A stretch of DNA of 64,000 bases from assembly GCF_024807845.1 (NCBI RefSeq), contig NZ_JANUEQ010000001.1, positions 1,296,900-1,360,899 on the forward strand. The letters run 5' to 3'. This DNA comes from Klebsiella sp. BIGb0407 (GTDB lineage Bacteria > Pseudomonadota > Gammaproteobacteria > Enterobacterales > Enterobacteriaceae). Under the pieces are notes generated by a model. That model saw nothing but the letters and a program-made list of their open reading frames with translations, ran no database searches and was not told the origin of the DNA. The translations under genes were made by a program, and so were the position numbers. This document shows, piece by piece, positions 1-64,000 of the stretch (its first letter is position 1; every line of letters starts with the position of its first letter).

Positions 1-496
1 CTCCGACTCCAAAAACAGCGCAGGGACGCAAGATCGTCTTTTCACCCTGATAAGCCTGCACCCTCTGCTCACCCTCATATTTACTGCGGGCATACTCATT
101 GGCGAAGTCAGGGCCAGGCGTTTGTTGCTCCGTCAGGCTAAACTGGTGCTGGTAGCGGTAGTAAACTGCGGCCGTAGAGATATATATCAGGCGAGGGTGA
201 CCGACCTTTTGGCAAAAATGAATAACCTGCTCGGTCGTCAGCACATTATCACGCCAGTACTCCTCGCGGCTTCCCCATGGTCCCGCTTTACCGGCGGCGT
301 GAATCACCGCGTCGGGGGTAAAGTTCAGAGTATCCAGGTCGGCTAAATCAATCTGAGAATAACGAATACCGGTCAGTAGTTTTGGCTGTGGGCGTCGGCC
401 GACCCCCAACAATTCAAGGTTATGATGTCCGGCAAAACGGCGCAGAAAAGCCTGACCAATAAAACCCGATGCCCCTGTAATAACGATTTTTATCAT
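1..496 (-). CDS. OleD-like NAD(P)-dependent epimerase/reductase, partial
   Basis: The start codon is at 496 and the gene runs off the left edge of the window, so about 165 N-terminal residues are visible. The protein begins MIKIVITGASGFIG, a Rossmann dinucleotide-binding glycine motif of the extended short-chain dehydrogenase family. The segment HAAGKAGPWGSREEYW followed by an NV.TTE motif is typical of the 3-beta-HSD/OleD branch, whose characterised member reduces the 2-alkyl-3-keto acid made in head-to-head fatty-acid condensation. Its start overlaps the stop of the upstream desaturase (ATGA), so it is the last visible gene of the leftward operon. The same branch is represented again at 6507-7514. 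The family is clear; the substrate is inferred. Confidence 0.8.
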   Translation of the reverse strand, partial: MIKIVITGASGFIGQAFLRRFAGHHNLELLGVGRRPQPKLLTGIRYSQIDLADLDTLNFTPDAVIHAAGKAGPWGSREEYWRDNVLTTEQVIHFCQKVGHPRLIYISTAAVYYRYQHQFSLTEQQTPGPDFANEYARSKYEGEQRVQAYQGEKTILRPCAVFGVG

Positions 497-1608
497 GGAG
501 GGAGAATATCCTCTGCCTGCTGCGGATTAACGCCCATCTGTTTCAGAAACTGTTGCTGTAGCTGCAACAGCTCGGCCAGGCTTATCTTCTGATAGTCGAT
601 ATTAAATCGCATCGCTACCCGGGCAATCAGATAGCTTAATGCCGGATAATGGCGATGATGCCAGTTGGGAAAAAGATGATGAGTCAGATGTAAATTAGCG
701 CCGCCAAGCCAGTAGCCTAACCAGGCGGGACGAGCCTGCCAGTCAAAGGTGGTGGTGAAAACATGCTGATACCAGGTATGCGGCATATTTCCCACGGCTG
801 GCGCTTCAAAAAAATGTGATTTTGCCCAATGGGTGCCAACAATCAGCATCACAAACAGCAGCGACGACACCATCTGGGATAGCAGATAGATAATCAATAA
901 TGTGGAGAAACTGAACTCGGCAGAGAGCACATAAGCGGGAATAACCAAGGCCAGTAAAAAATGCAGACATTTACTGATAAGAAAAATAGTCCACCCTTTC
1001 AGGCCTCGCATAGCCATTTTCGGCGTTACTCTGGTCTTACCGGCCCTGTCAAGCCAGTCCACCAGCCAGATATACCAGGGGAAGGTAAAGGCGGCAATTA
1101 ATGGCCAGTACCAGTGCTGAAGACGCATAAAAGGTTTCCAGCGTTGAAAGGGCGTCTGGCGTAACAGGCCATTTTCATCAATATCCGGGTCATAACCCGA
1201 AATATTCGTATGCGTGTGATGAAAAATAACATGACGCACTCGCCAGCAGTCCGGATCTAGCCCCAGCGGAATCGACACTATCCGCCCCGTTAAGGCATTC
1301 GCCCGGGCAGACCGAAAGAAGGCATTATGAGAGGTATCGTGTACCACATTGATGACCAGCAGCATGGCACTAAAAATAAATCCCAGATACCAGCCGAACA
1401 GCGCCATACCAGAATGTTGTTGCAGGATTAACCCGTAACAGGTCAGACAAATGCCTAAGAGGAAGATCATTTTACCTATAGCCCATTTATCGGCAAAACG
1501 ATTGTCCTGACGGGTACGCAGATACTGCTGTGCCGCCTGCATCAGCGCTTTATGCAATGCTAAATCATCTGCCTGATAAGCCAGCGGGCGTAAGGGAGTT
1601 CGGCTCAT
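493..1608 (-). CDS. Membrane fatty-acid desaturase (second copy)
   Basis: This 371-residue protein has the three histidine clusters of membrane-bound di-iron fatty-acid desaturases: HDTSH in the first third, HHTHT in the middle and HLTHH near the C-terminus. Four or so hydrophobic membrane segments flank them. It should introduce a double bond into an acyl chain at the inner membrane. It is a paralogue of the neighbouring desaturase at 1605-2708, sharing the RVRHVIFHH and GLxLxLTHHLFP contexts. Start and stop overlap both neighbours by ATGA, pointing to translational coupling. Position and stereochemistry of the double bond, and whether the substrate is phospholipid, CoA or a pathway intermediate, cannot be read from the sequence. 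Confidence 0.88.
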   Translation of the reverse strand: MSRTPLRPLAYQADDLALHKALMQAAQQYLRTRQDNRFADKWAIGKMIFLLGICLTCYGLILQQHSGMALFGWYLGFIFSAMLLVINVVHDTSHNAFFRSARANALTGRIVSIPLGLDPDCWRVRHVIFHHTHTNISGYDPDIDENGLLRQTPFQRWKPFMRLQHWYWPLIAAFTFPWYIWLVDWLDRAGKTRVTPKMAMRGLKGWTIFLISKCLHFLLALVIPAYVLSAEFSFSTLLIIYLLSQMVSSLLFVMLIVGTHWAKSHFFEAPAVGNMPHTWYQHVFTTTFDWQARPAWLGYWLGGANLHLTHHLFPNWHHRHYPALSYLIARVAMRFNIDYQKISLAELLQLQQQFLKQMGVNPQQAEDILPP

Positions 1609-2708
1609 TCTTCAGATCTCTTTACGGGAGGCTGTCCCATCTGCCGTAAAAATCGACGCTGTCTAACTAACAGTTCCCGATAACCGATGCAGCGGTAATC
1701 CATGCCATAACACGTCGCAAGCTCACCAATAATCTCAGCAAGTGCCGGATAATGGCGATGGTTGAGCTGCGGAAACAGATGATGGGTTAAATGATAGTTA
1801 AGACCGCCAGTCAGATGGTGAAGCCAGCGCGGCGAGGCAACCCAGTCACAGGCTGTCGCGAAATTATGATGATACCAGCCATGCGGCATCTGTTTATTTT
1901 CAGGTGCCTCGAAAAACTCCGCTTCCGCCCAGTGCGTACCGAGTAATAAAAAGACTACCATCAGGGAAGCACACATCTGACTGAACAGATAAATCAGCAT
2001 CGCAGTCCAGGGTGAAATACCGTGCTGTAGCCCCACCATCAAGGGGACCACCAGCACCAGTAATAGATGCGCGACTTTACTGCCAATAAATAATGCCCAG
2101 CCCTGCTTACCACTTAATAGTTTTTCTTGCCGGAGCGGCGTTTTATTTAACCGGTCTCGCCAGTCAAAAACCCAGGTTATCCAGGGGAGTGACAGCGCTG
2201 CAATCAACGGCCAGTACAGATGCTGGTAGCGCATATGACGACGCCATTGCTGGAAAGGGGACTGGCGGAAAATACCATTTTCTTCGGTATCTAAATCGTA
2301 AATTTCAATATTTGCATACTGATGATGGAATATCACATGCCGTACTCGCCAGTAATCGGGATCCACTCCCAAAGGGAGAGTCACCAGTCGACCGACAAAC
2401 CGATTAATACCGGGACGACGGCTGAACGTATTATGGGAAGCATCATGATTGACATTCACATTCAATAGCATTGCCATCATGATGAAAATAAAGTAGCTGC
2501 AGGCAAAAAGCCACGACTGAGTGGTCATCAGCGTGATGCCATAACACAAGACTGATAGTCCAAGAAGAAGTAACGCTTTGCTCCACTGCCAGCCATCAGC
2601 ATAGGCATGATCGTGGCCAAGATATTCTCGTGCCGCCTGCTGCAGGTGTTGATGGAAAGCCTGTTCACTGTCACGGGGATAGTGCAAGGGTTCAAGTTTA
2701 TCAGACAT
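1605..2708 (-). CDS. Membrane fatty-acid desaturase (first copy)
   Basis: The protein begins MSDKLEPLHYPRD and is 367 residues long. I chose the start at 2708 rather than an in-frame codon further upstream because a purine-rich ribosome binding site (GGAAGGG) precedes it and it overlaps the previous stop by only 8 bases. Histidine boxes are HDASH, HHQYAN and HLTHH, the pattern of FADS-type membrane desaturases. The middle box has HHQYA where the paralogue downstream has HHTHT, so the two enzymes may differ in substrate or regiospecificity. It is in the middle of a coupled lipid operon. Confidence 0.87.
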   Translation of the reverse strand: MSDKLEPLHYPRDSEQAFHQHLQQAAREYLGHDHAYADGWQWSKALLLLGLSVLCYGITLMTTQSWLFACSYFIFIMMAMLLNVNVNHDASHNTFSRRPGINRFVGRLVTLPLGVDPDYWRVRHVIFHHQYANIEIYDLDTEENGIFRQSPFQQWRRHMRYQHLYWPLIAALSLPWITWVFDWRDRLNKTPLRQEKLLSGKQGWALFIGSKVAHLLLVLVVPLMVGLQHGISPWTAMLIYLFSQMCASLMVVFLLLGTHWAEAEFFEAPENKQMPHGWYHHNFATACDWVASPRWLHHLTGGLNYHLTHHLFPQLNHRHYPALAEIIGELATCYGMDYRCIGYRELLVRQRRFLRQMGQPPVKRSEE

Positions 2709-3813
2709 CAGCGCCCTTCCTTCTTCCCCAGCCACACAACACGCTGATGCCGTGAAGCATTAGTCCCGATAAGGTCACTAACCAAAAAGTATGATTCCAG
2801 CCTGACCCTATAATCAGTAAACCCCATAACATCAGCGTGAGCCAAAACCAGCTCAATACTCCCCAGCGCTGCCCTTGGGAAATGCCTCCGAGGGCTACCG
2901 ATCCAAAAGCCAGCAGAATAAACAGCGCAACCTGAGCAAAAGTGACATTCTGATAACCATAACCATAGAGCTGGATATAGCCTAATACCAGGGCGAACAG
3001 CAGCAGAGCACCACTGACTAACATCCATGCTGAGGCATAAAACTGGCGCTTTGCTCCTGTGCCTGAAGCGGCTTTGTGCCATAAGCGCCAGAAGGGACGA
3101 TTACTGGCAATAAAAGGATTATTACTTGGCTGTTCACCTTTAACACCGTAATCATAGGGTTCGTCGGGTGCGACTTTAAAGGTGCCAAATAGCTTGTCCC
3201 AGAAAATAAAGCTTCCGCCATAATTGCTGTCCGAATAAGCACGGTCATTAATATGATGGACTCGATGATGTGTCGGGGTGACAAAGATCTTTTCCAGCCA
3301 GCCCAGATTCGGCTTCACCGATATATGATTAAAAAACTGCACGGTGTAGTGCAATATTGAGACGGTCAGAAATACCGTGAGCGGCACGCCCAGCCATGCC
3401 AGGACAATAAAGAAAGGTATCGATGTCAGCGAGGAGTACCAGGAGTTTCGCACTCCCAGCGATAAATTATAGTGATGTCCCTGATGATGGACGACGTGCA
3501 CAGCCCATAAAACCGCCAGGCGATGATGCAGCCGGTGTAGCCAGTAAAACCCAAAGTCCCAGGCCAGAATTGCAAAACACCAGACCCAGACGGGTGAGGT
3601 TTCGGCAAATAAATTGAGGCTGAAGTGGCTGAGCACCAGGCTATAACAGAGCACCTCAAGGCCACGAAACAGCCAGAGCATAATATGCCCGGAGTTAAGG
3701 TTAAAAATCACCTCATGCCAGTCAACTTTTTGCCGGCTGTTAAATCTCAGTAGTAAGGCCTCGCCCAGTACAAAGAGTAACATCAGAATAACCGGAACAA
3801 TTAACTCACTCAC
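2701..3813 (-). CDS. Sterol desaturase / fatty-acid hydroxylase family protein
   Basis: A 370-residue membrane protein of the di-iron fatty-acid hydroxylase superfamily. Histidine motifs are HRLHH (residues 93-97), HVVHH (106-110) and THHRVHH (181-187), which together form the metal site; the C-terminal third adds several hydrophobic segments. Such enzymes hydroxylate or desaturate lipid tails, including alkylglycerols. The start is a GTG at 3813 inside the end of the PAP2 gene, preceded by GGAGAAG; no ATG lies nearby. Within the operon it probably modifies the product of the ketosynthase/ligase genes. The substrate is unknown. Confidence 0.85.
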   Translation of the reverse strand: MSELIVPVILMLLFVLGEALLLRFNSRQKVDWHEVIFNLNSGHIMLWLFRGLEVLCYSLVLSHFSLNLFAETSPVWVWCFAILAWDFGFYWLHRLHHRLAVLWAVHVVHHQGHHYNLSLGVRNSWYSSLTSIPFFIVLAWLGVPLTVFLTVSILHYTVQFFNHISVKPNLGWLEKIFVTPTHHRVHHINDRAYSDSNYGGSFIFWDKLFGTFKVAPDEPYDYGVKGEQPSNNPFIASNRPFWRLWHKAASGTGAKRQFYASAWMLVSGALLLFALVLGYIQLYGYGYQNVTFAQVALFILLAFGSVALGGISQGQRWGVLSWFWLTLMLWGLLIIGSGWNHTFWLVTLSGLMLHGISVLCGWGRRKGADV

Positions 3814-4414
3814 CAGGCTTCTCCTTTTGCCGATTCATTACCCAGCTCACCAGCATACCCGCCCCAGATGCCAGCACCACACCGCCGATCAGGTCGATAA
3901 ACAGATGACGTTTTAACTGCAAAATAGAAAACGCGATCACGCCTCCCCAGAGTATAAACGCCAGAGTAAGAAAATGCTTCCGGCTCCTGGCTATCGCCCA
4001 TACCGCCAGAAGCGTCAGAGCGACATGCAGCGAGGGAAAGCAGTTTTGTGCCGAGTCTACCGAAATTAACTGTTTCAATAGCACAGATTCAATACCCTGC
4101 CCGCTGTCCGGCGGGGTAACGAGGGTGGTGGGCCAGAGTAAATAAATCAGCCCGGCACCCAGCGCTGTCAGCTGCATCGATCGGGTCAGCCAGCGAACAG
4201 CCGTTAAAGGTGCCAGAAAATAGCCAGCCGGGATAATCAGGAAAAAAGACAAATAGGCCCAGATAGCTGAAGCTGAGAAAGGGATCTTATTATCAATCCA
4301 TGATGGTGTGATGACCTGACCGGCGCTTTGTAGGTTATCGGTTAAATGATAAATAACACCGACGAATCCCCAACCCAGTAGTAGCTGCCCAGCCCGATAA
4401 AATCCATTTTTCAT
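3806..4414 (-). CDS. PAP2-superfamily membrane phosphatase/phosphotransferase
   Basis: A 202-residue protein with about six hydrophobic segments. NCFPSLHVA (around residues 119-127) is the PSxH motif, and KRHLFIDLIGG (around 168-178) is the later H-xxx-D motif of PAP2 enzymes. The form with FPSLHVA resembles the inositol-phosphorylceramide-synthase subgroup. It would remove or transfer a phosphate or phospho-head group on a lipid at the membrane. It is coupled by ATGA to the preceding ligase gene and overlaps the following hydroxylase. I do not recognise an exact homologue. Confidence 0.8.
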   Translation of the reverse strand: MKNGFYRAGQLLLGWGFVGVIYHLTDNLQSAGQVITPSWIDNKIPFSASAIWAYLSFFLIIPAGYFLAPLTAVRWLTRSMQLTALGAGLIYLLWPTTLVTPPDSGQGIESVLLKQLISVDSAQNCFPSLHVALTLLAVWAIARSRKHFLTLAFILWGGVIAFSILQLKRHLFIDLIGGVVLASGAGMLVSWVMNRQKEKPGE

Positions 4415-5697
4415 AGGTTAGCCTTGCGAATAATACGTCGCCGTTTGCTATCAAACTGCGGGATCACCGCGGCGCTTTCCAGCTTCCAGCACAACTTTTG
4501 CGTATCGACCCCTTGCTTATCGAGCATGGCAACCAGCGCCAGTTTACTGATTTCCAGCGCGTCGGGGGAACAATCTGCAAGCAGGTGCAAGGTCTGAGAG
4601 CCCTGCTGAGTCAGCCGATAATCGGCATTAAGCGGTAATGAGATGGCCAGCACACGGCTACAGAGATCGGCGAAGATAGTCTGCGGCTGCCCGTGGATAT
4701 CGGCGAGTATCAGCTGATCGTCCTGGCGTCCTTCAATATGTTGAATAGCCCGGGCAGGATTACCACAGGGGCACTTTTCTTCCCTGGCCACTAATACGTC
4801 ATCCAGCCGGTAACGGACTATAGGCTGCGTTTTCCGGGTAAAATCGGTAATAATCGGTGTAAAACGGTGCTCATCCAGCCACTGGGGTTCAATATGCAGA
4901 AACTCTTCATTAAGGTGCAAAACGCCATAGCGGCAGGTCGCTGCTAAAAAACCTTCGGTAGCCTGGTAAACCTCCCCCACCTCGCCGAAGACTTCAGTCA
5001 GTAACAGACGATCCTGATGTTCAAGTACCTCCGCGACAGAAATGACCTTTTTGACCTGTAGCCTGAGCTCGCCACGTTGCACACTCAAGGCCAGTTCACG
5101 TAGTACCTGGGCCGGAGCAACAATAATCGTCGGAGCCTGTTGTTCTAAAGGGTGCAAATGGGAAGAATACGGTTGAAACAAATCATAGTAAGCTAGGCTC
5201 AGCCAGCGATTATTGACACTCTGGTAGAGATTATTATTGGCACGTAAAAATAACGCTACTCGTTCCCCGGCAAACAGACCATCGGGCAGCATTTTAGCCA
5301 GCATACCACCCGCCCATAATTGCTGCTCTTCCGGGCTGACGACAAATAAACCCCGAACTCCGGAAGTCCCCGAGGATAATCCGACACTGAATTTCCCGAC
5401 CTGGCGTGAAAAATCGCGATCTTTTTCACTTTGTATCGCGATATCAAGCAATTGCTGGCTACGCAGTCCCTGAGTATTCATCCGATCAAAATTTTTCATC
5501 ATCAGCGACTTATCCATTAGCGGCCAGTCAGTCATTGGCGTATTCAGATAGCGGCTAAACCACGGGCTTTTCGCCAGTACCCGACGAGAAAAACGTTCTA
5601 ACTGTCGCTGCTGATAACGTTCCAGGGCATCACGGCTGGTGAAATATTGACGACGGGTACGAAAATAGTGCCACAAGGTGCGGAGTAATGCGGTCAT
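4411..5697 (-). CDS. PaaK/F390-synthetase-type AMP-forming ligase
   Basis: A 428-residue adenylate-forming enzyme. SSGTSG (residues 108-113) is the phosphate-binding loop, TDFTRKTQPIVRYRLDD carries the conserved Arg and Asp that contact the adenylate, and CPCGNPAR followed by EGRQDD is the cysteine-containing hallmark of the phenylacetate-CoA ligase/F390 synthetase branch. It would activate a carboxylic acid as an acyl-AMP. In this operon the likely substrate is an acyl or beta-hydroxy acid from the ketosynthase and reductase. It is not of the usual OleC type, so beta-lactone formation is only a possibility. Starts ATG, overlapping the previous stop by ATGA. Confidence 0.85.
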   Translation of the reverse strand: MTALLRTLWHYFRTRRQYFTSRDALERYQQRQLERFSRRVLAKSPWFSRYLNTPMTDWPLMDKSLMMKNFDRMNTQGLRSQQLLDIAIQSEKDRDFSRQVGKFSVGLSSGTSGVRGLFVVSPEEQQLWAGGMLAKMLPDGLFAGERVALFLRANNNLYQSVNNRWLSLAYYDLFQPYSSHLHPLEQQAPTIIVAPAQVLRELALSVQRGELRLQVKKVISVAEVLEHQDRLLLTEVFGEVGEVYQATEGFLAATCRYGVLHLNEEFLHIEPQWLDEHRFTPIITDFTRKTQPIVRYRLDDVLVAREEKCPCGNPARAIQHIEGRQDDQLILADIHGQPQTIFADLCSRVLAISLPLNADYRLTQQGSQTLHLLADCSPDALEISKLALVAMLDKQGVDTQKLCWKLESAAVIPQFDSKRRRIIRKANL

Positions 5698-6500
5698 AAA
5701 TCCCCCTCATGGCAGAGGCGAATCTGACATTTTCCCCCTGACCAGAGCTGATTAAGTCGAGCCAGGGTCTGGTAGTAAGCTTGCGAATCATCCATCAGTA
5801 AATTGGCCATACGCGAAGGGCCCCGCAGCGTCTGATAGCTTACCGGTGACCAGGCCGCATCACTGGCCAGTAATACCCAGCCGTCATCCGTTTCAATAAA
5901 GGCCCCCCAGTGCCCGGCTGCATGCCCGGGTAACGGTACCAGTAATACTTGCCCCTGGCTGCCGGGTAACTCATAACCCAGTTCAAACGGCATCAATTCT
6001 GAAGCCAGGGCAACCTGTCTGAAACTCTCAAAAAACTGCAGCGCCGTGTCGAATGTTTCAGGAATTAACCCCGGAATAAAAGCCTGTTTTAATGCGGCAA
6101 ACCCACGCAGATGACGCGTTTTCTGCCAGCCCTCCCCGGAACAAATAAACCTGAGAGAAGAGAAATCACGGAGCCCGGCAATATGGTCAGCATGAAAATG
6201 CGAGAGGATCATGCCGTCAATATCCCCGCTGAGATAACCCTGTTCCCGGAGCTGAGAGACCAGAGACTCTTGCGGGTCAAAATAAACCGGCGTTACCCGG
6301 CGGTAGAGCCAGAATAACCCTGAGCGAGTATATTGCTCAAACCAGTTCGCATAGCCGGTATCCCACAACCAGCGTTTATCGCCTGCTTCCAGCAAATATG
6401 CCCGGGCTGGAAACTTACAGACCCGAAAACTGGCACCTTTCAAAGCCATACAGCCTGGATGGGTGCAATACCCCACTTCAAAGGTGGTTATTTTAGCCAC
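5694..6500 (-). CDS. Metallo-beta-lactamase-fold hydrolase (lactonase-like)
   Basis: A 268-residue protein with the di-metal motif HFHADH (His101, His103, Asp105, His106), a further His193 in PGHAAGH, Asp214 in ASDAAW and His264 near the C-terminus. Ligand spacing resembles N-acyl-homoserine lactonases of the quorum-quenching type. Starts with GTG at 6500; no better ATG is near. The gene sits between the OleD-like reductase and the ligase, so the substrate may be a lactone or thioester intermediate of the lipid pathway rather than a free signal. That is inference from context. Confidence 0.83.
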   Translation of the reverse strand: MAKITTFEVGYCTHPGCMALKGASFRVCKFPARAYLLEAGDKRWLWDTGYANWFEQYTRSGLFWLYRRVTPVYFDPQESLVSQLREQGYLSGDIDGMILSHFHADHIAGLRDFSSLRFICSGEGWQKTRHLRGFAALKQAFIPGLIPETFDTALQFFESFRQVALASELMPFELGYELPGSQGQVLLVPLPGHAAGHWGAFIETDDGWVLLASDAAWSPVSYQTLRGPSRMANLLMDDSQAYYQTLARLNQLWSGGKCQIRLCHEGDL

Positions 6501-6506
6501 GACGTC

Positions 6507-7514
6507 TCACTCCCTGACTGAGGTACGTAACCAGTCACCAGTACGCAAAATACTCTCTTCGAGAGAATAAAGCGGGCGATAACCCAGTTCATTAATCGCT
6601 AGCTGAGAATCAAGGGTCATATCAAAATAGACCGCCCCTACGCTATAGCGGGTTAGCATCGGCTCTTTACCGGTTATTTTCGCTACCTGCTCCATTCCTG
6701 CTGCAACCATCGCTAAGAGTCGATAAGGCACTGCCTGCAAGGTAACACCATAATTGAGCTGCTGATTTAAAATAGCTTCAACCATCTCAGCCAGCCGCTG
6801 TGGCTGCTGATTAGTGATGTTGTATATCGCTCCGGAAGGCAGGTTTGGCTGCGTAGTCGCCAGGGCCATGGCATGAACCACATTCAGGACGAAAGTCAGG
6901 TCAAGCAGTGCCATGCCCCCACCCGGCAAGCGCAGTACGTTATTTTTACCGCGGATATTCTGTAACAGGCGCGGAATAATCACCCGGTCATGGGGACCAA
7001 ATAATCCGCGTGGTCGCAAGATAATATATTGGGTATCAGGATAAAGTTCTATGGGCTGTTGCAGGGCCTGTTCAGCAGCATACTTACTGGAGGCATAATG
7101 ACTTGAGAAACGCCTGGCGCGATAGGTTTCGGGTAAATTATGGTGATGCTGAAAATCAAAATACACGGCCGGAGAAGAGATATGGACAAAGCGCCTGACG
7201 CCTTCGCGACCGGCAACTCGCGCCAGTTTCTCGGTCACGACTACATTCGTCTGGAAAAATTCTTCCGCCGTTCCCCAGGGAGATGATTTAGCCGCACAAT
7301 GCCAGACCGCATCACAGCCGATGACCAGCGACAGAAAAGTGTCATCTGAACACTGAGTCAAATCCAGGGGAATAAAGGTCGCGCCAAGCGCCTGTAGTTC
7401 TGCGCCTGCCAGCGGGTCACGTCCTGTTGCTATAACGCTATTCCCTTGCTCCAGCAACCATTGTGCGGCATTACGCCCTAACCCACTGGTTGCGCCCGTC
7501 ACCAGAATTTTCAT
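6507..7514 (-). CDS. OleD-like NAD(P)-dependent reductase/epimerase
   Basis: A 335-residue extended short-chain dehydrogenase. It opens MKILVTGATSGLG, has HCAAKSSPWGTAEEFF followed by NVVVTEKL, and a catalytic YxxxK (HYASSKYAAEQ). The CAAKSSPWG stretch matches the OleD/3-beta-HSD subgroup, which reduces 2-alkyl-3-ketoacyl products of OleA-type condensation. It directly follows the ketosynthase gene with ATGA overlap, the pairing expected if it reduces that enzyme's beta-keto product. It is a paralogue of the partial gene at the left edge. Confidence 0.85.
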   Translation of the reverse strand: MKILVTGATSGLGRNAAQWLLEQGNSVIATGRDPLAGAELQALGATFIPLDLTQCSDDTFLSLVIGCDAVWHCAAKSSPWGTAEEFFQTNVVVTEKLARVAGREGVRRFVHISSPAVYFDFQHHHNLPETYRARRFSSHYASSKYAAEQALQQPIELYPDTQYIILRPRGLFGPHDRVIIPRLLQNIRGKNNVLRLPGGGMALLDLTFVLNVVHAMALATTQPNLPSGAIYNITNQQPQRLAEMVEAILNQQLNYGVTLQAVPYRLLAMVAAGMEQVAKITGKEPMLTRYSVGAVYFDMTLDSQLAINELGYRPLYSLEESILRTGDWLRTSVRE

Positions 7515-8518
7515 GGCAGAATCACCATACCCGCTAATGTCAGCCCCGCGGCGGTACCAATCAGCATGACGGGTTTCCCGGGATTAACACGCCCTGTTGT
7601 CATGGCTTCATGCAAAGCGAAAGGCAGTGATGCCGCTACCTGATTACCGTGATGGCGATAAATATCAACCAGAACTTCATTCGGTACATGGAGGCGTTTA
7701 CGCATATGCTCCAGCGCTAAATGGCTGGCCTGATGAGGAACGACGGTAGCAATCTCCGCGAGTGTCAGCTGGCATTGCGCCAGCAGCCGCTGGAAATACC
7801 CCTCAATAATCGATGAGGCATGACGGAATAAGGCCTTGCCCTGCATATGAAATAAGAAGTCTTGCTCTTCCATTCCGGCACGAGGATTACGACGAGTGCC
7901 TCCCGCACGAATTTCACAGAGTTCACTACCGGAAGGATACATTTCAATCAGGCTACCCAGCACCCGACTATCACCATTCCCCCGCTCAACGATGGCACAG
8001 GCCGCACCATCCCCGAAAATTAAAGAAGACTCTTCGTGATTCCAGTCAATACCGCGCGAAGCGATATCAGCGCTAACAATAGCAATGCGCCGATAACTGC
8101 CAGCATTCAGCAATCCGGTCGCGACTTGCAGAGCGGAAATAAAGCTGACACAGCTGCTGTTAATGTCAAAGCCCGCGATTCCCGGAGCAAGCCCGGCCGA
8201 CTTCAGAATATGTATCGCGGTACAGGGCAATGCCTGATAAGGAATCGCCGACGCTGAAATCAGCAGGTCGATTGAGTCGGGATCAATAGCATGGCGCTCC
8301 AGCGCATTATGCAAAGCGGCAGCGCCAAGTTCAGCCTGACTCGCACTGTCACTGGCATGAAAACGGTATTCAATACCTGAACGCTGTTCCACGTACCCCG
8401 CGGCTTTACCCAGCTTTTTGTCCAGCATCGCTGACTCGACTTTGCCCGGTGGCAATGCGGTGCCAGTGGCAATGATGCTCAATGCCTGCGAGGAATGCGA
8501 ATAAAGAGGAGTCGACAT
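7511..8518 (-). CDS. Ketoacyl synthase III (FabH/OleA-like), first gene of lipid operon
   Basis: A 335-residue thiolase-fold condensing enzyme with an intact triad: Cys123 in DINSSCVSF, His262 in VVPHQAS and Asn292 in HHGNQVAAS. Housekeeping FabH has about 317 residues and sits in the fab cluster; this is a separate specialised copy. It likely condenses an acyl thioester with malonyl-ACP or with a second acyl chain, giving a beta-keto product for the neighbouring reductase. It is the promoter-proximal gene of at least nine coupled leftward genes. Head-to-head condensation (OleA mode) is suggested by the OleD-like partners, not proven. Confidence 0.85.
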   Translation of the reverse strand: MSTPLYSHSSQALSIIATGTALPPGKVESAMLDKKLGKAAGYVEQRSGIEYRFHASDSASQAELGAAALHNALERHAIDPDSIDLLISASAIPYQALPCTAIHILKSAGLAPGIAGFDINSSCVSFISALQVATGLLNAGSYRRIAIVSADIASRGIDWNHEESSLIFGDGAACAIVERGNGDSRVLGSLIEMYPSGSELCEIRAGGTRRNPRAGMEEQDFLFHMQGKALFRHASSIIEGYFQRLLAQCQLTLAEIATVVPHQASHLALEHMRKRLHVPNEVLVDIYRHHGNQVAASLPFALHEAMTTGRVNPGKPVMLIGTAAGLTLAGMVILP

Positions 8519-8682
8519 AGGCAGAAAAGGACCTTGGTTAGAGTAGCTATGGGTAGCATTCTATTTTTCAGCCCCGTGAGTGTCCATTGGTTTGCTCAGT
8601 CCCCCAGCAATCCAGGATAATGATTAGACAATTTCCCACCTTTATTTGCCTGTTTTATCCTCCCCGACGATTAACTTGAATT

Positions 8683-9411
8683 TCAAGGTATCGGATGCCG
8701 CTGCCAAAACCAGCGGCGCGTCGGTTTACTACTCTGCTGACCATAATGATGCTGAACCCGGTTGGCTACGAGCTCAAGTAGCAGGCAGAGAATAAAGTAG
8801 ACCGCGGCAATAAATAAAAATACCTCGGTAGGATGAACCATACTGCGATTATTCACCTGCGTGGCCAGGAAGGTCAGTTCCCCTACACCAATAATATAAG
8901 CCAGCGAGGTATCTTTAATCAGGGATATCCACTGATTAATAAACGAGGGAATCATCATCCGCAGGGCCTGAGGAAGCACGATACAGCCCAGCGTTTGCCA
9001 GCGGGTCAGCCCCAGCGATAATCCGGCCTGCGTTTGTCCGACACCGATGGCAACAATACCGGCTTTTACAGCATGAGCCAGATACGCTGCGGAGATCAGT
9101 GCCAGAGCGCAAACAACGGTGGTAATTTCGGGGATATCAATCCCAAAGAGAATAGGTAACAGAAAATAGGTCCAGAAAATCAGCATGATAACTGGAATTG
9201 CTCTGAAAAAACCCAGTACTGAGGCCAGGAGTGCCACAGGTATACCACGAGACATGGCAAGCACAACCCCCAATACCGTTCCCAGTAAGGCAGAAACGAT
9301 GCCCGCCAGTAAACTGATAACCACCGTCAACGCTGCACCACCAAGCGGACCGTCAGGCCAGGTTCCCAGCAACAGGTAGCGCAGATTATCTTGTATAATA
9401 CTAAAATCCAT
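8683..9411 (-). CDS. Polar amino-acid ABC transporter permease (HisM/GlnP family)
   Basis: A 242-residue inner-membrane protein with about five membrane spans and the His/Glu/Arg/opine permease signature: the stretch ALGLTRWQTLGCIVLPQALR (written here as SLGLTRWQTL...LPQALRMMIPSFINQ) holds the EAA loop that docks the ATPase. It starts 3 bases after the partner permease stop and is the last gene of this three-gene unit. No ATP-binding subunit gene lies in the unit or beside it. Substrate cannot be stated beyond polar amino acid or related solute. Confidence 0.85.
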   Translation of the reverse strand: MDFSIIQDNLRYLLLGTWPDGPLGGAALTVVISLLAGIVSALLGTVLGVVLAMSRGIPVALLASVLGFFRAIPVIMLIFWTYFLLPILFGIDIPEITTVVCALALISAAYLAHAVKAGIVAIGVGQTQAGLSLGLTRWQTLGCIVLPQALRMMIPSFINQWISLIKDTSLAYIIGVGELTFLATQVNNRSMVHPTEVFLFIAAVYFILCLLLELVANRVQHHYGQQSSKPTRRWFWQRHPIP

Positions 9412-9414
9412 CTC

Positions 9415-10128
9415 TTATCCTCTGGCCACCGAAGACCGCTGCTGACGCCACATACCCCACCCTTCCAGGACTGCAATAGTCAGAACATAGAGTATCGTCG
9501 CGACACCAAAAGCCTGAAAGGTGCGTAACGTTTCCGTTTCTACCTGACGAGAGGCATAAGAAAGCTCAGCCACCCCAATAGCCATTGTCAGCGATGAGTT
9601 TTTAATCACATTCATGTACTGCCCGAGTAGCGGTGGAAAGGCGATACGCAATGCCTGAGGCAGAATAATATAGCGAAGTGACTGCCAGCCCGTTAACCCT
9701 AGCGCCCAGGCAGCATTTTTTTGTCCGCTTGCAACGCCGCGGATACCTGCGCGAATTTCTTCGGCAATAAAGGAGGTAGAATAAAAGGTCAGTCCGATAA
9801 AACCGGCCAGAAATTCAAACGATGGCCATGAGAATAGCCCCATCTGATGAGGAGTGTTAAGCCATTGCATTAAGCTTCCAGGCAATAACTGACCGGCAGC
9901 AAAATACCAGAAAAAAAGCTGAACCAGCAGCGGTGTATTACGAAATAAAGAGCTGTAACCCGTTGCAATAATACGTAGCAGCCGGACCCGGCTATCGCGC
10001 ATACCCGCAACCAGAAAACCGAGTAGCGTCGCCGCAATACTGGCACAAGCTGAAAGTGCCAGGGTAAGTAAAAAACCCTGCCATAGCCAGCCCAGGTACA
10101 TTGGGCTAAGCAAGTCGTCCCAATTCAT
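9415..10128 (-). CDS. Polar amino-acid ABC transporter permease
   Basis: A 237-residue permease beginning MNWDDLLSPMYL. I chose ATG at 10128 because AGGA lies six bases upstream; an in-frame TTG five codons earlier has no ribosome binding site. It carries the family EAA-type loop (WALGLTGWQSLRYIILPQALR region) and five or so hydrophobic spans. It forms a heterodimer with the permease encoded next. Expected to act with the periplasmic protein upstream. Confidence 0.84.
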   Translation of the reverse strand: MNWDDLLSPMYLGWLWQGFLLTLALSACASIAATLLGFLVAGMRDSRVRLLRIIATGYSSLFRNTPLLVQLFFWYFAAGQLLPGSLMQWLNTPHQMGLFSWPSFEFLAGFIGLTFYSTSFIAEEIRAGIRGVASGQKNAAWALGLTGWQSLRYIILPQALRIAFPPLLGQYMNVIKNSSLTMAIGVAELSYASRQVETETLRTFQAFGVATILYVLTIAVLEGWGMWRQQRSSVARG

Positions 10129-10191
10129 ATGACGTCCTATCAAAAACGACTTGTCCGGATAGCCACTGACTACCCGGACGATATTAAACGA

Positions 10192-11031
10192 TTACGCTTT
10201 TGGCTGCTCGGTCAGAGGGGCAATGCGGAAATCACCCCGCGGTTGGGCAGCTTTGGTATCCGGACCAAACCAGCGATCGTAGATAACGGTGGCCTGGCCG
10301 TTTTTCTCAAGTTCCAGCAGGGCGGCATCAACCGCCTCAGTCAGAGCAACCTCCCCTTTAGGGATGCCGACACCCTGGTACTCTTTGGTCAGACTGAATG
10401 GTGAAATTTCAAATGCTTCACGCTGTTCTGGCGACAAGTTACCTAATAATCCGACCAGTTTGGCATCATCCTGAGTGATCGCCTGCACATTACCATTACG
10501 CAGAGCAACAAAGGCCAGCGGAGTATCATCATAAGAGACCACTTTGGTATCCGGATAACGTTCACGCAGGGTGATTTCCTGAACGGTTCCTTTATCGGCA
10601 CCGATGCGCAGTGGGCGGATGTCGTCCGGGGTTTTCAGTACGCCTTTACGGGCAATAAATTTTTGTCCGGTAGAGAAATAAGGCACGCTGAAATTGACCG
10701 CTTTAGCCCTGTCATCGGTAATAGTAAAATTCGCCGCAATCAGGTCAACCTTATTTGAGGATAGCAGTGGGATTCGGTTAGCCGGGTTAGTCGCCCGCAG
10801 TTCCACTTTGGTGCCTAATGCTTTACCGATAGCTTCAGCAACATCGACATCGTAGCCAACCAGTTTTTTAGTCTCAGGATCGATATAACCAAAAGGGGGA
10901 TTACTATCAAAAACAGCAACCCGGACTACGCCTGCTTGCTTAATATCATCTAATTTATCCGCACTTGCAGCGGCTGAAAAGAGACCAGTCAAACTGGCTA
11001 ACACGGTCAAAGTGGCAATATGCTGCTTCAT
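10192..11031 (-). CDS. Periplasmic amino-acid binding protein of ABC importer
   Basis: A 279-residue solute-binding protein of the GlnH/FliY type. The start at 11031 (MKQHIATLTVLASLTG) follows a good AGGAGC site and gives a classic Sec signal peptide ending ASA, before the mature start DKLDDIK. The body contains GVVRVAVFDSNPPFGYID and VGYDVDVAEAIGKALG, the standard ligand-binding signatures. It leads the importer unit and has two permease genes downstream. The likely ligand is a polar amino acid; the sequence does not identify which one. Confidence 0.86.
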   Translation of the reverse strand: MKQHIATLTVLASLTGLFSAAASADKLDDIKQAGVVRVAVFDSNPPFGYIDPETKKLVGYDVDVAEAIGKALGTKVELRATNPANRIPLLSSNKVDLIAANFTITDDRAKAVNFSVPYFSTGQKFIARKGVLKTPDDIRPLRIGADKGTVQEITLRERYPDTKVVSYDDTPLAFVALRNGNVQAITQDDAKLVGLLGNLSPEQREAFEISPFSLTKEYQGVGIPKGEVALTEAVDAALLELEKNGQATVIYDRWFGPDTKAAQPRGDFRIAPLTEQPKA

Positions 11032-11183
11032 GTACGGCTCCTGAAAGTGATTTATTCTGTGTTCAATAAACCTATCAGTAGTACATATAGATTTGTAAAT
11101 AATATTAAAGGCTATGTATATAACAAGATGAGATAAATCCGAGAGGGAGAGGTTCACAGCCTGTTTAGCAGATAAACAATAAC

Positions 11184-11217
11184 AAAAAACCCCAAGTTAT
11201 TAACTAACTTGGGGTTT
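11184..11217 (-). terminator. Rho-independent terminator after tRNA-Ser genes
   Basis: A 13-bp perfect stem (11187-11199 with 11205-11217) with a 5-base loop; read on the minus strand it runs into a U-rich tail. It lies just 3' of the second tRNA gene transcribed leftward. Confidence 0.85.
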
Positions 11218-11222
11218 ATGTT

Positions 11223-11310
11223 TGGTGGAAGCGTAGAGATTCGAACTCTAGAACCCTTTCGGATCGCCGGTTTTCAAGACCGGTGCCTTCAACCACTCGG
11301 CCACGCTTCC
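11223..11310 (-). tRNA. serT: tRNA-Ser (anticodon UGA), promoter-distal copy
   Basis: An 88-base tRNA with encoded CCA at its 3' end, an acceptor stem GGAAGCG/CGCTTCC, a long class II variable arm and an anticodon loop CTTGAAA giving anticodon UGA. It is identical to the copy at 11359-11446. In E. coli one serT copy lies at the corresponding place next to yccA. Confidence 0.95.
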
Positions 11311-11358
11311 GTAATACTTTTTACTGCATCAGCCGCTTTTCAGCCACTGTTTAAATGT

Positions 11359-11446
11359 TGGTGGAAGCGTAGAGATTCGAACTCTAGAACCCTTTCGGAT
11401 CGCCGGTTTTCAAGACCGGTGCCTTCAACCACTCGGCCACGCTTCC
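11359..11446 (-). tRNA. serT: tRNA-Ser (anticodon UGA), promoter-proximal copy
   Basis: Identical in sequence to the tRNA gene 48 bases downstream, with encoded CCA and anticodon UGA in an 88-base class II tRNA. Both copies should be made from one transcript starting at the promoter at 11457-11485 and ending at the terminator at 11184-11217. Confidence 0.95.
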
Positions 11447-11854
11447 AACGAGGCGAACTATAAACATAGCCATACCTCATGTAAAGCACCAATTGGTTCA
11501 ACCGCCTTAATTTTAGCCGTTTTTGTGTTGTTTGGTTGAAAGTGCAACAATGTGGTGAGGTTTGCAACACTTTCCATCCGTATACTGAGAAGTTTCTAAG
11601 GCTAAAAAGTATTTTCAGTAGAATTTGAGCATCGCCCTCTTTCCCTGCATGACAGATTTCAGCAAATAATCTGTGCATATTACTTACCAGGCTTACCAAT
11701 AAAGATATATTTTTCAAAAAACTACCCCAGAATCCCGTCTGATGATTATCTCAGAGCCATAGCAGGTAAAGATGGGTAAAAAGGCTTTTTTGCAATAAAG
11801 CAGGGCATTATGCTCATCAACTATATAACACCTGCATAAAGAGAGAGTTTAACA
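11447..11854. other. Intergenic region between tRNA-Ser and yccA
   Basis: About 400 bases hold the leftward tRNA promoter and presumably the rightward yccA promoter. I see no credible gene here: the open frames on the minus strand run through the tRNA and have no recognisable product. Confidence 0.6.
11457..11485 (-). promoter_or_regulatory. Sigma-70 promoter for tandem tRNA-Ser
   Basis: On the minus strand TTTACA (11480-11485) is followed after exactly 17 bases by TATAGT (11457-11462), about ten bases before the first tRNA. Spacing and boxes are near consensus, as usual for stable RNA genes. Confidence 0.75.
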
Positions 11855-12514
11855 ATGGATCGCATTATTACCTCCTCGAATGACCGCGCGTCATTGTTGA
11901 GTACGCATAAAGTTTTGCGTAATACCTATTTTCTGCTCAGCCTTACTCTGGCATTTTCAGCCTTGGTTGCGACTGCCAGCACCTTATTACAGTTACCTTC
12001 ACCGGGGCTGATTCTGACGCTGGTTGGTATGTATGGTCTGATGTTCCTGACCTACCGTCTGGCAGATAAACCATCAGGCCTGATTGCTACCTTCGCCTTT
12101 ACCGGCTTCCTGGGTTATATCCTCGGTCCGATTCTGAATAGCTATCTGTCCGCAGGCATGGGCGACGTTATCGGAATGGCGCTGGCGGGAACCGCACTGG
12201 TATTCGTGGGTTGTTCAGCTTATGTTCTGACCACCCGCAAAGATATGTCCTTCCTCGGCGGAATGCTGATGGCGGGTATCATTGTGGTACTGGTTGCGAT
12301 GGTCGCCAATATCTTCTTACAGCTGACAGCATTGCACCTTGTCATTAGTTCAGTATTTATTCTGATCTCTTCTGGCGCAATTTTGTATGAGACCAGCAAC
12401 ATCATTCGTGGTGGTGAGACCAACTATGTTCGCGCAACTGTGAGCCTGTATGTCTCTATTTACAATATTTTCATCAGCCTGTTGAGCCTCCTCGGATTTG
12501 CCAGCAAGGACTAA
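11855..12514 (+). CDS. yccA: Inner-membrane FtsH-interacting protein YccA (BAX inhibitor-1 family)
   Basis: A 219-residue, seven-span membrane protein, the same length as E. coli YccA. It begins [25 protein letters not shown], with a short cytosolic tail, and ends [11 protein letters not shown]. YccA binds the membrane protease FtsH and is a slow substrate that protects SecY from degradation when translocators jam. The ribosome binding site AGAGAG precedes ATG. The gene is monocistronic, with a hairpin downstream at 12545-12596. Confidence 0.95.
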
Positions 12515-12544
12515 TTGCTAACAGCACTTGCTGAAAGCATGACA

Positions 12545-12596
12545 AAACTGCACCCCAAAGGTTGCCGCAGGTAACTGAGTAAGGTGCAGTTTTTTA
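12545..12596 (+). terminator. Probable terminator after yccA
   Basis: AACTGCACC and GGTGCAGTT form a 9-bp stem enclosing a long loop, followed by TTTTAT. The loop is longer than usual, so efficiency is uncertain. Confidence 0.6.
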
Positions 12597-12651
12597 TGGC
12601 ACCTGAAATTTGTTACACTACTGGCGTTTTCATTAAAAAAACCGAGTTATT

Positions 12652-12981
12652 ATGCTGATTTTTGAAGGGCAAGAAATTGCCACCGATGTCGATGGTTATC
12701 TGAAGCACAGCGAGCAGTGGAGCGAAGCGTTAGCAAAGGCGATAGCTGCCCGGGAAGGGATAACCCTTTCGCCGGAGCACTGGGAAGTGGTGCACTTCGT
12801 TCGTCATTTTTATCTGGAATTTAATACCTCACCCGCTATCCGTATGCTGGTCAAAGCCATGGCTGGCAAATTTGGTGAGGAAAAAGGGAATAGCCGTTAT
12901 CTTTATCGCCTGTTTCCCAAAGGCCCGGCCAAGCAGGCAACGAAAATTGCGGGTTTACCGAAGCCGGTAAAGTGCATTTAA
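12652..12981 (+). CDS. tusE: Sulfurtransferase TusE (DsrC family)
   Basis: A 109-residue DsrC-like protein whose C-terminal arm ends PVKCI. The penultimate cysteine (Cys108) is the persulfide carrier that takes sulfur from TusBCD and passes it to MnmA for 2-thiouridine in the tRNA wobble position. Length and the motif [21 protein letters not shown] match E. coli TusE. The stop codon overlaps the stop of convergent yccX. Confidence 0.95.
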
Positions 12982-13268
12982 TAGCGAACCTTAAATTCCG
13001 TCCAGTGCTGTTCGGGTTGATGCGTGGCTGAAAAGACATTATCAACCCTGGCGCCTCTTGGTCCCCCGGCATTCAGCCAGCTGAGTAACTTTTCAAGCTG
13101 GTCCGAAGAGCCACAAGCGAGGACTTCCACACTGCCATCATCCAGATTACGCGCATAGCCCGTTAAAGCCAGCTGCTGTGCTTCCCGCCATACGCTGTAA
13201 CGAAACCCGACCCCCTGTACTCGCCCATATACTCGATACTTAACACATTGCTGTTGAGATCCTGTCAT
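12978..13268 (-). CDS. yccX: Acylphosphatase YccX
   Basis: A 96-residue acylphosphatase hydrolysing carboxyl-phosphate bonds. The signature [17 protein letters not shown] has the catalytic Arg that binds phosphate, and [13 protein letters not shown] carries the catalytic Asn. I place the start at ATG 13268, preceded by GGGAG at good spacing, rather than an in-frame GTG 24 bases earlier. Convergent with tusE and divergent from rlmI. Confidence 0.94.
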
Positions 13269-13427
13269 GACATTGTCTCCCACTCTGTTCACTGGTGATG
13301 TATGTTATACCGCGCTGTTTAATGATTGACTCGGGCAGGTGTGCTAACCTACGCGCCATTTTATTTTAATAGCATCAAGCTGGTTTATTATCCAGCTCGC
13401 ATCCCTGTTTGTCAGAGGTTTCTCCGT

Positions 13428-14639
13428 ATGACTGAGTCGACTGTTAATCATTATCCCCGTTTAGTGTTAGCCAAAGGACGCGAAAAATCATTATTGCGTC
13501 GTCATCCTTGGATCTTCTCAGGGGCAGTAGCCCGCCTTGAAGGGAAAGTCGGTTTGGGTGAAACCATTGATATTATCGATGCTCAGGGCAAATGGCTTGC
13601 CCGGGCTGCCTACTCCCCTGCGTCACAAATTTGTGCGCGTGTCTGGAGTTTTGATCGTAACGAAAAAATTGATACCGATTTCTTTATTCGTCGCTTAGAA
13701 CAGGCACAAATTTGGCGGGAATGGCTCGCTAAACGCGATGGTTTAGACAGCTATCGTCTGATAGCCGGTGAGTCTGATGGCCTTCCGGGCATAACTATCG
13801 ATCGTTTCTCTCATTTTCTGGTATTACAACTGCTCTCTGCTGGTGCAGACTATCAGCGCCCGTTGCTGGTTGAAGCACTGCAGAAGCTTTATCCGGAATG
13901 TTCTATTTATGAGCGTTCTGATGTCGCGGTGCGTAAAAAAGAGGGGCTTCCACTGACACAAGGACCAGTCAGCGGTGAACTCCCCCCTGCTCTGCTAGCG
14001 ATAGAAGAGCACGGTATGAAACTCCTGGTTGATATCCAGCAGGGTCATAAGACTGGCTATTATCTTGATCAGCGTGACAGTCGCTTTGCTACCCGAGGCT
14101 ATGTCGAAAATAAACGCGTACTGAACTGCTTCTCTTATACCGGAGGATTTGCTGTCTCCGCTTTGATGGGCAACTGTAGTCAGGTCGTCAGCGTTGACAC
14201 CTCGCAAGAAGCGCTGGATATTGCCAGACAGAACGTTGAACTTAACCAGCTTGATCTCAGCAAAGCTGAGTTTTTACGCGATGATGTCTTCAAATTATTA
14301 CGCAAGTATCGGGATAGTGGCGAAAAATTTGACGTTATCATCATGGATCCACCGAAATTTGTTGAAAACAAAAATCAGTTGTCTGGCGCCTGCCGTGGCT
14401 ATAAAGATATCAATATGCTGGCATGCCAGCTTTTGAATCCAGGCGGTATTTTGATGACTTTCTCGTGTTCAGGGTTAATGACGACGGATTTGTTCCAAAA
14501 AATCATTGCGGATGCCGCACTTGATGCCGGCCGCGAACTGCAGTTTATCGAACAGTTCCGTCAGGCAGCAGATCATCCGGTTATTGCAAGCTACCCGGAA
14601 GGGCTGTATCTGAAAGGATTTGCTTGTCGCGTCATTTGA
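13428..14639 (+). CDS. rlmI: 23S rRNA m5C1962 methyltransferase RlmI
   Basis: A 403-residue protein (E. coli 396). An N-terminal PUA domain ([23 protein letters not shown]) is followed by a SAM-dependent methylase with [15 protein letters not shown] (SAM loop) and IIMDPPKFV (motif IV). It methylates cytosine 1962 in 23S rRNA. The start at 13428 ([11 protein letters not shown]) fits the family; the frame is open for 34 more codons upstream without a homologous sequence. It is followed closely by hspQ. Confidence 0.95.
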
Positions 14640-14698
14640 CTTGAAAAATGGAAAGGATGCCATACATCTATCACAATATGATGTTCCGGGAGGTGAAA

Positions 14699-15016
14699 AT
14701 GATTGCCACTAAATTTGGGATTGGCCAGCAAGTAAGACATGCTTTACTGGGTTACTTAGGCGTCGTGGTCGATATCGATCCGGAATACGCTCTGAGTGAG
14801 ACCTACGAAGACTATCTGGCAATAAACAGCTCGCTACGAAATACCCCCTGGTATCATGTTGTGATGGAAAATGATGACGGGATGGCGGTACATACTTATC
14901 TCGCCGAAGCACAGCTCAGCGGTGAAGGTGAGCAGGAACATCCTGAACAAACATCGCTGGACGAACTGGCGGCATCAATACGCAGAAAGTTACAGACTCC
15001 CGGCCTGCGTAACTGA
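14699..15016 (+). CDS. hspQ: Heat-shock protein HspQ, Lon specificity factor
   Basis: A 105-residue hemimethylated-DNA-binding-fold protein beginning [21 protein letters not shown]. HspQ is both a substrate of and an allosteric activator for Lon, and in E. coli reduces mutant DnaA. The start at 14699 is set by GGGAGGTG just upstream and by homology; upstream in-frame ATGs lack a binding site. Ends GLRN, like E. coli RLRN. Confidence 0.94.
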
Positions 15017-15111
15017 AAACCATCATGTCAGAAAATAAGAGATTCAGGTCTGGCTGGCCTGAACCTCTGTAATAAGCTCCGGTGACACCCTTTCATAACA
15101 CAGTATTACGG

Positions 15112-15525
15112 CTATTTAGTTAATCCAAGACGCGGTATTTCTATTGCCGGACAATGATCCATCACCACATTCAACCCCGCCTCTTTAGCCAGTTGCGCTG
15201 CCTGCTCATTAATCACCCCAATTTGCAGCCACAGGGTTTTCGCCTTAATCGCAATCGCCTCTTGTGCCACACCAAAAGCAGCCTCAGAGTTACGGAAAAC
15301 ATCAACCATATCGACTTTATGCGGAATATCAGCAAGGGTCGCATAGACCTGTTGCCCCAATAAGGTCTGACCGGCCAGTTTCGGTGATACAGGAATCACC
15401 TTGTATCCCTGTTCGAGTAAAAAACTCATGACCTCATAAGAAGGACGATTAGCTTTGTCACTGGCACCCACCAAAGCGATGGTGCGTGTCGTACGCAGGA
15501 TCTCTTCAATACTTAAGTCGCTCAT
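15112..15525 (-). CDS. yccU: CoA-binding domain protein YccU
   Basis: A 137-residue single-domain Rossmann-fold protein of the CoA-binding family, same length as E. coli YccU. Motifs [18 protein letters not shown] and [11 protein letters not shown] mark the nucleotide site, and [13 protein letters not shown] the C-terminus. The role is not established. AGGAG precedes adjacent ATG codons; I prefer the second (15525) on spacing and length. Confidence 0.92.
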
Positions 15526-15715
15526 CATGTCTCCTTTAAATGGCGAAACACACCACGCCATTGGTTAAACATCGCTCAGACCTTACAGGTCACTAGCGTT
15601 ATTTAGTGTATATCATACACCTCAGACCGCTTTTTTAATTTCTTTCTCTTGCAGCATCAATCTCTTCCAGTAATCTATTCAATATTGAATATTCAAAATC
15701 AATCAGGAAAAAATC

Positions 15716-16171
15716 ATGCATCTGACCACCCGTACTGTTTCAGAAAAAAAACATGTTGCCTTGGTTGCCCACGATCACTGTAAAAGTGCGTTATTGGCCT
15801 GGGTAGAACGTCATAAATCAGTACTTGAAAACCATACTCTGTATGCCACAGGCACCACTGGCAACATGATCCAACGAGCCTCAGGTCTTGATGTGAATGC
15901 TATGATGAGCGGCCCGATGGGAGGCGATCAGCAAGTTGGAGCGCTGATTGCTGAGGGCAAAATTGATGTGCTGATTTTCTTCTGGGATCCACTGAATGCG
16001 GTGCCTCACGATCCTGATGTCAAGGCGTTACTGCGCCTGGCAACCGTCTGGAATATACCGGTTGCCACTAACCTCTCGACAGCTGACTTTATTATTCAGT
16101 CACCAGGTTTTAATCAGCAAGTTGAAATTCAGATCCCCGACTATCAGCGTTACCTGACTGACAGATTATAA
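15716..16171 (+). CDS. mgsA: Methylglyoxal synthase
   Basis: A 151-residue enzyme that converts dihydroxyacetone phosphate to methylglyoxal and phosphate, a bypass used when sugar phosphates accumulate. Catalytic Asp71 lies in [12 protein letters not shown], and VAHDHCK and TGTTG form the phosphate site. It ends three bases from the convergent helD stop. Confidence 0.96.
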
Positions 16172-16174
16172 GCT

Positions 16175-18229
16175 TCAAGGACGATTGAGTACCGGCACGC
16201 CAAGTCGTTTTAACTCCTCAACAAATGAGGACGGTTGTTGTTTACTGAACAATAACCAGACACGATGGCGTGCCCGGGTTAGAGCGACATAAAGTAAACG
16301 ACGTTCTTCTGCATCCGGAAAATCCTCTGGCTGAGGTAATAAAACTTGCTCAAAAATAGATTCTCGCACCTCGGCAGGGAACCCTTCTTTTCCGGCCTGT
16401 AAGCCAAGAACAATCACATAATCGGCTTCCTGCCCTTTACTGGCATGGATAGTCATAAAATCGATATTGAGTTTTGGCCAGCGAGTCGCCGCGTTACTCA
16501 GGCAGCCAGGGCGTAAAAATCGATAGCGTGCCAGAATCAAAATACGCTGTTCCGGTAAGGCATAACCACTCAGTTTATCCAGCAAGTTTTCCAGCTTATC
16601 GTCCACCAGCAGATTAACGGATTGTTTATCTCCTTTGGCCTTACTGGTGAGTGCTTTCTTTTGTTGCCAGGGATTCTGTTGCACCCACTGGTTTGCAATC
16701 TCACCAATACGACTATTAAAGCGGTAGGTGGTGTCCAGCATACAGGTTTCAGCTGCATTAAAGTGCTGACTAAATTCGCTGGTAAGTGATGTTTGTGCGC
16801 CGGCGAATCGATAGATAGCCTGCCAGTCATCTCCAACCGCATACAGCGAGGTATGGCTATTTTGCTTACGCAATGCACTCAGTAATGCAGCACGTTGTGG
16901 AGAGATATCCTGAAACTCATCCACCAGAATATGCCTCCACGGGCTGATAAACCGTCCTTTATCCAGTACATTTTGCGCCTGGTGAATCAAACCAGAAAAA
17001 TCAATCTCACCGGCATTTCGCAGCGTCGTTTTCCAGCATTTAAGTAAGGGGGCCATTAGTTTAATACCGCGTGTAAAACGTGGTTGTAGCTCCTCACTTG
17101 CGCTGGCTATCATTTCGGATTGCGAGCCACCTTGCATCCTTATCAGCGATAACCAGCTGTCCAGTTTTCCTGCCAGACGCGTGATTAACTTTTGATCTTG
17201 CCAGTACTCGCCTTCAGGGACAGTCCAGTTCAGCTCCTCTTCCAGCCACTGACGCCAGCCTTTTGCCATGGCTTTTTTTTCACGGCACTGTTGCTGCCAG
17301 CAATCAGTTAGCAGTTGCTGACGCGCGGCTGTATCGCTCTCAAGCTCACTGACCTGCGGAATTTTTTTACTTCCCTGAGTAATAATATGTAAGGCAAGTG
17401 CATGGAAGGTTTTTACACTGAGTGAATCAGTATTGAGTCTGTCTGCAAGACGCTGTTCCATTTCTAAAGCAGCCTTACGTCCGAATGCCAGCATTAATAT
17501 TTGTTCTTCAGCAACCTCTGAACGCTGTAAAAGCCAGCCAACCCGGGCAACTAATACGGATGTTTTACCGCTTCCGGCACCCGCGAGTACCAGCAATGAA
17601 TCTTCGTCATTGACTACAGCTTGTGCCTGAGCGTTGTTTAAGGGGGCACTTTCTATATGCTCAAAGAAATCGGCATACTGCTCAAGCATCCGGCCGGTAT
17701 AATTCGCATTAGATTGCTGGCGAAAAGTGTCGCCTTGCTCCAGCAGTCTCTGGCAGAGGCTTAAAGCCTCACGGCACTGAGCAAATTCATTCAGACGAAT
17801 AATGGGTAACGGCATAGCGGCAAATGCCTGACGAACGCCCTGCTGTAATATCAGAAGATCCCGATGTTTAAGCCATTTACCCTGGTTTATCACGCGTTGA
17901 ATATTTTCTTGTTGCTCGCTAAGAACCTCAGCGGCAACATGACTCATCTCTTCACTCCAGTTTTGCCAGGCATGATTGAGATGGGTAAAAAAACGTCGGG
18001 TTTCCTGCCATTCAGTACCGTGCAAACGAACAACCTGACTGTCTGGCAGGACAAACTCAAGTTCCCCCCAGACTAAACCTCTCTTACAGTTTATTTCAAT
18101 TAACTGATTGAAAGGTATCAGGTATTCATGACTATCGCCTTTAACTTCAACTCCCGCTGGTAATAATTTCACCCGATTATAAGGGTGCTGTGCTAAATGT
18201 TTACCCAGGGAGGTTGCTCTAAGTTCCAT
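16175..18229 (-). CDS. helD: DNA helicase IV
   Basis: A 684-residue superfamily 1 helicase, exactly the E. coli length. It has VLAGAGSGKTSVLVAR (Walker A), HILVDEFQDISPQRAAL (motif II), VGDDWQAIYRFAGAQ (motif III), TIHASKGQEADYVIVLG and YVALTRARHRVW (motifs V-VI). The enzyme unwinds DNA 3' to 5'. The start at 18229 (MELRATSLGKHLAQHPY) fits homologues; the frame extends 39 codons further without similarity. Confidence 0.95.
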   Translation of the reverse strand: MELRATSLGKHLAQHPYNRVKLLPAGVEVKGDSHEYLIPFNQLIEINCKRGLVWGELEFVLPDSQVVRLHGTEWQETRRFFTHLNHAWQNWSEEMSHVAAEVLSEQQENIQRVINQGKWLKHRDLLILQQGVRQAFAAMPLPIIRLNEFAQCREALSLCQRLLEQGDTFRQQSNANYTGRMLEQYADFFEHIESAPLNNAQAQAVVNDEDSLLVLAGAGSGKTSVLVARVGWLLQRSEVAEEQILMLAFGRKAALEMEQRLADRLNTDSLSVKTFHALALHIITQGSKKIPQVSELESDTAARQQLLTDCWQQQCREKKAMAKGWRQWLEEELNWTVPEGEYWQDQKLITRLAGKLDSWLSLIRMQGGSQSEMIASASEELQPRFTRGIKLMAPLLKCWKTTLRNAGEIDFSGLIHQAQNVLDKGRFISPWRHILVDEFQDISPQRAALLSALRKQNSHTSLYAVGDDWQAIYRFAGAQTSLTSEFSQHFNAAETCMLDTTYRFNSRIGEIANQWVQQNPWQQKKALTSKAKGDKQSVNLLVDDKLENLLDKLSGYALPEQRILILARYRFLRPGCLSNAATRWPKLNIDFMTIHASKGQEADYVIVLGLQAGKEGFPAEVRESIFEQVLLPQPEDFPDAEERRLLYVALTRARHRVWLLFSKQQPSSFVEELKRLGVPVLNRP

Positions 18230-18337
18230 GATTTGTCTTATCCTGAATAATGGGAGGTACTCGCTCAGTTTAACCACTGATGAGGTAACGCTCCAGGGTA
18301 AAAACGCGCTACTATTATTGTGGTTTATATACCGTGA

Positions 18338-18388
18338 ATGATTCAAGTCGCAGGTAAGTCATACATTGCCTGCTTGAAGTATGACATG
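18338..18388. repeat. Intergenic palindromic repeat, copy 1
   Basis: TTCAAGTCGCAGG and CCTGCTTGAAGTATGAC form an imperfect dyad between divergent helD and yccF. The half CTTGAAGTATGAC is the reverse complement of the left arm of a second element at 55967-56031. Confidence 0.55.
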
Positions 18389-18414
18389 TTCCGTTATAGC
18401 AACAGGGAGTAATT

Positions 18415-18861
18415 ATGCGTACTGTTCTTAATGTATTGAATTTTGTACTGGGTGGTTTTGCAACAACGCTGGGCTGGTTATTTGCCACCCTGGTTAGCAT
18501 GCTGCTGATTATCACGTTACCTCTTACACGTTCCTGCTGGGAAATCACTAAACTGTCGTTTATTCCTTATGGTAACGAAGCGATTCATGTTGATGAACTG
18601 TATCCGCAGGATAGAAACGCCTTAGCCAATACTGGCGGTACCTTACTGAATATACTCTGGTTTGTTCTGTTTGGCTGGTGGCTGTGTATTATGCATATTT
18701 GTGTTGGTATCACGCAGTGTATTTCTCTGATTGGCATTCCGGTTGGCCTGGCAAACTTTAAAATTGCTGCAATTGCTGTCTGGCCAGTAGGGCGCCGCGT
18801 TGTTCCTGTTGAAGTGGCTCAAGCTGCACGAATTGCAAACGCCCGGAATCGAATTTATTAA
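18415..18861 (+). CDS. yccF: YccF inner-membrane protein
   Basis: A 148-residue protein with paired YccF domains, each with hydrophobic segments and the motif ITLPLTRSCWEITKLSFIPYG / ISLIGIPVGLANFKIAAIAVWPVGR. Function unknown. The GGGAG site precedes ATG. It is followed 9 bases later by yccS, as in E. coli. Confidence 0.94.
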   Translation: MRTVLNVLNFVLGGFATTLGWLFATLVSMLLIITLPLTRSCWEITKLSFIPYGNEAIHVDELYPQDRNALANTGGTLLNILWFVLFGWWLCIMHICVGITQCISLIGIPVGLANFKIAAIAVWPVGRRVVPVEVAQAARIANARNRIY

Positions 18862-18870
18862 GGTTTTTTT

Positions 18871-21012
18871 GTGCTTATTATGACCCCGCTGTTACAGCGC
18901 TACACATGGAGCAGTGCCTGGCTTTATAACCTGCGGATTTTTATTGCCCTCACGGGTACCGCAGTACTGCCATGGTGGCTGGGCGATGTACGCCTGACGA
19001 TTCCTTTGACTCTCGGCGTCGTCGCCGCCGCACTGGCCGATCTTGACGACAGGCTTACTGGGCGTCTGCGTAATTTAGTCATTACCCTGATTTGTTTTTT
19101 TATTGCCTCAGCCTCTGTTGAGCTGCTATTCCCTTATCCCTGGTTCTTTGCTTTAGGATTACTTATCTCTACCAGTGGATTTATTCTGCTTGGCGGATTA
19201 GGCCAGCGCTACGCAACCATTGCGTTTGGCGCTCTACTAATTGCTATCTATACCATGCTGGGAACCTCCCTTTATACGCACTGGTATCAACAACCGGTTT
19301 TATTACTGGCAGGTGCCGTCTGGTACAATATTCTGACACTCGCAGGCCATCTGATTTTCCCTATTCGTCCCTTACAGGACAATCTGGCTCGCTGTTATGA
19401 CAATCTGGCTCATTACCTGGAAATTAAAGCGACACTGTTTGATCCTGATATTGAACAAGAAAGCCAGACGCCGGTACTCGAACTGGCACTGGCCAGCAGC
19501 CAGCTAGTCACCACCCTTGAACAGACAAAAATATCTCTGCTGACCCGTCTGCGTGGCGATCGTGGCCAAAAAGGGACTCGCCGGACACTTCACTATTATT
19601 TTGTTGCTCAGGACATTCATGAACGCGCCAGTTCATCTCATGTTCAGTATCAAAAATTGCGCGATAAATTTCGCTATACCGATATCATGTTCCGTTTTCA
19701 ACGCCTGCTGACCTTGCAGTCTCAGGCCTGCCAGCAGCTATCCCGCTCAATTCTGTTGAACACGCCTTATCAGCATGATGCTCGCTTCGAGAGAGTGTTC
19801 AGCCATCTTGATGCCGCATTAGATAAAATCAGGGCAACGCATAGCGCTTCACCTGAGCTCAAAGCACTGGGATATTTACTCACTAATCTTCGGGCGATTG
19901 ATGCTCAGCTCGCGACTATTGAGTCGGAACAAGCGTTTGAGAAACCGCGCAATGAGAAAGAAAACCGGCTTTCCGACGACAGACTGACCGGGCTGGGCGA
20001 TACCTGGCAGCGGCTATCTCGGAATTTTACGCCAGAGTCAGCGCTGTTCCGTCACGCCGTACGTATGTCACTGGTGCTGTGTATCGGCTATGCATTTATT
20101 CAGTTAACAGGCATGCAGCACGGTTACTGGATCCTGCTAACCAGCCTGTTTGTCTGTCAGCCTAATTACAGCGCAACACGTCACCGGCTGGCTTTACGTA
20201 TTATTGGTACCCTACTCGGGGTCGCGATAGGACTACCTGTATTATTCTTTGTGCCATCTCTTGAGGGACAATTGCTGTTGATTGTCATTACTGGGGTACT
20301 TTTCTTCTCTTTTCGTAATGTTCAGTATGCCCATGCAACGATGTTCATTACCCTGCTGGTATTGCTTTGTTTTAATCTGCTGGGAGAGGGATTTGAAGTG
20401 GCATTACCCCGTGTATTCGACACTATTCTGGGGTGTGGGATAGCCTGGGCTGCGGTGAGTTTTATCTGGCCTGACTGGCGTTTTCGTCGCCTGCCACTGG
20501 TTATTAAGCGTACGTTTGACGCCAACTGTCGCTATCTTGATGCCATCCTTGAGCAATATCATCAAGGACGGGATAATCGCCTTGAGTATCGTATTGCCAG
20601 AAGAGATGCGTACAATAAAGGAGCCGAGCTGGCATCGGTCGTTTCAAATATGTCGAGTGAACCTCACGTAACCCCTGAACTACGTGAGATTGCATTTCGT
20701 TTATTATGCCTGAATCACTCACTAAACAGTTATATCTCAGCCCTTGGGGCTCATCGCGAGCAACTGACTAACGAGGCTATTTTACACCTGCTAGATGATG
20801 CAGTTTGCTATGTCGATGATGCACTGCATCACCTGCCAACCAACGACGAGCGCTTGCAAACAACGCTGAATGATATTACTACTCGAGTATCACATCTCGA
20901 GGCACGTCAGGAAACAAAGGAACCACTTGTGCTACAGCAAATAGGTCTTTTAGTAACGCTGTTACCGGAAATTTCTCGTCTGCAGCAGCAAGTATCTCAG
21001 TTATCAGACTAA
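18871..21012 (+). CDS. yccS: YccS inner-membrane protein, FUSC family
   Basis: A 713-residue FUSC-family membrane protein: two blocks of hydrophobic spans (roughly residues 15-150 and 390-520) separated and followed by soluble regions, the architecture of aromatic-acid efflux relatives (AaeB/YhfK). Substrate unknown. GTG at 18871 has AAGG at proper spacing; an ATG three codons later (MTPLLQRYTW) is the alternative. Its stop overlaps the convergent sxy stop. Confidence 0.92.
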   Translation: MLIMTPLLQRYTWSSAWLYNLRIFIALTGTAVLPWWLGDVRLTIPLTLGVVAAALADLDDRLTGRLRNLVITLICFFIASASVELLFPYPWFFALGLLISTSGFILLGGLGQRYATIAFGALLIAIYTMLGTSLYTHWYQQPVLLLAGAVWYNILTLAGHLIFPIRPLQDNLARCYDNLAHYLEIKATLFDPDIEQESQTPVLELALASSQLVTTLEQTKISLLTRLRGDRGQKGTRRTLHYYFVAQDIHERASSSHVQYQKLRDKFRYTDIMFRFQRLLTLQSQACQQLSRSILLNTPYQHDARFERVFSHLDAALDKIRATHSASPELKALGYLLTNLRAIDAQLATIESEQAFEKPRNEKENRLSDDRLTGLGDTWQRLSRNFTPESALFRHAVRMSLVLCIGYAFIQLTGMQHGYWILLTSLFVCQPNYSATRHRLALRIIGTLLGVAIGLPVLFFVPSLEGQLLLIVITGVLFFSFRNVQYAHATMFITLLVLLCFNLLGEGFEVALPRVFDTILGCGIAWAAVSFIWPDWRFRRLPLVIKRTFDANCRYLDAILEQYHQGRDNRLEYRIARRDAYNKGAELASVVSNMSSEPHVTPELREIAFRLLCLNHSLNSYISALGAHREQLTNEAILHLLDDAVCYVDDALHHLPTNDERLQTTLNDITTRVSHLEARQETKEPLVLQQIGLLVTLLPEISRLQQQVSQLSD

Positions 21013-21623
21013 CGGGAGTGGCGTTGTTCATAACGACGCCACCAGTCCATTAATTCCAGACGCACACTGGGCGGTAGCACCGCCTCATGAACCCCACTAA
21101 TTGCCCCTGCAAGTGCCAGTAATACCTTTACTCCCACGACTTTTTTCTTATGCTTTAACTTGATCCATGAACGCTTGGCGCCAAAAGACTTGAGTGTTTC
21201 TGAGTCATTAATCCCTGCTTCCCGCAGCATAATTTCTAGATTCAGACTGATATTCGGCAAATCTTTCAGACGGCTAAGAGACTTACGTTGTGATTTTTCC
21301 CGACGAGCACTTCTTAAAGCGCTGGAAGATAGCTGAATAAGCTGGTTAGTATTTCGCCAGAGTTCGTCATCGACACGAAAGTAATTAAGCTGAATAGGAA
21401 CCCCGCGTTTAAAATATTGTAACGCCGGAGCTGACTTTTTTGTAAAGTAATCAGTACATTGCTCACACGCACGCAGATAAAGCTCACCGTCAGAAACCAT
21501 CGCAAAAATCACACCATCAACAAAAAGGCTATAACCGCCAAATAATGGACGATAACCAATATCTCCCAAAGTTGAGAGATTCTCCTGAGATTCGCGGATT
21601 CTCGTATACGTTAACTCTTTCAT
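21009..21623 (-). CDS. sxy: Competence regulator Sxy/TfoX
   Basis: A 204-residue protein (E. coli 209) with an N-terminal TfoX domain (IGYRPLFGGYSLFVDGVIFAMVSDGELYLR) and a C-terminal TfoX domain (LPNISLNLEIMLREAGI). It works with CRP at CRP-S sites to turn on DNA-uptake genes. Divergent from sulA with about 240 bases between. Confidence 0.93.
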   Translation of the reverse strand: MKELTYTRIRESQENLSTLGDIGYRPLFGGYSLFVDGVIFAMVSDGELYLRACEQCTDYFTKKSAPALQYFKRGVPIQLNYFRVDDELWRNTNQLIQLSSSALRSARREKSQRKSLSRLKDLPNISLNLEIMLREAGINDSETLKSFGAKRSWIKLKHKKKVVGVKVLLALAGAISGVHEAVLPPSVRLELMDWWRRYEQRHSR

Positions 21624-21820
21624 TAATTTTCCTTATATATCAATAAGTAAAACAATCCTGATTCTACCTTTAACACTAATACCAAAAAATAATCGGTTCT
21701 TCTAACAAAAAATAAGTAACGTTGTAGTTCCAGGCAACGATATTTGGACATCTAACAGGTTTGGATAAAAAAATTGAGAAGCACACCGAAATTTTGGTTG
21801 ATCTTTGCACTCGCCAGGAT

Positions 21821-21840
21821 TACTGTATATTCATACAGTG
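21821..21840 (+). promoter_or_regulatory. LexA box of sulA
   Basis: TACTGTATATTCATACAGTG matches the SOS box CTG-N10-CAG, 23 bases upstream of the sulA start. LexA should repress sulA until DNA damage. Confidence 0.93.
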
Positions 21841-21863
21841 ACAGTACAGAGTGAGACCTTACT

Positions 21864-22367
21864 ATGCGTTCATATGATTTCCCGACTTTATCCAACTCTG
21901 CTACAGCAACATCGACTTTTTCCGAAAGATCACAAACTTCTGTAGATATGCATGGCTTAATCAGTGAAATCGTTTATCGTGAAGACAAGCCTTGGGTAAC
22001 CCATTGCATTCTGTTACCGCTCCTGCAACAACTGGGTCATCAATCCCGCTGGCAGCTCTGGTTAACACCCCAGCAAAAACTAAGCCGTCAATGGTTACAA
22101 GCTGCAGGATTACCCTTGAATAAAGTCATGCAAAGCCGTCAATGCACAGCCCCCTGCACTATCGATGCCATGGAAAGAGCGCTGCAGACAGGGAACTACA
22201 GTATCGTAATTAGCTGGTTAAATGAGGACCTGACTGACGAAGAGCATCGTCGACTGAGTGCTGCTGCTGAATCTGGTAATGCGCTAGGTTTTATTATGAG
22301 ACCACAACATATTTCAGCCACCAGACCACAAAGTGGGATTAAAATTCATTCTAGTTTGTATCATTAA
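21864..22367 (+). CDS. sulA: SOS cell-division inhibitor SulA
   Basis: A 167-residue FtsZ inhibitor (E. coli 169). The conserved core [28 protein letters not shown] and [29 protein letters not shown] is present, and the C-terminus [11 protein letters not shown] is the Lon recognition tail. SulA blocks FtsZ polymerisation during the SOS response. The LexA box lies directly upstream and ompA follows, as in E. coli. Confidence 0.95.
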
Positions 22368-22729
22368 GTAAATTTCGGACAAGTCCTGAAACTTTTTTGT
22401 TTTTTATATTCAACAGACACACACAATAACTAATCGATTGAATATAAAGAAAATAATACAAAATAGCATGATACTAATTTGAACATTTAATAACCATAAT
22501 TATAAATAAATGTGCGAAATTACATTTTTATTTTATTATTCAGGCAGACTTGATGCTTGTAAGTTTTTTACTACGTTGTAGAATTTATCTCGCCAGGGAG
22601 CTCTTCCATAATGCCGATACATCGGTTGATGTTACAATTTGAGCTTAACCCGGGCCGAAGGATTTTAACCGCAAGTTCTAAGGTGACTTAGAGCTCGTGG
22701 CCATTTTGGATGATAATGAGGCGCATAAA
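22368..22729 (+). promoter_or_regulatory. ompA promoter and long 5' leader
   Basis: About 360 bases without a gene. The distal part is AT-rich; the last 75 bases resemble the E. coli ompA leader, including GAAGGATTT-AACCG and the ribosome-binding stretch TTGGATGATAATGAGGCGC, the region paired by the sRNA MicA in E. coli. The exact start of transcription is not determined. Confidence 0.65.
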
Positions 22730-23797
22730 ATGAAAAAGACAGCTATCGCAATTGCTGTAGCACTGGCTGGCTTCGCTACCGTAGCGCAGGCCGCTCCGAA
22801 AGATGATACTTGGTACGCGGGTGGTAAACTGGGCTGGTCTCAATACCATTCTACTGCTACTAATCCAAGCCTGCAGAACACTGGCTCAACTCAAAACGAT
22901 CAGCTGGGTGCTGGTGCCTACGGCGGCTACCAGGTTAACCCGTACGTTGGTTTTGAAATGGGTTACGACTGGTTAGGTCGTATGGCTTATAAAGGTAGCA
23001 ACGCTAATGGCGCATTCAAAGCTCAAGGCGTTCAGCTGACTACTAAACTGAGCTATCCAGTTCTGAACGACTTAGACGTTTATACCCGTCTGGGTGGTAT
23101 GGTATGGCGTGCAGATTCCAACCTGAATTATGGTGCAGCTGGCCGCGCTAAAAACAACGATACCGGTGTTTCACCTGTATTCGCTGGTGGTGTTGAGTAT
23201 GCTGTAACTCCAGACATCGCTACCCGTCTGGAATACCAGTGGGTTAACCACATTGGTGATAAAGACACCTTACATGCTCGTCCAGACAACGGTATGCTGA
23301 GTGTTGGTGTTTCTTACCGCTTTGGCCAGCAGGAAGCTTATGTTGCTCCAGCTCCAGCTCCAGCACCAGCACCAGCTGCAGAAGTAGAGACCAAACACTT
23401 TACTCTGAAGTCTGACGTTCTGTTCACTTTCGGTAAAGCAAGTCTGAAAGCTGAAGGTCAGCAAGCACTGGATCAGCTGTACAGCCAGCTGAGCAGCTTG
23501 GATCCAACTGACGGTTCTGTTATCGTTCTTGGCTTCACTGACCGTATCGGTTCAGAGCAGTACAACCTGAAACTGTCTGAGCAACGTGCACAAAGCGTTG
23601 TTGATTACCTGATTTCTAAAGGTATCCCAGCTGGCAAGATCTCTGCTCGCGGTATGGGTAAAGCAGATCCAGTTACTGGCAACACCTGTGACAACGTAGC
23701 ACCACGTGCTAAACTGATCGAATGCCTGGCACCGGATCGTCGTGTAGAGATCCAGGTTAAAGGTATCAAAGACGTTATCGTTCAGCCTGCTGCATAA
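22730..23797 (+). CDS. ompA: Outer-membrane protein A
   Basis: A 355-residue protein with signal peptide [21 protein letters not shown] and mature start [15 protein letters not shown]. An eight-stranded barrel is followed by an APAPAPAPA hinge and a peptidoglycan-binding OmpA C domain (GFTDRIGS...[16 protein letters not shown]) with the CDNV...LIECL cysteine pair. It anchors the outer membrane to the wall. ATG at 22730 is fixed by GAGGCG and the signal peptide. Confidence 0.97.
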
Positions 23798-23813
23798 GCT
23801 GAGCTTCGTTTTG

Positions 23814-23842
23814 AAAAAACCCGCTAACGCGGGTTTTTTTTT
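23814..23842 (+). terminator. ompA terminator
   Basis: AACCCGC-TAAC-GCGGGTT stem followed by nine T residues, about 20 bases after the ompA stop. A-run on the other side may let it serve convergent matP too. Confidence 0.92.
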
Positions 23843-23883
23843 ATCTGATATTGGGGGAATAACACCCAAGTTTGTCAGTACCG

Positions 23884-24336
23884 CTACTCTTGTGAGAGCA
23901 TAGCCTGAAGATCTTGTTTTAATGTTGAGATTTTACTTTCAACCTTTTCTTTGTGTTCAGCATCTTCAATTAATTGCACGATGGTTTCAGATAAAGTTTT
24001 ATTCCGGCGCTGCGCTAATCCTGCCAGCCTTTGCCAGACGAGATATTCCAGATCGATGGATTTTTTACGTGTGTGCTGATGCTCAGCATTAAAATGACGT
24101 TTACGTCGGGCACGAATAGTCTGCTTCATCCGGTTTTCTAATCCCGGATTCATATGAAGTTCAATCCAGTCCTGGACTAAAACCGGGACATTCTCCAGAG
24201 CAAGGAGTTTTTCTACAGCCTCATGTGCTGCACTGGTTTCGAGATATCGCGTAATTAGCTCACCTTCACGATGTTTCTTCACCAAATATTTCCACTTCCA
24301 GCCGCTCTCGAGATTTTCCAACTGTTGATATTTCAT
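23884..24336 (-). CDS. matP: Ter macrodomain organiser MatP
   Basis: A 150-residue DNA-binding protein that binds matS sites and condenses the chromosome terminus. The start [26 protein letters not shown] is nearly that of E. coli, followed by a ribbon-helix-helix region ([29 protein letters not shown]) and a coiled-coil C-terminus. Its presence with synteny places this region near the terminus side. Confidence 0.96.
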
Positions 24337-24514
24337 TGTTGTCTCAGTGTGACCGTTTCACTCACATCAGAATAGCAGTTTTTGTCGTATTGTCTGAACT
24401 GAAAATAACTGTTCAGTGAAGGATAACGGGATGTTACTGCTTTATCCGTGTGCTCCCTCAGGGATTCTTGTATAATCACGCCTTTAAAATCTCATTGATG
24501 AATATATAGCGACT

Positions 24515-26263
24515 TTGACGACTCATCGACTTGACTGGCGTGCTCTCGTTCCTGATACAGATAGTTATCAGGAGATTTTTGCACAGCCTTATGACAACGA
24601 CTCTGCACCATTCTCGAGTGTTCAAGCCCGATTAACCTATGGCATTGAACAGTTTCATCTTTCTGACTCATCAGCGATTATGCTGATTAAAGCTGCTGAA
24701 GAGACTGAGTACCTCAGCCTCATCGCTGCGGCCATTGAGGAGACTCGCACACAAGAAGATGCCCTTGCCGGTGGTCATTATAGTATAGAGGGAAATCAGG
24801 TCACTCTACGCCCTGCCACACAACCCGAAGATAACTTCGCGGCTCGAGGTGAGGTCATCATTGCCGACTGGGTAGAAAACGAGCAAATGTTTGGCTGCGT
24901 TCGCCAGTTTGCCGGTGAAATTAGCCTTGAACCCGGTCTGATACATCGTGCTAATGGCGGCGTCCTGGTCTTGTCATTGCGCAGTGTCCTTGCACAACCA
25001 CTGTTATGGTTACGTCTCAAACAAATGATAGTGCAAGGCCGTTTCGACTGGATGTCACCCGATGAAACTCGCCCTCTGCCTGTTAAGATCCCATCATTAC
25101 CACTGGATATCAAACTGGTACTGGTAGGGGATCGTGTTTCACTCGCTGACTTCCATGAGATGGAGCCAGAAATGGCTGCGGTGGCGATTTACAGCGAATA
25201 TGAAGATAGCCTGCAAATTACCGAAGGTGAGGATGTCGCGCAGTGGTGCCAGTGGGTAGCCAGTATCGCGCTGCAAAAATCTCTGCCAGTACCTGCAGCC
25301 GATGGCTGGGTCCCTCTGCTCAGAGAAGCGACACGCTTTACCGGTGACCAGGAAATGCTTCCACTCTGCCCTGCCTGGATAACCCGGCAGTTGAGTGAAG
25401 TTGCCCCATTCTGTGAACAGACACAATTTAGTGCCGCAGAACTGGAGCAAATGCTGGAGCAGCGCGCCTGGCGAGAAGGCTTCCTGGCTGACCGTATGCA
25501 GGATGAAATTTTACAGGAACAAATACGTATTGAGACCGAAGGCGAGATGGTCGGTCAAATTAATGCGTTATCTGTGGTTGAGTTTCCAGGTCATCCGCGC
25601 GCCTTTGGCGAGCCGTCCCGTATTAGCTGCGTAGTACATGTGGGTGATGGGGAATTTACCGATGTGGAGCGTAAAGCTGAGTTAGGCGGCAATATCCATG
25701 CTAAAGGCATGATGATTATGCAGGCATTTTTAATGTCTGAATTGCAGCTTGAACAGCAAATTCCGTTCTCAGCCTCAATTACCTTTGAACAATCCTACGG
25801 TGAAGTTGATGGTGATAGTGCATCAATGGCTGAACTGTGTGCGTTAATCAGTGCACTGGCCAACGTGCCTATTTCTCAGCATATTGCTCTGACAGGTTCG
25901 GTGGATCAGTTTGGGCGCATGCAACCCGTGGGTGGCCTTAATGAAAAAATTGAAGGCTTCTTCCGCATTTGCCAGCAACGTAACTTTACTGGTCAGCAAG
26001 GTGTGATTATTCCGACCGCTAACGTACGTCACCTCACGCTTCATAAAGAGGTGCTGGAGGCCGTGGAACAAGAAAAATTCTCGGTCTGGGCGATTGACGA
26101 TGTGGCCGATGCGCTGCCGCTGTTAACGACCTTTCCATGGGATGGCGAAGAGCAAAATACCCTGATGAATGCAGTTCAGGAGCGTATTGCTCAAATAATC
26201 GCTCCGGATGTACCACCTCGCCCCTGGCCATTACGCTGGTTAAATTGGTTTAGCCACAACTGA
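24515..26263 (+). CDS. ycbZ: Lon-like protease LonH (YcbZ)
   Basis: A 582-residue protein with a C-terminal Lon-type Ser-Lys protease domain: Ser435 in VDGDSASMAEL and Lys478 in GGLNEKIEG form the dyad. The N-terminal part lacks a clear Walker motif, as in E. coli YcbZ. The start is TTG at 24515 (reads MTTHRLDWRALVPDTDSYQ); no ATG is suitable. The stop lies within the FadR site of fabA. Confidence 0.93.
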   Translation: MTTHRLDWRALVPDTDSYQEIFAQPYDNDSAPFSSVQARLTYGIEQFHLSDSSAIMLIKAAEETEYLSLIAAAIEETRTQEDALAGGHYSIEGNQVTLRPATQPEDNFAARGEVIIADWVENEQMFGCVRQFAGEISLEPGLIHRANGGVLVLSLRSVLAQPLLWLRLKQMIVQGRFDWMSPDETRPLPVKIPSLPLDIKLVLVGDRVSLADFHEMEPEMAAVAIYSEYEDSLQITEGEDVAQWCQWVASIALQKSLPVPAADGWVPLLREATRFTGDQEMLPLCPAWITRQLSEVAPFCEQTQFSAAELEQMLEQRAWREGFLADRMQDEILQEQIRIETEGEMVGQINALSVVEFPGHPRAFGEPSRISCVVHVGDGEFTDVERKAELGGNIHAKGMMIMQAFLMSELQLEQQIPFSASITFEQSYGEVDGDSASMAELCALISALANVPISQHIALTGSVDQFGRMQPVGGLNEKIEGFFRICQQRNFTGQQGVIIPTANVRHLTLHKEVLEAVEQEKFSVWAIDDVADALPLLTTFPWDGEEQNTLMNAVQERIAQIIAPDVPPRPWPLRWLNWFSHN

Positions 26264-26274
26264 TCGGACTTGTT
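26258..26274 (+). promoter_or_regulatory. FadR binding site of fabA
   Basis: AACTGATCGGACTTGTT matches the FadR operator that activates fabA in E. coli. It overlaps the lonH stop codon. Confidence 0.8.
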
Positions 26275-26275
26275 G

Positions 26276-26293
26276 AGCGTACACCTGTACGCT
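26276..26293 (+). promoter_or_regulatory. FabR binding site of fabA
   Basis: AGCGTACACCTGTACGCT is a near-perfect palindrome of the FabR type, directly after the FadR site and about 40 bases before the fabA start. FabR represses unsaturated fatty acid synthesis. Confidence 0.8.
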
Positions 26294-26331
26294 AATCTGC
26301 GGACTTCATTATAAAAAGGCATACTTTAGAC

Positions 26332-26850
26332 ATGGTAGATAAACGCGAATCTTATACAAAAGAAGACCTTCTTGCTTCCGGACGCGGTGAGTTATTTGGT
26401 GCCGAAGGCCCACAACTCCCAGCACCTAGCATGCTGATGATGGACCGTGTGGTCAAAATGACCGAAGACGGCGGTAACTTCGATAAAGGCTACGTCGAAG
26501 CTGAGCTGGATATTAATCCTGACTTATGGTTCTTCGGTTGCCATTTTATTGGCGATCCTGTGATGCCTGGTTGCCTGGGCCTTGATGCCATGTGGCAGTT
26601 GGTTGGTTTCTACCTCGGCTGGTTAGGCGGCGAAGGTAAAGGTCGGGCATTAGGTGTAGGTGAAGTGAAATTTACCGGCCAGGTTCTGCCGACAGCGAAA
26701 AAAGTGACTTACCGCATTCACTTTAAGCGTATTGTTAATCGTCGTCTGATTATGGGACTGGCGGATGGTGAAGTTCTGGTCGATGGTCGCGTGATTTATA
26801 CCGCTAACGACCTGAAAGTAGGTCTGTTTAAAGATACCTCTGCTTTCTAA
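26332..26850 (+). CDS. fabA: 3-hydroxydecanoyl-ACP dehydratase/isomerase
   Basis: A 172-residue hot-dog enzyme. His71 in [15 protein letters not shown] and Asp85 in LGLDAMWQL are catalytic. It dehydrates 3-hydroxydecanoyl-ACP and isomerises the product, the branch point to unsaturated fatty acids. FadR and FabR sites precede it. A hairpin follows. Confidence 0.97.
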
Positions 26851-26868
26851 TCAATACTCTTTATCGAT

Positions 26869-26896
26869 GAAGGCATTCACTGAATGCCTTCTATTT
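26869..26896 (+). terminator. fabA terminator
   Basis: Perfect 10-bp stem GAAGGCATTC/GAATGCCTTC with a 3-base loop, followed by a modest TATTTA tract. Confidence 0.75.
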
Positions 26897-26989
26897 ACTG
26901 AGTCTGCTGTTATTACTGAGTACCATAACTGTCTGTTCACTCAGTATACTTCCACATGACAGACATATCTGTTGTTAACGAGATCATTA

Positions 26990-27157
26990 TTAAGCAGTCA
27001 CTGCCCTGATTTCCATGGCTTCTCGCCAGCCTCCTAACCAATGCGATCGTTGATCGATGATTTGGTAAGGACACATCTCTTTAGAACGTCCGGTGATACC
27101 TGCTTGATAACCACGTTGGTGAGCCCGCTCCAGGCGATCTCGTTTTTGTCTCTTCAT
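26990..27157 (-). CDS. rmf: Ribosome modulation factor
   Basis: A 55-residue basic protein beginning MKRQKRDRLERAHQRGYQAG and containing GRSKEMCPYQ and HWLGGWREAME, a near-exact match to E. coli RMF. It dimerises 70S ribosomes into inactive 100S particles in stationary phase. The start codon is at 27157, the stop TAA at 26990-26992. It keeps the E. coli position between fabA and pqiC. Confidence 0.96.
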   Translation of the reverse strand: MKRQKRDRLERAHQRGYQAGITGRSKEMCPYQIIDQRSHWLGGWREAMEIRAVTA

Positions 27158-27344
27158 GCCTCGTTTCCCTCATTTTATTTGCAGGTGGAAATGAAAACAG
27201 TAATTGCACTGATTGCAATCACACCTAATGAATAGCGTGAAAAGAGCCCTCAGTCAACGAGTAAAATTCATACAATTGCAATAATCATCCTGTTCTTAGT
27301 TTTTTTTGAATTCTCTGTTTCGCTAACACCTGAGAAATTCAGGC

Positions 27345-27373
27345 AAAAAAAACGTGGCCACTCGGGCCACGTT
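27345..27373 (-). terminator. Terminator of the pqi operon
   Basis: A 9-bp perfect stem (27351-27359 with 27365-27373), loop ACTCG, followed on the minus strand by a run of eight U residues. About 20 bases after the pqiC stop. Confidence 0.9.
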
Positions 27374-27392
27374 TTGTATAGCTTTAAAAAGA

Positions 27393-27959
27393 CTACTGAC
27401 GACGTAAAAGTTCTGAAGCAATGCTCCGGGCTTCTTGCTGCCAGGCCTGAGCCAGAGTCTTAACCATCGCATCATAACCATCATCCTGCTGAGCGAGCTC
27501 GATACGGAAAGGACGGTTAATGATCTCATTGTTTTGTTTCAGCAACCACTCACCGCTGACGATAACCTTGCCGTCATAACGCCCATGGAAACCGGTAATA
27601 TTTACCGTAAGAGCACTCTGCTCACTCGCCAGAGGTTGTGACGCCACAATCCAGCCAGGCATCGCCTGACTGAGGTTATTTATCAGCGAATTGCGTAATT
27701 GCTGATCCAGAGGACTTGCCCATAGATTATTTGTCGCAATCACATACTGTACATCCGAGGTCTGATATACCACGCCATCAGCAGCGAGGTAGTCAGCCAG
27801 GACTATCTGATCAATCCACAGTAGATTACTGCCTGTCTGACTCACTACCTGACTGGCGGGTTGTGCGTTAGCAGGTAACTGATAATAGACTTTACCGCTA
27901 TTGCTGCTGCTACAAGCTGCCAGCATTAATGCTGCAATAACCATTAGCCACTTTTTCAT
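27393..27959 (-). CDS. pqiC: Outer-membrane lipoprotein PqiC
   Basis: A 188-residue lipoprotein with lipobox LAAC (signal MKKWLMVIAALMLAAC) and an ABC-type transport auxiliary domain. PqiC forms a ring in the outer membrane that meets the PqiB needle. Start and pqiB stop overlap by one base. Confidence 0.94.
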   Translation of the reverse strand: MKKWLMVIAALMLAACSSSNSGKVYYQLPANAQPASQVVSQTGSNLLWIDQIVLADYLAADGVVYQTSDVQYVIATNNLWASPLDQQLRNSLINNLSQAMPGWIVASQPLASEQSALTVNITGFHGRYDGKVIVSGEWLLKQNNEIINRPFRIELAQQDDGYDAMVKTLAQAWQQEARSIASELLRRQ

Positions 27960-29596
27960 TATTTGGCCCTTTTTGGCTGTGGATCGGGTTTATCTTTTGC
28001 TTCAAATACCAGCGCATTGCTCTTGTTATTCAATGTCCGCAATACAGGCTGAAGCTCTCGTAAAACCTGATCAAGACGCTGCATATCCGTTACCATCTTG
28101 TTATAAGCTGCGGAGCCCGGCTGGAAGCCCTGCATACTGCGGTTCAGCTCCTGTAAGGTCTTTTGCATATCAGCCGGAAGCTGCTGCATTGACTGGCTCG
28201 AAGTTAGCTTATTCAGATTATCTAACGTCTTCTGCAAGTTTTTCAGCGTTTGCTGGCTTTCATTAAGCGCCTTAGTCGCCTGCTGGATCATCGGATTCAG
28301 CGGCAGGTTATTCACTTTATCCAGCACATCCAGTAATTTTTGCTGTATTTGTGCCAGCCCCACGCTGATAGTTGGGATGACCGGATAACCATCTATCTCA
28401 TTAGCTTCTTTCTCCAGCTTTTCATTTGGATAAAAATCAAAGTCGATAAACAGTGCGCCTGACAGCAAGTTACCGGTTTTCATTGAACCGCGTAACCCAC
28501 TCTTAATGAGCCCCTGTATATTCTTCGGAATATTGGTTTCCTGACCGACGATGTTCTTCAGTCGTTCAGGCTCAATACGAATAAGTACCGGTGTGCGGAA
28601 ATCACTGTCTAATTTTTGCTGCATTTGCTCAGTAAAGAAAGGAACTTGCGCCACGGTGCCTAAACGAATACCGCGGAACTCAACGGGTGCGCCTGGCGAC
28701 AGGCCACGAATTGAGTCTTTAAACAGCATAATGAATTCAATATTTTCTTTATACAGCGAGTCCTGGATATCCTTTTGATCATCAAATAACTGATAATCTG
28801 CGCCAGTCTCTACCGGTGTCCCCCAGTCCAAACCCTCAGGGACATCAAAACTGACGCCACCGCTGAACAAGGTGGTCAGGGAGCCCATCTGAATACTCAT
28901 ACCCTGAGAAGAGAAGTCCACCGCAATGCCACTATCTTTCCAGAAACGAACATTAGTAGTAATGAGCTTGTCATTTGGCGCACCAATAAACAGCTGATAA
29001 GTAATCATGCGTTTACTGGCATCAAAATTACTGGTTTCGACTGAGCCGACCCGATAACCGCGGAATAAAACCGGATCGCCAGGATTAAGCTGTCCTGCTT
29101 TCTTACTGTCCAGTGTAATACGAATACCTTTCGCATCCGGTGGCGCAAGCGGAGGTGAATCCAGCAGAGAATACTGCTCTAAATGCTCACCGGTTGAACC
29201 TGGCTGTAGTTCAATGTAGGCACCTGAAAGCAAGGTTCCCAGTCCCGATACACCATCACGTCCAATTTGCGGTTTAACCACCCAAAATACCGAATCCTGG
29301 CGCAATAGTTTTTCCATACCAGAATTAAGCCGCGCGGTAATTCGGACATGATGTAAATCATCACTGAGTACGGCCGTTTCTACTATTCCGACATCAACAC
29401 TGCGGCTTTTAATTGTCGTTTTCCCTCCCTCAATGCCTTCAGCATTGGTGGTTATCAGGACAACTTGTGGCCCCTGGTGGCTATAATGATAGAAAAGTAT
29501 CCAAGCGCCTATCAGAGCCGTGACGATGGGGAAGATCCAGACGGGTGACCAGCTTTTGAGCTTGTGAATCTTGGCCTCACCTTTGTTATTCTCCAT
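27959..29596 (-). CDS. pqiB: MCE protein PqiB
   Basis: A 545-residue protein with one N-terminal membrane anchor (residues about 15-40), three MCE domains (segments starting near GPQVVLITTNAEG, GIRITLDSKKAGQLNPGDPVLFRGY and FIMLFKDSIRGLSPGAPVEFRG) and a long helical C-terminal part that forms a periplasm-spanning tube. It carries lipid between membranes. It overlaps pqiA. Confidence 0.95.
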   Translation of the reverse strand: MENNKGEAKIHKLKSWSPVWIFPIVTALIGAWILFYHYSHQGPQVVLITTNAEGIEGGKTTIKSRSVDVGIVETAVLSDDLHHVRITARLNSGMEKLLRQDSVFWVVKPQIGRDGVSGLGTLLSGAYIELQPGSTGEHLEQYSLLDSPPLAPPDAKGIRITLDSKKAGQLNPGDPVLFRGYRVGSVETSNFDASKRMITYQLFIGAPNDKLITTNVRFWKDSGIAVDFSSQGMSIQMGSLTTLFSGGVSFDVPEGLDWGTPVETGADYQLFDDQKDIQDSLYKENIEFIMLFKDSIRGLSPGAPVEFRGIRLGTVAQVPFFTEQMQQKLDSDFRTPVLIRIEPERLKNIVGQETNIPKNIQGLIKSGLRGSMKTGNLLSGALFIDFDFYPNEKLEKEANEIDGYPVIPTISVGLAQIQQKLLDVLDKVNNLPLNPMIQQATKALNESQQTLKNLQKTLDNLNKLTSSQSMQQLPADMQKTLQELNRSMQGFQPGSAAYNKMVTDMQRLDQVLRELQPVLRTLNNKSNALVFEAKDKPDPQPKRAK

Positions 29597-30854
29597 TTGT
29601 GGAGGACTCCTTATTTAAATCGTCGTCTTTGCTATCCCAGGATAAACGTGGGTCAAAGACAGCGGCTGAAAACATGGTTAAAATAACCACCAGTGAAAAC
29701 ATCAATGCACCAATATCCGGGTGAATATTCATGACTCCGCCCATCCTGACCAGCGCGGAAAGCACAGCAATAACGAATACATCAATCATTGACCAGCGGC
29801 CAACAAACTCAACCACCTCATAAATAAAATGCATCCTCTCCCGGTCTTTCTTTTGCGGACGTTTCGCATCCCAGCATAGCCAGCCAATAGCGATCATCTT
29901 TAAAGTTGGCACCATAATACTGGCGATAAATATCACCATCGCGACCGGATAGGAACCTTCACTCCAGAGCAAAATAACACCTTCCATTATCGTCGAGGCA
30001 TATTTGCTGCCTAAAAAATCTGTCACCATAATAGGTAATAGATTAGCCGGAAAATAGAGCATGATAGAAGTCAGTAATAGTGCCACAGTCCACTGTAAAC
30101 TATTTTTACGCCGTGCATGCCCTTTTGACTGGCAGCGCGGACATTCCAGCATATCGGCGGGAATAATCGCGGTGCAGCAGGTACAAGAACGCAGCCCCTG
30201 TTTCAAACCGGTTTCACCGATCACCAGTTTTTGACTCAGTACCGGTAACGGTTGAATATCATCCCATAACCAGCGTTTATCAACATACATAAAAGTCATC
30301 AGCTGCAAAATACAAAACAAGCACCAGGGAATAAAACTGCTTCCGATACCAATGTTGCCGTAGGCCATCAGTTTAACGAAGCTCACCAATACTCCGGCAA
30401 GAAATATCTCTGCCATGCCCCAGCTTTTCAGCTGAAAAAGAACCCGAGCCATCGATTTTTTGAGTACTAAAGGGAGTCTGACGCGGTTAACCAGCAGTAA
30501 AATAATGATGAGCAGTAACGTCGGAAATATCTGGACAAAAAGCAGAAAGAACGTGCCGAGGCTTGCATAGTCTTCATCGAATAAGACATTGGGTATTTGC
30601 AGTAATGTCACCTGGCTACTGATCCCGGCCACATTCATATTGACGAAGGGAAATAAATTAGCCAGCAATAACATAAATAATGCGACCAACGCATACACCG
30701 TTGGTCGTTTACGCGGAACGGACCACTGAGCCGTCAGCATCGTTCCACAACGTGGACAATCGGCTTTATGGCCATCTTCCAGTGCTGGCAGCCGCACCAG
30801 CAAATCACATTGGGGGCATAAAATATGTGATTTATGATGGTGCTCTGCACACAT
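29586..30854 (-). CDS. pqiA: Inner-membrane protein PqiA
   Basis: A 422-residue protein of two PqiA domains, each with a cytoplasmic zinc ribbon (CPQCDLL...CPRCG and CTCCTAI...CPRCQ) and four membrane spans. It partners PqiB. ATG 30854 (MCAEHHHKSHILCPQCD) has AGGAG upstream; the frame extends 20 codons further without homology. pqi genes respond to paraquat through SoxRS in E. coli; I did not identify a soxbox. Confidence 0.94.
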   Translation of the reverse strand: MCAEHHHKSHILCPQCDLLVRLPALEDGHKADCPRCGTMLTAQWSVPRKRPTVYALVALFMLLLANLFPFVNMNVAGISSQVTLLQIPNVLFDEDYASLGTFFLLFVQIFPTLLLIIILLLVNRVRLPLVLKKSMARVLFQLKSWGMAEIFLAGVLVSFVKLMAYGNIGIGSSFIPWCLFCILQLMTFMYVDKRWLWDDIQPLPVLSQKLVIGETGLKQGLRSCTCCTAIIPADMLECPRCQSKGHARRKNSLQWTVALLLTSIMLYFPANLLPIMVTDFLGSKYASTIMEGVILLWSEGSYPVAMVIFIASIMVPTLKMIAIGWLCWDAKRPQKKDRERMHFIYEVVEFVGRWSMIDVFVIAVLSALVRMGGVMNIHPDIGALMFSLVVILTMFSAAVFDPRLSWDSKDDDLNKESSTNGE

Positions 30855-30870
30855 GGATACTCTCCTGGTT

Positions 30871-32778
30871 TTATTCGCCGTCTTTAAGCGATTCGAGATA
30901 TTCCCAACGCTCAAATGCCTGCTCTAACGACTGCTCTGCGTTCGCAAGATCAGCCAGCACTTTTTGAGTCGTGTCATGAGGCTGATTGAAAAAATCAGCA
31001 TCGCTCACTTTAGCCTGGAGAGCTTCAAGCTCTGCTTCAAGTTGCTCAAGCTTTTTCGGCAACTGTTCTAATTCACGTTGCAGATTATAGCTGAGTTTAC
31101 TTGCTGCTCGTTTAACTGTTTCAGGCTTGCTTTCAGGACTACTCTGCGTTTTTGTCGCAGCAGCTGCGCGCAGAGGCTGGAAGGATCCTTGCTGGCCTTT
31201 GGCATCGAAATATCCACCGACGTAACGTCCGATTTTTCCTTGACCTTCAAAAATCCAGCACTCTGTGACTGTATTATCGACAAACTGACGATCGTGGCTC
31301 ACCAGCATTACTGTACCCTGATAACCTTCAATCAGCTCTTCCAGTAGCTCCAGTGTTTCTACATCAAGATCGTTAGTCGGTTCATCAAGAATCAGTAAGT
31401 TGCTGGGTTTCAGGAATAAACGAGCCAGTAAAAGACGATTACGCTCTCCACCAGAAAGCGCACGAACCGGTGTCATCGCACGTTTAGGGTGGAACAAGAA
31501 GTCCTGAAGATAGCCTAATACATGGCGTGGTTTGCCATTGACCATGACTTCTTGCTTACCTTCTGCCAGGTTGTCCATCACCGTACGGTCCGGGTCAAGC
31601 TCGGTACGGTGCTGATCGAAATAGGCAACTTCCAGCTTAGTACCGCAGTGAACGCGGCCGCTATCTGCCTCCAGTTGACTCAACATCAGTTTCAGCAGCG
31701 TCGTCTTACCGCAGCCATTTGGCCCGACCAGAGCAATTTTGTCACCACGCATCACTTGTGCGCTAAAATCACTGACCAATGTCTTGCCAGCAACCTGATA
31801 ACTGACATTTTCCATTTCGAAGACAATCTTACCTGAACGGCTCGCTTCTCCAACCTGCATCTTCGCACTGCCCATGACTTCACGACGTTGACTGCGCTCA
31901 TTACGCATCGCCTTCAGGGCACGAACTCGACCTTCGTTACGGGTACGGCGAGCCTTGATTCCCTGACGGATCCAGACTTCTTCCTGTGCCAGCTTGCGAT
32001 CGAACTCTGCATTTTGTAGATCTTCAACACGCAATGCTTCTTCTTTAGCCAGTAAATAAGCGTCGTAATCACCCGGATAAGAAACCAGTTTACCGCGATC
32101 CAAGTCGACAATACGGGTTGCCATATTGCGGATGAAAGAACGGTCATGCGAGATAAAAATAATGCTTCCCTGGAAGGTTTTCAAAAAACCTTCCAGCCAA
32201 TCAATGGACTCAATATCCAGGTGGTTAGTCGGTTCATCCAGCAACAGAATACGCGGCGAACTCACCAATGCCCGACCTAATGCTGCTTTACGCAACCAGC
32301 CACCTGAAAGGGCCGATAGCTCAGTATCAGCGTCGAGTCCAAGCTGTTCCAGCACTTCATTGATACGGCTATCGAGCAACCACAGGCCCTGGTGATCGAG
32401 GATCTCCTGAATTCGCGCCATTTCATTGAGATTTTTCTCACTCGGGTCGCTCATCACTTTATGAGAAATATCGTGATAGGCTTTCAGATGCTCAGCCTGT
32501 TCTTCCACGCCTTCAGCGACGAAATCATAGACCGTACCCGCCACGTTACGTGGAGGATCCTGTTGTAAACGAGCCACAATGAGATCTTGTTCGTAAACCA
32601 TGCGTCCGTCATCGAGCGGCACTTCACGGTTAAGGATCTTCATTAGCGTTGATTTGCCTGCACCATTACGGCCGACCAGACAAACGCGTTCATTTTCTTC
32701 GATATGTAATTCGGTATTATCCAGCAACGGCGCGTCGCTAAATGACAACCAGGCACCGTGCATACTGATTAAAGACAT
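30871..32778 (-). CDS. uup: ABC-F ATPase Uup
   Basis: A 635-residue protein with two ABC domains: Walker A GRNGAGKST and GPNGCGKTT, signatures LSGGWLRK and LSGGERNR, and Walker B LLLDEPTNHLD and LILDEPTNDLD. A C-terminal coiled-coil domain (residues about 560-635) binds DNA. Uup acts on ribosomes and limits transposon precise excision. It begins two bases after the rlmL stop. Confidence 0.96.
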   Translation of the reverse strand: MSLISMHGAWLSFSDAPLLDNTELHIEENERVCLVGRNGAGKSTLMKILNREVPLDDGRMVYEQDLIVARLQQDPPRNVAGTVYDFVAEGVEEQAEHLKAYHDISHKVMSDPSEKNLNEMARIQEILDHQGLWLLDSRINEVLEQLGLDADTELSALSGGWLRKAALGRALVSSPRILLLDEPTNHLDIESIDWLEGFLKTFQGSIIFISHDRSFIRNMATRIVDLDRGKLVSYPGDYDAYLLAKEEALRVEDLQNAEFDRKLAQEEVWIRQGIKARRTRNEGRVRALKAMRNERSQRREVMGSAKMQVGEASRSGKIVFEMENVSYQVAGKTLVSDFSAQVMRGDKIALVGPNGCGKTTLLKLMLSQLEADSGRVHCGTKLEVAYFDQHRTELDPDRTVMDNLAEGKQEVMVNGKPRHVLGYLQDFLFHPKRAMTPVRALSGGERNRLLLARLFLKPSNLLILDEPTNDLDVETLELLEELIEGYQGTVMLVSHDRQFVDNTVTECWIFEGQGKIGRYVGGYFDAKGQQGSFQPLRAAAATKTQSSPESKPETVKRAASKLSYNLQRELEQLPKKLEQLEAELEALQAKVSDADFFNQPHDTTQKVLADLANAEQSLEQAFERWEYLESLKDGE

Positions 32779-32779
32779 A

Positions 32780-34906
32780 CTATGACTTCCGGGATTCGTG
32801 AGTGACTAACCAGCAATTATGGATCTGGCGATTACGTGCAAAGTCCTGCGACTGCGTTTTCTGGGTAATTTCTTGTGCAACTAACCCGAGCTCCGCAAGA
32901 CCCGTTAAATTCATTTTAAAACCACGCTTATTATTGGAAAACATAATCGTGCCACCAGGACGTAATAAGCGTTTAAGATCTTTCATCAAGTCGAGATAAT
33001 CGCGTTGTATATCGAAACTATCTTCCATACGTTTGGAGTTCGAAAACGTCGGAGGATCGATAAATATCAGATCAAACTGTTCGTCGCTTTCGCGTAACCA
33101 GCTCAGACAGTCTGCCTGAATCAAACGATGCGGACGCCCTGTTAAACCATTAAGCCGTAAGTTACGTTCTGCCCATTCAAGATAGGTACGTGACATATCA
33201 ACTGTCGTGGTGGTACGTGCACCACCGAGACCGGCATGAACCGTCGCACTGCCGGTATAGGCAAACAGGTTCAGGAAGTCTTTCCCTTTGCTCATTTCAC
33301 CTAACATACGACGTGCAATACGGTGGTCGAGGAACAGACCAGTATCAAGATAATCTGTAAGATTGACCCATAAGCGCGCGTCATATTCGCTCACTTCCAT
33401 AAAGTCGCCTTTCTCACCCATTTTTTGATACTGATTTTTGCCCTTCTGACGCTCACGCGTTTTCAGAACTAATTTATTACCCGGCAGTTCCAGTACACTT
33501 TGTGTTGCAGCAATCACATCAAACAAACGCTGACGAGCTTTCTGAGGATCCACGGTTTTCGGTGGAGCATATTCTTGTACCACAACCCAGTCACCGTAAC
33601 GATCGACAGCAACATTGTATTCTGGCAGGTCAGCATCATAGATACGATAGCAGCTGATCCCTTCCTGGCGGGCCCATTTATCGAGTTTTTTGGCATTCTT
33701 ACGCAAGCGGTTTGCATAATCGTCAGCAATCTGACTGGCCGCTCCCGTGCTTCCTGGAACATGTACGGCAAGCGTATAGTTTTTCTGTACGCAATCAAGC
33801 GGGCCATTTTTCGCTTTAAACTGACGATCGGCACGCAGTTGCAGGCAGCTTAACAGTTCTGGTGAGGCGCTGAATAAAGATAAGTGCCAGCCACCAAACT
33901 GCTCTTTAAATCGGCGACCCAATAAATTGTGCAACGCAATCAGGGCCGGTTCACTTTCCAGACGTTCCCCATAAGGAGGGTTACTGATGAGTGTTCCGAC
34001 AGGTCCTTCCGGTAATGGATTGGTCAGTTTAGTGACGTCTTTCATCTCAAACTGGATAAGATCTGCCAGACCTGCACGACGGGCATTAGATCGCGCATGC
34101 TCAATCACTCGTCTGTCATTATCAGAACCAAAGAAGCGAGAAGTATACTGACGAGCACCTTCGCGCGCCCGGCGTTGTGCTTCAGTTTTCACTTCTTCCC
34201 ATAATTCATGATTATGCTTCGCCCAGTTCAGGAAGCCCCAGCGCTGACGCTTCAAGCCAGGTGCACGATCGGTGGCTATCATCGCCCCTTCAATCAGCAA
34301 AGTACCTGAACCGCACATTGGATCAAGTAGTGGCGTGCCTGGCTGCCAGCCTGAACGCATGACAATCGCAGCGGCCAGGGTCTCTTTAATCGGTGCTGCG
34401 CCAGTCTCATCGCGATAGCCACGCTGATGCAGCCCCTCACCACTTAAATCGAGAGCGATATTGGCCGTTTCTTTATTCAGCCAGACATTAATGCGCAGAT
34501 CCGGTGCTTCACGATTAACATCAGGACGTGGCAAGTTTTTGCGGGTGAAAGAATCAACAATGGCATCTTTTACTTTCAGCGCGCCGTACTGACTATTACG
34601 GATAGTGTCATTCAAGCCACTAAAGTGCACCGCAAAGGTCGCTTCCGGCCCAAATAATGCCGGCCAGTCGATAGCCTGTACCCCGAGATAAAGGTCAAGA
34701 TCGCTATAGACTTTACATTCCGTCAGCGGTAACAAAATACGTGATGCCAGACGGCTCCACATCAAGCTTTGGTAAAGAAGACGTGAATCTCCCTGGTAAT
34801 GTACGCCGCCCTGCACAATTCTGCAGTTCAGCGCGCCTAAGCTTTCTAGTTCAGTTTTTAATAGCTCTTCAAGACCACGCGCCGTGCTGGCAAACAGAGA
34901 ATTCAT
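32780..34906 (-). CDS. rlmL: Bifunctional 23S rRNA m2G2445/m7G2069 methyltransferase
   Basis: A 708-residue fusion (E. coli 702). The N-terminal half has a THUMP domain and RlmL methylase with [14 protein letters not shown] and SNPPYGERL (m2G2445); the C-terminal half is the RlmK methylase with [15 protein letters not shown] and [12 protein letters not shown] (m7G2069). ATG 34906 ([17 protein letters not shown]) matches homologues; five codons upstream are open. Confidence 0.96.
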
Positions 34907-35085
34907 ATCGTCACTTATCAAAAAAAAGAAAATTGTCCCGCATTATAGCTAATCCGCCACGCATGTCATAAAGTTGCCCGGGTTAATTTCTCTATACCCT
35001 GATTAATTCAATATTTTGGTGTGTAAACTTACGAAATCCACACCGAACAACTTACAATATGGCGGGTATATTGACAGAGGATCAC

Positions 35086-36198
35086 ATGATTAGCTTATCT
35101 CAGCTTCATATCTACCCGGTAAAATCGATGCGTGGCCTGGCACTTTCCCATAGCCAGATATCAGCCAGTGGAGCCGCTTTCGACCGCATTTTTATGATAA
35201 CAGAACCCGATGGTACCTTTATTACTGCGCGCCTTTATCCGCAAATGGTACTGTTTACACCGGCTCTGTTACATGACGGACTTTACCTGAGCGCCCCCGA
35301 TGGCAGTACAGCGACCATTCGTTTCGCCGACTTTACCTCCGCACCTGCACCCACTGAGGTTTGGGGAAATCACTTTACAGCACAAATAGCCCCGGCAGAA
35401 ATAAACGACTGGCTAAGCGGATTTTTCCCTCGCCCGGTACAATTGCGTTGGGTTGGTGAGCATTTGACACGCCGTGTACAGCAGCATGAAGAAGTGCCCC
35501 TCTCCTTTGCGGACGGTTTTCCTTATTTACTGACTAACGAAGCGTCATTACGCGACTTGCAGAAGCGCTGCCCGGCCAGCGTCGCGATGAATCAGTTTCG
35601 CCCAAATCTGGTTGTCACGGGTATTCCCGCCTGGGCTGAAGACGGCTGGCGGGTTATACGTATCGGCGGCGTCACTTTTGATGTCGTGAAACCTTGCAGT
35701 CGCTGCGTGTTTACGACCATTAGCCCGGAGCGCGGACGTCGTCATCCAGGCGGTGAACCCTTGACAACGCTGCAAAGTTTCCGTACCGCACAAGGCAACA
35801 GCGAGGTTGATTTTGGCCAGAATCTGATTGCACGTCAGAGTGGTGTTATCCGTGTCGGTGATGAGGTGGAAGTGCTCGCCACTAAACCTCCACAAATATA
35901 CGGTGCGGGTACTGTCGCGGAGACTGTGCCCGAGCGAACTGTCGCCAGTAATCTGGTGACCATTGATTGGGCTGGGAAAACTTTTCAGGGGAATAACCAG
36001 CAAATTCTGCTTGAACAACTGGAACAACAAGGGATTAAAGTCCCTTATTCCTGTAGAGCGGGGATCTGTGGTAGCTGCCGAATTCGCGTACTGGACGGTG
36101 AACTCCATGCGCTAAAAAAAGGTGCTGTTGCAGCTGACGGGACGGCTTTAAGTTGCAGCTGTGTACCGACAGGAAACTTGTCCCTCGAACCAAACTAA
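35086..36198 (+). CDS. ycbX: MOSC/2Fe-2S protein YcbX
   Basis: A 370-residue protein: MOSC N-terminal beta barrel and MOSC domain with the molybdenum-binding Cys in KPCSRCVFT, then a ferredoxin domain with [10 protein letters not shown] and a later Cys in SCSCVP. It reduces N-hydroxylated bases such as 6-hydroxylaminopurine. ATG 35086 follows AGAGGATC and fits homologues. Stop overlaps convergent zapC. Confidence 0.94.
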
Positions 36199-36740
36199 AC
36201 TGCGTATTCAAGCCCCATATACTGGACGTCAGACTGGGGTTTCAGTCTGTCGTTCATCACTTTAATCACATCACCGAGCTGCATTGTTCGTCCGGCAAGA
36301 TTCAGTTCGGTCTGAGCCAGTAAGCAAAGTGCTGCATTATCACCGGTTTCAATCACCAGCAGATTAACCTGTTGCCAGTTATCATTCAGCCAGGCACAAG
36401 CAGCTGCCCCCACTTCGGGTTGCCAGTCATTGCTATTATGCGTCACAAAATACCAGCTTTTGGGCATCTGTGGTTTTAGAAAACGGATAGCCACCAGGGC
36501 ATTTAAAACCAGCTCAGCGCGTTGTTCATCACTTAATATTAAGTTACGGCAGGTTTCTTCAAAGGAAAAATATAACGCGGCATCGTCGACACAAAAACCT
36601 GATTTTTCAAAAGCATCGGGCGTTAACATTTTGCGGGGGAAACGTGAACGAAAAAGCATTCCATTAGCCAGGTCGAGCATCATTCGATCATGCTCTTCAT
36701 CAAAATACCATAGCCAGTCATCGTCTGGTTTAATTCGCAT
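36195..36740 (-). CDS. zapC: Cell-division protein ZapC
   Basis: A 181-residue FtsZ-ring stabiliser (E. coli 180), beginning [34 protein letters not shown]. ZapC binds FtsZ directly and promotes bundling. Convergent with ycbX with a four-base overlap. Confidence 0.94.
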
Positions 36741-36845
36741 TATGCTTTCCTTGTATTAAGCCCATTCCTATTGCTAATTGAATATTCGTCCTTAATAAAA
36801 AATTTCAAATATGTCTAAATAAGCACCAACTGATGAATATAAATC

Positions 36846-36873
36846 AACCAGGACTGAAAATAAAGTCCTGGTT
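36846..36873 (-). terminator. Hairpin after pyrD
   Basis: Perfect 10-bp stem AACCAGGACT/AGTCCTGGTT with an 8-base loop, about 20 bases past the pyrD stop. The U-tract is poor, so terminator function is probable rather than sure. Confidence 0.6.
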
Positions 36874-36892
36874 CCTTGGAAGTGGCAATTAT

Positions 36893-37903
36893 TTACAGAT
36901 GCGTGACAATTTCTTTAATCAGTGACGGACCTTTGTAAATAAATCCTGAGTATATTTGTACTAAAGAGGCACCCGCCGCCATTTTTTCACGCGCCGAAAT
37001 CACTGAATCAATACCACCTACACCAATTATCGGTAAGCGACCATTTAATTCCTGAGATAAGCGGCGAATAATCTCCGTGCTTTTTAGCTGAACCGGACGA
37101 CCGCTCAGGCCCCCCGCCTCATCACAATATTTCATCCCCTGAACTAAACTTCTGTCCAGTGTGGTATTGGTTGCGATGACGCCATCAATATTATGTCTGA
37201 CCAAACTATCAGCAACCTGGACCAGTTCTTCTTCAGTAAGATCCGGTGCAATTTTCACGGCTACCGGGACATATTTATGATGTAGTTCCTGTAACTGCTG
37301 CTGTTTAGTTTTAATACTACTTAGCAGCGAATCCAGCGCATCGCCATATTGCAGTGTACGAAGTCCTGGGGTATTCGGTGATGAGATATTGATAGCGATA
37401 TAACCTGCATAAGGATAAATTTTATCCATGCAAGCCAGATAATCATCTTCCCCCTGCTCTACCGGGGTATCTTTATTTTTACCAATATTGATCCCTAAAA
37501 TCCCATCAAAATGCGCTTTTTTGACGTTCTCTACCAGGTTGTCCACCCCCTGGTTATTAAAGCCCATACGATTGATCAGACCTTCTGCCTCAGGCAGTCT
37601 GAAAATTCGTGGCTTATCATTCCCCGCCTGTGGGCGTGGCGTTACGGTGCCGATTTCGATAAAACCAAAACCCAGAGCACCCAGTACATCGATACACTCA
37701 CCGTTTTTGTCCAGGCCCGCGGCTAAACCGAGAGGGTTTTTAAAGGTCAACCCCATACAGGTTACAGGCTTTGATGGAAGATTCTGACGAATGATTCTTT
37801 CAAAAGGCGTACCACTGATACGACGAAGCTGTTGAAAGGTCAGATTATGAGCGCGTTCAGCATCGAGCTGAAATAGAGCTTTGCGAACGAAGGGGTAGAA
37901 CAT
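36893..37903 (-). CDS. pyrD: Dihydroorotate dehydrogenase (quinone), class 2
   Basis: A 336-residue FMN enzyme of the inner membrane that oxidises dihydroorotate with quinone. The N-terminal helices [23 protein letters not shown] are the membrane/quinone-binding extension; [26 protein letters not shown] (with the catalytic Ser) and GVGGIDS are the FMN-domain motifs. Confidence 0.97.
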
Positions 37904-37918
37904 GACTTCTCCTGGATT

Positions 37919-37936
37919 CCCGGTATGCAGACCGGG
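37919..37936 (-). promoter_or_regulatory. 5' leader hairpin of pyrD
   Basis: On the minus strand TAATAC is followed by TG and a run of four C, then a 6-bp stem CCCGGT/ACCGGG that ends just before AGGAG. E. coli and Salmonella pyrC/pyrD use CTP-dependent start-site choice at such a position to form or avoid a hairpin near the ribosome binding site. The match in layout is seen; the mechanism here is inferred. Confidence 0.5.
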
Positions 37937-38154
37937 GCAGTATTATTCACTATCTCCTGCCTGATTGGAATTGACTGAACGCAAAAAATACAGAATCACT
38001 CAATGAGATGCTCTGAATATCTTCTGTATGCACATTTTTGGGTTTTAAATGCTGGAAAAGTCATTTAGATAAAAACCGTCTCTCTGACAGAATTCAGTCA
38101 TCGAGCTATCTACGGCAAGTATCTTTGCGAATACATCAGTGATTAGGAGACGTT

Positions 38155-38748
38155 ATGCGAGTAATAACCCTGGCCGGAAGCCCCCGTTTTCCGTCACGTT
38201 CCAGTGCGTTACTGGAATATGCCCGTAAGCAACTACGCAAGCTGGATGTGGAGGTTTATCACTGGCATCTACAAAATTTTGCTCCTGAAGACCTTCTTTA
38301 TGCGCGTTTTGATAGCCCGGCACTGCAAACACTGACCGAGCAACTGGCAACAGCGGATGGTGTTATCATCGCGACACCTGTCTATAAAGCTTCATTTTCA
38401 GGCGGCCTGAAGACATTGCTTGATTTGCTTCCTGAGCGGGCACTGGACAACAAAGTGGTACTCCCACTCGCCAGCGGTGGTACTATTGCCCATATGTTAG
38501 CGGTCGACTACGCTCTGAAGCCGGTCTTGAATGCACTGAAAGCGCAGGAGATTTTACACGGCGTTTTCGCCGACGATAGCCAGGTTACTGACTACCAGCA
38601 TAAACCGCAATTCACCCCTGACCTGAAACTAAGGCTGGATGGCTCATTAAATCTTTTCTTACAGGCATTGCAGCGAAGAAAGATAAACGTTAGCGACTTA
38701 TTAATTCAGCAAGTCATTACCAATGCTGAAGTACAAATAGCGTCATAG
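38155..38748 (+). CDS. ssuE: NADPH-dependent FMN reductase SsuE, without its operon
   Basis: A 197-residue flavodoxin-fold reductase. [21 protein letters not shown] and [20 protein letters not shown] are close to E. coli SsuE, which supplies reduced FMN to the alkanesulfonate monooxygenase SsuD. In E. coli it is followed by ssuADCB; here none of those genes follows and an AT-rich unrelated cluster starts 450 bases on. The enzyme itself looks intact. Confidence 0.93.
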
Positions 38749-39196
38749 AGTAAACAGTCTGTGTTAATGACGCCGAATGCTTAAGTGTATGCTCTCTTAT
38801 TAAGAGAGCCATTAAATTATAATCTGGATGATTGACTCGACTATTTAACAATCATCGAATGTAATCCTCATTATTCTTATACAGACCTATTAGTTGCCAC
38901 ATTAAAAATAACGCTGATTAAGCCGGGCATATAATTACTTTCATTAAATCCCCTTTGTCTGAAAAACTCCCAAATTATACAATAACTTACTCCCTCCACC
39001 TTCATAGAAAAACGGTTTAAAATAAAAACACAACTGTTCCAAATTTATTGGACAAATGAAATATTTATTAATTAAATTAAAAAAATAACATCAAGATCAT
39101 AGTGGCTATCACCTCACATTAATGATAGAAATAAAGGTGTAGGCACTGCTGTTATCCGTACTGATATTAACCATTCAATTACAAGGAGTAATATAA
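38749..39196. other. AT-rich region between ssuE and the peptide gene
   Basis: About 450 bases. A short dyad GCTCTCTT-ATT-AAGAGAGC (38792-38810) may end ssuE transcription. The inverted repeat TCCAA-ATTTA-TTGGA (39038-39052) is a possible operator. The peptide-gene promoter must lie here, but I cannot choose one set of boxes. No remnants of ssuA were recognised. Confidence 0.5.
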
Positions 39197-39265
39197 ATGC
39201 AAAATAAAACCATTATTATCATACCTAAAAAACCTCGTCCTATTCTTCTGCCACACCATCTGTAA
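39197..39265 (+). CDS. 22-residue Ile/Pro-rich peptide, candidate RiPP precursor
   Basis: The frame reads MQNKT then IIIIPKKPRPILLPHHL and stops, 22 residues. A strong AAGGAG (39183-39188) lies eight bases before ATG, which is good evidence it is translated. It is the first gene of the cluster, followed after five bases by a perfect hairpin. Small precursors next to RRE-containing and oxidase genes are typical of RiPP pathways; PqqA of the PQQ pathway is about the same length. The Pro/Arg-rich tail with terminal Leu loosely recalls proline-rich antimicrobial peptides. Alternatively it is an attenuator leader peptide. I know no named homologue. Confidence 0.65.
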   Translation: MQNKTIIIIPKKPRPILLPHHL

Positions 39266-39270
39266 GTAAC

Positions 39271-39302
39271 ACTATTCAGGCATCATTCGGTGCCTGAATA
39301 GT
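39271..39302 (+). terminator. Perfect 12-bp hairpin after the peptide gene
   Basis: ACTATTCAGGCA pairs perfectly with TGCCTGAATAGT around an 8-base loop. The tail is ATTTATTA, weak for termination, so read-through into the enzyme genes is likely. Such a leaky hairpin would give more peptide mRNA than enzyme mRNA. Confidence 0.75.
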
Positions 39303-39428
39303 ATTTATTAGTCGGTCAAGGTAACTCACCGGGGACAGGTGAAAAATATAAAAAGTTATGGCATATCAGCAGTATAAAATCGATTACTCAAAGCGATAAC
39401 TGCTCTGACACTCATCAGGGAGGAAACC

Positions 39429-40409
39429 ATGGATTATGGTAATTTGAAGCCAAAACTTTATTGTTCGCTCAGCATACAAGACGAAGTTATTATTGCAGTA
39501 CGTGGTAATGAAGAATTCACAATAGGGCCACTGCCTTTCGAACATGATCTGACATTAAAAATACTGAACAGATTTAATGGTATGTATACTATTAAAGAGT
39601 TAGTAAATAAATATAATATTCAAGATACCGATTATAAGAAACTCCTTGAGTTAGTCGATGGCTTATCAGAATTTGGCCTTCTTTTAAAGAATCAGCAAGT
39701 TGATTTTGTTTCAGGAATAGAGTGTCTTCTTGAAGTAGAAGACTTACAAAACAAATTATTATACGAAATTTTATATAAAAATATTTTTTGGACCAAATGC
39801 CAGACACCTGAAGAAGTCCCTTTTAATGTATTTATCGGTCTGGCGATTGAAAACTATCATTTCCTCTATCGAGAAAGCTGGTTTGATGCCCCGATACTCT
39901 CATGGCAGGGTTCAAAAAATACGCGTGTATTAATGAATGAATTTTTTTGTGAGGAATATGGTCATGATGAACTTATCTTGAAATCACTCAATACCGTTGG
40001 AATTACAAGGGAGGAAATATTTAAAACAGTTCCGTTACCTGAATCCTTGGCGTTATGTAATACTCTGGCCTATTGGTCTGCAAATGACCCTTTGTTCTTT
40101 TATACCACGTTAGGTATTTTAGAAGGTAAAGATATCAAGCTGGATTCCTATGTTAACGCAATGGAAAATAACAGTATAGTCCCTACTGAGTTCATCTATT
40201 ATATTAAAGAACATTCAATGATAAACCTGAATGCTGAACATGGAAATTTAGGCAGGGAGTTATTTAAAAATATTCCAGCAGTATCTCGTGCTGATGTAGA
40301 TAGATTGAAAGCACAAACATATCTGTTTATAGACATTTATAATAAATTTTATTTATCAGTATGGCAGCATTATTCCTCCTGTGAACAACTATTACGTCTG
40401 ATAAAGTAA
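39429..40409 (+). CDS. RRE-like + heme-oxygenase-like metal oxidase (HDO), protein 1
   Basis: 326 residues. Residues about 5-90 (IIAVRGNEEFTIGPLP ... TIKELVNKYNI ... LLELVDGLSEFGLLL) have the beta-strand plus winged-helix pattern of PqqD/RRE domains that bind RiPP leaders. Residues 110-326 are helical and carry HDO-type ligands: Glu141 and His144 in IENYHF, Glu176, His179 and Asp180 in CEEYGHDE, Glu232 in GILEG, His262, Asn266 and His271. HDO enzymes use two irons to oxidise or cleave amino-acid or fatty-acid substrates. Start ATG has AGGGAGG upstream. Codon use is AT-rich. Domain assignments are by eye. Confidence 0.7.
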   Translation: MDYGNLKPKLYCSLSIQDEVIIAVRGNEEFTIGPLPFEHDLTLKILNRFNGMYTIKELVNKYNIQDTDYKKLLELVDGLSEFGLLLKNQQVDFVSGIECLLEVEDLQNKLLYEILYKNIFWTKCQTPEEVPFNVFIGLAIENYHFLYRESWFDAPILSWQGSKNTRVLMNEFFCEEYGHDELILKSLNTVGITREEIFKTVPLPESLALCNTLAYWSANDPLFFYTTLGILEGKDIKLDSYVNAMENNSIVPTEFIYYIKEHSMINLNAEHGNLGRELFKNIPAVSRADVDRLKAQTYLFIDIYNKFYLSVWQHYSSCEQLLRLIK

Positions 40410-40421
40410 AAGGATATCATA

Positions 40422-41420
40422 ATGAACCTATCTCATCGTTTATTCGAAAAGCCGCGATTAAGATCCGGCGTAACATTCTCTGAGGGTGAACAAGAAATAT
40501 TAATAGAATATCGTGACCAGAGTTGTAGTCTTCTCTATGATGAGATATCCACCTCAGACATGATTTCATTTTTATTAACAATACAGAAAGAAACATTTAC
40601 CACTGAACAACTGAATCATCAGTATCAGACAACTCTTGGCGATATTAATGATTTACTCCGTGAACTGGACCGCCTCGGACTATTAGACGAAGGAAAAGAA
40701 CCCTCTACTGATGAATATTGTACAGGGGAGGATTTTTATCATGTAAAACTACTGCCAATGGTTAGAAACTTGCAGTACGAACTAAATAGCTCTCCTTTTT
40801 ATATAAGAATGCAAGAAGGAAAAATCACTCGTAATGAGTTAATCGGCTTTGCGATGGAGTATTATCACTTAGTAAAAATGGCTCCTGGTTTGATAGCACC
40901 GTCATTAAGTCAAATCGTTAATGAGCAAGCAAATAAACAACTTATTAAACTTTTTATTGATGAGTATGATCATGATGTCATGATGCTTGCTTCTCTGGAG
41001 GCTATCGGGGTTCCAAGAGAAACTATATTACAACGCCAGCCACTTGCCTCAACTTTTTCATCCTGTATAAGTCTGGGCGTTTATTCAAGACAACATTGTT
41101 TAAGCTTTTTTAGTGCTCTTTTTTTATTTGAAACTCCATCCACAGAATTTAATGAATTATTTGTTGATTGTTGTAAAAAACTAGACATTCCATCCGGGTT
41201 TTATAAACCCATCATTAAGCATTCTGATATAAATGAACAAGAAAGCCATGATACTATAACCGAGACGCTTTTAAAGACCATTCCCGTGATATCAAATGAA
41301 GAGCAGATCACAACACTAATTAATATCCATAGTCTGGTAGAGATGCTACATAAACAGGATCAGGAAATCGTTGATTACTATAGCCATCCTGATGTTGATT
41401 TATACCGTATTTTTTCTTAA
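40422..41420 (+). CDS. RRE-like + heme-oxygenase-like metal oxidase (HDO), protein 2
   Basis: 332 residues, 12 bases after protein 1 and its paralogue. N-terminal RRE-like part: residues about 15-90, ending DINDLLRELDRLGLLDEG. C-terminal HDO part aligns without gaps over the ligand helices: Glu146 and His149 in MEYYHL, Glu181, His184 and Asp185 in DEYDHDV, Glu237 in FLFETP, His267, Asn271 and His276. The complete set suggests an active oxidase. Working with protein 1 as a heterodimer or on successive steps is plausible but inferred. Confidence 0.7.
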   Translation: MNLSHRLFEKPRLRSGVTFSEGEQEILIEYRDQSCSLLYDEISTSDMISFLLTIQKETFTTEQLNHQYQTTLGDINDLLRELDRLGLLDEGKEPSTDEYCTGEDFYHVKLLPMVRNLQYELNSSPFYIRMQEGKITRNELIGFAMEYYHLVKMAPGLIAPSLSQIVNEQANKQLIKLFIDEYDHDVMMLASLEAIGVPRETILQRQPLASTFSSCISLGVYSRQHCLSFFSALFLFETPSTEFNELFVDCCKKLDIPSGFYKPIIKHSDINEQESHDTITETLLKTIPVISNEEQITTLINIHSLVEMLHKQDQEIVDYYSHPDVDLYRIFS

Positions 41421-41519
41421 AAAACTTCCCTTCCTATAAATTCGAATTAATTACAGACGCCATTCACAAGCGTCATGAATATGAAGAATATAGTTTCTGC
41501 TCCAAAGTGAGGGTATATT

Positions 41520-42791
41520 ATGTCTAATGGACTAATTAAAAAACGACGTTATTCTGACTATATAAACCCTTACTGGGTCGAGACGTTATCAATAATGGAA
41601 CTACCTGGAACATGGTCGAAAGCTGAAAATGAATATCTCTACGATAGTAATAATGTTTGCTGGCTTGATTGCGTCGCTGGGTTTGGCACTATTCCATTTG
41701 GACACAACAATCCTCATTTTATAAAAATATTAAAAAACCATCTATCGAAAAATATACCGTCAACTTTTCCTTTTGGTGCAAATTATCCCTCTGCAATTCT
41801 CGCAGAGAAAATAATAAATAGTTTCCCCCAAAGAGACAGCAAAGCACATTTTTCCTCTAGTGGTAGCGAGGCTGTTGAGACGGCTTTAAAAATGGCTATG
41901 TCATATACCAGACGCTCTAAGTTTATCTCTGTTGAGCGAGGGTATCATGGATTAACGCTGCAAAGCATGTTGCTTAATGGGTCTGACATTTGGGCACAGA
42001 CACTACCTGAAAGAGAAAGTCATGTTTCTCTTGTCAGTCCAGGAGATATTGAATCCATTAGTCTGTTATTGCAAACGGGTGAATATGCTGCATTAGTGCT
42101 TGAGATATCTCAAGGGGTAGGAGGTGGATACACATGGGATAGTGAAGATTTAAAGCAACTGCACCACTTATGTCATCAGCATGGAACTCTTCTTATCGTT
42201 GATGAGGTTCAGACAGGCTGGGGGCGTAGCGGACATATCAGTACTTATTCACATCTGGCTTTTGGTTTATACCCTGATCTTATTATTTTTTCAAAAGGAA
42301 TGACAAATGGCTTATTACCTCTGGCTGTAACAATAAGCACCACAGCTGTACATGCCAGCCTGTTTGGTCATAAAGGCTGTGCAAAAATTCATGGCTCTAC
42401 TTATTCTGGTTACAGTGCAGGTATTGCTCTTGGCATTGCCTCATTCGATTATCTCGCCGATCATAATATATGCCAACAGGTTGTGATAACAAGTCAGTTA
42501 TTACGTAAAGGGTTTCAAACTTGTGCTACAAAATATAATATCCCATTATCAATTGAAGGCATTGGATTACTTATAACATTAACCTTTAGCCACAATATAC
42601 CAGACTTAGCCGGTTATTGCTGGGAATGTTACTGCAAAAATAACATTTTGGTTAATTATTCAGCTCATCGAGAGAATACACTGGTGTTAACACCACCGTT
42701 AATAATTAGTGAGGAATCAAGCTATTTTATTCTTGATGTATTTAATTCAGCGCTGTTGAATTATAGTGCAACCTATTCGAGGTTACTATGA
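41520..42791 (+). CDS. Class III PLP aminotransferase
   Basis: A 423-residue fold-type I enzyme, full length. SSSGSEAVE (112-120) binds the PLP phosphate, GYHG (141-144) stacks on the ring, DEVQTGWGRSG holds Asp228 and Gln231, and Lys259 in FSKGMTNG is the Schiff-base lysine. Class III members usually move amino groups to or from aldehydes or omega-amines. In this cluster it could aminate a carbonyl made by the oxidases on the peptide or on a released amino acid. It starts 99 bases after protein 2 with GAGGG before ATG and overlaps the next gene by ATGA. Substrate unknown. Confidence 0.9.
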   Translation: MSNGLIKKRRYSDYINPYWVETLSIMELPGTWSKAENEYLYDSNNVCWLDCVAGFGTIPFGHNNPHFIKILKNHLSKNIPSTFPFGANYPSAILAEKIINSFPQRDSKAHFSSSGSEAVETALKMAMSYTRRSKFISVERGYHGLTLQSMLLNGSDIWAQTLPERESHVSLVSPGDIESISLLLQTGEYAALVLEISQGVGGGYTWDSEDLKQLHHLCHQHGTLLIVDEVQTGWGRSGHISTYSHLAFGLYPDLIIFSKGMTNGLLPLAVTISTTAVHASLFGHKGCAKIHGSTYSGYSAGIALGIASFDYLADHNICQQVVITSQLLRKGFQTCATKYNIPLSIEGIGLLITLTFSHNIPDLAGYCWECYCKNNILVNYSAHRENTLVLTPPLIISEESSYFILDVFNSALLNYSATYSRLL

Positions 42792-44242
42792 AAGAAGCTC
42801 TCTGGTTTATAAGCCAGTATAGTCATCCCTATATAAACATAAAAAGAAGCGATATCTCGATAGATAATGACGTTATTATCATTGATACTAATTCTGATTT
42901 ATTCAGAATAAAAACATCATCTTACAATGAAACTTTATTTATTGTTGAGTGTCTGATATCTCTTTCAAATTTTAAAAGCGCTAACTTTATGATTGCTCTC
43001 GGTAATAATGCTCTTGAAGAAGTCATTCATACGCTTTATACCCATGGGTACATATTTAACAATGATACAATACTAACCAGTGAAAAAGAAAAGAAATCTT
43101 TTCGATTGAAGGTTCACTCTTTATTAAAAAACTATACCACCGCTTTTTTGGAAACGATCTCAGCGAATAAAGAATCAACAAATATTGAAATACTCTTAAC
43201 CATTAACTTATTAAAAAACATGTCAAATGAAAGAGTAGTCAGTGATGAAACATGGAGATCTGATAATTTTTATTTTATCTCTTTATGTATTCTGATGCAA
43301 AATGCAAAGAACAACAACCCTTATGGTTATACATTAATCAATGAATTCATGAATTCAATACTTGCATATTTAAACAGGCAGGACTACTCGCCAAATATTG
43401 TTATCAATTCTGATTTTATATATATTTACTCAAATAGAGACATTGAGTCTTGTCTTTATGCTTTTAAATCACTTTTAATATATTCCCTTGATCTGAATGC
43501 AAAACGGGCAGGCTATCAACTAAATGATTTTTATGAGACAGTATCAGGGATAAATTTTGCGTTGATGAGCGAAAATTTTATTCGTGAACATTCTATCCAC
43601 GCAGGTGAATCTAATTTTCTCAAAGAACTTAAAAAACCAGAGAATCATGAGTTATTGGCCCCGGCCTGTTATATTCAGGAATATTTTATAAACTATCGAT
43701 TTACAGAAACTATCGCCCCGATGATTTCAAAGCGATTAAATGATTCAATAAAAAAATCATTCACCCGATACTATGAAGAAGAGGTCGGACACGAAATTTA
43801 CGAACTCGAAACCTGTATAAATCTGGGTGTGACAAAAGAGTATTTAGACAACCACCTTCCACTTCCTTTAACACAAGTTTTTTGTGATGCATTTACTTAT
43901 CTGTCATCTTCAGAACTGTTGTCATATTTTACGTCAGTAATGATCACTGAAGGAATACCTGGAGAGCCTTCGCAAATAAATGATGTTTTAATCAATAGTA
44001 CTATATTACAAGACTCCTTCAATGTTGCCTCAAGGAAACATGAACAGCTAAATATCGAGTTAGATCATCAATATTTATCACGATTATTCCTCTCTAACAT
44101 TCATTCAATTGATAATGCCGAACAAAAAAAATCGCTTCATATCCTTGCATGGATGCTTGAATTAAATCATCGCGCATGGGAAGAGTTACATCAGCGTATT
44201 TATATTGAGCGTAAAGATTATTTGGAACCAGCTACCTTATGA
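42788..44242 (+). CDS. Degenerate HDO-family protein 3 with RRE-like N-terminus
   Basis: 484 residues, a longer paralogue of the two oxidases. The N-terminal part (about 25-95, ending EEVIHTLYTHGYIFN) resembles the RRE-like region, then comes an extra helical segment of roughly 170 residues. The HDO core aligns without gaps, but the first ligand pair is replaced: Gln297 for Glu and Phe300 for His (IQEYFINYR). Glu332, His335, Glu336, Glu388, His418, Asn422 and His427 remain. It probably cannot bind two irons in the usual way and may be a scaffold or partner. It overlaps both neighbours by ATGA. Confidence 0.65.
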   Translation: MKEALWFISQYSHPYINIKRSDISIDNDVIIIDTNSDLFRIKTSSYNETLFIVECLISLSNFKSANFMIALGNNALEEVIHTLYTHGYIFNNDTILTSEKEKKSFRLKVHSLLKNYTTAFLETISANKESTNIEILLTINLLKNMSNERVVSDETWRSDNFYFISLCILMQNAKNNNPYGYTLINEFMNSILAYLNRQDYSPNIVINSDFIYIYSNRDIESCLYAFKSLLIYSLDLNAKRAGYQLNDFYETVSGINFALMSENFIREHSIHAGESNFLKELKKPENHELLAPACYIQEYFINYRFTETIAPMISKRLNDSIKKSFTRYYEEEVGHEIYELETCINLGVTKEYLDNHLPLPLTQVFCDAFTYLSSSELLSYFTSVMITEGIPGEPSQINDVLINSTILQDSFNVASRKHEQLNIELDHQYLSRLFLSNIHSIDNAEQKKSLHILAWMLELNHRAWEELHQRIYIERKDYLEPATL

Positions 44243-45450
44243 ATCCTGTTATTAATATTAATAAACCAGACATTGAAATTAAAAATGTTACTCAGTCTAA
44301 AAAGCGCATTGCTATCATTCTTAGCATTCATACATTTGAGCGTTTTTTATTCTTCTGTATATCTGTCGTGATGCCGCTTAATCTCTTCGGTGAAGGTGTA
44401 ATTACCTCTTCTGATATGGGTTTATTTTATCTGCTTTTGTTTAGTTTTTATCGTGGAACGCCCGTTTTATTTGGCTATATCTCTTCATTTATACATAAAG
44501 AAAAAATTCTTTATGTCTCTTTGGTTTTAGAGGTTTTTTCACTTGTTTATATGAGCCAGACGGTGGAACTATCTCATATCTATTTTTTCTCTTTTTTTAC
44601 TGGTACTGTCGGCGGTGCAACCACTATGATGATTATCAGTTTACTTGAAGAGGAAGATAAAAAATACAAAATAGAAATGCATAATAAAATTGAGCATGAT
44701 ATTTTCAATATCCATTTTATGTTAATTAATGCTGCAGCTTTTATAACGCCATTTCTTGCTTTGTTGTCGAGGAAAAATTATCAGATAGCAATTTTAATAT
44801 CTGCGTCAATATCATTCATTTTATTAATAGCATTTATACTATTTAACAACAAGAATAATTTATCAAGTCCATTAAGCTCTGCTCCTCCCAAAATAAATCT
44901 TCACCATAAATTTGATTTTAATTTCCTCTACATCTGGCTCGCATGCGTCAGTGTCTGGGCCGCTTGCTCTACCTTTTATGCTATTATCCCCTCACTGGAT
45001 TCTGTTTTTTTTGGTATGAAAGGCATAAACGTCTGGTTTTCACTGGATGCCGCTGCCGTGGTTTTATTTTTCTTTATTTTTAACCGGATAAAAATATTCA
45101 CTAAAAACACGGCTCAGAACGCATTTATCGGAATGGCCATACTTGCCGCTGGATTATTTTTAATTCCATTATTCAAAGATAACTTTTTATATTGCTCTGT
45201 CGCGATAATAGTCATTTCGTTTGGAGGCTATATCGCATTTCCTCAACTATATGGATTAGCGGTAAAAACAGACTTTCAGGAACGGAAGGTGTTCTATCTT
45301 GGATTAATGGCACTTTCAGGAGCTGTCGGTGAAAGCTGTATGCATACATTGTTTTGGATTACGGGTAATGCCAATTTTTGCCTGCTTCTGTCAGCAGTAT
45401 TCCTTATAACGACAGCAATTTTGATTAAACGCCGCGATATAAAATCTTAA
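44239..45450 (+). CDS. MFS transporter, probable product exporter
   Basis: A 403-residue membrane protein with about twelve hydrophobic segments and a central polar loop around residues 195-215, the major facilitator layout. Helix two to three region carries FYRGTPVLFGYISSF, a divergent form of the family's loop motif. It overlaps the preceding gene by ATGA and ends the cluster. Export of, and self-protection against, the cluster product is the simplest reading. It shows the same AT-rich composition. Confidence 0.8.
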   Translation: MNPVININKPDIEIKNVTQSKKRIAIILSIHTFERFLFFCISVVMPLNLFGEGVITSSDMGLFYLLLFSFYRGTPVLFGYISSFIHKEKILYVSLVLEVFSLVYMSQTVELSHIYFFSFFTGTVGGATTMMIISLLEEEDKKYKIEMHNKIEHDIFNIHFMLINAAAFITPFLALLSRKNYQIAILISASISFILLIAFILFNNKNNLSSPLSSAPPKINLHHKFDFNFLYIWLACVSVWAACSTFYAIIPSLDSVFFGMKGINVWFSLDAAAVVLFFFIFNRIKIFTKNTAQNAFIGMAILAAGLFLIPLFKDNFLYCSVAIIVISFGGYIAFPQLYGLAVKTDFQERKVFYLGLMALSGAVGESCMHTLFWITGNANFCLLLSAVFLITTAILIKRRDIKS

Positions 45451-45470
45451 TTTTAACTGTCATTACTCTG

Positions 45471-45504
45471 AGCCCTCACTTATTACTAAGTGAGGGCTAT
45501 TTTA
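45471..45504. terminator. Bidirectional terminator between the cluster and pepN
   Basis: Perfect 12-bp stem AGCCCTCACTTA/TAAGTGAGGGCT with loop TTAC. ATTTTAATC follows on the plus strand. It lies between two converging genes. Confidence 0.85.
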
Positions 45505-45505
45505 A

Positions 45506-48118
45506 TCAGGCTAATGCTTTCGTTATTTTCTCAAACAGATCGCCAGATAAATTATCCAGTCCTTTCAGTTGTTCCAGAGCGGCACGCATCATCTGCTGAC
45601 GTTCAGCATCATAGCGTTTCAGACGAATTAACGGCTCAATCAGCCGGGAAGCGACTTGTGGGTTACGACTATTCAGCTCAGTCAGCATTTCCGTCATAAA
45701 CTGATAACCACTGCCATCTTTAGCATGGAAAGCCGCCGGGTTATTGAGTGCAAACGCACCAATTAATGCCCGTGTACGGTTCGGATTGCTGAGACTAAAT
45801 GAACGATGGTTTAACAGCTTACGGATATTTTCCAGGGTATCGCTCGCCGGGCTGGTCGCTTGCAGCATAAACCACTTGTCCATGACCAGACCATCCTGAT
45901 GCCACTTCTCATCATAATGAGCCAGCAGCTCATCACGGCAAGGTAGCTCCGCTGCAACAGCCGCAGAAAGCGCAGCAATAGCATCGGTCATATTATCCGC
46001 TTCCTTGTACTGACGACGTACCAGGTTCAGAGCCAGGTCAGACTCACCAAATGCTAAATAACGCAGACAAGTATTGCGCAGGGCACGCTGACCAATATCA
46101 CTGTGGTTCACCTGATAATGCTCAAGTTTGTTCGCGTTATATACCGCCAGTAACTCATCTGCCAGTTCGGTTGCCAGAGTGCGGGTCAGTGAACCGTGAA
46201 CCTGAGCGATAGCCTGCGGGTTGATAACCGGGAACAGCTCAGCAATTTCATTTTGTGATGGAAGGGTCAGGATCTCACTCGCCAGTGCCGGAGAGATATG
46301 CTCATCAAGCAAAATAGCCCGGAAAGCATCAACGACATGAAGAGGTAAGGAAAGAGGTTGCCCCTGCTCACAGCGATTAACGTTGATTTTGATATACAGC
46401 GTCAGCAAGCTTTGTGCCGCATCCCAGCGAGAAAAGTCATTGCGGGCATGGCGCATCAAAAAGACTAACTGCTCGTCGCTCCATTTATAGTCCAGTTTTA
46501 CTGGCGCGGAGAATTCACGCAGTAATGACGGCACTGGCTGGAAATAGACATTATCAAAAACAAAGGTCTGTTCTGCCTGAGTTACATTCAGAACATGGTG
46601 GACCGGGTGACCGTCCTTCTGCAATGGAATGACCTTTCCTTCGTTATCATAGAGTTCAATATCGAATGGAATATGCAGCGGAACCTTTTCCTGCTGCTCA
46701 GCAGTCGGCGGGGTCATCTGACTGATAGTCAGACGATACTGCTCGGTTTGTGGATCATAATCATCACGTACAGTAACAACCGGCGTACCGGCTTGGCTGT
46801 ACCAGCGGCGGAAGTATGACAAATCAATATTTGAAGCATCTTCCATTGCCTGAACAAAATCATCACAGGTTGCAGCGCTGCCATCATGGCGCTCAAAGTA
46901 TAACTGCATGCCTTTCTGGAAGTTTTTCTCCCCCAGTAGCGTATGTAGCATACGAATGACTTCTGATCCTTTCTCATAAACAGTCAGGGTATAAAAGTTA
47001 TTCATCTCAATAACTTTATCCGGACGGATTGGATGAGCCATCGGGCTGGCATCTTCAGCAAACTGCATAGCACGCATGGTACGGACATTCTGGATACGAT
47101 TCACTGCGCGTGAGCCGAGATCAGAACTGAACTCCTGATCGCGGAATACTGTCAGCCCTTCTTTCAGGCTTAGCTGGAACCAGTCGCGGCAGGTCACACG
47201 GTTTCCGGTCCAGTTGTGAAAATACTCATGGCCGATAACGCGCTCAATATCGAGATAGTCTTTATCTGTTGCGGTTTCTGCACGCGCCAGAACAAACTTG
47301 GAGTTAAAGACATTCAATCCTTTGTTTTCCATCGCGCCCATATTAAAGAAGTCGACAGCGACAATCATGTAGATATCGAGGTCATACTCAAGTCCGAAAC
47401 GCTGTTCATCCCATTCCATTGAGGCTTTCAGAGAGGTCATTGCCCAGTCAGCGCGGCACAGATTGCCACGGTCAACAAACAGTTCCAGCGCAACATCACG
47501 GCCTGAACGCGTTTTAAAACTATCACGCAAAACATCAAAATCGCCGGCTACCAGCGCAAATAAGTAGCTCGGTTTAGGGAAGGGATCTTGCCACTGTACC
47601 CAGTGAAGCCCGCCTTCAAGCTCCCCCTCAGCGATACGGTTACCATTAGACAGCAAATAAGGGTATTTCTGCTTATCGGCAATAATTTTGGTGGTGAAAC
47701 GCGCCAGTACATCCGGGCGATCCAGATACCAGGTAATATGACGGAACCCTTCAGCTTCACATTGTGTACAGAGGGCTTCACCTGACTGATATAACCCTTC
47801 CAGAGCGGTATTGGCTGCAGGGCTAATTTCATTAACAATCGTCAGATTAAAAACATCCGGCAGTGATTCGATAACTAATACACTCGACTCCAGATGATAA
47901 TCAGTCCAGTCCCGCCCATCGACCTTGATGGACACCAGCGTCAAATCCTCACCATTAAGCCGCAGAGCAGCACTGGCTTCTCCCTGGCGAACAACGCGGC
48001 TTATCGCCGTTACTTGAGTCAGGGTGGCATCAAGAGAAAAGGTTAAATCAATATCAGTAATGGTAAAGTCTGGTGCACGATAATCGTGACGATATTTAGC
48101 TTGAGGCTGTTGTGTCAT
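45506..48118 (-). CDS. pepN: Aminopeptidase N
   Basis: An 870-residue M1 zinc aminopeptidase. GAMENKG binds the substrate N-terminus and HEYFHNW...LKEGLT is the HExxH-18-E zinc motif. It is the main broad-specificity cytosolic aminopeptidase. Full length as in E. coli (870). Divergent from pncB. Confidence 0.97.
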   Translation of the reverse strand: MTQQPQAKYRHDYRAPDFTITDIDLTFSLDATLTQVTAISRVVRQGEASAALRLNGEDLTLVSIKVDGRDWTDYHLESSVLVIESLPDVFNLTIVNEISPAANTALEGLYQSGEALCTQCEAEGFRHITWYLDRPDVLARFTTKIIADKQKYPYLLSNGNRIAEGELEGGLHWVQWQDPFPKPSYLFALVAGDFDVLRDSFKTRSGRDVALELFVDRGNLCRADWAMTSLKASMEWDEQRFGLEYDLDIYMIVAVDFFNMGAMENKGLNVFNSKFVLARAETATDKDYLDIERVIGHEYFHNWTGNRVTCRDWFQLSLKEGLTVFRDQEFSSDLGSRAVNRIQNVRTMRAMQFAEDASPMAHPIRPDKVIEMNNFYTLTVYEKGSEVIRMLHTLLGEKNFQKGMQLYFERHDGSAATCDDFVQAMEDASNIDLSYFRRWYSQAGTPVVTVRDDYDPQTEQYRLTISQMTPPTAEQQEKVPLHIPFDIELYDNEGKVIPLQKDGHPVHHVLNVTQAEQTFVFDNVYFQPVPSLLREFSAPVKLDYKWSDEQLVFLMRHARNDFSRWDAAQSLLTLYIKINVNRCEQGQPLSLPLHVVDAFRAILLDEHISPALASEILTLPSQNEIAELFPVINPQAIAQVHGSLTRTLATELADELLAVYNANKLEHYQVNHSDIGQRALRNTCLRYLAFGESDLALNLVRRQYKEADNMTDAIAALSAAVAAELPCRDELLAHYDEKWHQDGLVMDKWFMLQATSPASDTLENIRKLLNHRSFSLSNPNRTRALIGAFALNNPAAFHAKDGSGYQFMTEMLTELNSRNPQVASRLIEPLIRLKRYDAERQQMMRAALEQLKGLDNLSGDLFEKITKALA

Positions 48119-48589
48119 AAAAACCTTCTTATTCAGCCGTAGATAAACGGCATTCAGTCTGTTCCTGTTGCACTAATGTTACCACGCAGAATCTTTATCC
48201 AGCGAACGAAGAATGCTAAGTCGTTTCCACGCCCTGAAAGCTATTGCAGATATCGATACTCTTTTGCCTGGTAACCCGTAATCTCGCATCACTAAATAAA
48301 ACGTTAAACTACCGCTACGTTAGCCTGTATCTACCCATTCCAGCCAGTGTGAGCGGGGAACGTATTGCATCACAGACCAGTCATAGCTTGAATTATTTTG
48401 GCTATATAACACCATAATAAATATTAAAAGTTTGGCTAAATCCAGCCTGCGGCACGAATTGCCATCGACCCTGTATGCCCGCTGTGTTGTGATCTTACTT
48501 CAATAAACAGATAATCAAGGTATACTCCCGGCTCATTATTTGCCTGTACTTGATGGAAACGCTCCTGTGAGAGGATGCTGAAACGCGCC
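48119..48589. other. pepN-pncB divergent intergenic region
   Basis: About 470 bases with promoters for both genes. TATACT at 48521-48530 is a likely -10 box for pncB. I looked for a gene or a NadR-type inverted repeat and saw neither clearly. Confidence 0.5.
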
Positions 48590-49792
48590 ATGACTCGACA
48601 CGCTTCCCCAATATTACAATCGCTGCTGGATACTGATGCTTATAAGCTTCATATGCAGCAAGCCGTTTTTCACCTCTATGACGAGGTTGTCGTTACAGCG
48701 GAATTCCGTTGTCGCGGTGACGACCTGTTAGGCATTTATGCCGACGCCGTTCGTGAGCAAATTGGTTTTATGCAACATCTGGCATTGAGCCCGGAAGAAT
48801 TTAACTGGCTTAAAGGATTACCTTTCTTTAAAGCGGACTACCTTAACTGGCTTAATCAGTTCCGCTTTGACCCTTCTCAGGTTGAGGTGACGAATAACCA
48901 GGGCCATTTGGATATCCGCTTAACCGGCCCCTGGCGTGAGGTGATTTTATGGGAAGTTCCCCTGCTTGCCATGATAAGCGAGGTTGCCCATCGCCATCGT
49001 TCGCCTGATGCCAGTATACACCTGGCGCTCGATCATCTGGAAAATAAGCTCAATGATTTTAATCGGTTAACCCAGAATATAGATTTGAGTGCTTTTCGGT
49101 TGATGGATTTTGGCACCCGCCGCCGTTTCTCACGTGAGGTACAACAGGCGATAGTCACGCGTTTGCGGGATGAGCCCTGGTTTGTCGGTACCAGTAACTA
49201 TTCTCTGGCCCGTATCCTGAATCTGACACCTATGGGAACTCAGGCGCATGAATGGTTCCAGGCTCATCAGCAAATCAGCCCGACGCTGGCCAGTAGCCAG
49301 CGAGCTGCGCTGCAAGCCTGGCTGGATGAATATCCCGACAGTTTAGGCATCGCCTTAACAGACTGTATTACTATGGATGCCTTCCTGCGCGATTTTGACC
49401 ATAATTTTGCCACGCGTTACCAGGGGCTACGCCATGATTCAGGCGATCCCTTCGCCTGGGGTGAAAAAGCGATAGCGCACTACCGCTCGCTGGGGATCGA
49501 CCCAATGAGCAAGGTGCTGGTATTCTCGGATAATCTTGATTTGGCTAAGTCTGTAGAGCTGTACCGTCATTTTTCAGAACGTGTGCAGCTCAGTTTCGGG
49601 ATCGGTACTCGCCTGACCTGTGATATTCCGCAGGTTAAGCCGCTCAATATTGTGATTAAACTGGTTGAGTGCAACGGTAAACCGGTCGCCAAATTGTCCG
49701 ACAGTCCGGGTAAAACGATATGCCTGGATAAAGCCTTTGTGCGTGCGCTGCGTGAAGCCTTCAGTCTGCCTGAAGTCAAAAAAGCCAGCTGA
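48590..49792 (+). CDS. pncB: Nicotinate phosphoribosyltransferase
   Basis: A 400-residue enzyme of NAD salvage making nicotinate mononucleotide from nicotinate and [44 protein letters not shown] and [10 protein letters not shown] are family signatures, and the active-site His lies in LRHDSGD. Start chosen at ATG 48590 ([19 protein letters not shown]) to match the 400-residue E. coli protein. Confidence 0.97.
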
Positions 49793-49796
49793 TTAA

Positions 49797-49838
49797 TGGC
49801 AGGTTTTTGCGGTGTAAAATCCCCATAGCCTGCCATAA
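49797..49838 (+). terminator. Hairpin after pncB
   Basis: TGGCAGG and CCTGCCA pair around a loop of about 25 bases just after the pncB stop. No strong T-tract follows, so it may be an RNA-stabilising structure. Confidence 0.45.
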
Positions 49839-49871
49839 CATGATTTCTTCATAGCAGACAGTGAATTCTTC

Positions 49872-49927
49872 TTGTCTGCTGACACACGACAAGTAATATA
49901 GATAGCCCCTTTCGGGCTAATTTTTTA
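49872..49927 (+). promoter_or_regulatory. asnS promoter with a hairpin at the transcript start
   Basis: TTGTCT (49872-49877) and TAATAT (49894-49899), 16 bases apart, form a credible promoter. Immediately downstream AGCCC-CTTTCG-GGGCT style stem (49904-49918) is followed by AATTTTTTATT. The hairpin could be the pncB terminator or a 5' structure of asnS mRNA. Confidence 0.5.
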
Positions 49928-49952
49928 TTGACCATTAAATAGAGAGAAAACT

Positions 49953-51353
49953 ATGAGCGTTGTGCCTGTAGCCGACGTACTCCAGGGCCGTGCAGCCGTT
50001 GACAGTGAAGTCACCGTGCGCGGATGGGTGCGTACTCGGAGAGATTCAAAAGCTGGTATCTCCTTCCTTGCCATTTATGATGGCTCCTGCTTTGATCCTG
50101 TACAGGCTGTTATTAATAATTCTCTGCCCAATTATAATGACGAGATACTGCACCTGACGACAGGCTGTTCAGTTATCGTTACAGGCACCGTGGTTGCTTC
50201 TCCGGGCCAGGGCCAGAGTTTTGAAATACAGGCACTTCAGGTTGAAGTTACAGGCTGGGTTGATGATCCTGATACCTACCCAATGGCCGCTAAACGCCAT
50301 AGCATTGAGTATCTGCGTGAAGTTGCACACTTACGCCCACGGACTAACCTGATTGGTGCCGTTGCCCGCGTACGTCATACTCTGGCGCAAGCTCTGCATC
50401 GTTTCTTTGATGAGCAAGGGTATTTCTGGGTTTCAACGCCACTGATTACCGCTTCTGACACAGAAGGTGCCGGTGAAATGTTCCGCGTATCCACGCTGGA
50501 CATGGAAAACCTGCCTCGCACCCCAGAAGGAAAAGTCGACTTTGATAAAGATTTCTTTGGAAAAGAGTCCTTCCTGACGGTATCCGGTCAGTTAAATGGC
50601 GAAACCTACGCTTGTGCCTTATCTAAAGTGTATACCTTTGGTCCGACTTTCCGTGCTGAGAACTCCAATACCAGTCGTCATCTGGCAGAGTTCTGGATGC
50701 TGGAACCTGAAGTGGCTTTTGCTAACCTGGACGATGCCGCGGGTCTGGCAGAAGCAATGCTGAAATACGTCTTTAATGCAGTACTTGAAGAGCGTATGGA
50801 TGATATGAAGTTCTTCGCCGATCGTGTTGATAAAGAAGCTATTGAGCGTCTGCAGAACTTTATTAAGGCAGATTTCGCTCAGGTTGATTATACCGATGCC
50901 GTTGAAATCCTGCTGAATTGTGGTCAGAAATTTGAAAACCCTGTTTTCTGGGGTGTTGATCTCTCTTCCGAACATGAGCGTTATCTGGCAGAGCAGCACT
51001 TTAAAGCTCCTGTGGTTGTGAAAAACTATCCAAAAGACATTAAGGCCTTCTATATGCGCCTTAATGAAGACGGTAAGACCGTTGCTGCAATGGATGTTCT
51101 GGCCCCGGGTATCGGTGAAATCATCGGTGGTTCCCAGCGTGAAGAGCGTCTGGATGTGTTAGATGCACGTCTGGCAGAAATGGGACTGAATAAAGAAGAT
51201 TACTGGTGGTACCGCGATCTGCGCCGCTATGGCACCGTACCGCACTCAGGCTTCGGACTTGGCTTTGAGCGTCTGATTGCTTATGTGACCGGTGTTCAGA
51301 ACGTACGTGACGTGATTCCTTTCCCGCGTACTCCACGTAACGCTAGTTTCTAG
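49953..51353 (+). CDS. asnS: Asparaginyl-tRNA synthetase
   Basis: A 466-residue class IIb synthetase. N-terminal OB-fold anticodon domain ([26 protein letters not shown]), then motif 2 [21 protein letters not shown] and motif 3 [15 protein letters not shown]. It charges tRNA-Asn. Full E. coli length. Confidence 0.98.
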
Positions 51354-52112
51354 TAATCAAACAGCCTGAATCACTCAGGCCTCTTACAGGTGCTCAGACC
51401 GTCGATAAAGAATTTATCACTCGGCGTTCTGGGTACCCGTATTCCCCTCTCTTTATTTAATCTCTAAACCGATTCTTTACCCGCTTTCATTCCCACTCTA
51501 TCTGTAGTCAGACGTGGTACTACTCCTCTTCCTCTTTCTGCCTGCATTAAAAATACGACAAGTGACGGTGTTTTCTTTGCACATATTTTATTAATGATTG
51601 ATATTTAAATGTCAATTTCAACCGTTTTCATATGTAACCTGGTTACAAGGTATTTCTTACAATTAGGGGGAAATAGACCATTTTGATGAACTGAGGGGCT
51701 GAATTTGTTTCACGATAAATACCGCACTTTTTGGCAATCTTTCCCCCTAAGCCACGCGTTCTTTTGCTTTCCGGCAAACCCGGATAGATCAACCTTATTT
51801 GATGCAAATCATGCTTATACAAATTAAACATAAGCAATTCATATATATACGTTAAGAAAAAATCCTCTCATTAATTATTAAGCCGAAGTTTGAATTAGTT
51901 CACAAAGTTCCATCAAATTCACATATTGTTACACATATTTTCCATCTGTTACTTAGTTTTGATATTTGTAGCACTTTCAGGCTAGCGAAACGATGTCATG
52001 GATGGAAAGATGCCTTCAGACACAGAAAGACACCAAACTCTCATCGGCAGTTTTGTAAGAAATTGTTGACGGCAGTGGCAGGTGTTCATAAAACCAATGA
52101 GGGTAATAAATA
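51354..52112 (+). promoter_or_regulatory. ompF promoter, OmpR sites and 5' leader
   Basis: About 760 bases. A hairpin GCCTGA-ATCAC-TCAGGC (51364-51380) follows asnS. The last 155 bases match the E. coli ompF region: TTGATATTTGTAGCACTTTCA (51958-51978) is the F3-type OmpR box, and GATGGAAAGATGCC, AGACACCAAACTCTCATC and TGACGGCAGTGGCAGGTG are conserved in the leader up to GAGGGTAATAAATA, the micF-paired part. The central 400 bases are AT-rich with nothing recognised. Confidence 0.75.
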
Positions 52113-53243
52113 ATGATGAAGCGCAACATTCTGGCAGTGATCATCCCTGCTATCCTGGTAGCTGGTTCTGTTAACGCTGCTGAGATCTACAACAAAGACG
52201 GCAACAAATTAGACTTCTACGGTAAAGTTGTTGGTGAGCGCGGCTTCAATACCAACGATGAAAACAAAGACAAGGGCACCAAAAAAGGCAGCAGCGATGC
52301 TTCCTATGGCCAGATTGGCTTCAAAGGTGAAACTCAGATCAATTCTGACCTGGTCGGTTTTGGTCGTTGGGAATACCGTGCTAAAGCAAGCAAAGAAGAA
52401 GGCAACCAGGATAACGTAACCCGTCTGGCATTCGCTGGTCTGAAAGCGGGTGAAGCTGGCTCCCTGAGCTACGGCCGTAACCACGGTATCGTTTATGATG
52501 TTGAATCATACACCGATATGGCTCCATCTTACTCAGGTGAAACTTGGGGCGGTAACGTTGATAACTTCATGAACAACCGTACCACGGGTGTTCTGACTTA
52601 TCGTAACACTGACTTCTTCGGTCACGTTGAAGGTCTGAACTTTGGTATCCAGTACCAGGCTAAAAACGACCGTACTGACCCAACCAAAGCTAACGGCGAA
52701 GGTATCGGTTACTCAGCAGAATATAACTTTGCTGAAGGCTTTGCTCTGACTGGCGCATACAGCAACTCTAAGCGTACCGGCAATCAGCAAACAGACCTGG
52801 GTAACGGTGCTAAACACGCTGAAGCCTTTGCTTTCGGTGCTAAATACGATGCCAACAATATCTATCTGGCAGCAGCGTATGCAGAAACCCGTAACATGAG
52901 CAACGTGGCGAATGGCTTCCTGACAGCAGCTCCAACAGTCGCTGCTGGAAAAACTGAAAACTTAGAAATGATCGCTCAGTATCAATTCGATTTCGGTCTG
53001 CGTCCATCTCTGTCCTTCGTTCACTCTAAAGGCAAAGACCTGTATGAAGTTGGTGGTCAGAAAGTTAATGCTGAACTGGCTAAATACATCACTGTTGGTA
53101 CTTACTACTACTTCAACAAAAACTTCAGCGTTTACGGTGACTACCGTATCAACCTGCTGAGCACCTCAGAAGCTGAGAAAACTGACGGTGGCTGGATTGG
53201 TTCTGACAACCAGGGCGTTCTTGGTGTAGCTTACCAGTTCTAA
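52113..53243 (+). CDS. ompF: OmpF-type trimeric porin
   Basis: A 376-residue porin: signal peptide MMKRNILAVIIPAILVAGSVNA, mature start AEIYNKDGNKLDFYGKVV, sixteen-strand barrel ending GVLGVAYQF with the C-terminal Phe. Position between asnS and aspC and the leader identify it as ompF. Loop 3 has SYTDMAPSYSGETWGG where E. coli OmpF and OmpC have DMLPEFGGDT/PEFGGDT, so the constriction Glu117 is replaced by Ser. Regulated by OmpR and probably by MicF. Confidence 0.93.
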   Translation: MMKRNILAVIIPAILVAGSVNAAEIYNKDGNKLDFYGKVVGERGFNTNDENKDKGTKKGSSDASYGQIGFKGETQINSDLVGFGRWEYRAKASKEEGNQDNVTRLAFAGLKAGEAGSLSYGRNHGIVYDVESYTDMAPSYSGETWGGNVDNFMNNRTTGVLTYRNTDFFGHVEGLNFGIQYQAKNDRTDPTKANGEGIGYSAEYNFAEGFALTGAYSNSKRTGNQQTDLGNGAKHAEAFAFGAKYDANNIYLAAAYAETRNMSNVANGFLTAAPTVAAGKTENLEMIAQYQFDFGLRPSLSFVHSKGKDLYEVGGQKVNAELAKYITVGTYYYFNKNFSVYGDYRINLLSTSEAEKTDGGWIGSDNQGVLGVAYQF

Positions 53244-53273
53244 TATCCGGCAAAATATTTGTCTGATGTGAAT

Positions 53274-53301
53274 AAAAACAGGACGTAAGTCCTGTTTTTT
53301 T
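53274..53301 (+). terminator. ompF terminator
   Basis: AAAACAGGAC-GTAA-GTCCTGTTTT stem followed by further T residues, 30 bases after the stop. Confidence 0.92.
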
Positions 53302-53428
53302 ATGCCTGAAAAGCACAACAAACCGCTTAATAATTTCCCTTCATTCTTTTTTGTGCAAACGGTTGGCATTTAGTACAACTGCGGGTAACCTGATATTAAT
53401 TTCTCCCGCTATCTCTATGGAACCCGTT

Positions 53429-54619
53429 ATGTTTGAGAACATTACTGCTGCCCCTGCTGACCCAATTCTGGGCCTGGCTGACCTGTTTCGTGCCGATGAC
53501 CGTGATAATAAAATTAACCTGGGTATTGGCGTCTATAAAGATGAAACGGGTAATACACCGGTTCTGACCAGCGTTAAAAAAGCTGAGCTTTATTTGCTGG
53601 AAAATGAAGTCACAAAAAACTATCTCAGCATTGACGGTATTCCCGCATTTGGTCAATGCACCCAGGAGCTGTTATTTGGTAAAGGCAGCCCGATTAGCGA
53701 AGCGAAACGTGCACGTACAGCACAAACCCCTGGCGGCACCGGCGCACTGCGTGTAGCTGCTGATTTTATCGCGCATAACACCTCTGCAAAACGTGTCTGG
53801 GTGAGTAATCCTAGCTGGCCAAACCATAAGAACGTTTTCGAGTCTGCGGGTCTGGAAGTTTGCGAGTACAACTATTACGACGCAGCTAACCATAGCCTTA
53901 ACTTCACAGGTCTGATTGACAGCCTGCAAGCGGCACAAGCTGGTGACGTAGTGCTGTTCCACGGTTGCTGTCATAACCCTACCGGTATCGATCCAACTTT
54001 CGAACAGTGGCAGACACTGTGTGAGATGTCGCTGGAAAAAGGCTGGTTACCGCTGTTTGACTTCGCCTACCAGGGCTTTGCGCGTGGTCTGGAAGAAGAT
54101 GCTGAAGGTCTGCGTCTGTTCGCAGCAAGCCATCAAGAACTGATCGTCGCCAGCTCTTACTCCAAGAACTTTGGTCTGTACAACGAACGTGTTGGTGCCT
54201 GTACTCTGGTTGCGGCTGATGCCGAAACCGTTGATCGCGCCTTTAGTCAGGTAAAAGCGACTATTCGTGCCAACTACTCTAACCCACCAGCACACGGTGC
54301 TGCGGTTGTCGCAACGATTCTGAGCAATGAAGCACTGCGTACCCTCTGGGAACAAGAACTGACTGAAATGCGTCAGCGTATCCACCGTATGCGTCAGTTG
54401 TTTGTGAATACCCTGCAAGAAAAAGGTGCCAGCCGTGACTTCAGCTTTATCATTGATCAGAACGGTATGTTCTCTTTCAGCGGCTTAAGCAAAGAACAGG
54501 TACTGCGTCTGCGTGAAGAGTTCGGCATCTATGCGGTGGCTTCAGGTCGCATTAACGTCGCCGGGCTGACGCCGGACAATATGTCTCCGCTGTGTGAAGC
54601 TATCGTTGCGGTGCTGTAA
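53429..54619 (+). CDS. aspC: Aspartate aminotransferase
   Basis: A 396-residue class I aminotransferase interconverting aspartate/2-oxoglutarate with oxaloacetate/glutamate. [16 protein letters not shown] carries the PLP lysine, and [11 protein letters not shown] and the C-terminal GRINVAGL with the substrate Arg are present. Start at ATG 53429 ([20 protein letters not shown]) gives the E. coli length. Confidence 0.97.
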
Positions 54620-54650
54620 TTAAATATACTGACATCAGATTGTCAGGACA

Positions 54651-54688
54651 AACCGCTGGCTACCAAAGGTGCCGGCGGTTTTTTATTA
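54651..54688 (+). terminator. aspC terminator
   Basis: AACCGCTGGC and GCCGGCGGTT form a stem with a 10-base loop, followed by TTTTATT. It lies between convergent aspC and gloC. Confidence 0.85.
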
Positions 54689-54697
54689 GCGAGGGTT

Positions 54698-55345
54698 CTA
54701 CCAGACAGGTAGCTCATCTTGTAAAAAAGGATTATTCCGCCGCTCTTCACCCAGAGTAGACATCGGGCCATGGCCGGGAATAAAAGTAACGTCATCGCCT
54801 AAAGGCAGTAATTTACGTTTGATAGCGTCAATTAATGCGCCGTGATCCCCACGCGGGAAGTCGCTACGCCCAACCCCGCCTTTGAAAATAACATCCCCAG
54901 AAACCAGTAACCGGGAAACCGGATCAAAAAAGACAATATGACCGGGCGTATGTCCGGGGCAATGCAGCACTTGAAATGTCGTTTCACCAACGTTCACGCT
55001 GTCGCCCTCTTCCAGCCATTGGTCTGGAACTAAAGGCTGACATTCTTCAAGACCGAACATCTGACTCTGCTGCGGGAGCCCTGTGAGCCAGAATTCGTCT
55101 TCTTTTTGCGGACCAATAACAGGAACATGTAAATAAGCAGCCAGCTCCGCCGCAGCACCGACATGATCCAGATGACCATGAGTTAACAGGATCTGCGTGA
55201 CCTTCACTCCCGTCTCTGTAATAGCGTGCTTAATCTGTTGCGCATCACCACCAGGATCGACCAGAGCTGCTTGCAGCGTCACCGGACACCAGACTAATGA
55301 ACAGTTTTGGGCAAACGGGGTGACGGGAATAATATGGTAGTTCAT
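54698..55345 (-). CDS. gloC: Type II glyoxalase YcbL (GloC)
   Basis: A 215-residue metallo-beta-lactamase-fold hydrolase with THGHLDHVG (HxHxDH), HCPGHTPGH and SGDVIF metal ligands. It hydrolyses S-lactoylglutathione to lactate, completing methylglyoxal detoxification and so complementing mgsA in the same window. Same length as E. coli YcbL. Confidence 0.93.
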
Positions 55346-55384
55346 GCTGCTCCATTACCGGCGGGCTAACACCGGCTTGTTGTA

Positions 55385-55933
55385 TTACCAGTTTCTGACC
55401 GGTCCGGTATCAATATGTACGAAGTTACTGCGTGGATAATACCCTACTCCGCCTGCTTTCATAGAGAGTGCTGCTTTACGCACCTGACTTAATGCCACGC
55501 CGTCAATATGGAAGTCCATTGCCTGACCTTTGGTATGATAGCTCTTTTTCGCGACCCCACGGTGGTGGGCCCGCAGATCGTTATTAGTGTCAAGAGAGCG
55601 ATAGCCGGAGATTAACTGGACGGGTTTTTTAGTGCCTAACAAGACTTGCAGCCGATACAGCTGATCAAACAACGCGGTATCAATAGTAGTCATTTTATTA
55701 GCACGATAGTCGCGGAAAAAATGATTTAACCGGCTCAGTTCATCTTTGATATAACCTTTACCATCAAAGAATTCCGCTTTAAGCGACTCACCAGTATTGA
55801 GATTATTAAGAGTCAGGATACGCGGGCGTGGAGTCGAAAGTGTAGCTAGCGCGGGGAACGGCAACAGTGATGCACCGAGAGCTACGCCACCCAGGGCTAA
55901 TAGCTTGCGACGATAAGCGTCAAATTTATCCAT
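55385..55933 (-). CDS. ycbK: YcbK, DUF882 peptidase-like protein with Tat signal
   Basis: A 182-residue protein of the M15A-like DUF882 family. MDKFDAYRRKLLALGGVALGASLLPFPALA is a twin-arginine signal. ISGYRSLDTNNDLRAHHRGVAKKSYHTKGQAMDFHIDG contains the zinc ligands of a murein-DD/LD-carboxypeptidase-like site. It probably acts on peptidoglycan; activity of E. coli MepK (YcbK) is cleavage of 3-3 crosslinks, which fits the LD-transpeptidase gene next to it. Confidence 0.92.
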   Translation of the reverse strand: MDKFDAYRRKLLALGGVALGASLLPFPALATLSTPRPRILTLNNLNTGESLKAEFFDGKGYIKDELSRLNHFFRDYRANKMTTIDTALFDQLYRLQVLLGTKKPVQLISGYRSLDTNNDLRAHHRGVAKKSYHTKGQAMDFHIDGVALSQVRKAALSMKAGGVGYYPRSNFVHIDTGPVRNW

Positions 55934-55966
55934 TATTCAAAACCTAAAAAAATTATTGTGTATACC

Positions 55967-56031
55967 CGTCATACTTCAAGTTACGTGCAGGCTAAAATAC
56001 CAGCAGTCTGCAAGAAAGCTGAAGTATGAGG
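55967..56031. repeat. Intergenic palindromic repeat, copy 2
   Basis: CGTCATACTTCAAGTTACG at the left and GCTGAAGTATGAG at the right form an imperfect dyad. The left arm is shared, inverted, with the element at 18338-18388. Sequences of this type are scattered between genes in many Enterobacterales. Confidence 0.55.
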
Positions 56032-56188
56032 AGTACATTTAATGCGCGTTTTTACGCGAGCACAGCAAACCATAACTGTCTGAGGTTTTGACGTCAAGAC
56101 CGTATATCACGCAGTTTTGCCCGAGGAGCGAAAAGTCACTGGTGACTATTCGGCATCCTGGGCATCAATACCGTTATGACTTCGCCGC

Positions 56189-57877
56189 TTACTGTATAAG
56201 TAACCGAGCGCTGTTCACATTATGAGCGCCAACACGCGCCGCACTGTCATAGTTATAAATGTCAGCCCGGAAAGCAACATGCCCGTCTGCTCCACTAAAT
56301 GCTGTTAAATAATAAAGCATTACCGGCACATTCTGACGGATAGAGATAAACGTGGTATTGCCTTTATCAACCGTGCCGGAGATACGCGAAGCATTCCAGC
56401 CAACATCCTGTAATAGCATGCCTGCCAGCTCTGAGGCTTTATTGACACGCACACACCCAGAACTCAAAGCGCGAGCCTCACGACGGAATAAATTGTGATT
56501 AGGTGTGTCATGCAGATAAATCGACTCTGAATTTGGCATATTGAATTTGTAACGACCCAACGCATTATGCTGTCCGGGCTTCTGCTGGAAGCGGAAGGGT
56601 AAGTTTCGCTCGGTAATGGTGGACCAGTCCACCATCCAGGGATCGATACTTTCGGCATCCCTGCTCCAGCCCTGATAGATACTGTAACCCTGGCGTTCAA
56701 GATAACCCGGATCCTGGCGTACCTTAGGCAGGATATCTTTACGGGCCAAAGATTGCGGTACATTCCACGGAGGGTTCACCACTACATTATTCAATGCACT
56801 GCTCATTAACGGCGTTTTACGATCGGGCCGCCCGACAATAACACGTGACTGCAAAGCCTCATTACCGTTGAGATAATAGACTAATGAGTAGTCAGGGATA
56901 TTGACCATGATCCCGGTATCGACCTTATCGGGTAATAATCGCAAACGCTGAATATTTAAGGCGACAATCCCAGCACGTTGTTCGGGAGTCGCGTTCAACC
57001 AGAAGCGCGTCTGCGCACCAATAACGCCATCGGGCTCCAGCCCTTGCTGACGCTGGAACTGTTTGACACTCTCAACCAACTCCGGAGTATAGCCCTGAGT
57101 TTCGTCTATAATAAGTCCATTAACGGGGGCACTGACGCTACGCGCCAGGATTTCCCGTAATGCCGGAATATCGCCACTGAATTCACCAGGACGGAGCGTG
57201 ACTTTACCCTGTAACTGCGGCCAGGCCGCTGTCGGCTGCATCAGGGCATGTAACGACTGCCGCAAAGTCATATATTGCGGGTTTGTAGGGGCTAATAAGG
57301 CGATAAATGCAGAAGCATTCCCCAGGCTGATAGCCGTCTGCCATTGAGTCACAATCCCTTGCGGCGGAGCTTTCGGCTTATAGACCGACCCCCCATACAA
57401 CCAGCGCTCTCCCTCGGCGGGAATGCCCGAAATATAGTCCAGATATCCGAGCATCGCATCGGACAGGACAATATCACGTCCCAGCCCCTGTACGGAGGGA
57501 TGCGTCAGTTGTTCAACCCAATAGGCAAATTGCGGCTGAATACCGGCAATCGCCACTTCCGCCAGTTGTTGCGAAAAGGCCTGCATTGCGCCCTCTTCCT
57601 GCCACATTGGCTGCATATCACGACTGGCGTAAAGTTCAGATAAACTATTGAGATAGAGAGGAGTGTAACCCGCAGGCAGGCTGGCAAGAATTTGCGCCCG
57701 ACTTTGCTCAACCGTCAACGGTGTCACTACCGCGACCTGAGTATCGGCTGGTACCGGTAAGGTTTGTTCTGTCGTTGTCAGCATTTCGGCAAAGGCCTGT
57801 GAAACAGGAGCCAGCCCAAACAGCAGACTACAACCGATAACCATCCATTGAAGACTATTCACTTTTGCTATCAGCAT
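56189..57877 (-). CDS. ldtD: L,D-transpeptidase LdtD (YcbB)
   Basis: A 562-residue periplasmic enzyme with an N-terminal signal sequence (residues 1-30), a peptidoglycan-binding repeat ([30 protein letters not shown]) and a YkuD domain with HDTPNHNLF and the catalytic Cys475 in LSSGCVRVN. It makes 3-3 crosslinks in peptidoglycan. E. coli LdtD is 615 residues; the missing part is a linker before the binding repeat. In E. coli mukB follows; here an unrelated transporter operon does. Confidence 0.94.
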
Positions 57878-58133
57878 CCAAGACTCCTTTCATTAATATG
57901 CCCGTCGTATTGCGCAGGATCTGTAACCTGAATGCTTCGAAGTGCTTACAGGTAGAGATCAGGCAACGGGCCAGTGATTCAGATAAATAAAAGTCGTCAG
58001 TACCTGTTCCAGTTAAAGGATATCAGGATTACCTTCAGTATAAGTCAAAGTCATTTAATCGTTCAAAGTAGATGACTAAGAAAACCTATATCTAGCACAC
58101 TTTGGTTATGGAGTACTGAAAAATAAAGATAAA

Positions 58134-58820
58134 TCAGCCTGTAACAGGTTTAAGCCAGGCGCGAATCATCTCGTAAACCTGCTGTTTATGCTGCCGTTGC
58201 CAGTTGGACGCCAGTAAATCGGTCTCAAACATCCAGGATATGGTGAAAGCATTCGATTTATGAAAGACACTCAGACTGACCAGAGTCACGTACAAATGTA
58301 ATGCATCAATACCCGGACGCAGGGTACCTTTTCGTTCTCCAAGCAGAATAAGTTCGGTTAATAAATCACGTATAGGAAACGACATAGCCTGAATTCTGGC
58401 AGAATGCTTCAGGGTTTCGGCTTTGTTGAGATTCTCCCATTGCAGTAAACATTGTAGTTCGCGATGCCGGGAAAAATGACTTTCGATAAAATCATACAGC
58501 TGTAATATCCCCTCAACTGAACCTGTCTGATGGATATCCAGTTTCAGTTTAAGCTCTTCACTGCGTAGCTGCCCGAGAACAAACTCCAGTACCTCAATAT
58601 AGAGATTCTGTTTGCTCTCAAAGTAGTGATAAATCATACGAATATTCACTCCGGCCAGGCCCGCGATGGCCTCAACACGCACACCACTGAATCCCTTATC
58701 GGCAAACTCCTGTAGCGCAATATCAAAAATACGTTGTCGGGTATTTTGCATCAACTGCTGCCGCTTAACCGCCACTCGTCGCTCAGTGGCAGTGAGTTCA
58801 CCCTGATTGCTATCTGGCAT
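58134..58820 (-). CDS. TetR/AcrR-family regulator
   Basis: A 228-residue regulator with an N-terminal TetR HTH: RQRIFDIALQEFADKGFSGVRVEAIAGLAGVNIRMIYHYFESKQNLYIEVLE (residues about 28-80 in several blocks). The helical C-terminal domain would bind the effector. It is the last gene of the importer operon, 15 bases after the permease stop, and likely controls the divergent promoter region with the palindromes at 63401 and 63521. Effector is probably a purine or pyrimidine derivative, by context only. Confidence 0.85.
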   Translation of the reverse strand: MPDSNQGELTATERRVAVKRQQLMQNTRQRIFDIALQEFADKGFSGVRVEAIAGLAGVNIRMIYHYFESKQNLYIEVLEFVLGQLRSEELKLKLDIHQTGSVEGILQLYDFIESHFSRHRELQCLLQWENLNKAETLKHSARIQAMSFPIRDLLTELILLGERKGTLRPGIDALHLYVTLVSLSVFHKSNAFTISWMFETDLLASNWQRQHKQQVYEMIRAWLKPVTG

Positions 58821-58835
58821 AATTATCCTCCGTTT

Positions 58836-59753
58836 TTAGCGCTGATAAGGCTGCGTCAAAGCAGCGGGTGCGGTTTGTCGCCCGATCAATCCCGCTACCG
58901 CTATCAGTGCCAGTAAATAAGGCAGCATAATTAATAGCGCTGTAGGGACCTGGATCCCGAGCAGAGGAAGTTGAAATTGTAATGCACTGGCGGCACCAAA
59001 TAGCAGACAAGCTAAAGCAGTACGGCCAATTTTCCAGTTGCCAAAAATAATGGCAGCAATCGCCAGATAGCCGGTGCCGTTAGTCATGCCTTCGGTGAAA
59101 GTGTGAATATTACCAATTGAAAGCAGACATCCTCCCGCCGCAGCCATCATCCCGGAAAAAATGACCGCACCATAACGCAGCCGAGTAACCGACAAACCAG
59201 ATTGATCGACGGCACGCGGTGAGACACCAACCGCATTAAGAGAGACGCCTAATGCGGTTCGGCGCATAACCACCGCACACAACAGTAATACCAGTAAGCC
59301 AGGATAAAATAGCCATACCTGGTTTAAGACTTCAGTCCCTAATAAGGGAATATCGCGTAGCAACGGCGGCGACCATTTATCCAGACCTGGGATAACTGCA
59401 TTTGACCGTGCGCCAAACATTTCCCGATAAGCCAGGGTTGTCGCTCCTAATGCCAGGATATTGATACCAATACCGGTGACGATTTGGTTGGCTCGTAATG
59501 TCACACTGAGAAAGGCCTGCAACAATGCCAGAGGGATCACTCCCAAGACACCAATCAGCAATCCCCATTCAGCACTGCCTGTCATACTGGCTCCCGCGAC
59601 CCCAAGAAAAGCGCCAGTGAGCATCATGCCTTCGACGCTCATATTCAATACGCCAGCGCGCTCACTGATAAGCTCACCCGCAGAAGCAATCATTAACGGC
59701 GCTGCCAGTCTAATAGATGATGCGGCAAAAATGGCCAGCAGTTCCATACTCAT
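58836..59753 (-). CDS. Nucleoside-type ABC importer permease 2
   Basis: A 305-residue membrane protein of the branched-chain/BmpD permease superfamily (YufQ/NupQ type), with about nine spans and conserved APLMIASAGELISERAGVLNMSVEGMML and GTGYLAIAAIIFGNW. It pairs with the permease upstream; start overlaps its stop by ATGA. Confidence 0.87.
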   Translation of the reverse strand: MSMELLAIFAASSIRLAAPLMIASAGELISERAGVLNMSVEGMMLTGAFLGVAGASMTGSAEWGLLIGVLGVIPLALLQAFLSVTLRANQIVTGIGINILALGATTLAYREMFGARSNAVIPGLDKWSPPLLRDIPLLGTEVLNQVWLFYPGLLVLLLCAVVMRRTALGVSLNAVGVSPRAVDQSGLSVTRLRYGAVIFSGMMAAAGGCLLSIGNIHTFTEGMTNGTGYLAIAAIIFGNWKIGRTALACLLFGAASALQFQLPLLGIQVPTALLIMLPYLLALIAVAGLIGRQTAPAALTQPYQR

Positions 59754-60844
59754 ACTTTTTCTCCTTTACGGGAGAGCCACAGAGTACTGCCCGCCAGAAT
59801 CAGAATAACGATAGCTTGCACCACCAGCACTAACGCTGCGGGAACCTGGGCCACCATTTCCATATTAATGCCACCGGAACGCATAAATCCGAATAACAAG
59901 GCGACGATGAATACGCCCGTTATCGAATTACGCGCCAGCAGACCGACAACGAGCCCGTCAAAACCGTAACCCGAGGAGAATCCTGCTTTGAGCGAGTATT
60001 GATCCCCCTGTAACATTATCGCGCCTGCCAGCCCGCCTAAAGCCCCCGCAATCGCTAGTGCGGCCACCACAGTCCAGGTAATAGCGATTCCGGCGCGCTT
60101 AGCGGCCTGCGGATTATATCCAACAGCCCGGAGTGAAAAACCAAAACGGGTTCGCGAAATTACTGCCGCCACCACAATACCCAGTACCAGAGTGATGGCC
60201 AGTCCGAGATGTATTCCCAGTCCACTGTCCGGCCACAGCAGGGGCAATTGTGTGGTTTCGGGAATGGTCAGAGATTCCGGTAGCGTCCCTCCGCTGGTCA
60301 TTGGCTGGCGCAGAAGGTCAACCGATTGCACACACCAGTAGAGTAGCCAGACGGCAATAAATGAGAGCAGTAACGTACTGATGACTTCATTAGTTCCGAG
60401 ACGGGCTTTCAGCCAGCCCGGAATAGCCCCCCAGACGCCTCCTGCCAGGGCTGCGCATAGCATCGGCACCATCCAGGCTAAACCATAGGGCAGGCCCTCA
60501 CAACCGCCGTACAGACTTATCGCGGTGGCGGTGATACCGCCTATGGCGATTTGCCCTTCGCCACCGACGTTAGTTAGTCGGGCTCGATTCGCGAGGACAA
60601 AACCGACACCTATCAGGGCAAATACCAGACTACGGTTAACCGACGCCCCGATAGCATAAGGTGAGCCCCAGGCTCCATCGGCAAATGCCTCCAGCGCTTC
60701 TGAGACCGGTACACCGAAGCTGAGGATCATGGCTATCGCCACGAATATGGCTGCCACAATAGCACCACTCATCACCAGTAAGGTGCGAATATGCGAGTGA
60801 GTGCGCCACTGGGCTGGCACGCGTTTTAGTAACTGATTATTCAT
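59750..60844 (-). CDS. Nucleoside-type ABC importer permease 1
   Basis: A 364-residue permease (YufP/NupP type) with the motifs NRSLVFALIGVGFVLANRARLTNVGGEGQI and GFDGLVVGLLARNS. ATG 60844 (MNNQLLKRVPAQW) overlaps the ATPase stop by ATGA, which decides it over an upstream in-frame codon. Forms the membrane channel with permease 2. Confidence 0.87.
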   Translation of the reverse strand: MNNQLLKRVPAQWRTHSHIRTLLVMSGAIVAAIFVAIAMILSFGVPVSEALEAFADGAWGSPYAIGASVNRSLVFALIGVGFVLANRARLTNVGGEGQIAIGGITATAISLYGGCEGLPYGLAWMVPMLCAALAGGVWGAIPGWLKARLGTNEVISTLLLSFIAVWLLYWCVQSVDLLRQPMTSGGTLPESLTIPETTQLPLLWPDSGLGIHLGLAITLVLGIVVAAVISRTRFGFSLRAVGYNPQAAKRAGIAITWTVVAALAIAGALGGLAGAIMLQGDQYSLKAGFSSGYGFDGLVVGLLARNSITGVFIVALLFGFMRSGGINMEMVAQVPAALVLVVQAIVILILAGSTLWLSRKGEKV

Positions 60845-62388
60845 GCCGCTTGTCCCGCCATCCATGCACCTATTGCCGCTCGATCGTGCTGTCCCCGCAG
60901 ACTGGTGCCAATAATTTTTCCCCGATAGAACACCACGACCCGATCCGCCACTGCCAGGACTTCATCCAGCTCGGATGAAATCAGCAAAACACCCACCCCG
61001 CGATCGCGGGCATCCTGAATATGGCGATAAACCGCCGCCACGGCCCCAACATCCAGACCGCGTGTTGGCTGGGCAGCCACCAGCAGAACCAGAGACTCCA
61101 GCGTTAGCTCTCGCGCCAGTACCGCTTTCTGCTGATTACCTCCCGACAGGCCACCAAAAGAGACATCGATTCCCGCGGCACGGATATCAAAACGAGTTAT
61201 CAGCGCCCGGGCAGCATCGCGCATTTTACGGCGTTGCAAAAAACCAAAGCAGGAATAGTGGTGCATATGATTAAGTAGCAGGTTTTCCGTCAGGCTCATC
61301 CCGGTAATACAACCTACGGCATGCCTGTCTTCCGGTACGATACCCACCCCAGCACGAGTCATTTGCTGCGGGGAAGCACCTGTCACCTCTTTTCCCGCAA
61401 CATAAACTTGCCCGTCGCTAAGCGGTAGCATACCGGCCAGTACTGCACCCAGCTCACTCTGACCGTTACCCTCCACACCGGCTATCGCTACAATCTCACC
61501 GCGATTCACCACCATGGTGCAATTATCGAGTCGGGTAGCGCCCAGCTCATCCCGTACGGTGAGCCCGTTAAGCTGCAATACCTCGTCATTCAATGCATAA
61601 CGTCTGGTATGCGGAGTCTCCACCACAGGAGTCAGGATCGGCATATTCACCTGCCCCGGACGTTCAATCATGGCGCGTACCAGACGCTCTATCTCCTGTG
61701 CAGGACAATCTGACGCCGTCACGACTCTGCCGCTCTGCAATACGGTGGCACGGGAGGCAATACGCTGAATTTCGGCCAGTTTATGGGTCACCAGTACCAC
61801 CGCACAGCCCAGGCTTGCTACCCGCTCACATACCTTCAGTAACGCACTGATTTCAGCGGGTAGCAGAACTGCAGTAGGTTCATCAAGGATCAATACGCCG
61901 GGGTCACGCAGCAGACATTTGACTATCTCCACGCGCTGACGCTCACCGACCGACAAAGCAGAAATTTTGGCCTGCAAATCCAGACTCAGCCCGAGACTTT
62001 GCAAGGTTTCCTGAATTCGTCGCTGCTGCTGACCATAGTCAATCCATCCTCGTGCCTGCCCCAGTAGCAGGTTATCGAGTACCGTGGCATTATCGACCAG
62101 GCTGAAATGCTGGTGCACCATCGCAATACCCGCCGTCAGTGCATCTTGCGGTTTCAAAGGTTTATAGGACTTGCCTGCGCGAAACATCACGCCACTATCA
62201 GGCTGATGTACGCCAAAAATAACGTTACACAGCGTTGATTTACCGGCCCCATTCTCACCTAACAGGCAATGAACCTCTCCAGGTAGCAGATCCAGGCTGA
62301 TACCGGATAATGCCTGGAAGGCACCAAAAAACTTATCAATACCCTGAAGTGATAGAGCAGGAACTGGCATGCCTTGAGCGTCAGCCAT
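60841..62388 (-). CDS. Nucleoside-type ABC importer ATPase (two domains)
   Basis: A 515-residue twin ABC protein like RbsA/YufO. First domain: GENGAGKST, SVGERQRVEIVK, LILDEPTAVLLP. Second domain has a degenerate Walker A (VEGNGQSE) and LSGGNQQKAVLARE followed by VAAQPTRGLD, as usual in this branch. It powers uptake through the two permeases. It starts four bases after the binding-protein stop. Confidence 0.9.
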   Translation of the reverse strand: MADAQGMPVPALSLQGIDKFFGAFQALSGISLDLLPGEVHCLLGENGAGKSTLCNVIFGVHQPDSGVMFRAGKSYKPLKPQDALTAGIAMVHQHFSLVDNATVLDNLLLGQARGWIDYGQQQRRIQETLQSLGLSLDLQAKISALSVGERQRVEIVKCLLRDPGVLILDEPTAVLLPAEISALLKVCERVASLGCAVVLVTHKLAEIQRIASRATVLQSGRVVTASDCPAQEIERLVRAMIERPGQVNMPILTPVVETPHTRRYALNDEVLQLNGLTVRDELGATRLDNCTMVVNRGEIVAIAGVEGNGQSELGAVLAGMLPLSDGQVYVAGKEVTGASPQQMTRAGVGIVPEDRHAVGCITGMSLTENLLLNHMHHYSCFGFLQRRKMRDAARALITRFDIRAAGIDVSFGGLSGGNQQKAVLARELTLESLVLLVAAQPTRGLDVGAVAAVYRHIQDARDRGVGVLLISSELDEVLAVADRVVVFYRGKIIGTSLRGQHDRAAIGAWMAGQAA

Positions 62389-62392
62389 GGGG

Positions 62393-63370
62393 TTATCCCT
62401 CCAGCACTTTAATTTTGCCGCTTTGAATATCTTGTTTGATTTGCTTTAACCTGGCATCTATTTCCGGGGTCGAGCTGCAAACAATCATATCGGACGCCTG
62501 AGGTCCCATGCCGAGGCCAAAGACTTTGTACCCTGGTTGCCAGGTCTTGTTCTCCAGCTGTTCAATGGCGTATTGCACCTGATAACCGACACCGGTGACG
62601 CTATAGCCAATATAGAGTGGGTCAGTACCACAACGCTCGGTGTAGCTGCCAATAATATGGGTGTTTTTCTCACGGGCGGCCTGCTCCATGCCGCGCAGGC
62701 CGAGATTAAGAATATGATAATGAACATCAGCGCCCTGTGAGATAGCCGCAAGTGTTGCTTCATGGGCTTTAGAGACATCATCAAAATCGCCGCTGTAGCT
62801 GACAAAATTTTGTACTTTCGGATTGATGTATTGAGCCCCTTTACCGAATTCTTTTCCGGCATTAACAATAGATGGGATCTCCATGCCTCCCACGTAGCTA
62901 ATTTTATCGGTTTTCGTCATCATCGCCGCCGCAGCGCCGGCAACAAAGGCGATTTCAGCCTGTTTGACGTCATACCCTGCCACGTTGGCTGGCATAGTCT
63001 GCATCTCATTGCCGCCGACAATCGAGAACTTCACCTTCGGGAACCGTTTGGCCACCTTCAATACTGCAGCCTGGGTTTGTCCGCCAACGCCAATAACCAA
63101 CTGGTTTTTGGTCGCCAGGTTGGTGAGTGCCTGTTCCATATCGGCGTAATTGATATTTTCAATGATCTGGGTTTTTAGCTTATCGCCAAACGTCTTTTGT
63201 GAAGCAACGACTCCTTCATAACCGGACTCCATCCATCCTTTGTCCATTTTTGAACCCGGGATCAATACGCCCACGCGCATCGCGTCAGAGGCCATGGCCT
63301 GCTGGGATACCAGCGCGCCGGTGAGCAGAGTAAAAGAAACAATCATACGAATTGATAAGACAGATGGCAT
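62393..63370 (-). CDS. BMP-family solute-binding protein
   Basis: A 325-residue periplasmic protein of the BMP (Med/PnrA) family with a Sec signal ending QQAMA and mature start near SDAMRVGVLIPGS. MDKGWMESGYEGV and VGGMEIPSIVNAGKEFGKGA are family signatures. There is no lipobox, as expected in a Gram-negative. Relatives bind purine nucleosides, so nucleobase or nucleoside uptake is likely. Confidence 0.88.
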   Translation of the reverse strand: MPSVLSIRMIVSFTLLTGALVSQQAMASDAMRVGVLIPGSKMDKGWMESGYEGVVASQKTFGDKLKTQIIENINYADMEQALTNLATKNQLVIGVGGQTQAAVLKVAKRFPKVKFSIVGGNEMQTMPANVAGYDVKQAEIAFVAGAAAAMMTKTDKISYVGGMEIPSIVNAGKEFGKGAQYINPKVQNFVSYSGDFDDVSKAHEATLAAISQGADVHYHILNLGLRGMEQAAREKNTHIIGSYTERCGTDPLYIGYSVTGVGYQVQYAIEQLENKTWQPGYKVFGLGMGPQASDMIVCSSTPEIDARLKQIKQDIQSGKIKVLEG

Positions 63371-63400
63371 GCTGGAACCCCTGGAGTGTGTAGTGGAGTA

Positions 63401-63414
63401 AGTAAGTTCTTACT
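63401..63414. promoter_or_regulatory. Palindromic operator candidate 1
   Basis: AGTAAG-TT-CTTACT is a perfect 6-bp-arm palindrome within GTAAGTAAGTTCTTACTGA, 30 bases upstream of the binding-protein start. Confidence 0.65.
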
Positions 63415-63520
63415 GAATGGATAATGCAAATTCAGTGCCAGCGCTGCGAAGAGTAAATAACCAAACGAATTAAAAAGAAGAGAGGCATCCTGGCATCTTT
63501 ATTGCCTGTGTCATGAGGTA

Positions 63521-63534
63521 AGTAAGTTTTTACT
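63521..63534. promoter_or_regulatory. Palindromic operator candidate 2
   Basis: AGTAAG-TT-TTTACT, one mismatch from candidate 1, with matching flanks (GTAAGTAAGTT.TTACTGA.TGG) exactly 120 bases away. It is upstream of the rightward hydrolase gene. Probably bound by the TetR-family protein. Confidence 0.65.
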
Positions 63535-63634
63535 GACTGGTTTTCATCAATTGCCCATCAGTTCAGTCAGTCAAAACGACAGGCTTTATTTAACCCCGAG
63601 AAAACGGGCCATCGCCCGACCAGGAGAACGCCTT

Positions 63635-64000
63635 ATGACTATACAATCAATACGAGAAACGACGGGCGTTGCCGCGCCACTGGGGACTTTCACCAATACC
63701 CGCTGGCATAGCGATGAGACCCAGGTAGATATGGTGGTTCCCAGCCGTGCACCGGTTATTACCACCCTGTCCAGCGAGCCACAAAATCTCAGAATAGACC
63801 TGAACCATACGGCTATTATCATTATTGATATGCAAAATGACTTCTGCACAGAGACGGGCTGGGTTGACCATATTGGAGGCAATTTTGCCGCAGATCGTGC
63901 GCCAATTGCACCATTACAACGCCTGTTGCCGGTATTGCGCGAACAGCAAGTTCCGGTTATCTGGGTGAACTGGGGTAACCGGCCTGATTTGGCCAATATG
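63635..64000 (+). CDS. Isochorismatase-family cysteine hydrolase, partial
   Basis: The first 122 residues are visible; the gene continues past the window. AIIIIDMQNDFCTETGW holds the catalytic Asp of the isochorismatase/nicotinamidase fold; the catalytic Lys and Cys would be beyond the edge. Such amidases include RutB and carbamoyl hydrolases. AGGAG lies before ATG 63635. Being divergent from a nucleoside-type importer with shared operators, it probably belongs to a catabolic operon for a pyrimidine or purine-like compound. Confidence 0.85.
   Translation, partial: MTIQSIRETTGVAAPLGTFTNTRWHSDETQVDMVVPSRAPVITTLSSEPQNLRIDLNHTAIIIIDMQNDFCTETGWVDHIGGNFAADRAPIAPLQRLLPVLREQQVPVIWVNWGNRPDLANM

Follow-up and report, generated by a model that had tools for sequence, protein, structure and literature searches.

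The window analysed here, a 64,000-nucleotide stretch of the genome of Klebsiella sp. BIGb0407, contains a locus that, on computational grounds, is probably a RiPP-type pathway, in which paralogous heme-oxygenase-like dimetal oxidases (HDOs) oxidise the free C-terminus of a short ribosomal peptide; we present it as a candidate. As read from sequence, the conserved peptide end and the accompanying oxidases point to a route from the end of a ribosomal peptide to a small bioactive molecule that appears to be undescribed, and a literature search yielded no description of such a pathway.

The putative precursor peptide gene (39197..39265, + strand; 22 amino acids followed by TAA; MQNKTIIIIPKKPRPILLPHHL) is preceded by the ribosome-binding site AAGGAG (39183..39188, +), and a perfect 14-bp intercistronic hairpin with a 4-nt loop (39271..39302, +) lies directly 3' of its stop; the 22-codon frame, the strong ribosome-binding site and the perfect hairpin reported in the first-pass annotation are thus all present. 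A pattern-based scan of 84,980 species genomes and of plasmids with HDO1 as the query gave 39 further HDO1 loci, 37 from the genome collection (including Tistrella) and 2 from plasmids, that is, 40 with the window, from fifteen genera or MAG lineages in two phyla; all were reached through HDO1, so that the sampling covers peptides and HDOs only where HDO1 occurs. Five plasmid records matched, among which those of Enterobacter chuandaensis (28%, 65% covered) and Alteromonas (27%, 43%) were left out as too distant.

All 40 loci have a short open reading frame ending in His-Leu-stop close to HDO1. In 39 of the 40, such a frame precedes HDO1 by at most 450 nt, compared to 24 of 3660 random windows from the same loci, and a frame with the fuller ending P.L...HL lies within 450 nt of HDO1 in 38 of the 40, compared to 1 of 3660 random windows; the occurrence of the peptide near HDO1 is therefore far above chance, although the counts overstate independence because the 40 loci are related. 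His at position −2 and Leu at position −1 are kept in 40/40 loci, and Pro at −8 and Leu at −6 in 39/40. The peptides of L052, L056 and L035 fell outside the length or motif limits of the first pattern and were read individually. As called, the peptides are 17 to 77 amino acids long (the start of the 77-residue peptide, L070, is unsure, given that the ATG of its close relatives is a non-start codon there), with variable N-termini and fixed C-terminal residues. Six Leu, two His and three stop codons encode the fixed end. That the last residues stay fixed despite the varied lengths and codons suggests that selection acts on the peptide as a protein, at its very end. Substitution counts are mixed: most closely related pairs differ mainly by synonymous changes, whereas distant pairs do not. 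The neighbourhood search for peptides beside homologous clusters, the lack of which had been named as a ground for abandoning the proposal, was thus positive, and the assignment of the peptide to the enzyme set is borne out by its conservation in 40/40 homologous loci; a gene-encoded precursor that adjoins the modifying enzymes and is conserved with them is what a RiPP pathway requires. In the Robbsia record, nothing is annotated at the position of the peptide (the gene tables of the collection are incomplete), so that genome annotation may miss such pathways.

Among 394 Enterobacterales genomes, 26 matched HDO2 at E = 0.001, strongly only in the genome of the window itself, with the other 25 at E = 1.9e-12 or weaker (21-29% identity, frames of 220-751 amino acids). 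In a search of 398 genomes from the phylum, the HDO1 profile had matches at E = 1e-10 in 3, of which two were weak. Positions 39000-42800 had no match in E. coli genomes, and a single scan of viral contigs gave no relative. The His-Leu-stop end was absent from two more distant HDO loci, L005 (a 347-amino-acid frame, the one weaker Enterobacterales match that was inspected; both strands scanned) and L036 (Enterobacter; plus strand scanned).

The first-pass annotation had also described three paralogous enzymes, and sequence comparison with HDO1 indeed gave E = 1.5e-18 for HDO2 and 1.9e-13 for HDO3. HDO1 (39429..40409, +) appears to combine an RRE-like first domain with an HDO domain (AlphaFold2, fold searches, alignment to MboA, conservation), HDO2 (40422..41420, +) has the same architecture by sequence (Pfam, conservation, homology to HDO1), and HDO3 (42788..44242, +) has a longer N-terminal part followed by an HDO domain (AlphaFold2, Foldseek, conservation). 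The three HDO genes and those of the aminotransferase and the transporter discussed below are all open frames, with the ATGA overlaps noted earlier between the last three seen at both junctions (aminotransferase/HDO3 and HDO3/transporter). In Pfam, HDO1 matches Haem_oxygenas_2 (40.5 bits, cut-off 28.9), HDO2 matches TENA_THI-4 (24.9, cut-off 22) and HDO3 reaches 21.4 with Haem_oxygenas_2, under the cut-off. The AlphaFold2 models (pLDDT 90.3 for HDO1 and 87.6 for HDO3) have the seven-helix heme-oxygenase fold of the HDO superfamily, and the Foldseek matches of the HDO3 model include HrmI, PqqC and CADD.

By homology, the predicted metal ligands are E176, H179, (D180), E232, H262, N266 and H271 in HDO1 and, by alignment to HDO1, E181, H184, E237, H267, N271 and H276 in HDO2 and E332, H335, E336, E388, H418, N422 and H427 in HDO3. 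The columns E, H, E, H, N, H are conserved in 39-40 of 40 HDO1, 39/39 HDO2 and 36/36 HDO3 proteins, and the Asp that follows the first His of HDO1 in 40/40 (the alignments themselves took in 24/40 HDO1 (A2), 23/36 HDO3 (A3) and 23/39 HDO2 (A4) proteins); a tblastn search for HDO3 gave no match in L035 and L061, and the contigs of L037 and L047 stop too early to show it. Thus, five of the six ligands of the canonical set of three His and three carboxylates are kept, whereas the helix-3 ligand is Asn instead of Asp in every protein (40/40, 39/39 and 36/36, respectively), and because this replacement affects all three paralogues, neither their metal content nor their activity can be taken for granted. 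The spacing H-x3-N-x4-H corresponds to H172-x3-D176-x4-H181 of MboA, a peptide acetylenase. MboA is also the best match of the HDO1 profile among PDB sequences (E = 0.003), in a near tie with 3dde (E = 0.0062); for HDO2, CADD is the closer of the two (E = 4e-6 vs. 0.065 for MboA), and MboA was not among the 50 matches listed by the fold search with either the HDO1 or the HDO3 model.

In the HDO1 model, three strands followed by three helices (residues 13-81; 39465..39671, +; model secondary structure) precede the HDO bundle, and this part resembles an RRE/PqqD domain. Profile-profile comparison (hhalign) of HDO1 with 32 PqqD rows aligned the helical part with a probability of 94.7 (E = 6e-8), compared to 0.2 for the reversed control; the PqqD set represents 32 of 35 loci, three having been left out at contig ends. 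With the same rows, HDO2 and HDO3 reached 17.2 and 4.1, respectively, compared to 3.1 for a MocR winged-helix control, and with five PqqD rows only, the values were 11.6 for HDO1 and 14.6 for HDO2. The first domains of HDO2 and HDO3 are, in turn, homologous to that of HDO1 (hhalign probability 92-96; HDO2 94.9). A Pfam scan of the window proteins, 24 HDO1 members and 23 HDO2 members gave no PqqD match, and stand-alone PqqD chains were absent among the fold-search matches listed; the matches in the HDO1 structure look-up spanned residues 93-319 only. Hence, the earlier attribution of an RRE/PqqD domain to all three enzymes holds directly for HDO1, by profile match and model topology, and extends to HDO2 and HDO3 through their homology to HDO1. 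The check proposed for this domain, under which the lack of a hit in all three proteins would have spoken against the pathway, accordingly returned a PqqD match for HDO1, by profile-profile comparison only. RRE/PqqD recognition domains are common, albeit not universal, in RiPP pathways, and HDO1 appears to be a modifying enzyme that carries one.

The remaining operon genes are more variable. The accessory class III aminotransferase (41520..42791, +), for which the earlier identification is sound (Pfam Aminotran_3, 215 bits), has PigE as its best NCBIfam match (233 bits, under the cut-off of 850), whereas the call of an MFS transporter, here a putative exporter (44239..45450, +), leans on an MFS_1 match just under the cut-off (31.5 vs. 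33.4 bits). When the presence of neighbour genes in the 40 loci was scored by tblastn, the aminotransferase occurred in 24, and in 13 loci with contigs running on there was none nearby, so that its role is not general; the type of transporter also varies among loci, which places both genes outside the conserved core. The window operon includes neither a leader peptidase nor an MboB-like redox partner.

In the mechanism that we propose, the 22-residue peptide would be made in excess over the enzymes, aided by its own ribosome-binding site and hairpin, and the N-terminal RRE-like domains of the HDOs would bind a hydrophobic, strand-like leader (TIIIIPKK in the window), such that the free C-terminus ...PxLxxxHL-COOH is presented to the MboA-like dimetal sites. 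MboA is described as oxidising the C-terminal side chain of its substrate, whose C-terminal carboxylate coordinates iron (PMC13185094). The residue oxidised here would be the invariant Leu, and perhaps also His, with the HDOs acting sequentially; in loci with an aminotransferase, the carbonyl so formed would be converted to an amine, and a small product could then be freed by host peptidases and exported.

A narrower form of this proposal, compatible with it, follows carrier or PQQ-like logic: the product would be a free non-canonical amino acid or dipeptide derived from His-Leu, for example (and this is a guess) a delta-oxidised, transaminated leucine that is ligated and exported as an antimetabolite. 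The loci of Pseudomonas, Chimaeribacter and Photorhabdus tasmaniensis, in which an ATP-grasp protein, an MFS transporter and a GNAT protein are encoded downstream, favour it, and so do the resemblance of the aminotransferase to the class III families PigE, ArgD and BioA and the ATP-grasp ligases described for the MboA pathway (PMC13185094). The ATP-grasp protein of L039 matches LAL_C2 at 23.8 bits, under the cut-off of 29.4; this weak L-amino-acid-ligase match and the GNAT gene of the sister clusters would fit a small amino-acid-like product against which its maker needs self-protection, and speak for the broader proposal as well. However, an ATP-grasp gene occurs in just 6/40 loci and is missing from the operon of the window, and the reaction proposed for Leu is conjectural; we regard this form as plausible while falling somewhat short of probable.

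The same peptide could, in principle, be a regulatory leader, at whose stop the ribosome stalls in response to a small-molecule signal and masks a terminator hairpin, with the HDOs acting on a free amino acid. The conserved residues stand immediately before the stop, and known HDOs act mostly on amino or fatty acids, according to a review (PMC13108848). The hairpin itself is terminator-like, being the sole such site in 38700-39450 (shuffled sequences average 0.2), with a fold z-score of −6.6 relative to shuffles, and the 70 nt 3' of the peptide stop have z < −2 in 28/40 loci (60 shuffles each). However, the distance from stop to stem differs among loci, and structure after the stop was no greater than in shuffles in 3/5 Chromobacterium loci and in the four loci of the long-peptide clade of Burkholderia/Paraburkholderia (L060, L063, L064, L072). 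At the gathering threshold, Rfam gave nothing beyond the pyrD leader and two tRNAs, and a permissive Rfam search of 38700-39500 produced no credible cis-regulator match; promoter matches were no more frequent than expected by chance (3 vs. 3.9). Moreover, a regulatory leader leaves the PqqD-like domain of HDO1 without a role, and a fixed end with varied length suits a substrate at least equally, so that we consider regulation an unlikely function of the peptide. It is more improbable still that the unmodified peptide, short, basic and proline-containing as it is in the window, is itself the bioactive agent and the adjacent oxidases belong to an unrelated pathway, given that it stands beside HDO1 in 40/40 loci from many genera while other neighbours change, that is, it travels with the oxidases.

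The locus lies in a 6.7-kb block between ssuE and pepN (38750..45455; empty-site comparison and GC). In two congeneric genomes, L117 and L118, ssuE directly adjoins pepN, and the block is thus an insertion; its break points were placed by blastn against L117 and are less exact against L118. The GC content of the block is 0.344, compared to 0.472 for the flanking sequence used. Transfer, originally suggested from the AT-rich composition, is supported as horizontal acquisition by these empty sites.

For the oxidation of a ribosomal peptide end by HDOs, which we prefer as the function of the locus, precedents appear to be few: a 2026 review counts only about a dozen functionally validated HDOs and cites a case with a ribosomal peptide (PMC13108848). 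The present loci pair two or three HDO paralogues with an encoded, very short, fixed-end substrate candidate, and with a 22-residue peptide, the substrate choice of HDOs, RRE guidance and the role of the unusual Asn ligand become testable.

Among known systems, PQQ biosynthesis shares a PqqD-type domain, by profile match, and the HDO fold, which PqqC adopts in the fold searches. The PQQ precursor PqqA is very short, as is the window peptide, and the PQQ route employs the radical SAM enzyme PqqE and a Glu-Tyr core. The window block has neither a radical SAM protein nor a Glu-Tyr core, which argues against membership, and PqqC is metal-independent, according to a review, whereas the present HDOs keep a metal-ligand set. 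For daptides (2023, PMC10036551), an RRE is described as guiding the modification of an invariant C-terminal residue, with no extra residue tolerated, and oxidation is followed by an aminotransferase; they differ in a predicted NAD(P)-dependent oxidative decarboxylase acting on Thr and in a methyltransferase, compared to HDOs and Leu here. The C-terminal residue is Leu, not Thr, in 40/40 loci, and the aminotransferase scores 139.5 bits against a daptide model cut-off of 450, so that the loci are not daptide clusters.

Thiovarsolins (Santos-Aberturas 2019, PMC6511847) likewise derive from a ribosomal precursor, with the HDO VarO suggested to dehydrogenate Arg, and their cluster, as described there, has an ATP-grasp ligase and an MFS transporter without a specific protease, in which it can be likened to the present loci. 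They differ in the YcaO-TfuA pair, in a single HDO and in a repeated core that yields APR/GPR tripeptides (PMC6511847), whereas the present loci have two or three HDOs, of which HDO1 bears a PqqD-like domain, and a peptide that invariably ends in His-Leu; neither YcaO nor TfuA was among the Pfam matches of the five window operon proteins, and membership among thioamitides or thiovarsolins was rejected. The mangotoxin enzyme MboA (2026, PMC13185094) comes nearest by the HDO1 profile and by ligand spacing, and is reported to target a C-terminal peptide residue with the carboxylate on iron; the mangotoxin cluster has ATP-grasp ligases, and some sister loci here have ATP-grasp genes. As described in the same source, however, mangotoxin is a tripeptide built by ligases, not by the ribosome, with a single HDO that has the redox partner MboB and Asp176 where the present HDOs have Asn; peptide-building ATP-grasp ligases being absent from the window operon and ATP-grasp genes present in 6/40 loci, the locus was not assigned to this family. 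Tentatively, it may represent a distinct RiPP class, in which two or three HDO paralogues, each fused to an RRE and with Asn in place of Asp at the dimetal site, successively oxidise the invariant His-Leu end of a ribosomal scaffold peptide, which is then aminated and released as a small non-canonical amino acid or dipeptide antimetabolite. If so, the type of toxin that mangotoxin makers build with ligases would here be reached by way of the ribosome.

The candidate RiPP-type block (39197-45450, all genes on the plus strand, from sequence and Pfam matches) comprises, in order, a 22-codon ORF (39197-39265) preceded by AAGGAG, a perfect 14-bp hairpin, HDO1 (39429-40409) and HDO2 (40422-41420), a class III aminotransferase (AT, 41520-42791), HDO3 (42788-44242) and an MFS-like transporter (44239-45450), with ATGA overlaps joining the last three genes. 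The first-pass annotation had described this block as a short-peptide gene with its ribosome binding site, the hairpin, three paralogous enzymes, AT, transporter and overlaps; all of these were found again, and the description was accurate wherever it was checked.

A short ORF ending in His-Leu-stop is present near HDO1 in all 40 loci, namely, the window and 39 relatives, so that a conserved peptide beside homologous clusters, set beforehand as a test, was indeed found. This ORF lies no more than 450 nt upstream of HDO1 in 39 of the 40 loci, and 1.9 kb upstream in Tistrella. Counting back from the C-terminus, Leu-1 and His-2 are invariant (40/40 each), L-6 and P-8 are conserved in 39/40 and R-9 in 32/40, and position -4 is evenly divided between Pro and Ala (20/40 each), although the loci are akin to one another, so that these counts are not independent. 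As a control, 3660 windows were drawn at random from the same loci: 24 contained a His-Leu-stop ORF and one the longer motif. No such end was found at two distant HDO loci, L005 (both strands) and L036 (plus strand scanned). Both the His-Leu codons and the stop codon differ between loci, a variation that puts selection on the protein end of the peptide. The N-terminal parts diverge: the window clade has short, hydrophobic ones, those of one Paraburkholderia clade are rich in Gln, and those of Sphingomonas run to about 60 amino acids. This conservation marks the peptide as genuine and as linked to the HDO enzymes.

Relatives were sought with HDO1 in plasmids and then with a four-row HDO1 alignment in 84,980 species genomes, where 381 stretches yielded 37 confirmed loci, a lower bound because the scan relies on a pair of short peptide patterns. 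Plasmids of Robbsia and Rhodococcus complete the 39; Tistrella, found in both searches, was counted once, and two distant plasmid matches were excluded. The host genera are Pseudomonas, Paraburkholderia, Burkholderia, Robbsia, Chimaeribacter, Chromobacterium, Vibrio, Photorhabdus, Dyella, Sphingomonas, Tistrella and Rhodococcus (the sole actinobacterium), along with MAG lineages of Enterobacteriaceae, Lysobacteraceae and Legionellales. The HDO1 clade is rare: a strong match turned up in just one of 398 genomes from the phylum, the window's own.

When HDO profiles were compared with PDB sequences, HDO1 matched MboA of mangotoxin first (E = 0.003; 3dde nearly equal), and HDO2 matched CADD first. 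In the alignment, MboA ligands E86, H89, E143, H172, D176 and H181 correspond to E176, H179, E232, H262, N266 and H271 of HDO1. The ligand columns are kept in 39 or all 40 of the 40 HDO1 sequences, and their aligned equivalents in 39/39 HDO2 and 36/36 HDO3, with Asn replacing Asp at one column in every row. Such a pattern favours reading all three as metal enzymes, with their own ligand set, over reading them as pseudo-enzymes. The only exception at H179 is a Tyr in HDO1 of Photorhabdus luminescens (L061); this locus (peptide, HDO1 and HDO2, L061 9590-11730), in which tblastn found neither HDO3 nor AT, is probably decaying.

By tblastn, HDO1 is present in 40/40 loci and HDO2 in every one but L047, where the contig ends. 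HDO3 is present in 36/38 loci whose contigs continue far enough, the exceptions being Rhodococcus and L061. AT is present in 24/40 loci; among the 16 without it, three contigs end too early to judge. The gene layouts sort into clades on the HDO1 tree, with modest support for the Robbsia/Chromobacterium group (70% of bootstrap trees). The Pseudomonas, Chimaeribacter and Photorhabdus tasmaniensis loci carry an extra ATP-grasp protein, MFS and GNAT; in L039, the one such locus tested, the ATP-grasp domain scored over its cut-off and LAL_C2 under. An extra EamA transporter, accompanied by GNAT, occurs in Robbsia, two Paraburkholderia species and Chromobacterium, and a second Paraburkholderia clade has AT, with an EamA protein in L056, the one of its loci that was tested. 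Sphingomonas, Dyella and some Burkholderia combine a longer peptide with three HDOs and lack AT; in two of these loci, a GMC oxidoreductase adjoins 3' of the HDOs (L064 9494-10990; L065 13510-15042). Upstream of the peptide, Robbsia (L033 7039-8436) and several Paraburkholderia loci have a divergent MocR-type regulator (GntR plus aminotransferase); rough clustering counted this family in 11 loci. Two Burkholderia loci have an additional HDO2-like gene on the minus strand, opposite to and upstream of the peptide (L060 7980-8762; L072 7975-8763).

Of the four genomes of the genus in the collection, two contain HDO1 (the window's own and G535) and two lack it; in the latter, ssuE is followed directly by pepN. 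Alignments break at window positions 38749 and 45456 for one of these congeners (L117) and at 38674 and 45490 for the other, more distant one (L118). Because these breaks fall at both block ends, with ssuE adjoining pepN, about 6.7 kb was acquired as one block between the two genes. The transfer previously suggested by AT-rich composition is borne out by this empty site and by a GC content of 0.344 vs. 0.472 in the flanks. The nearest relative outside the genus is a MAG contig (L037) with HDO1 at 83% identity and the same upstream neighbours, which stops shortly past HDO2. As a separate observation, the ssuADCB genes familiar from E. coli are not at this site beside ssuE (38155-38748), either in the window or in the two congeners.

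Two other clusters were noticed. A minus-strand run of eight genes (493-8518) encodes two similar fatty-acid desaturase-like proteins (one Pfam-tested), a fatty-acid hydroxylase, PAP2, a metallo-beta-lactamase fold, an epimerase/3-beta-HSD-like protein, ketoacyl synthase III and one protein without a Pfam match; its gene content suggests an unusual pathway for a lipid or a beta-ketone. A distinct HDO cluster on an Enterobacter chuandaensis plasmid (L036 299-8743) encodes two HDO-like proteins, a class I/II aminotransferase, an M14 peptidase, MFS and a nucleotidyltransferase.

We infer all reaction steps of the HDO pathway. MboA anchors its tripeptide to iron through the C-terminal carboxylate and oxidises the side chain of the C-terminal residue (PMC13185094). 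Since MboA-like enzymes here adjoin a peptide that is fixed at its end and only there, the analogy suggests that the HDOs bind the peptide end in the same geometry and oxidise its C-terminal residue, with the RRE-like, PqqD-like first domain of HDO1 binding the leader. In sister clusters, the presence of ATP-grasp and GNAT genes points tentatively to an end product that is small and resembles an amino acid. Among the papers listed from the open literature, covered partly by abstracts and excerpts, no account of a peptide with several RRE-fused HDOs was found, and a description may exist elsewhere. Precedents are available for the separate elements. In daptides, an RRE-guided change falls on a fixed C-terminal residue, beyond which no extension is tolerated, and an aminotransferase acts next (PMC10036551), and the thiovarsolin RiPP pathway includes an HDO in a cluster without a specific protease (PMC6511847).
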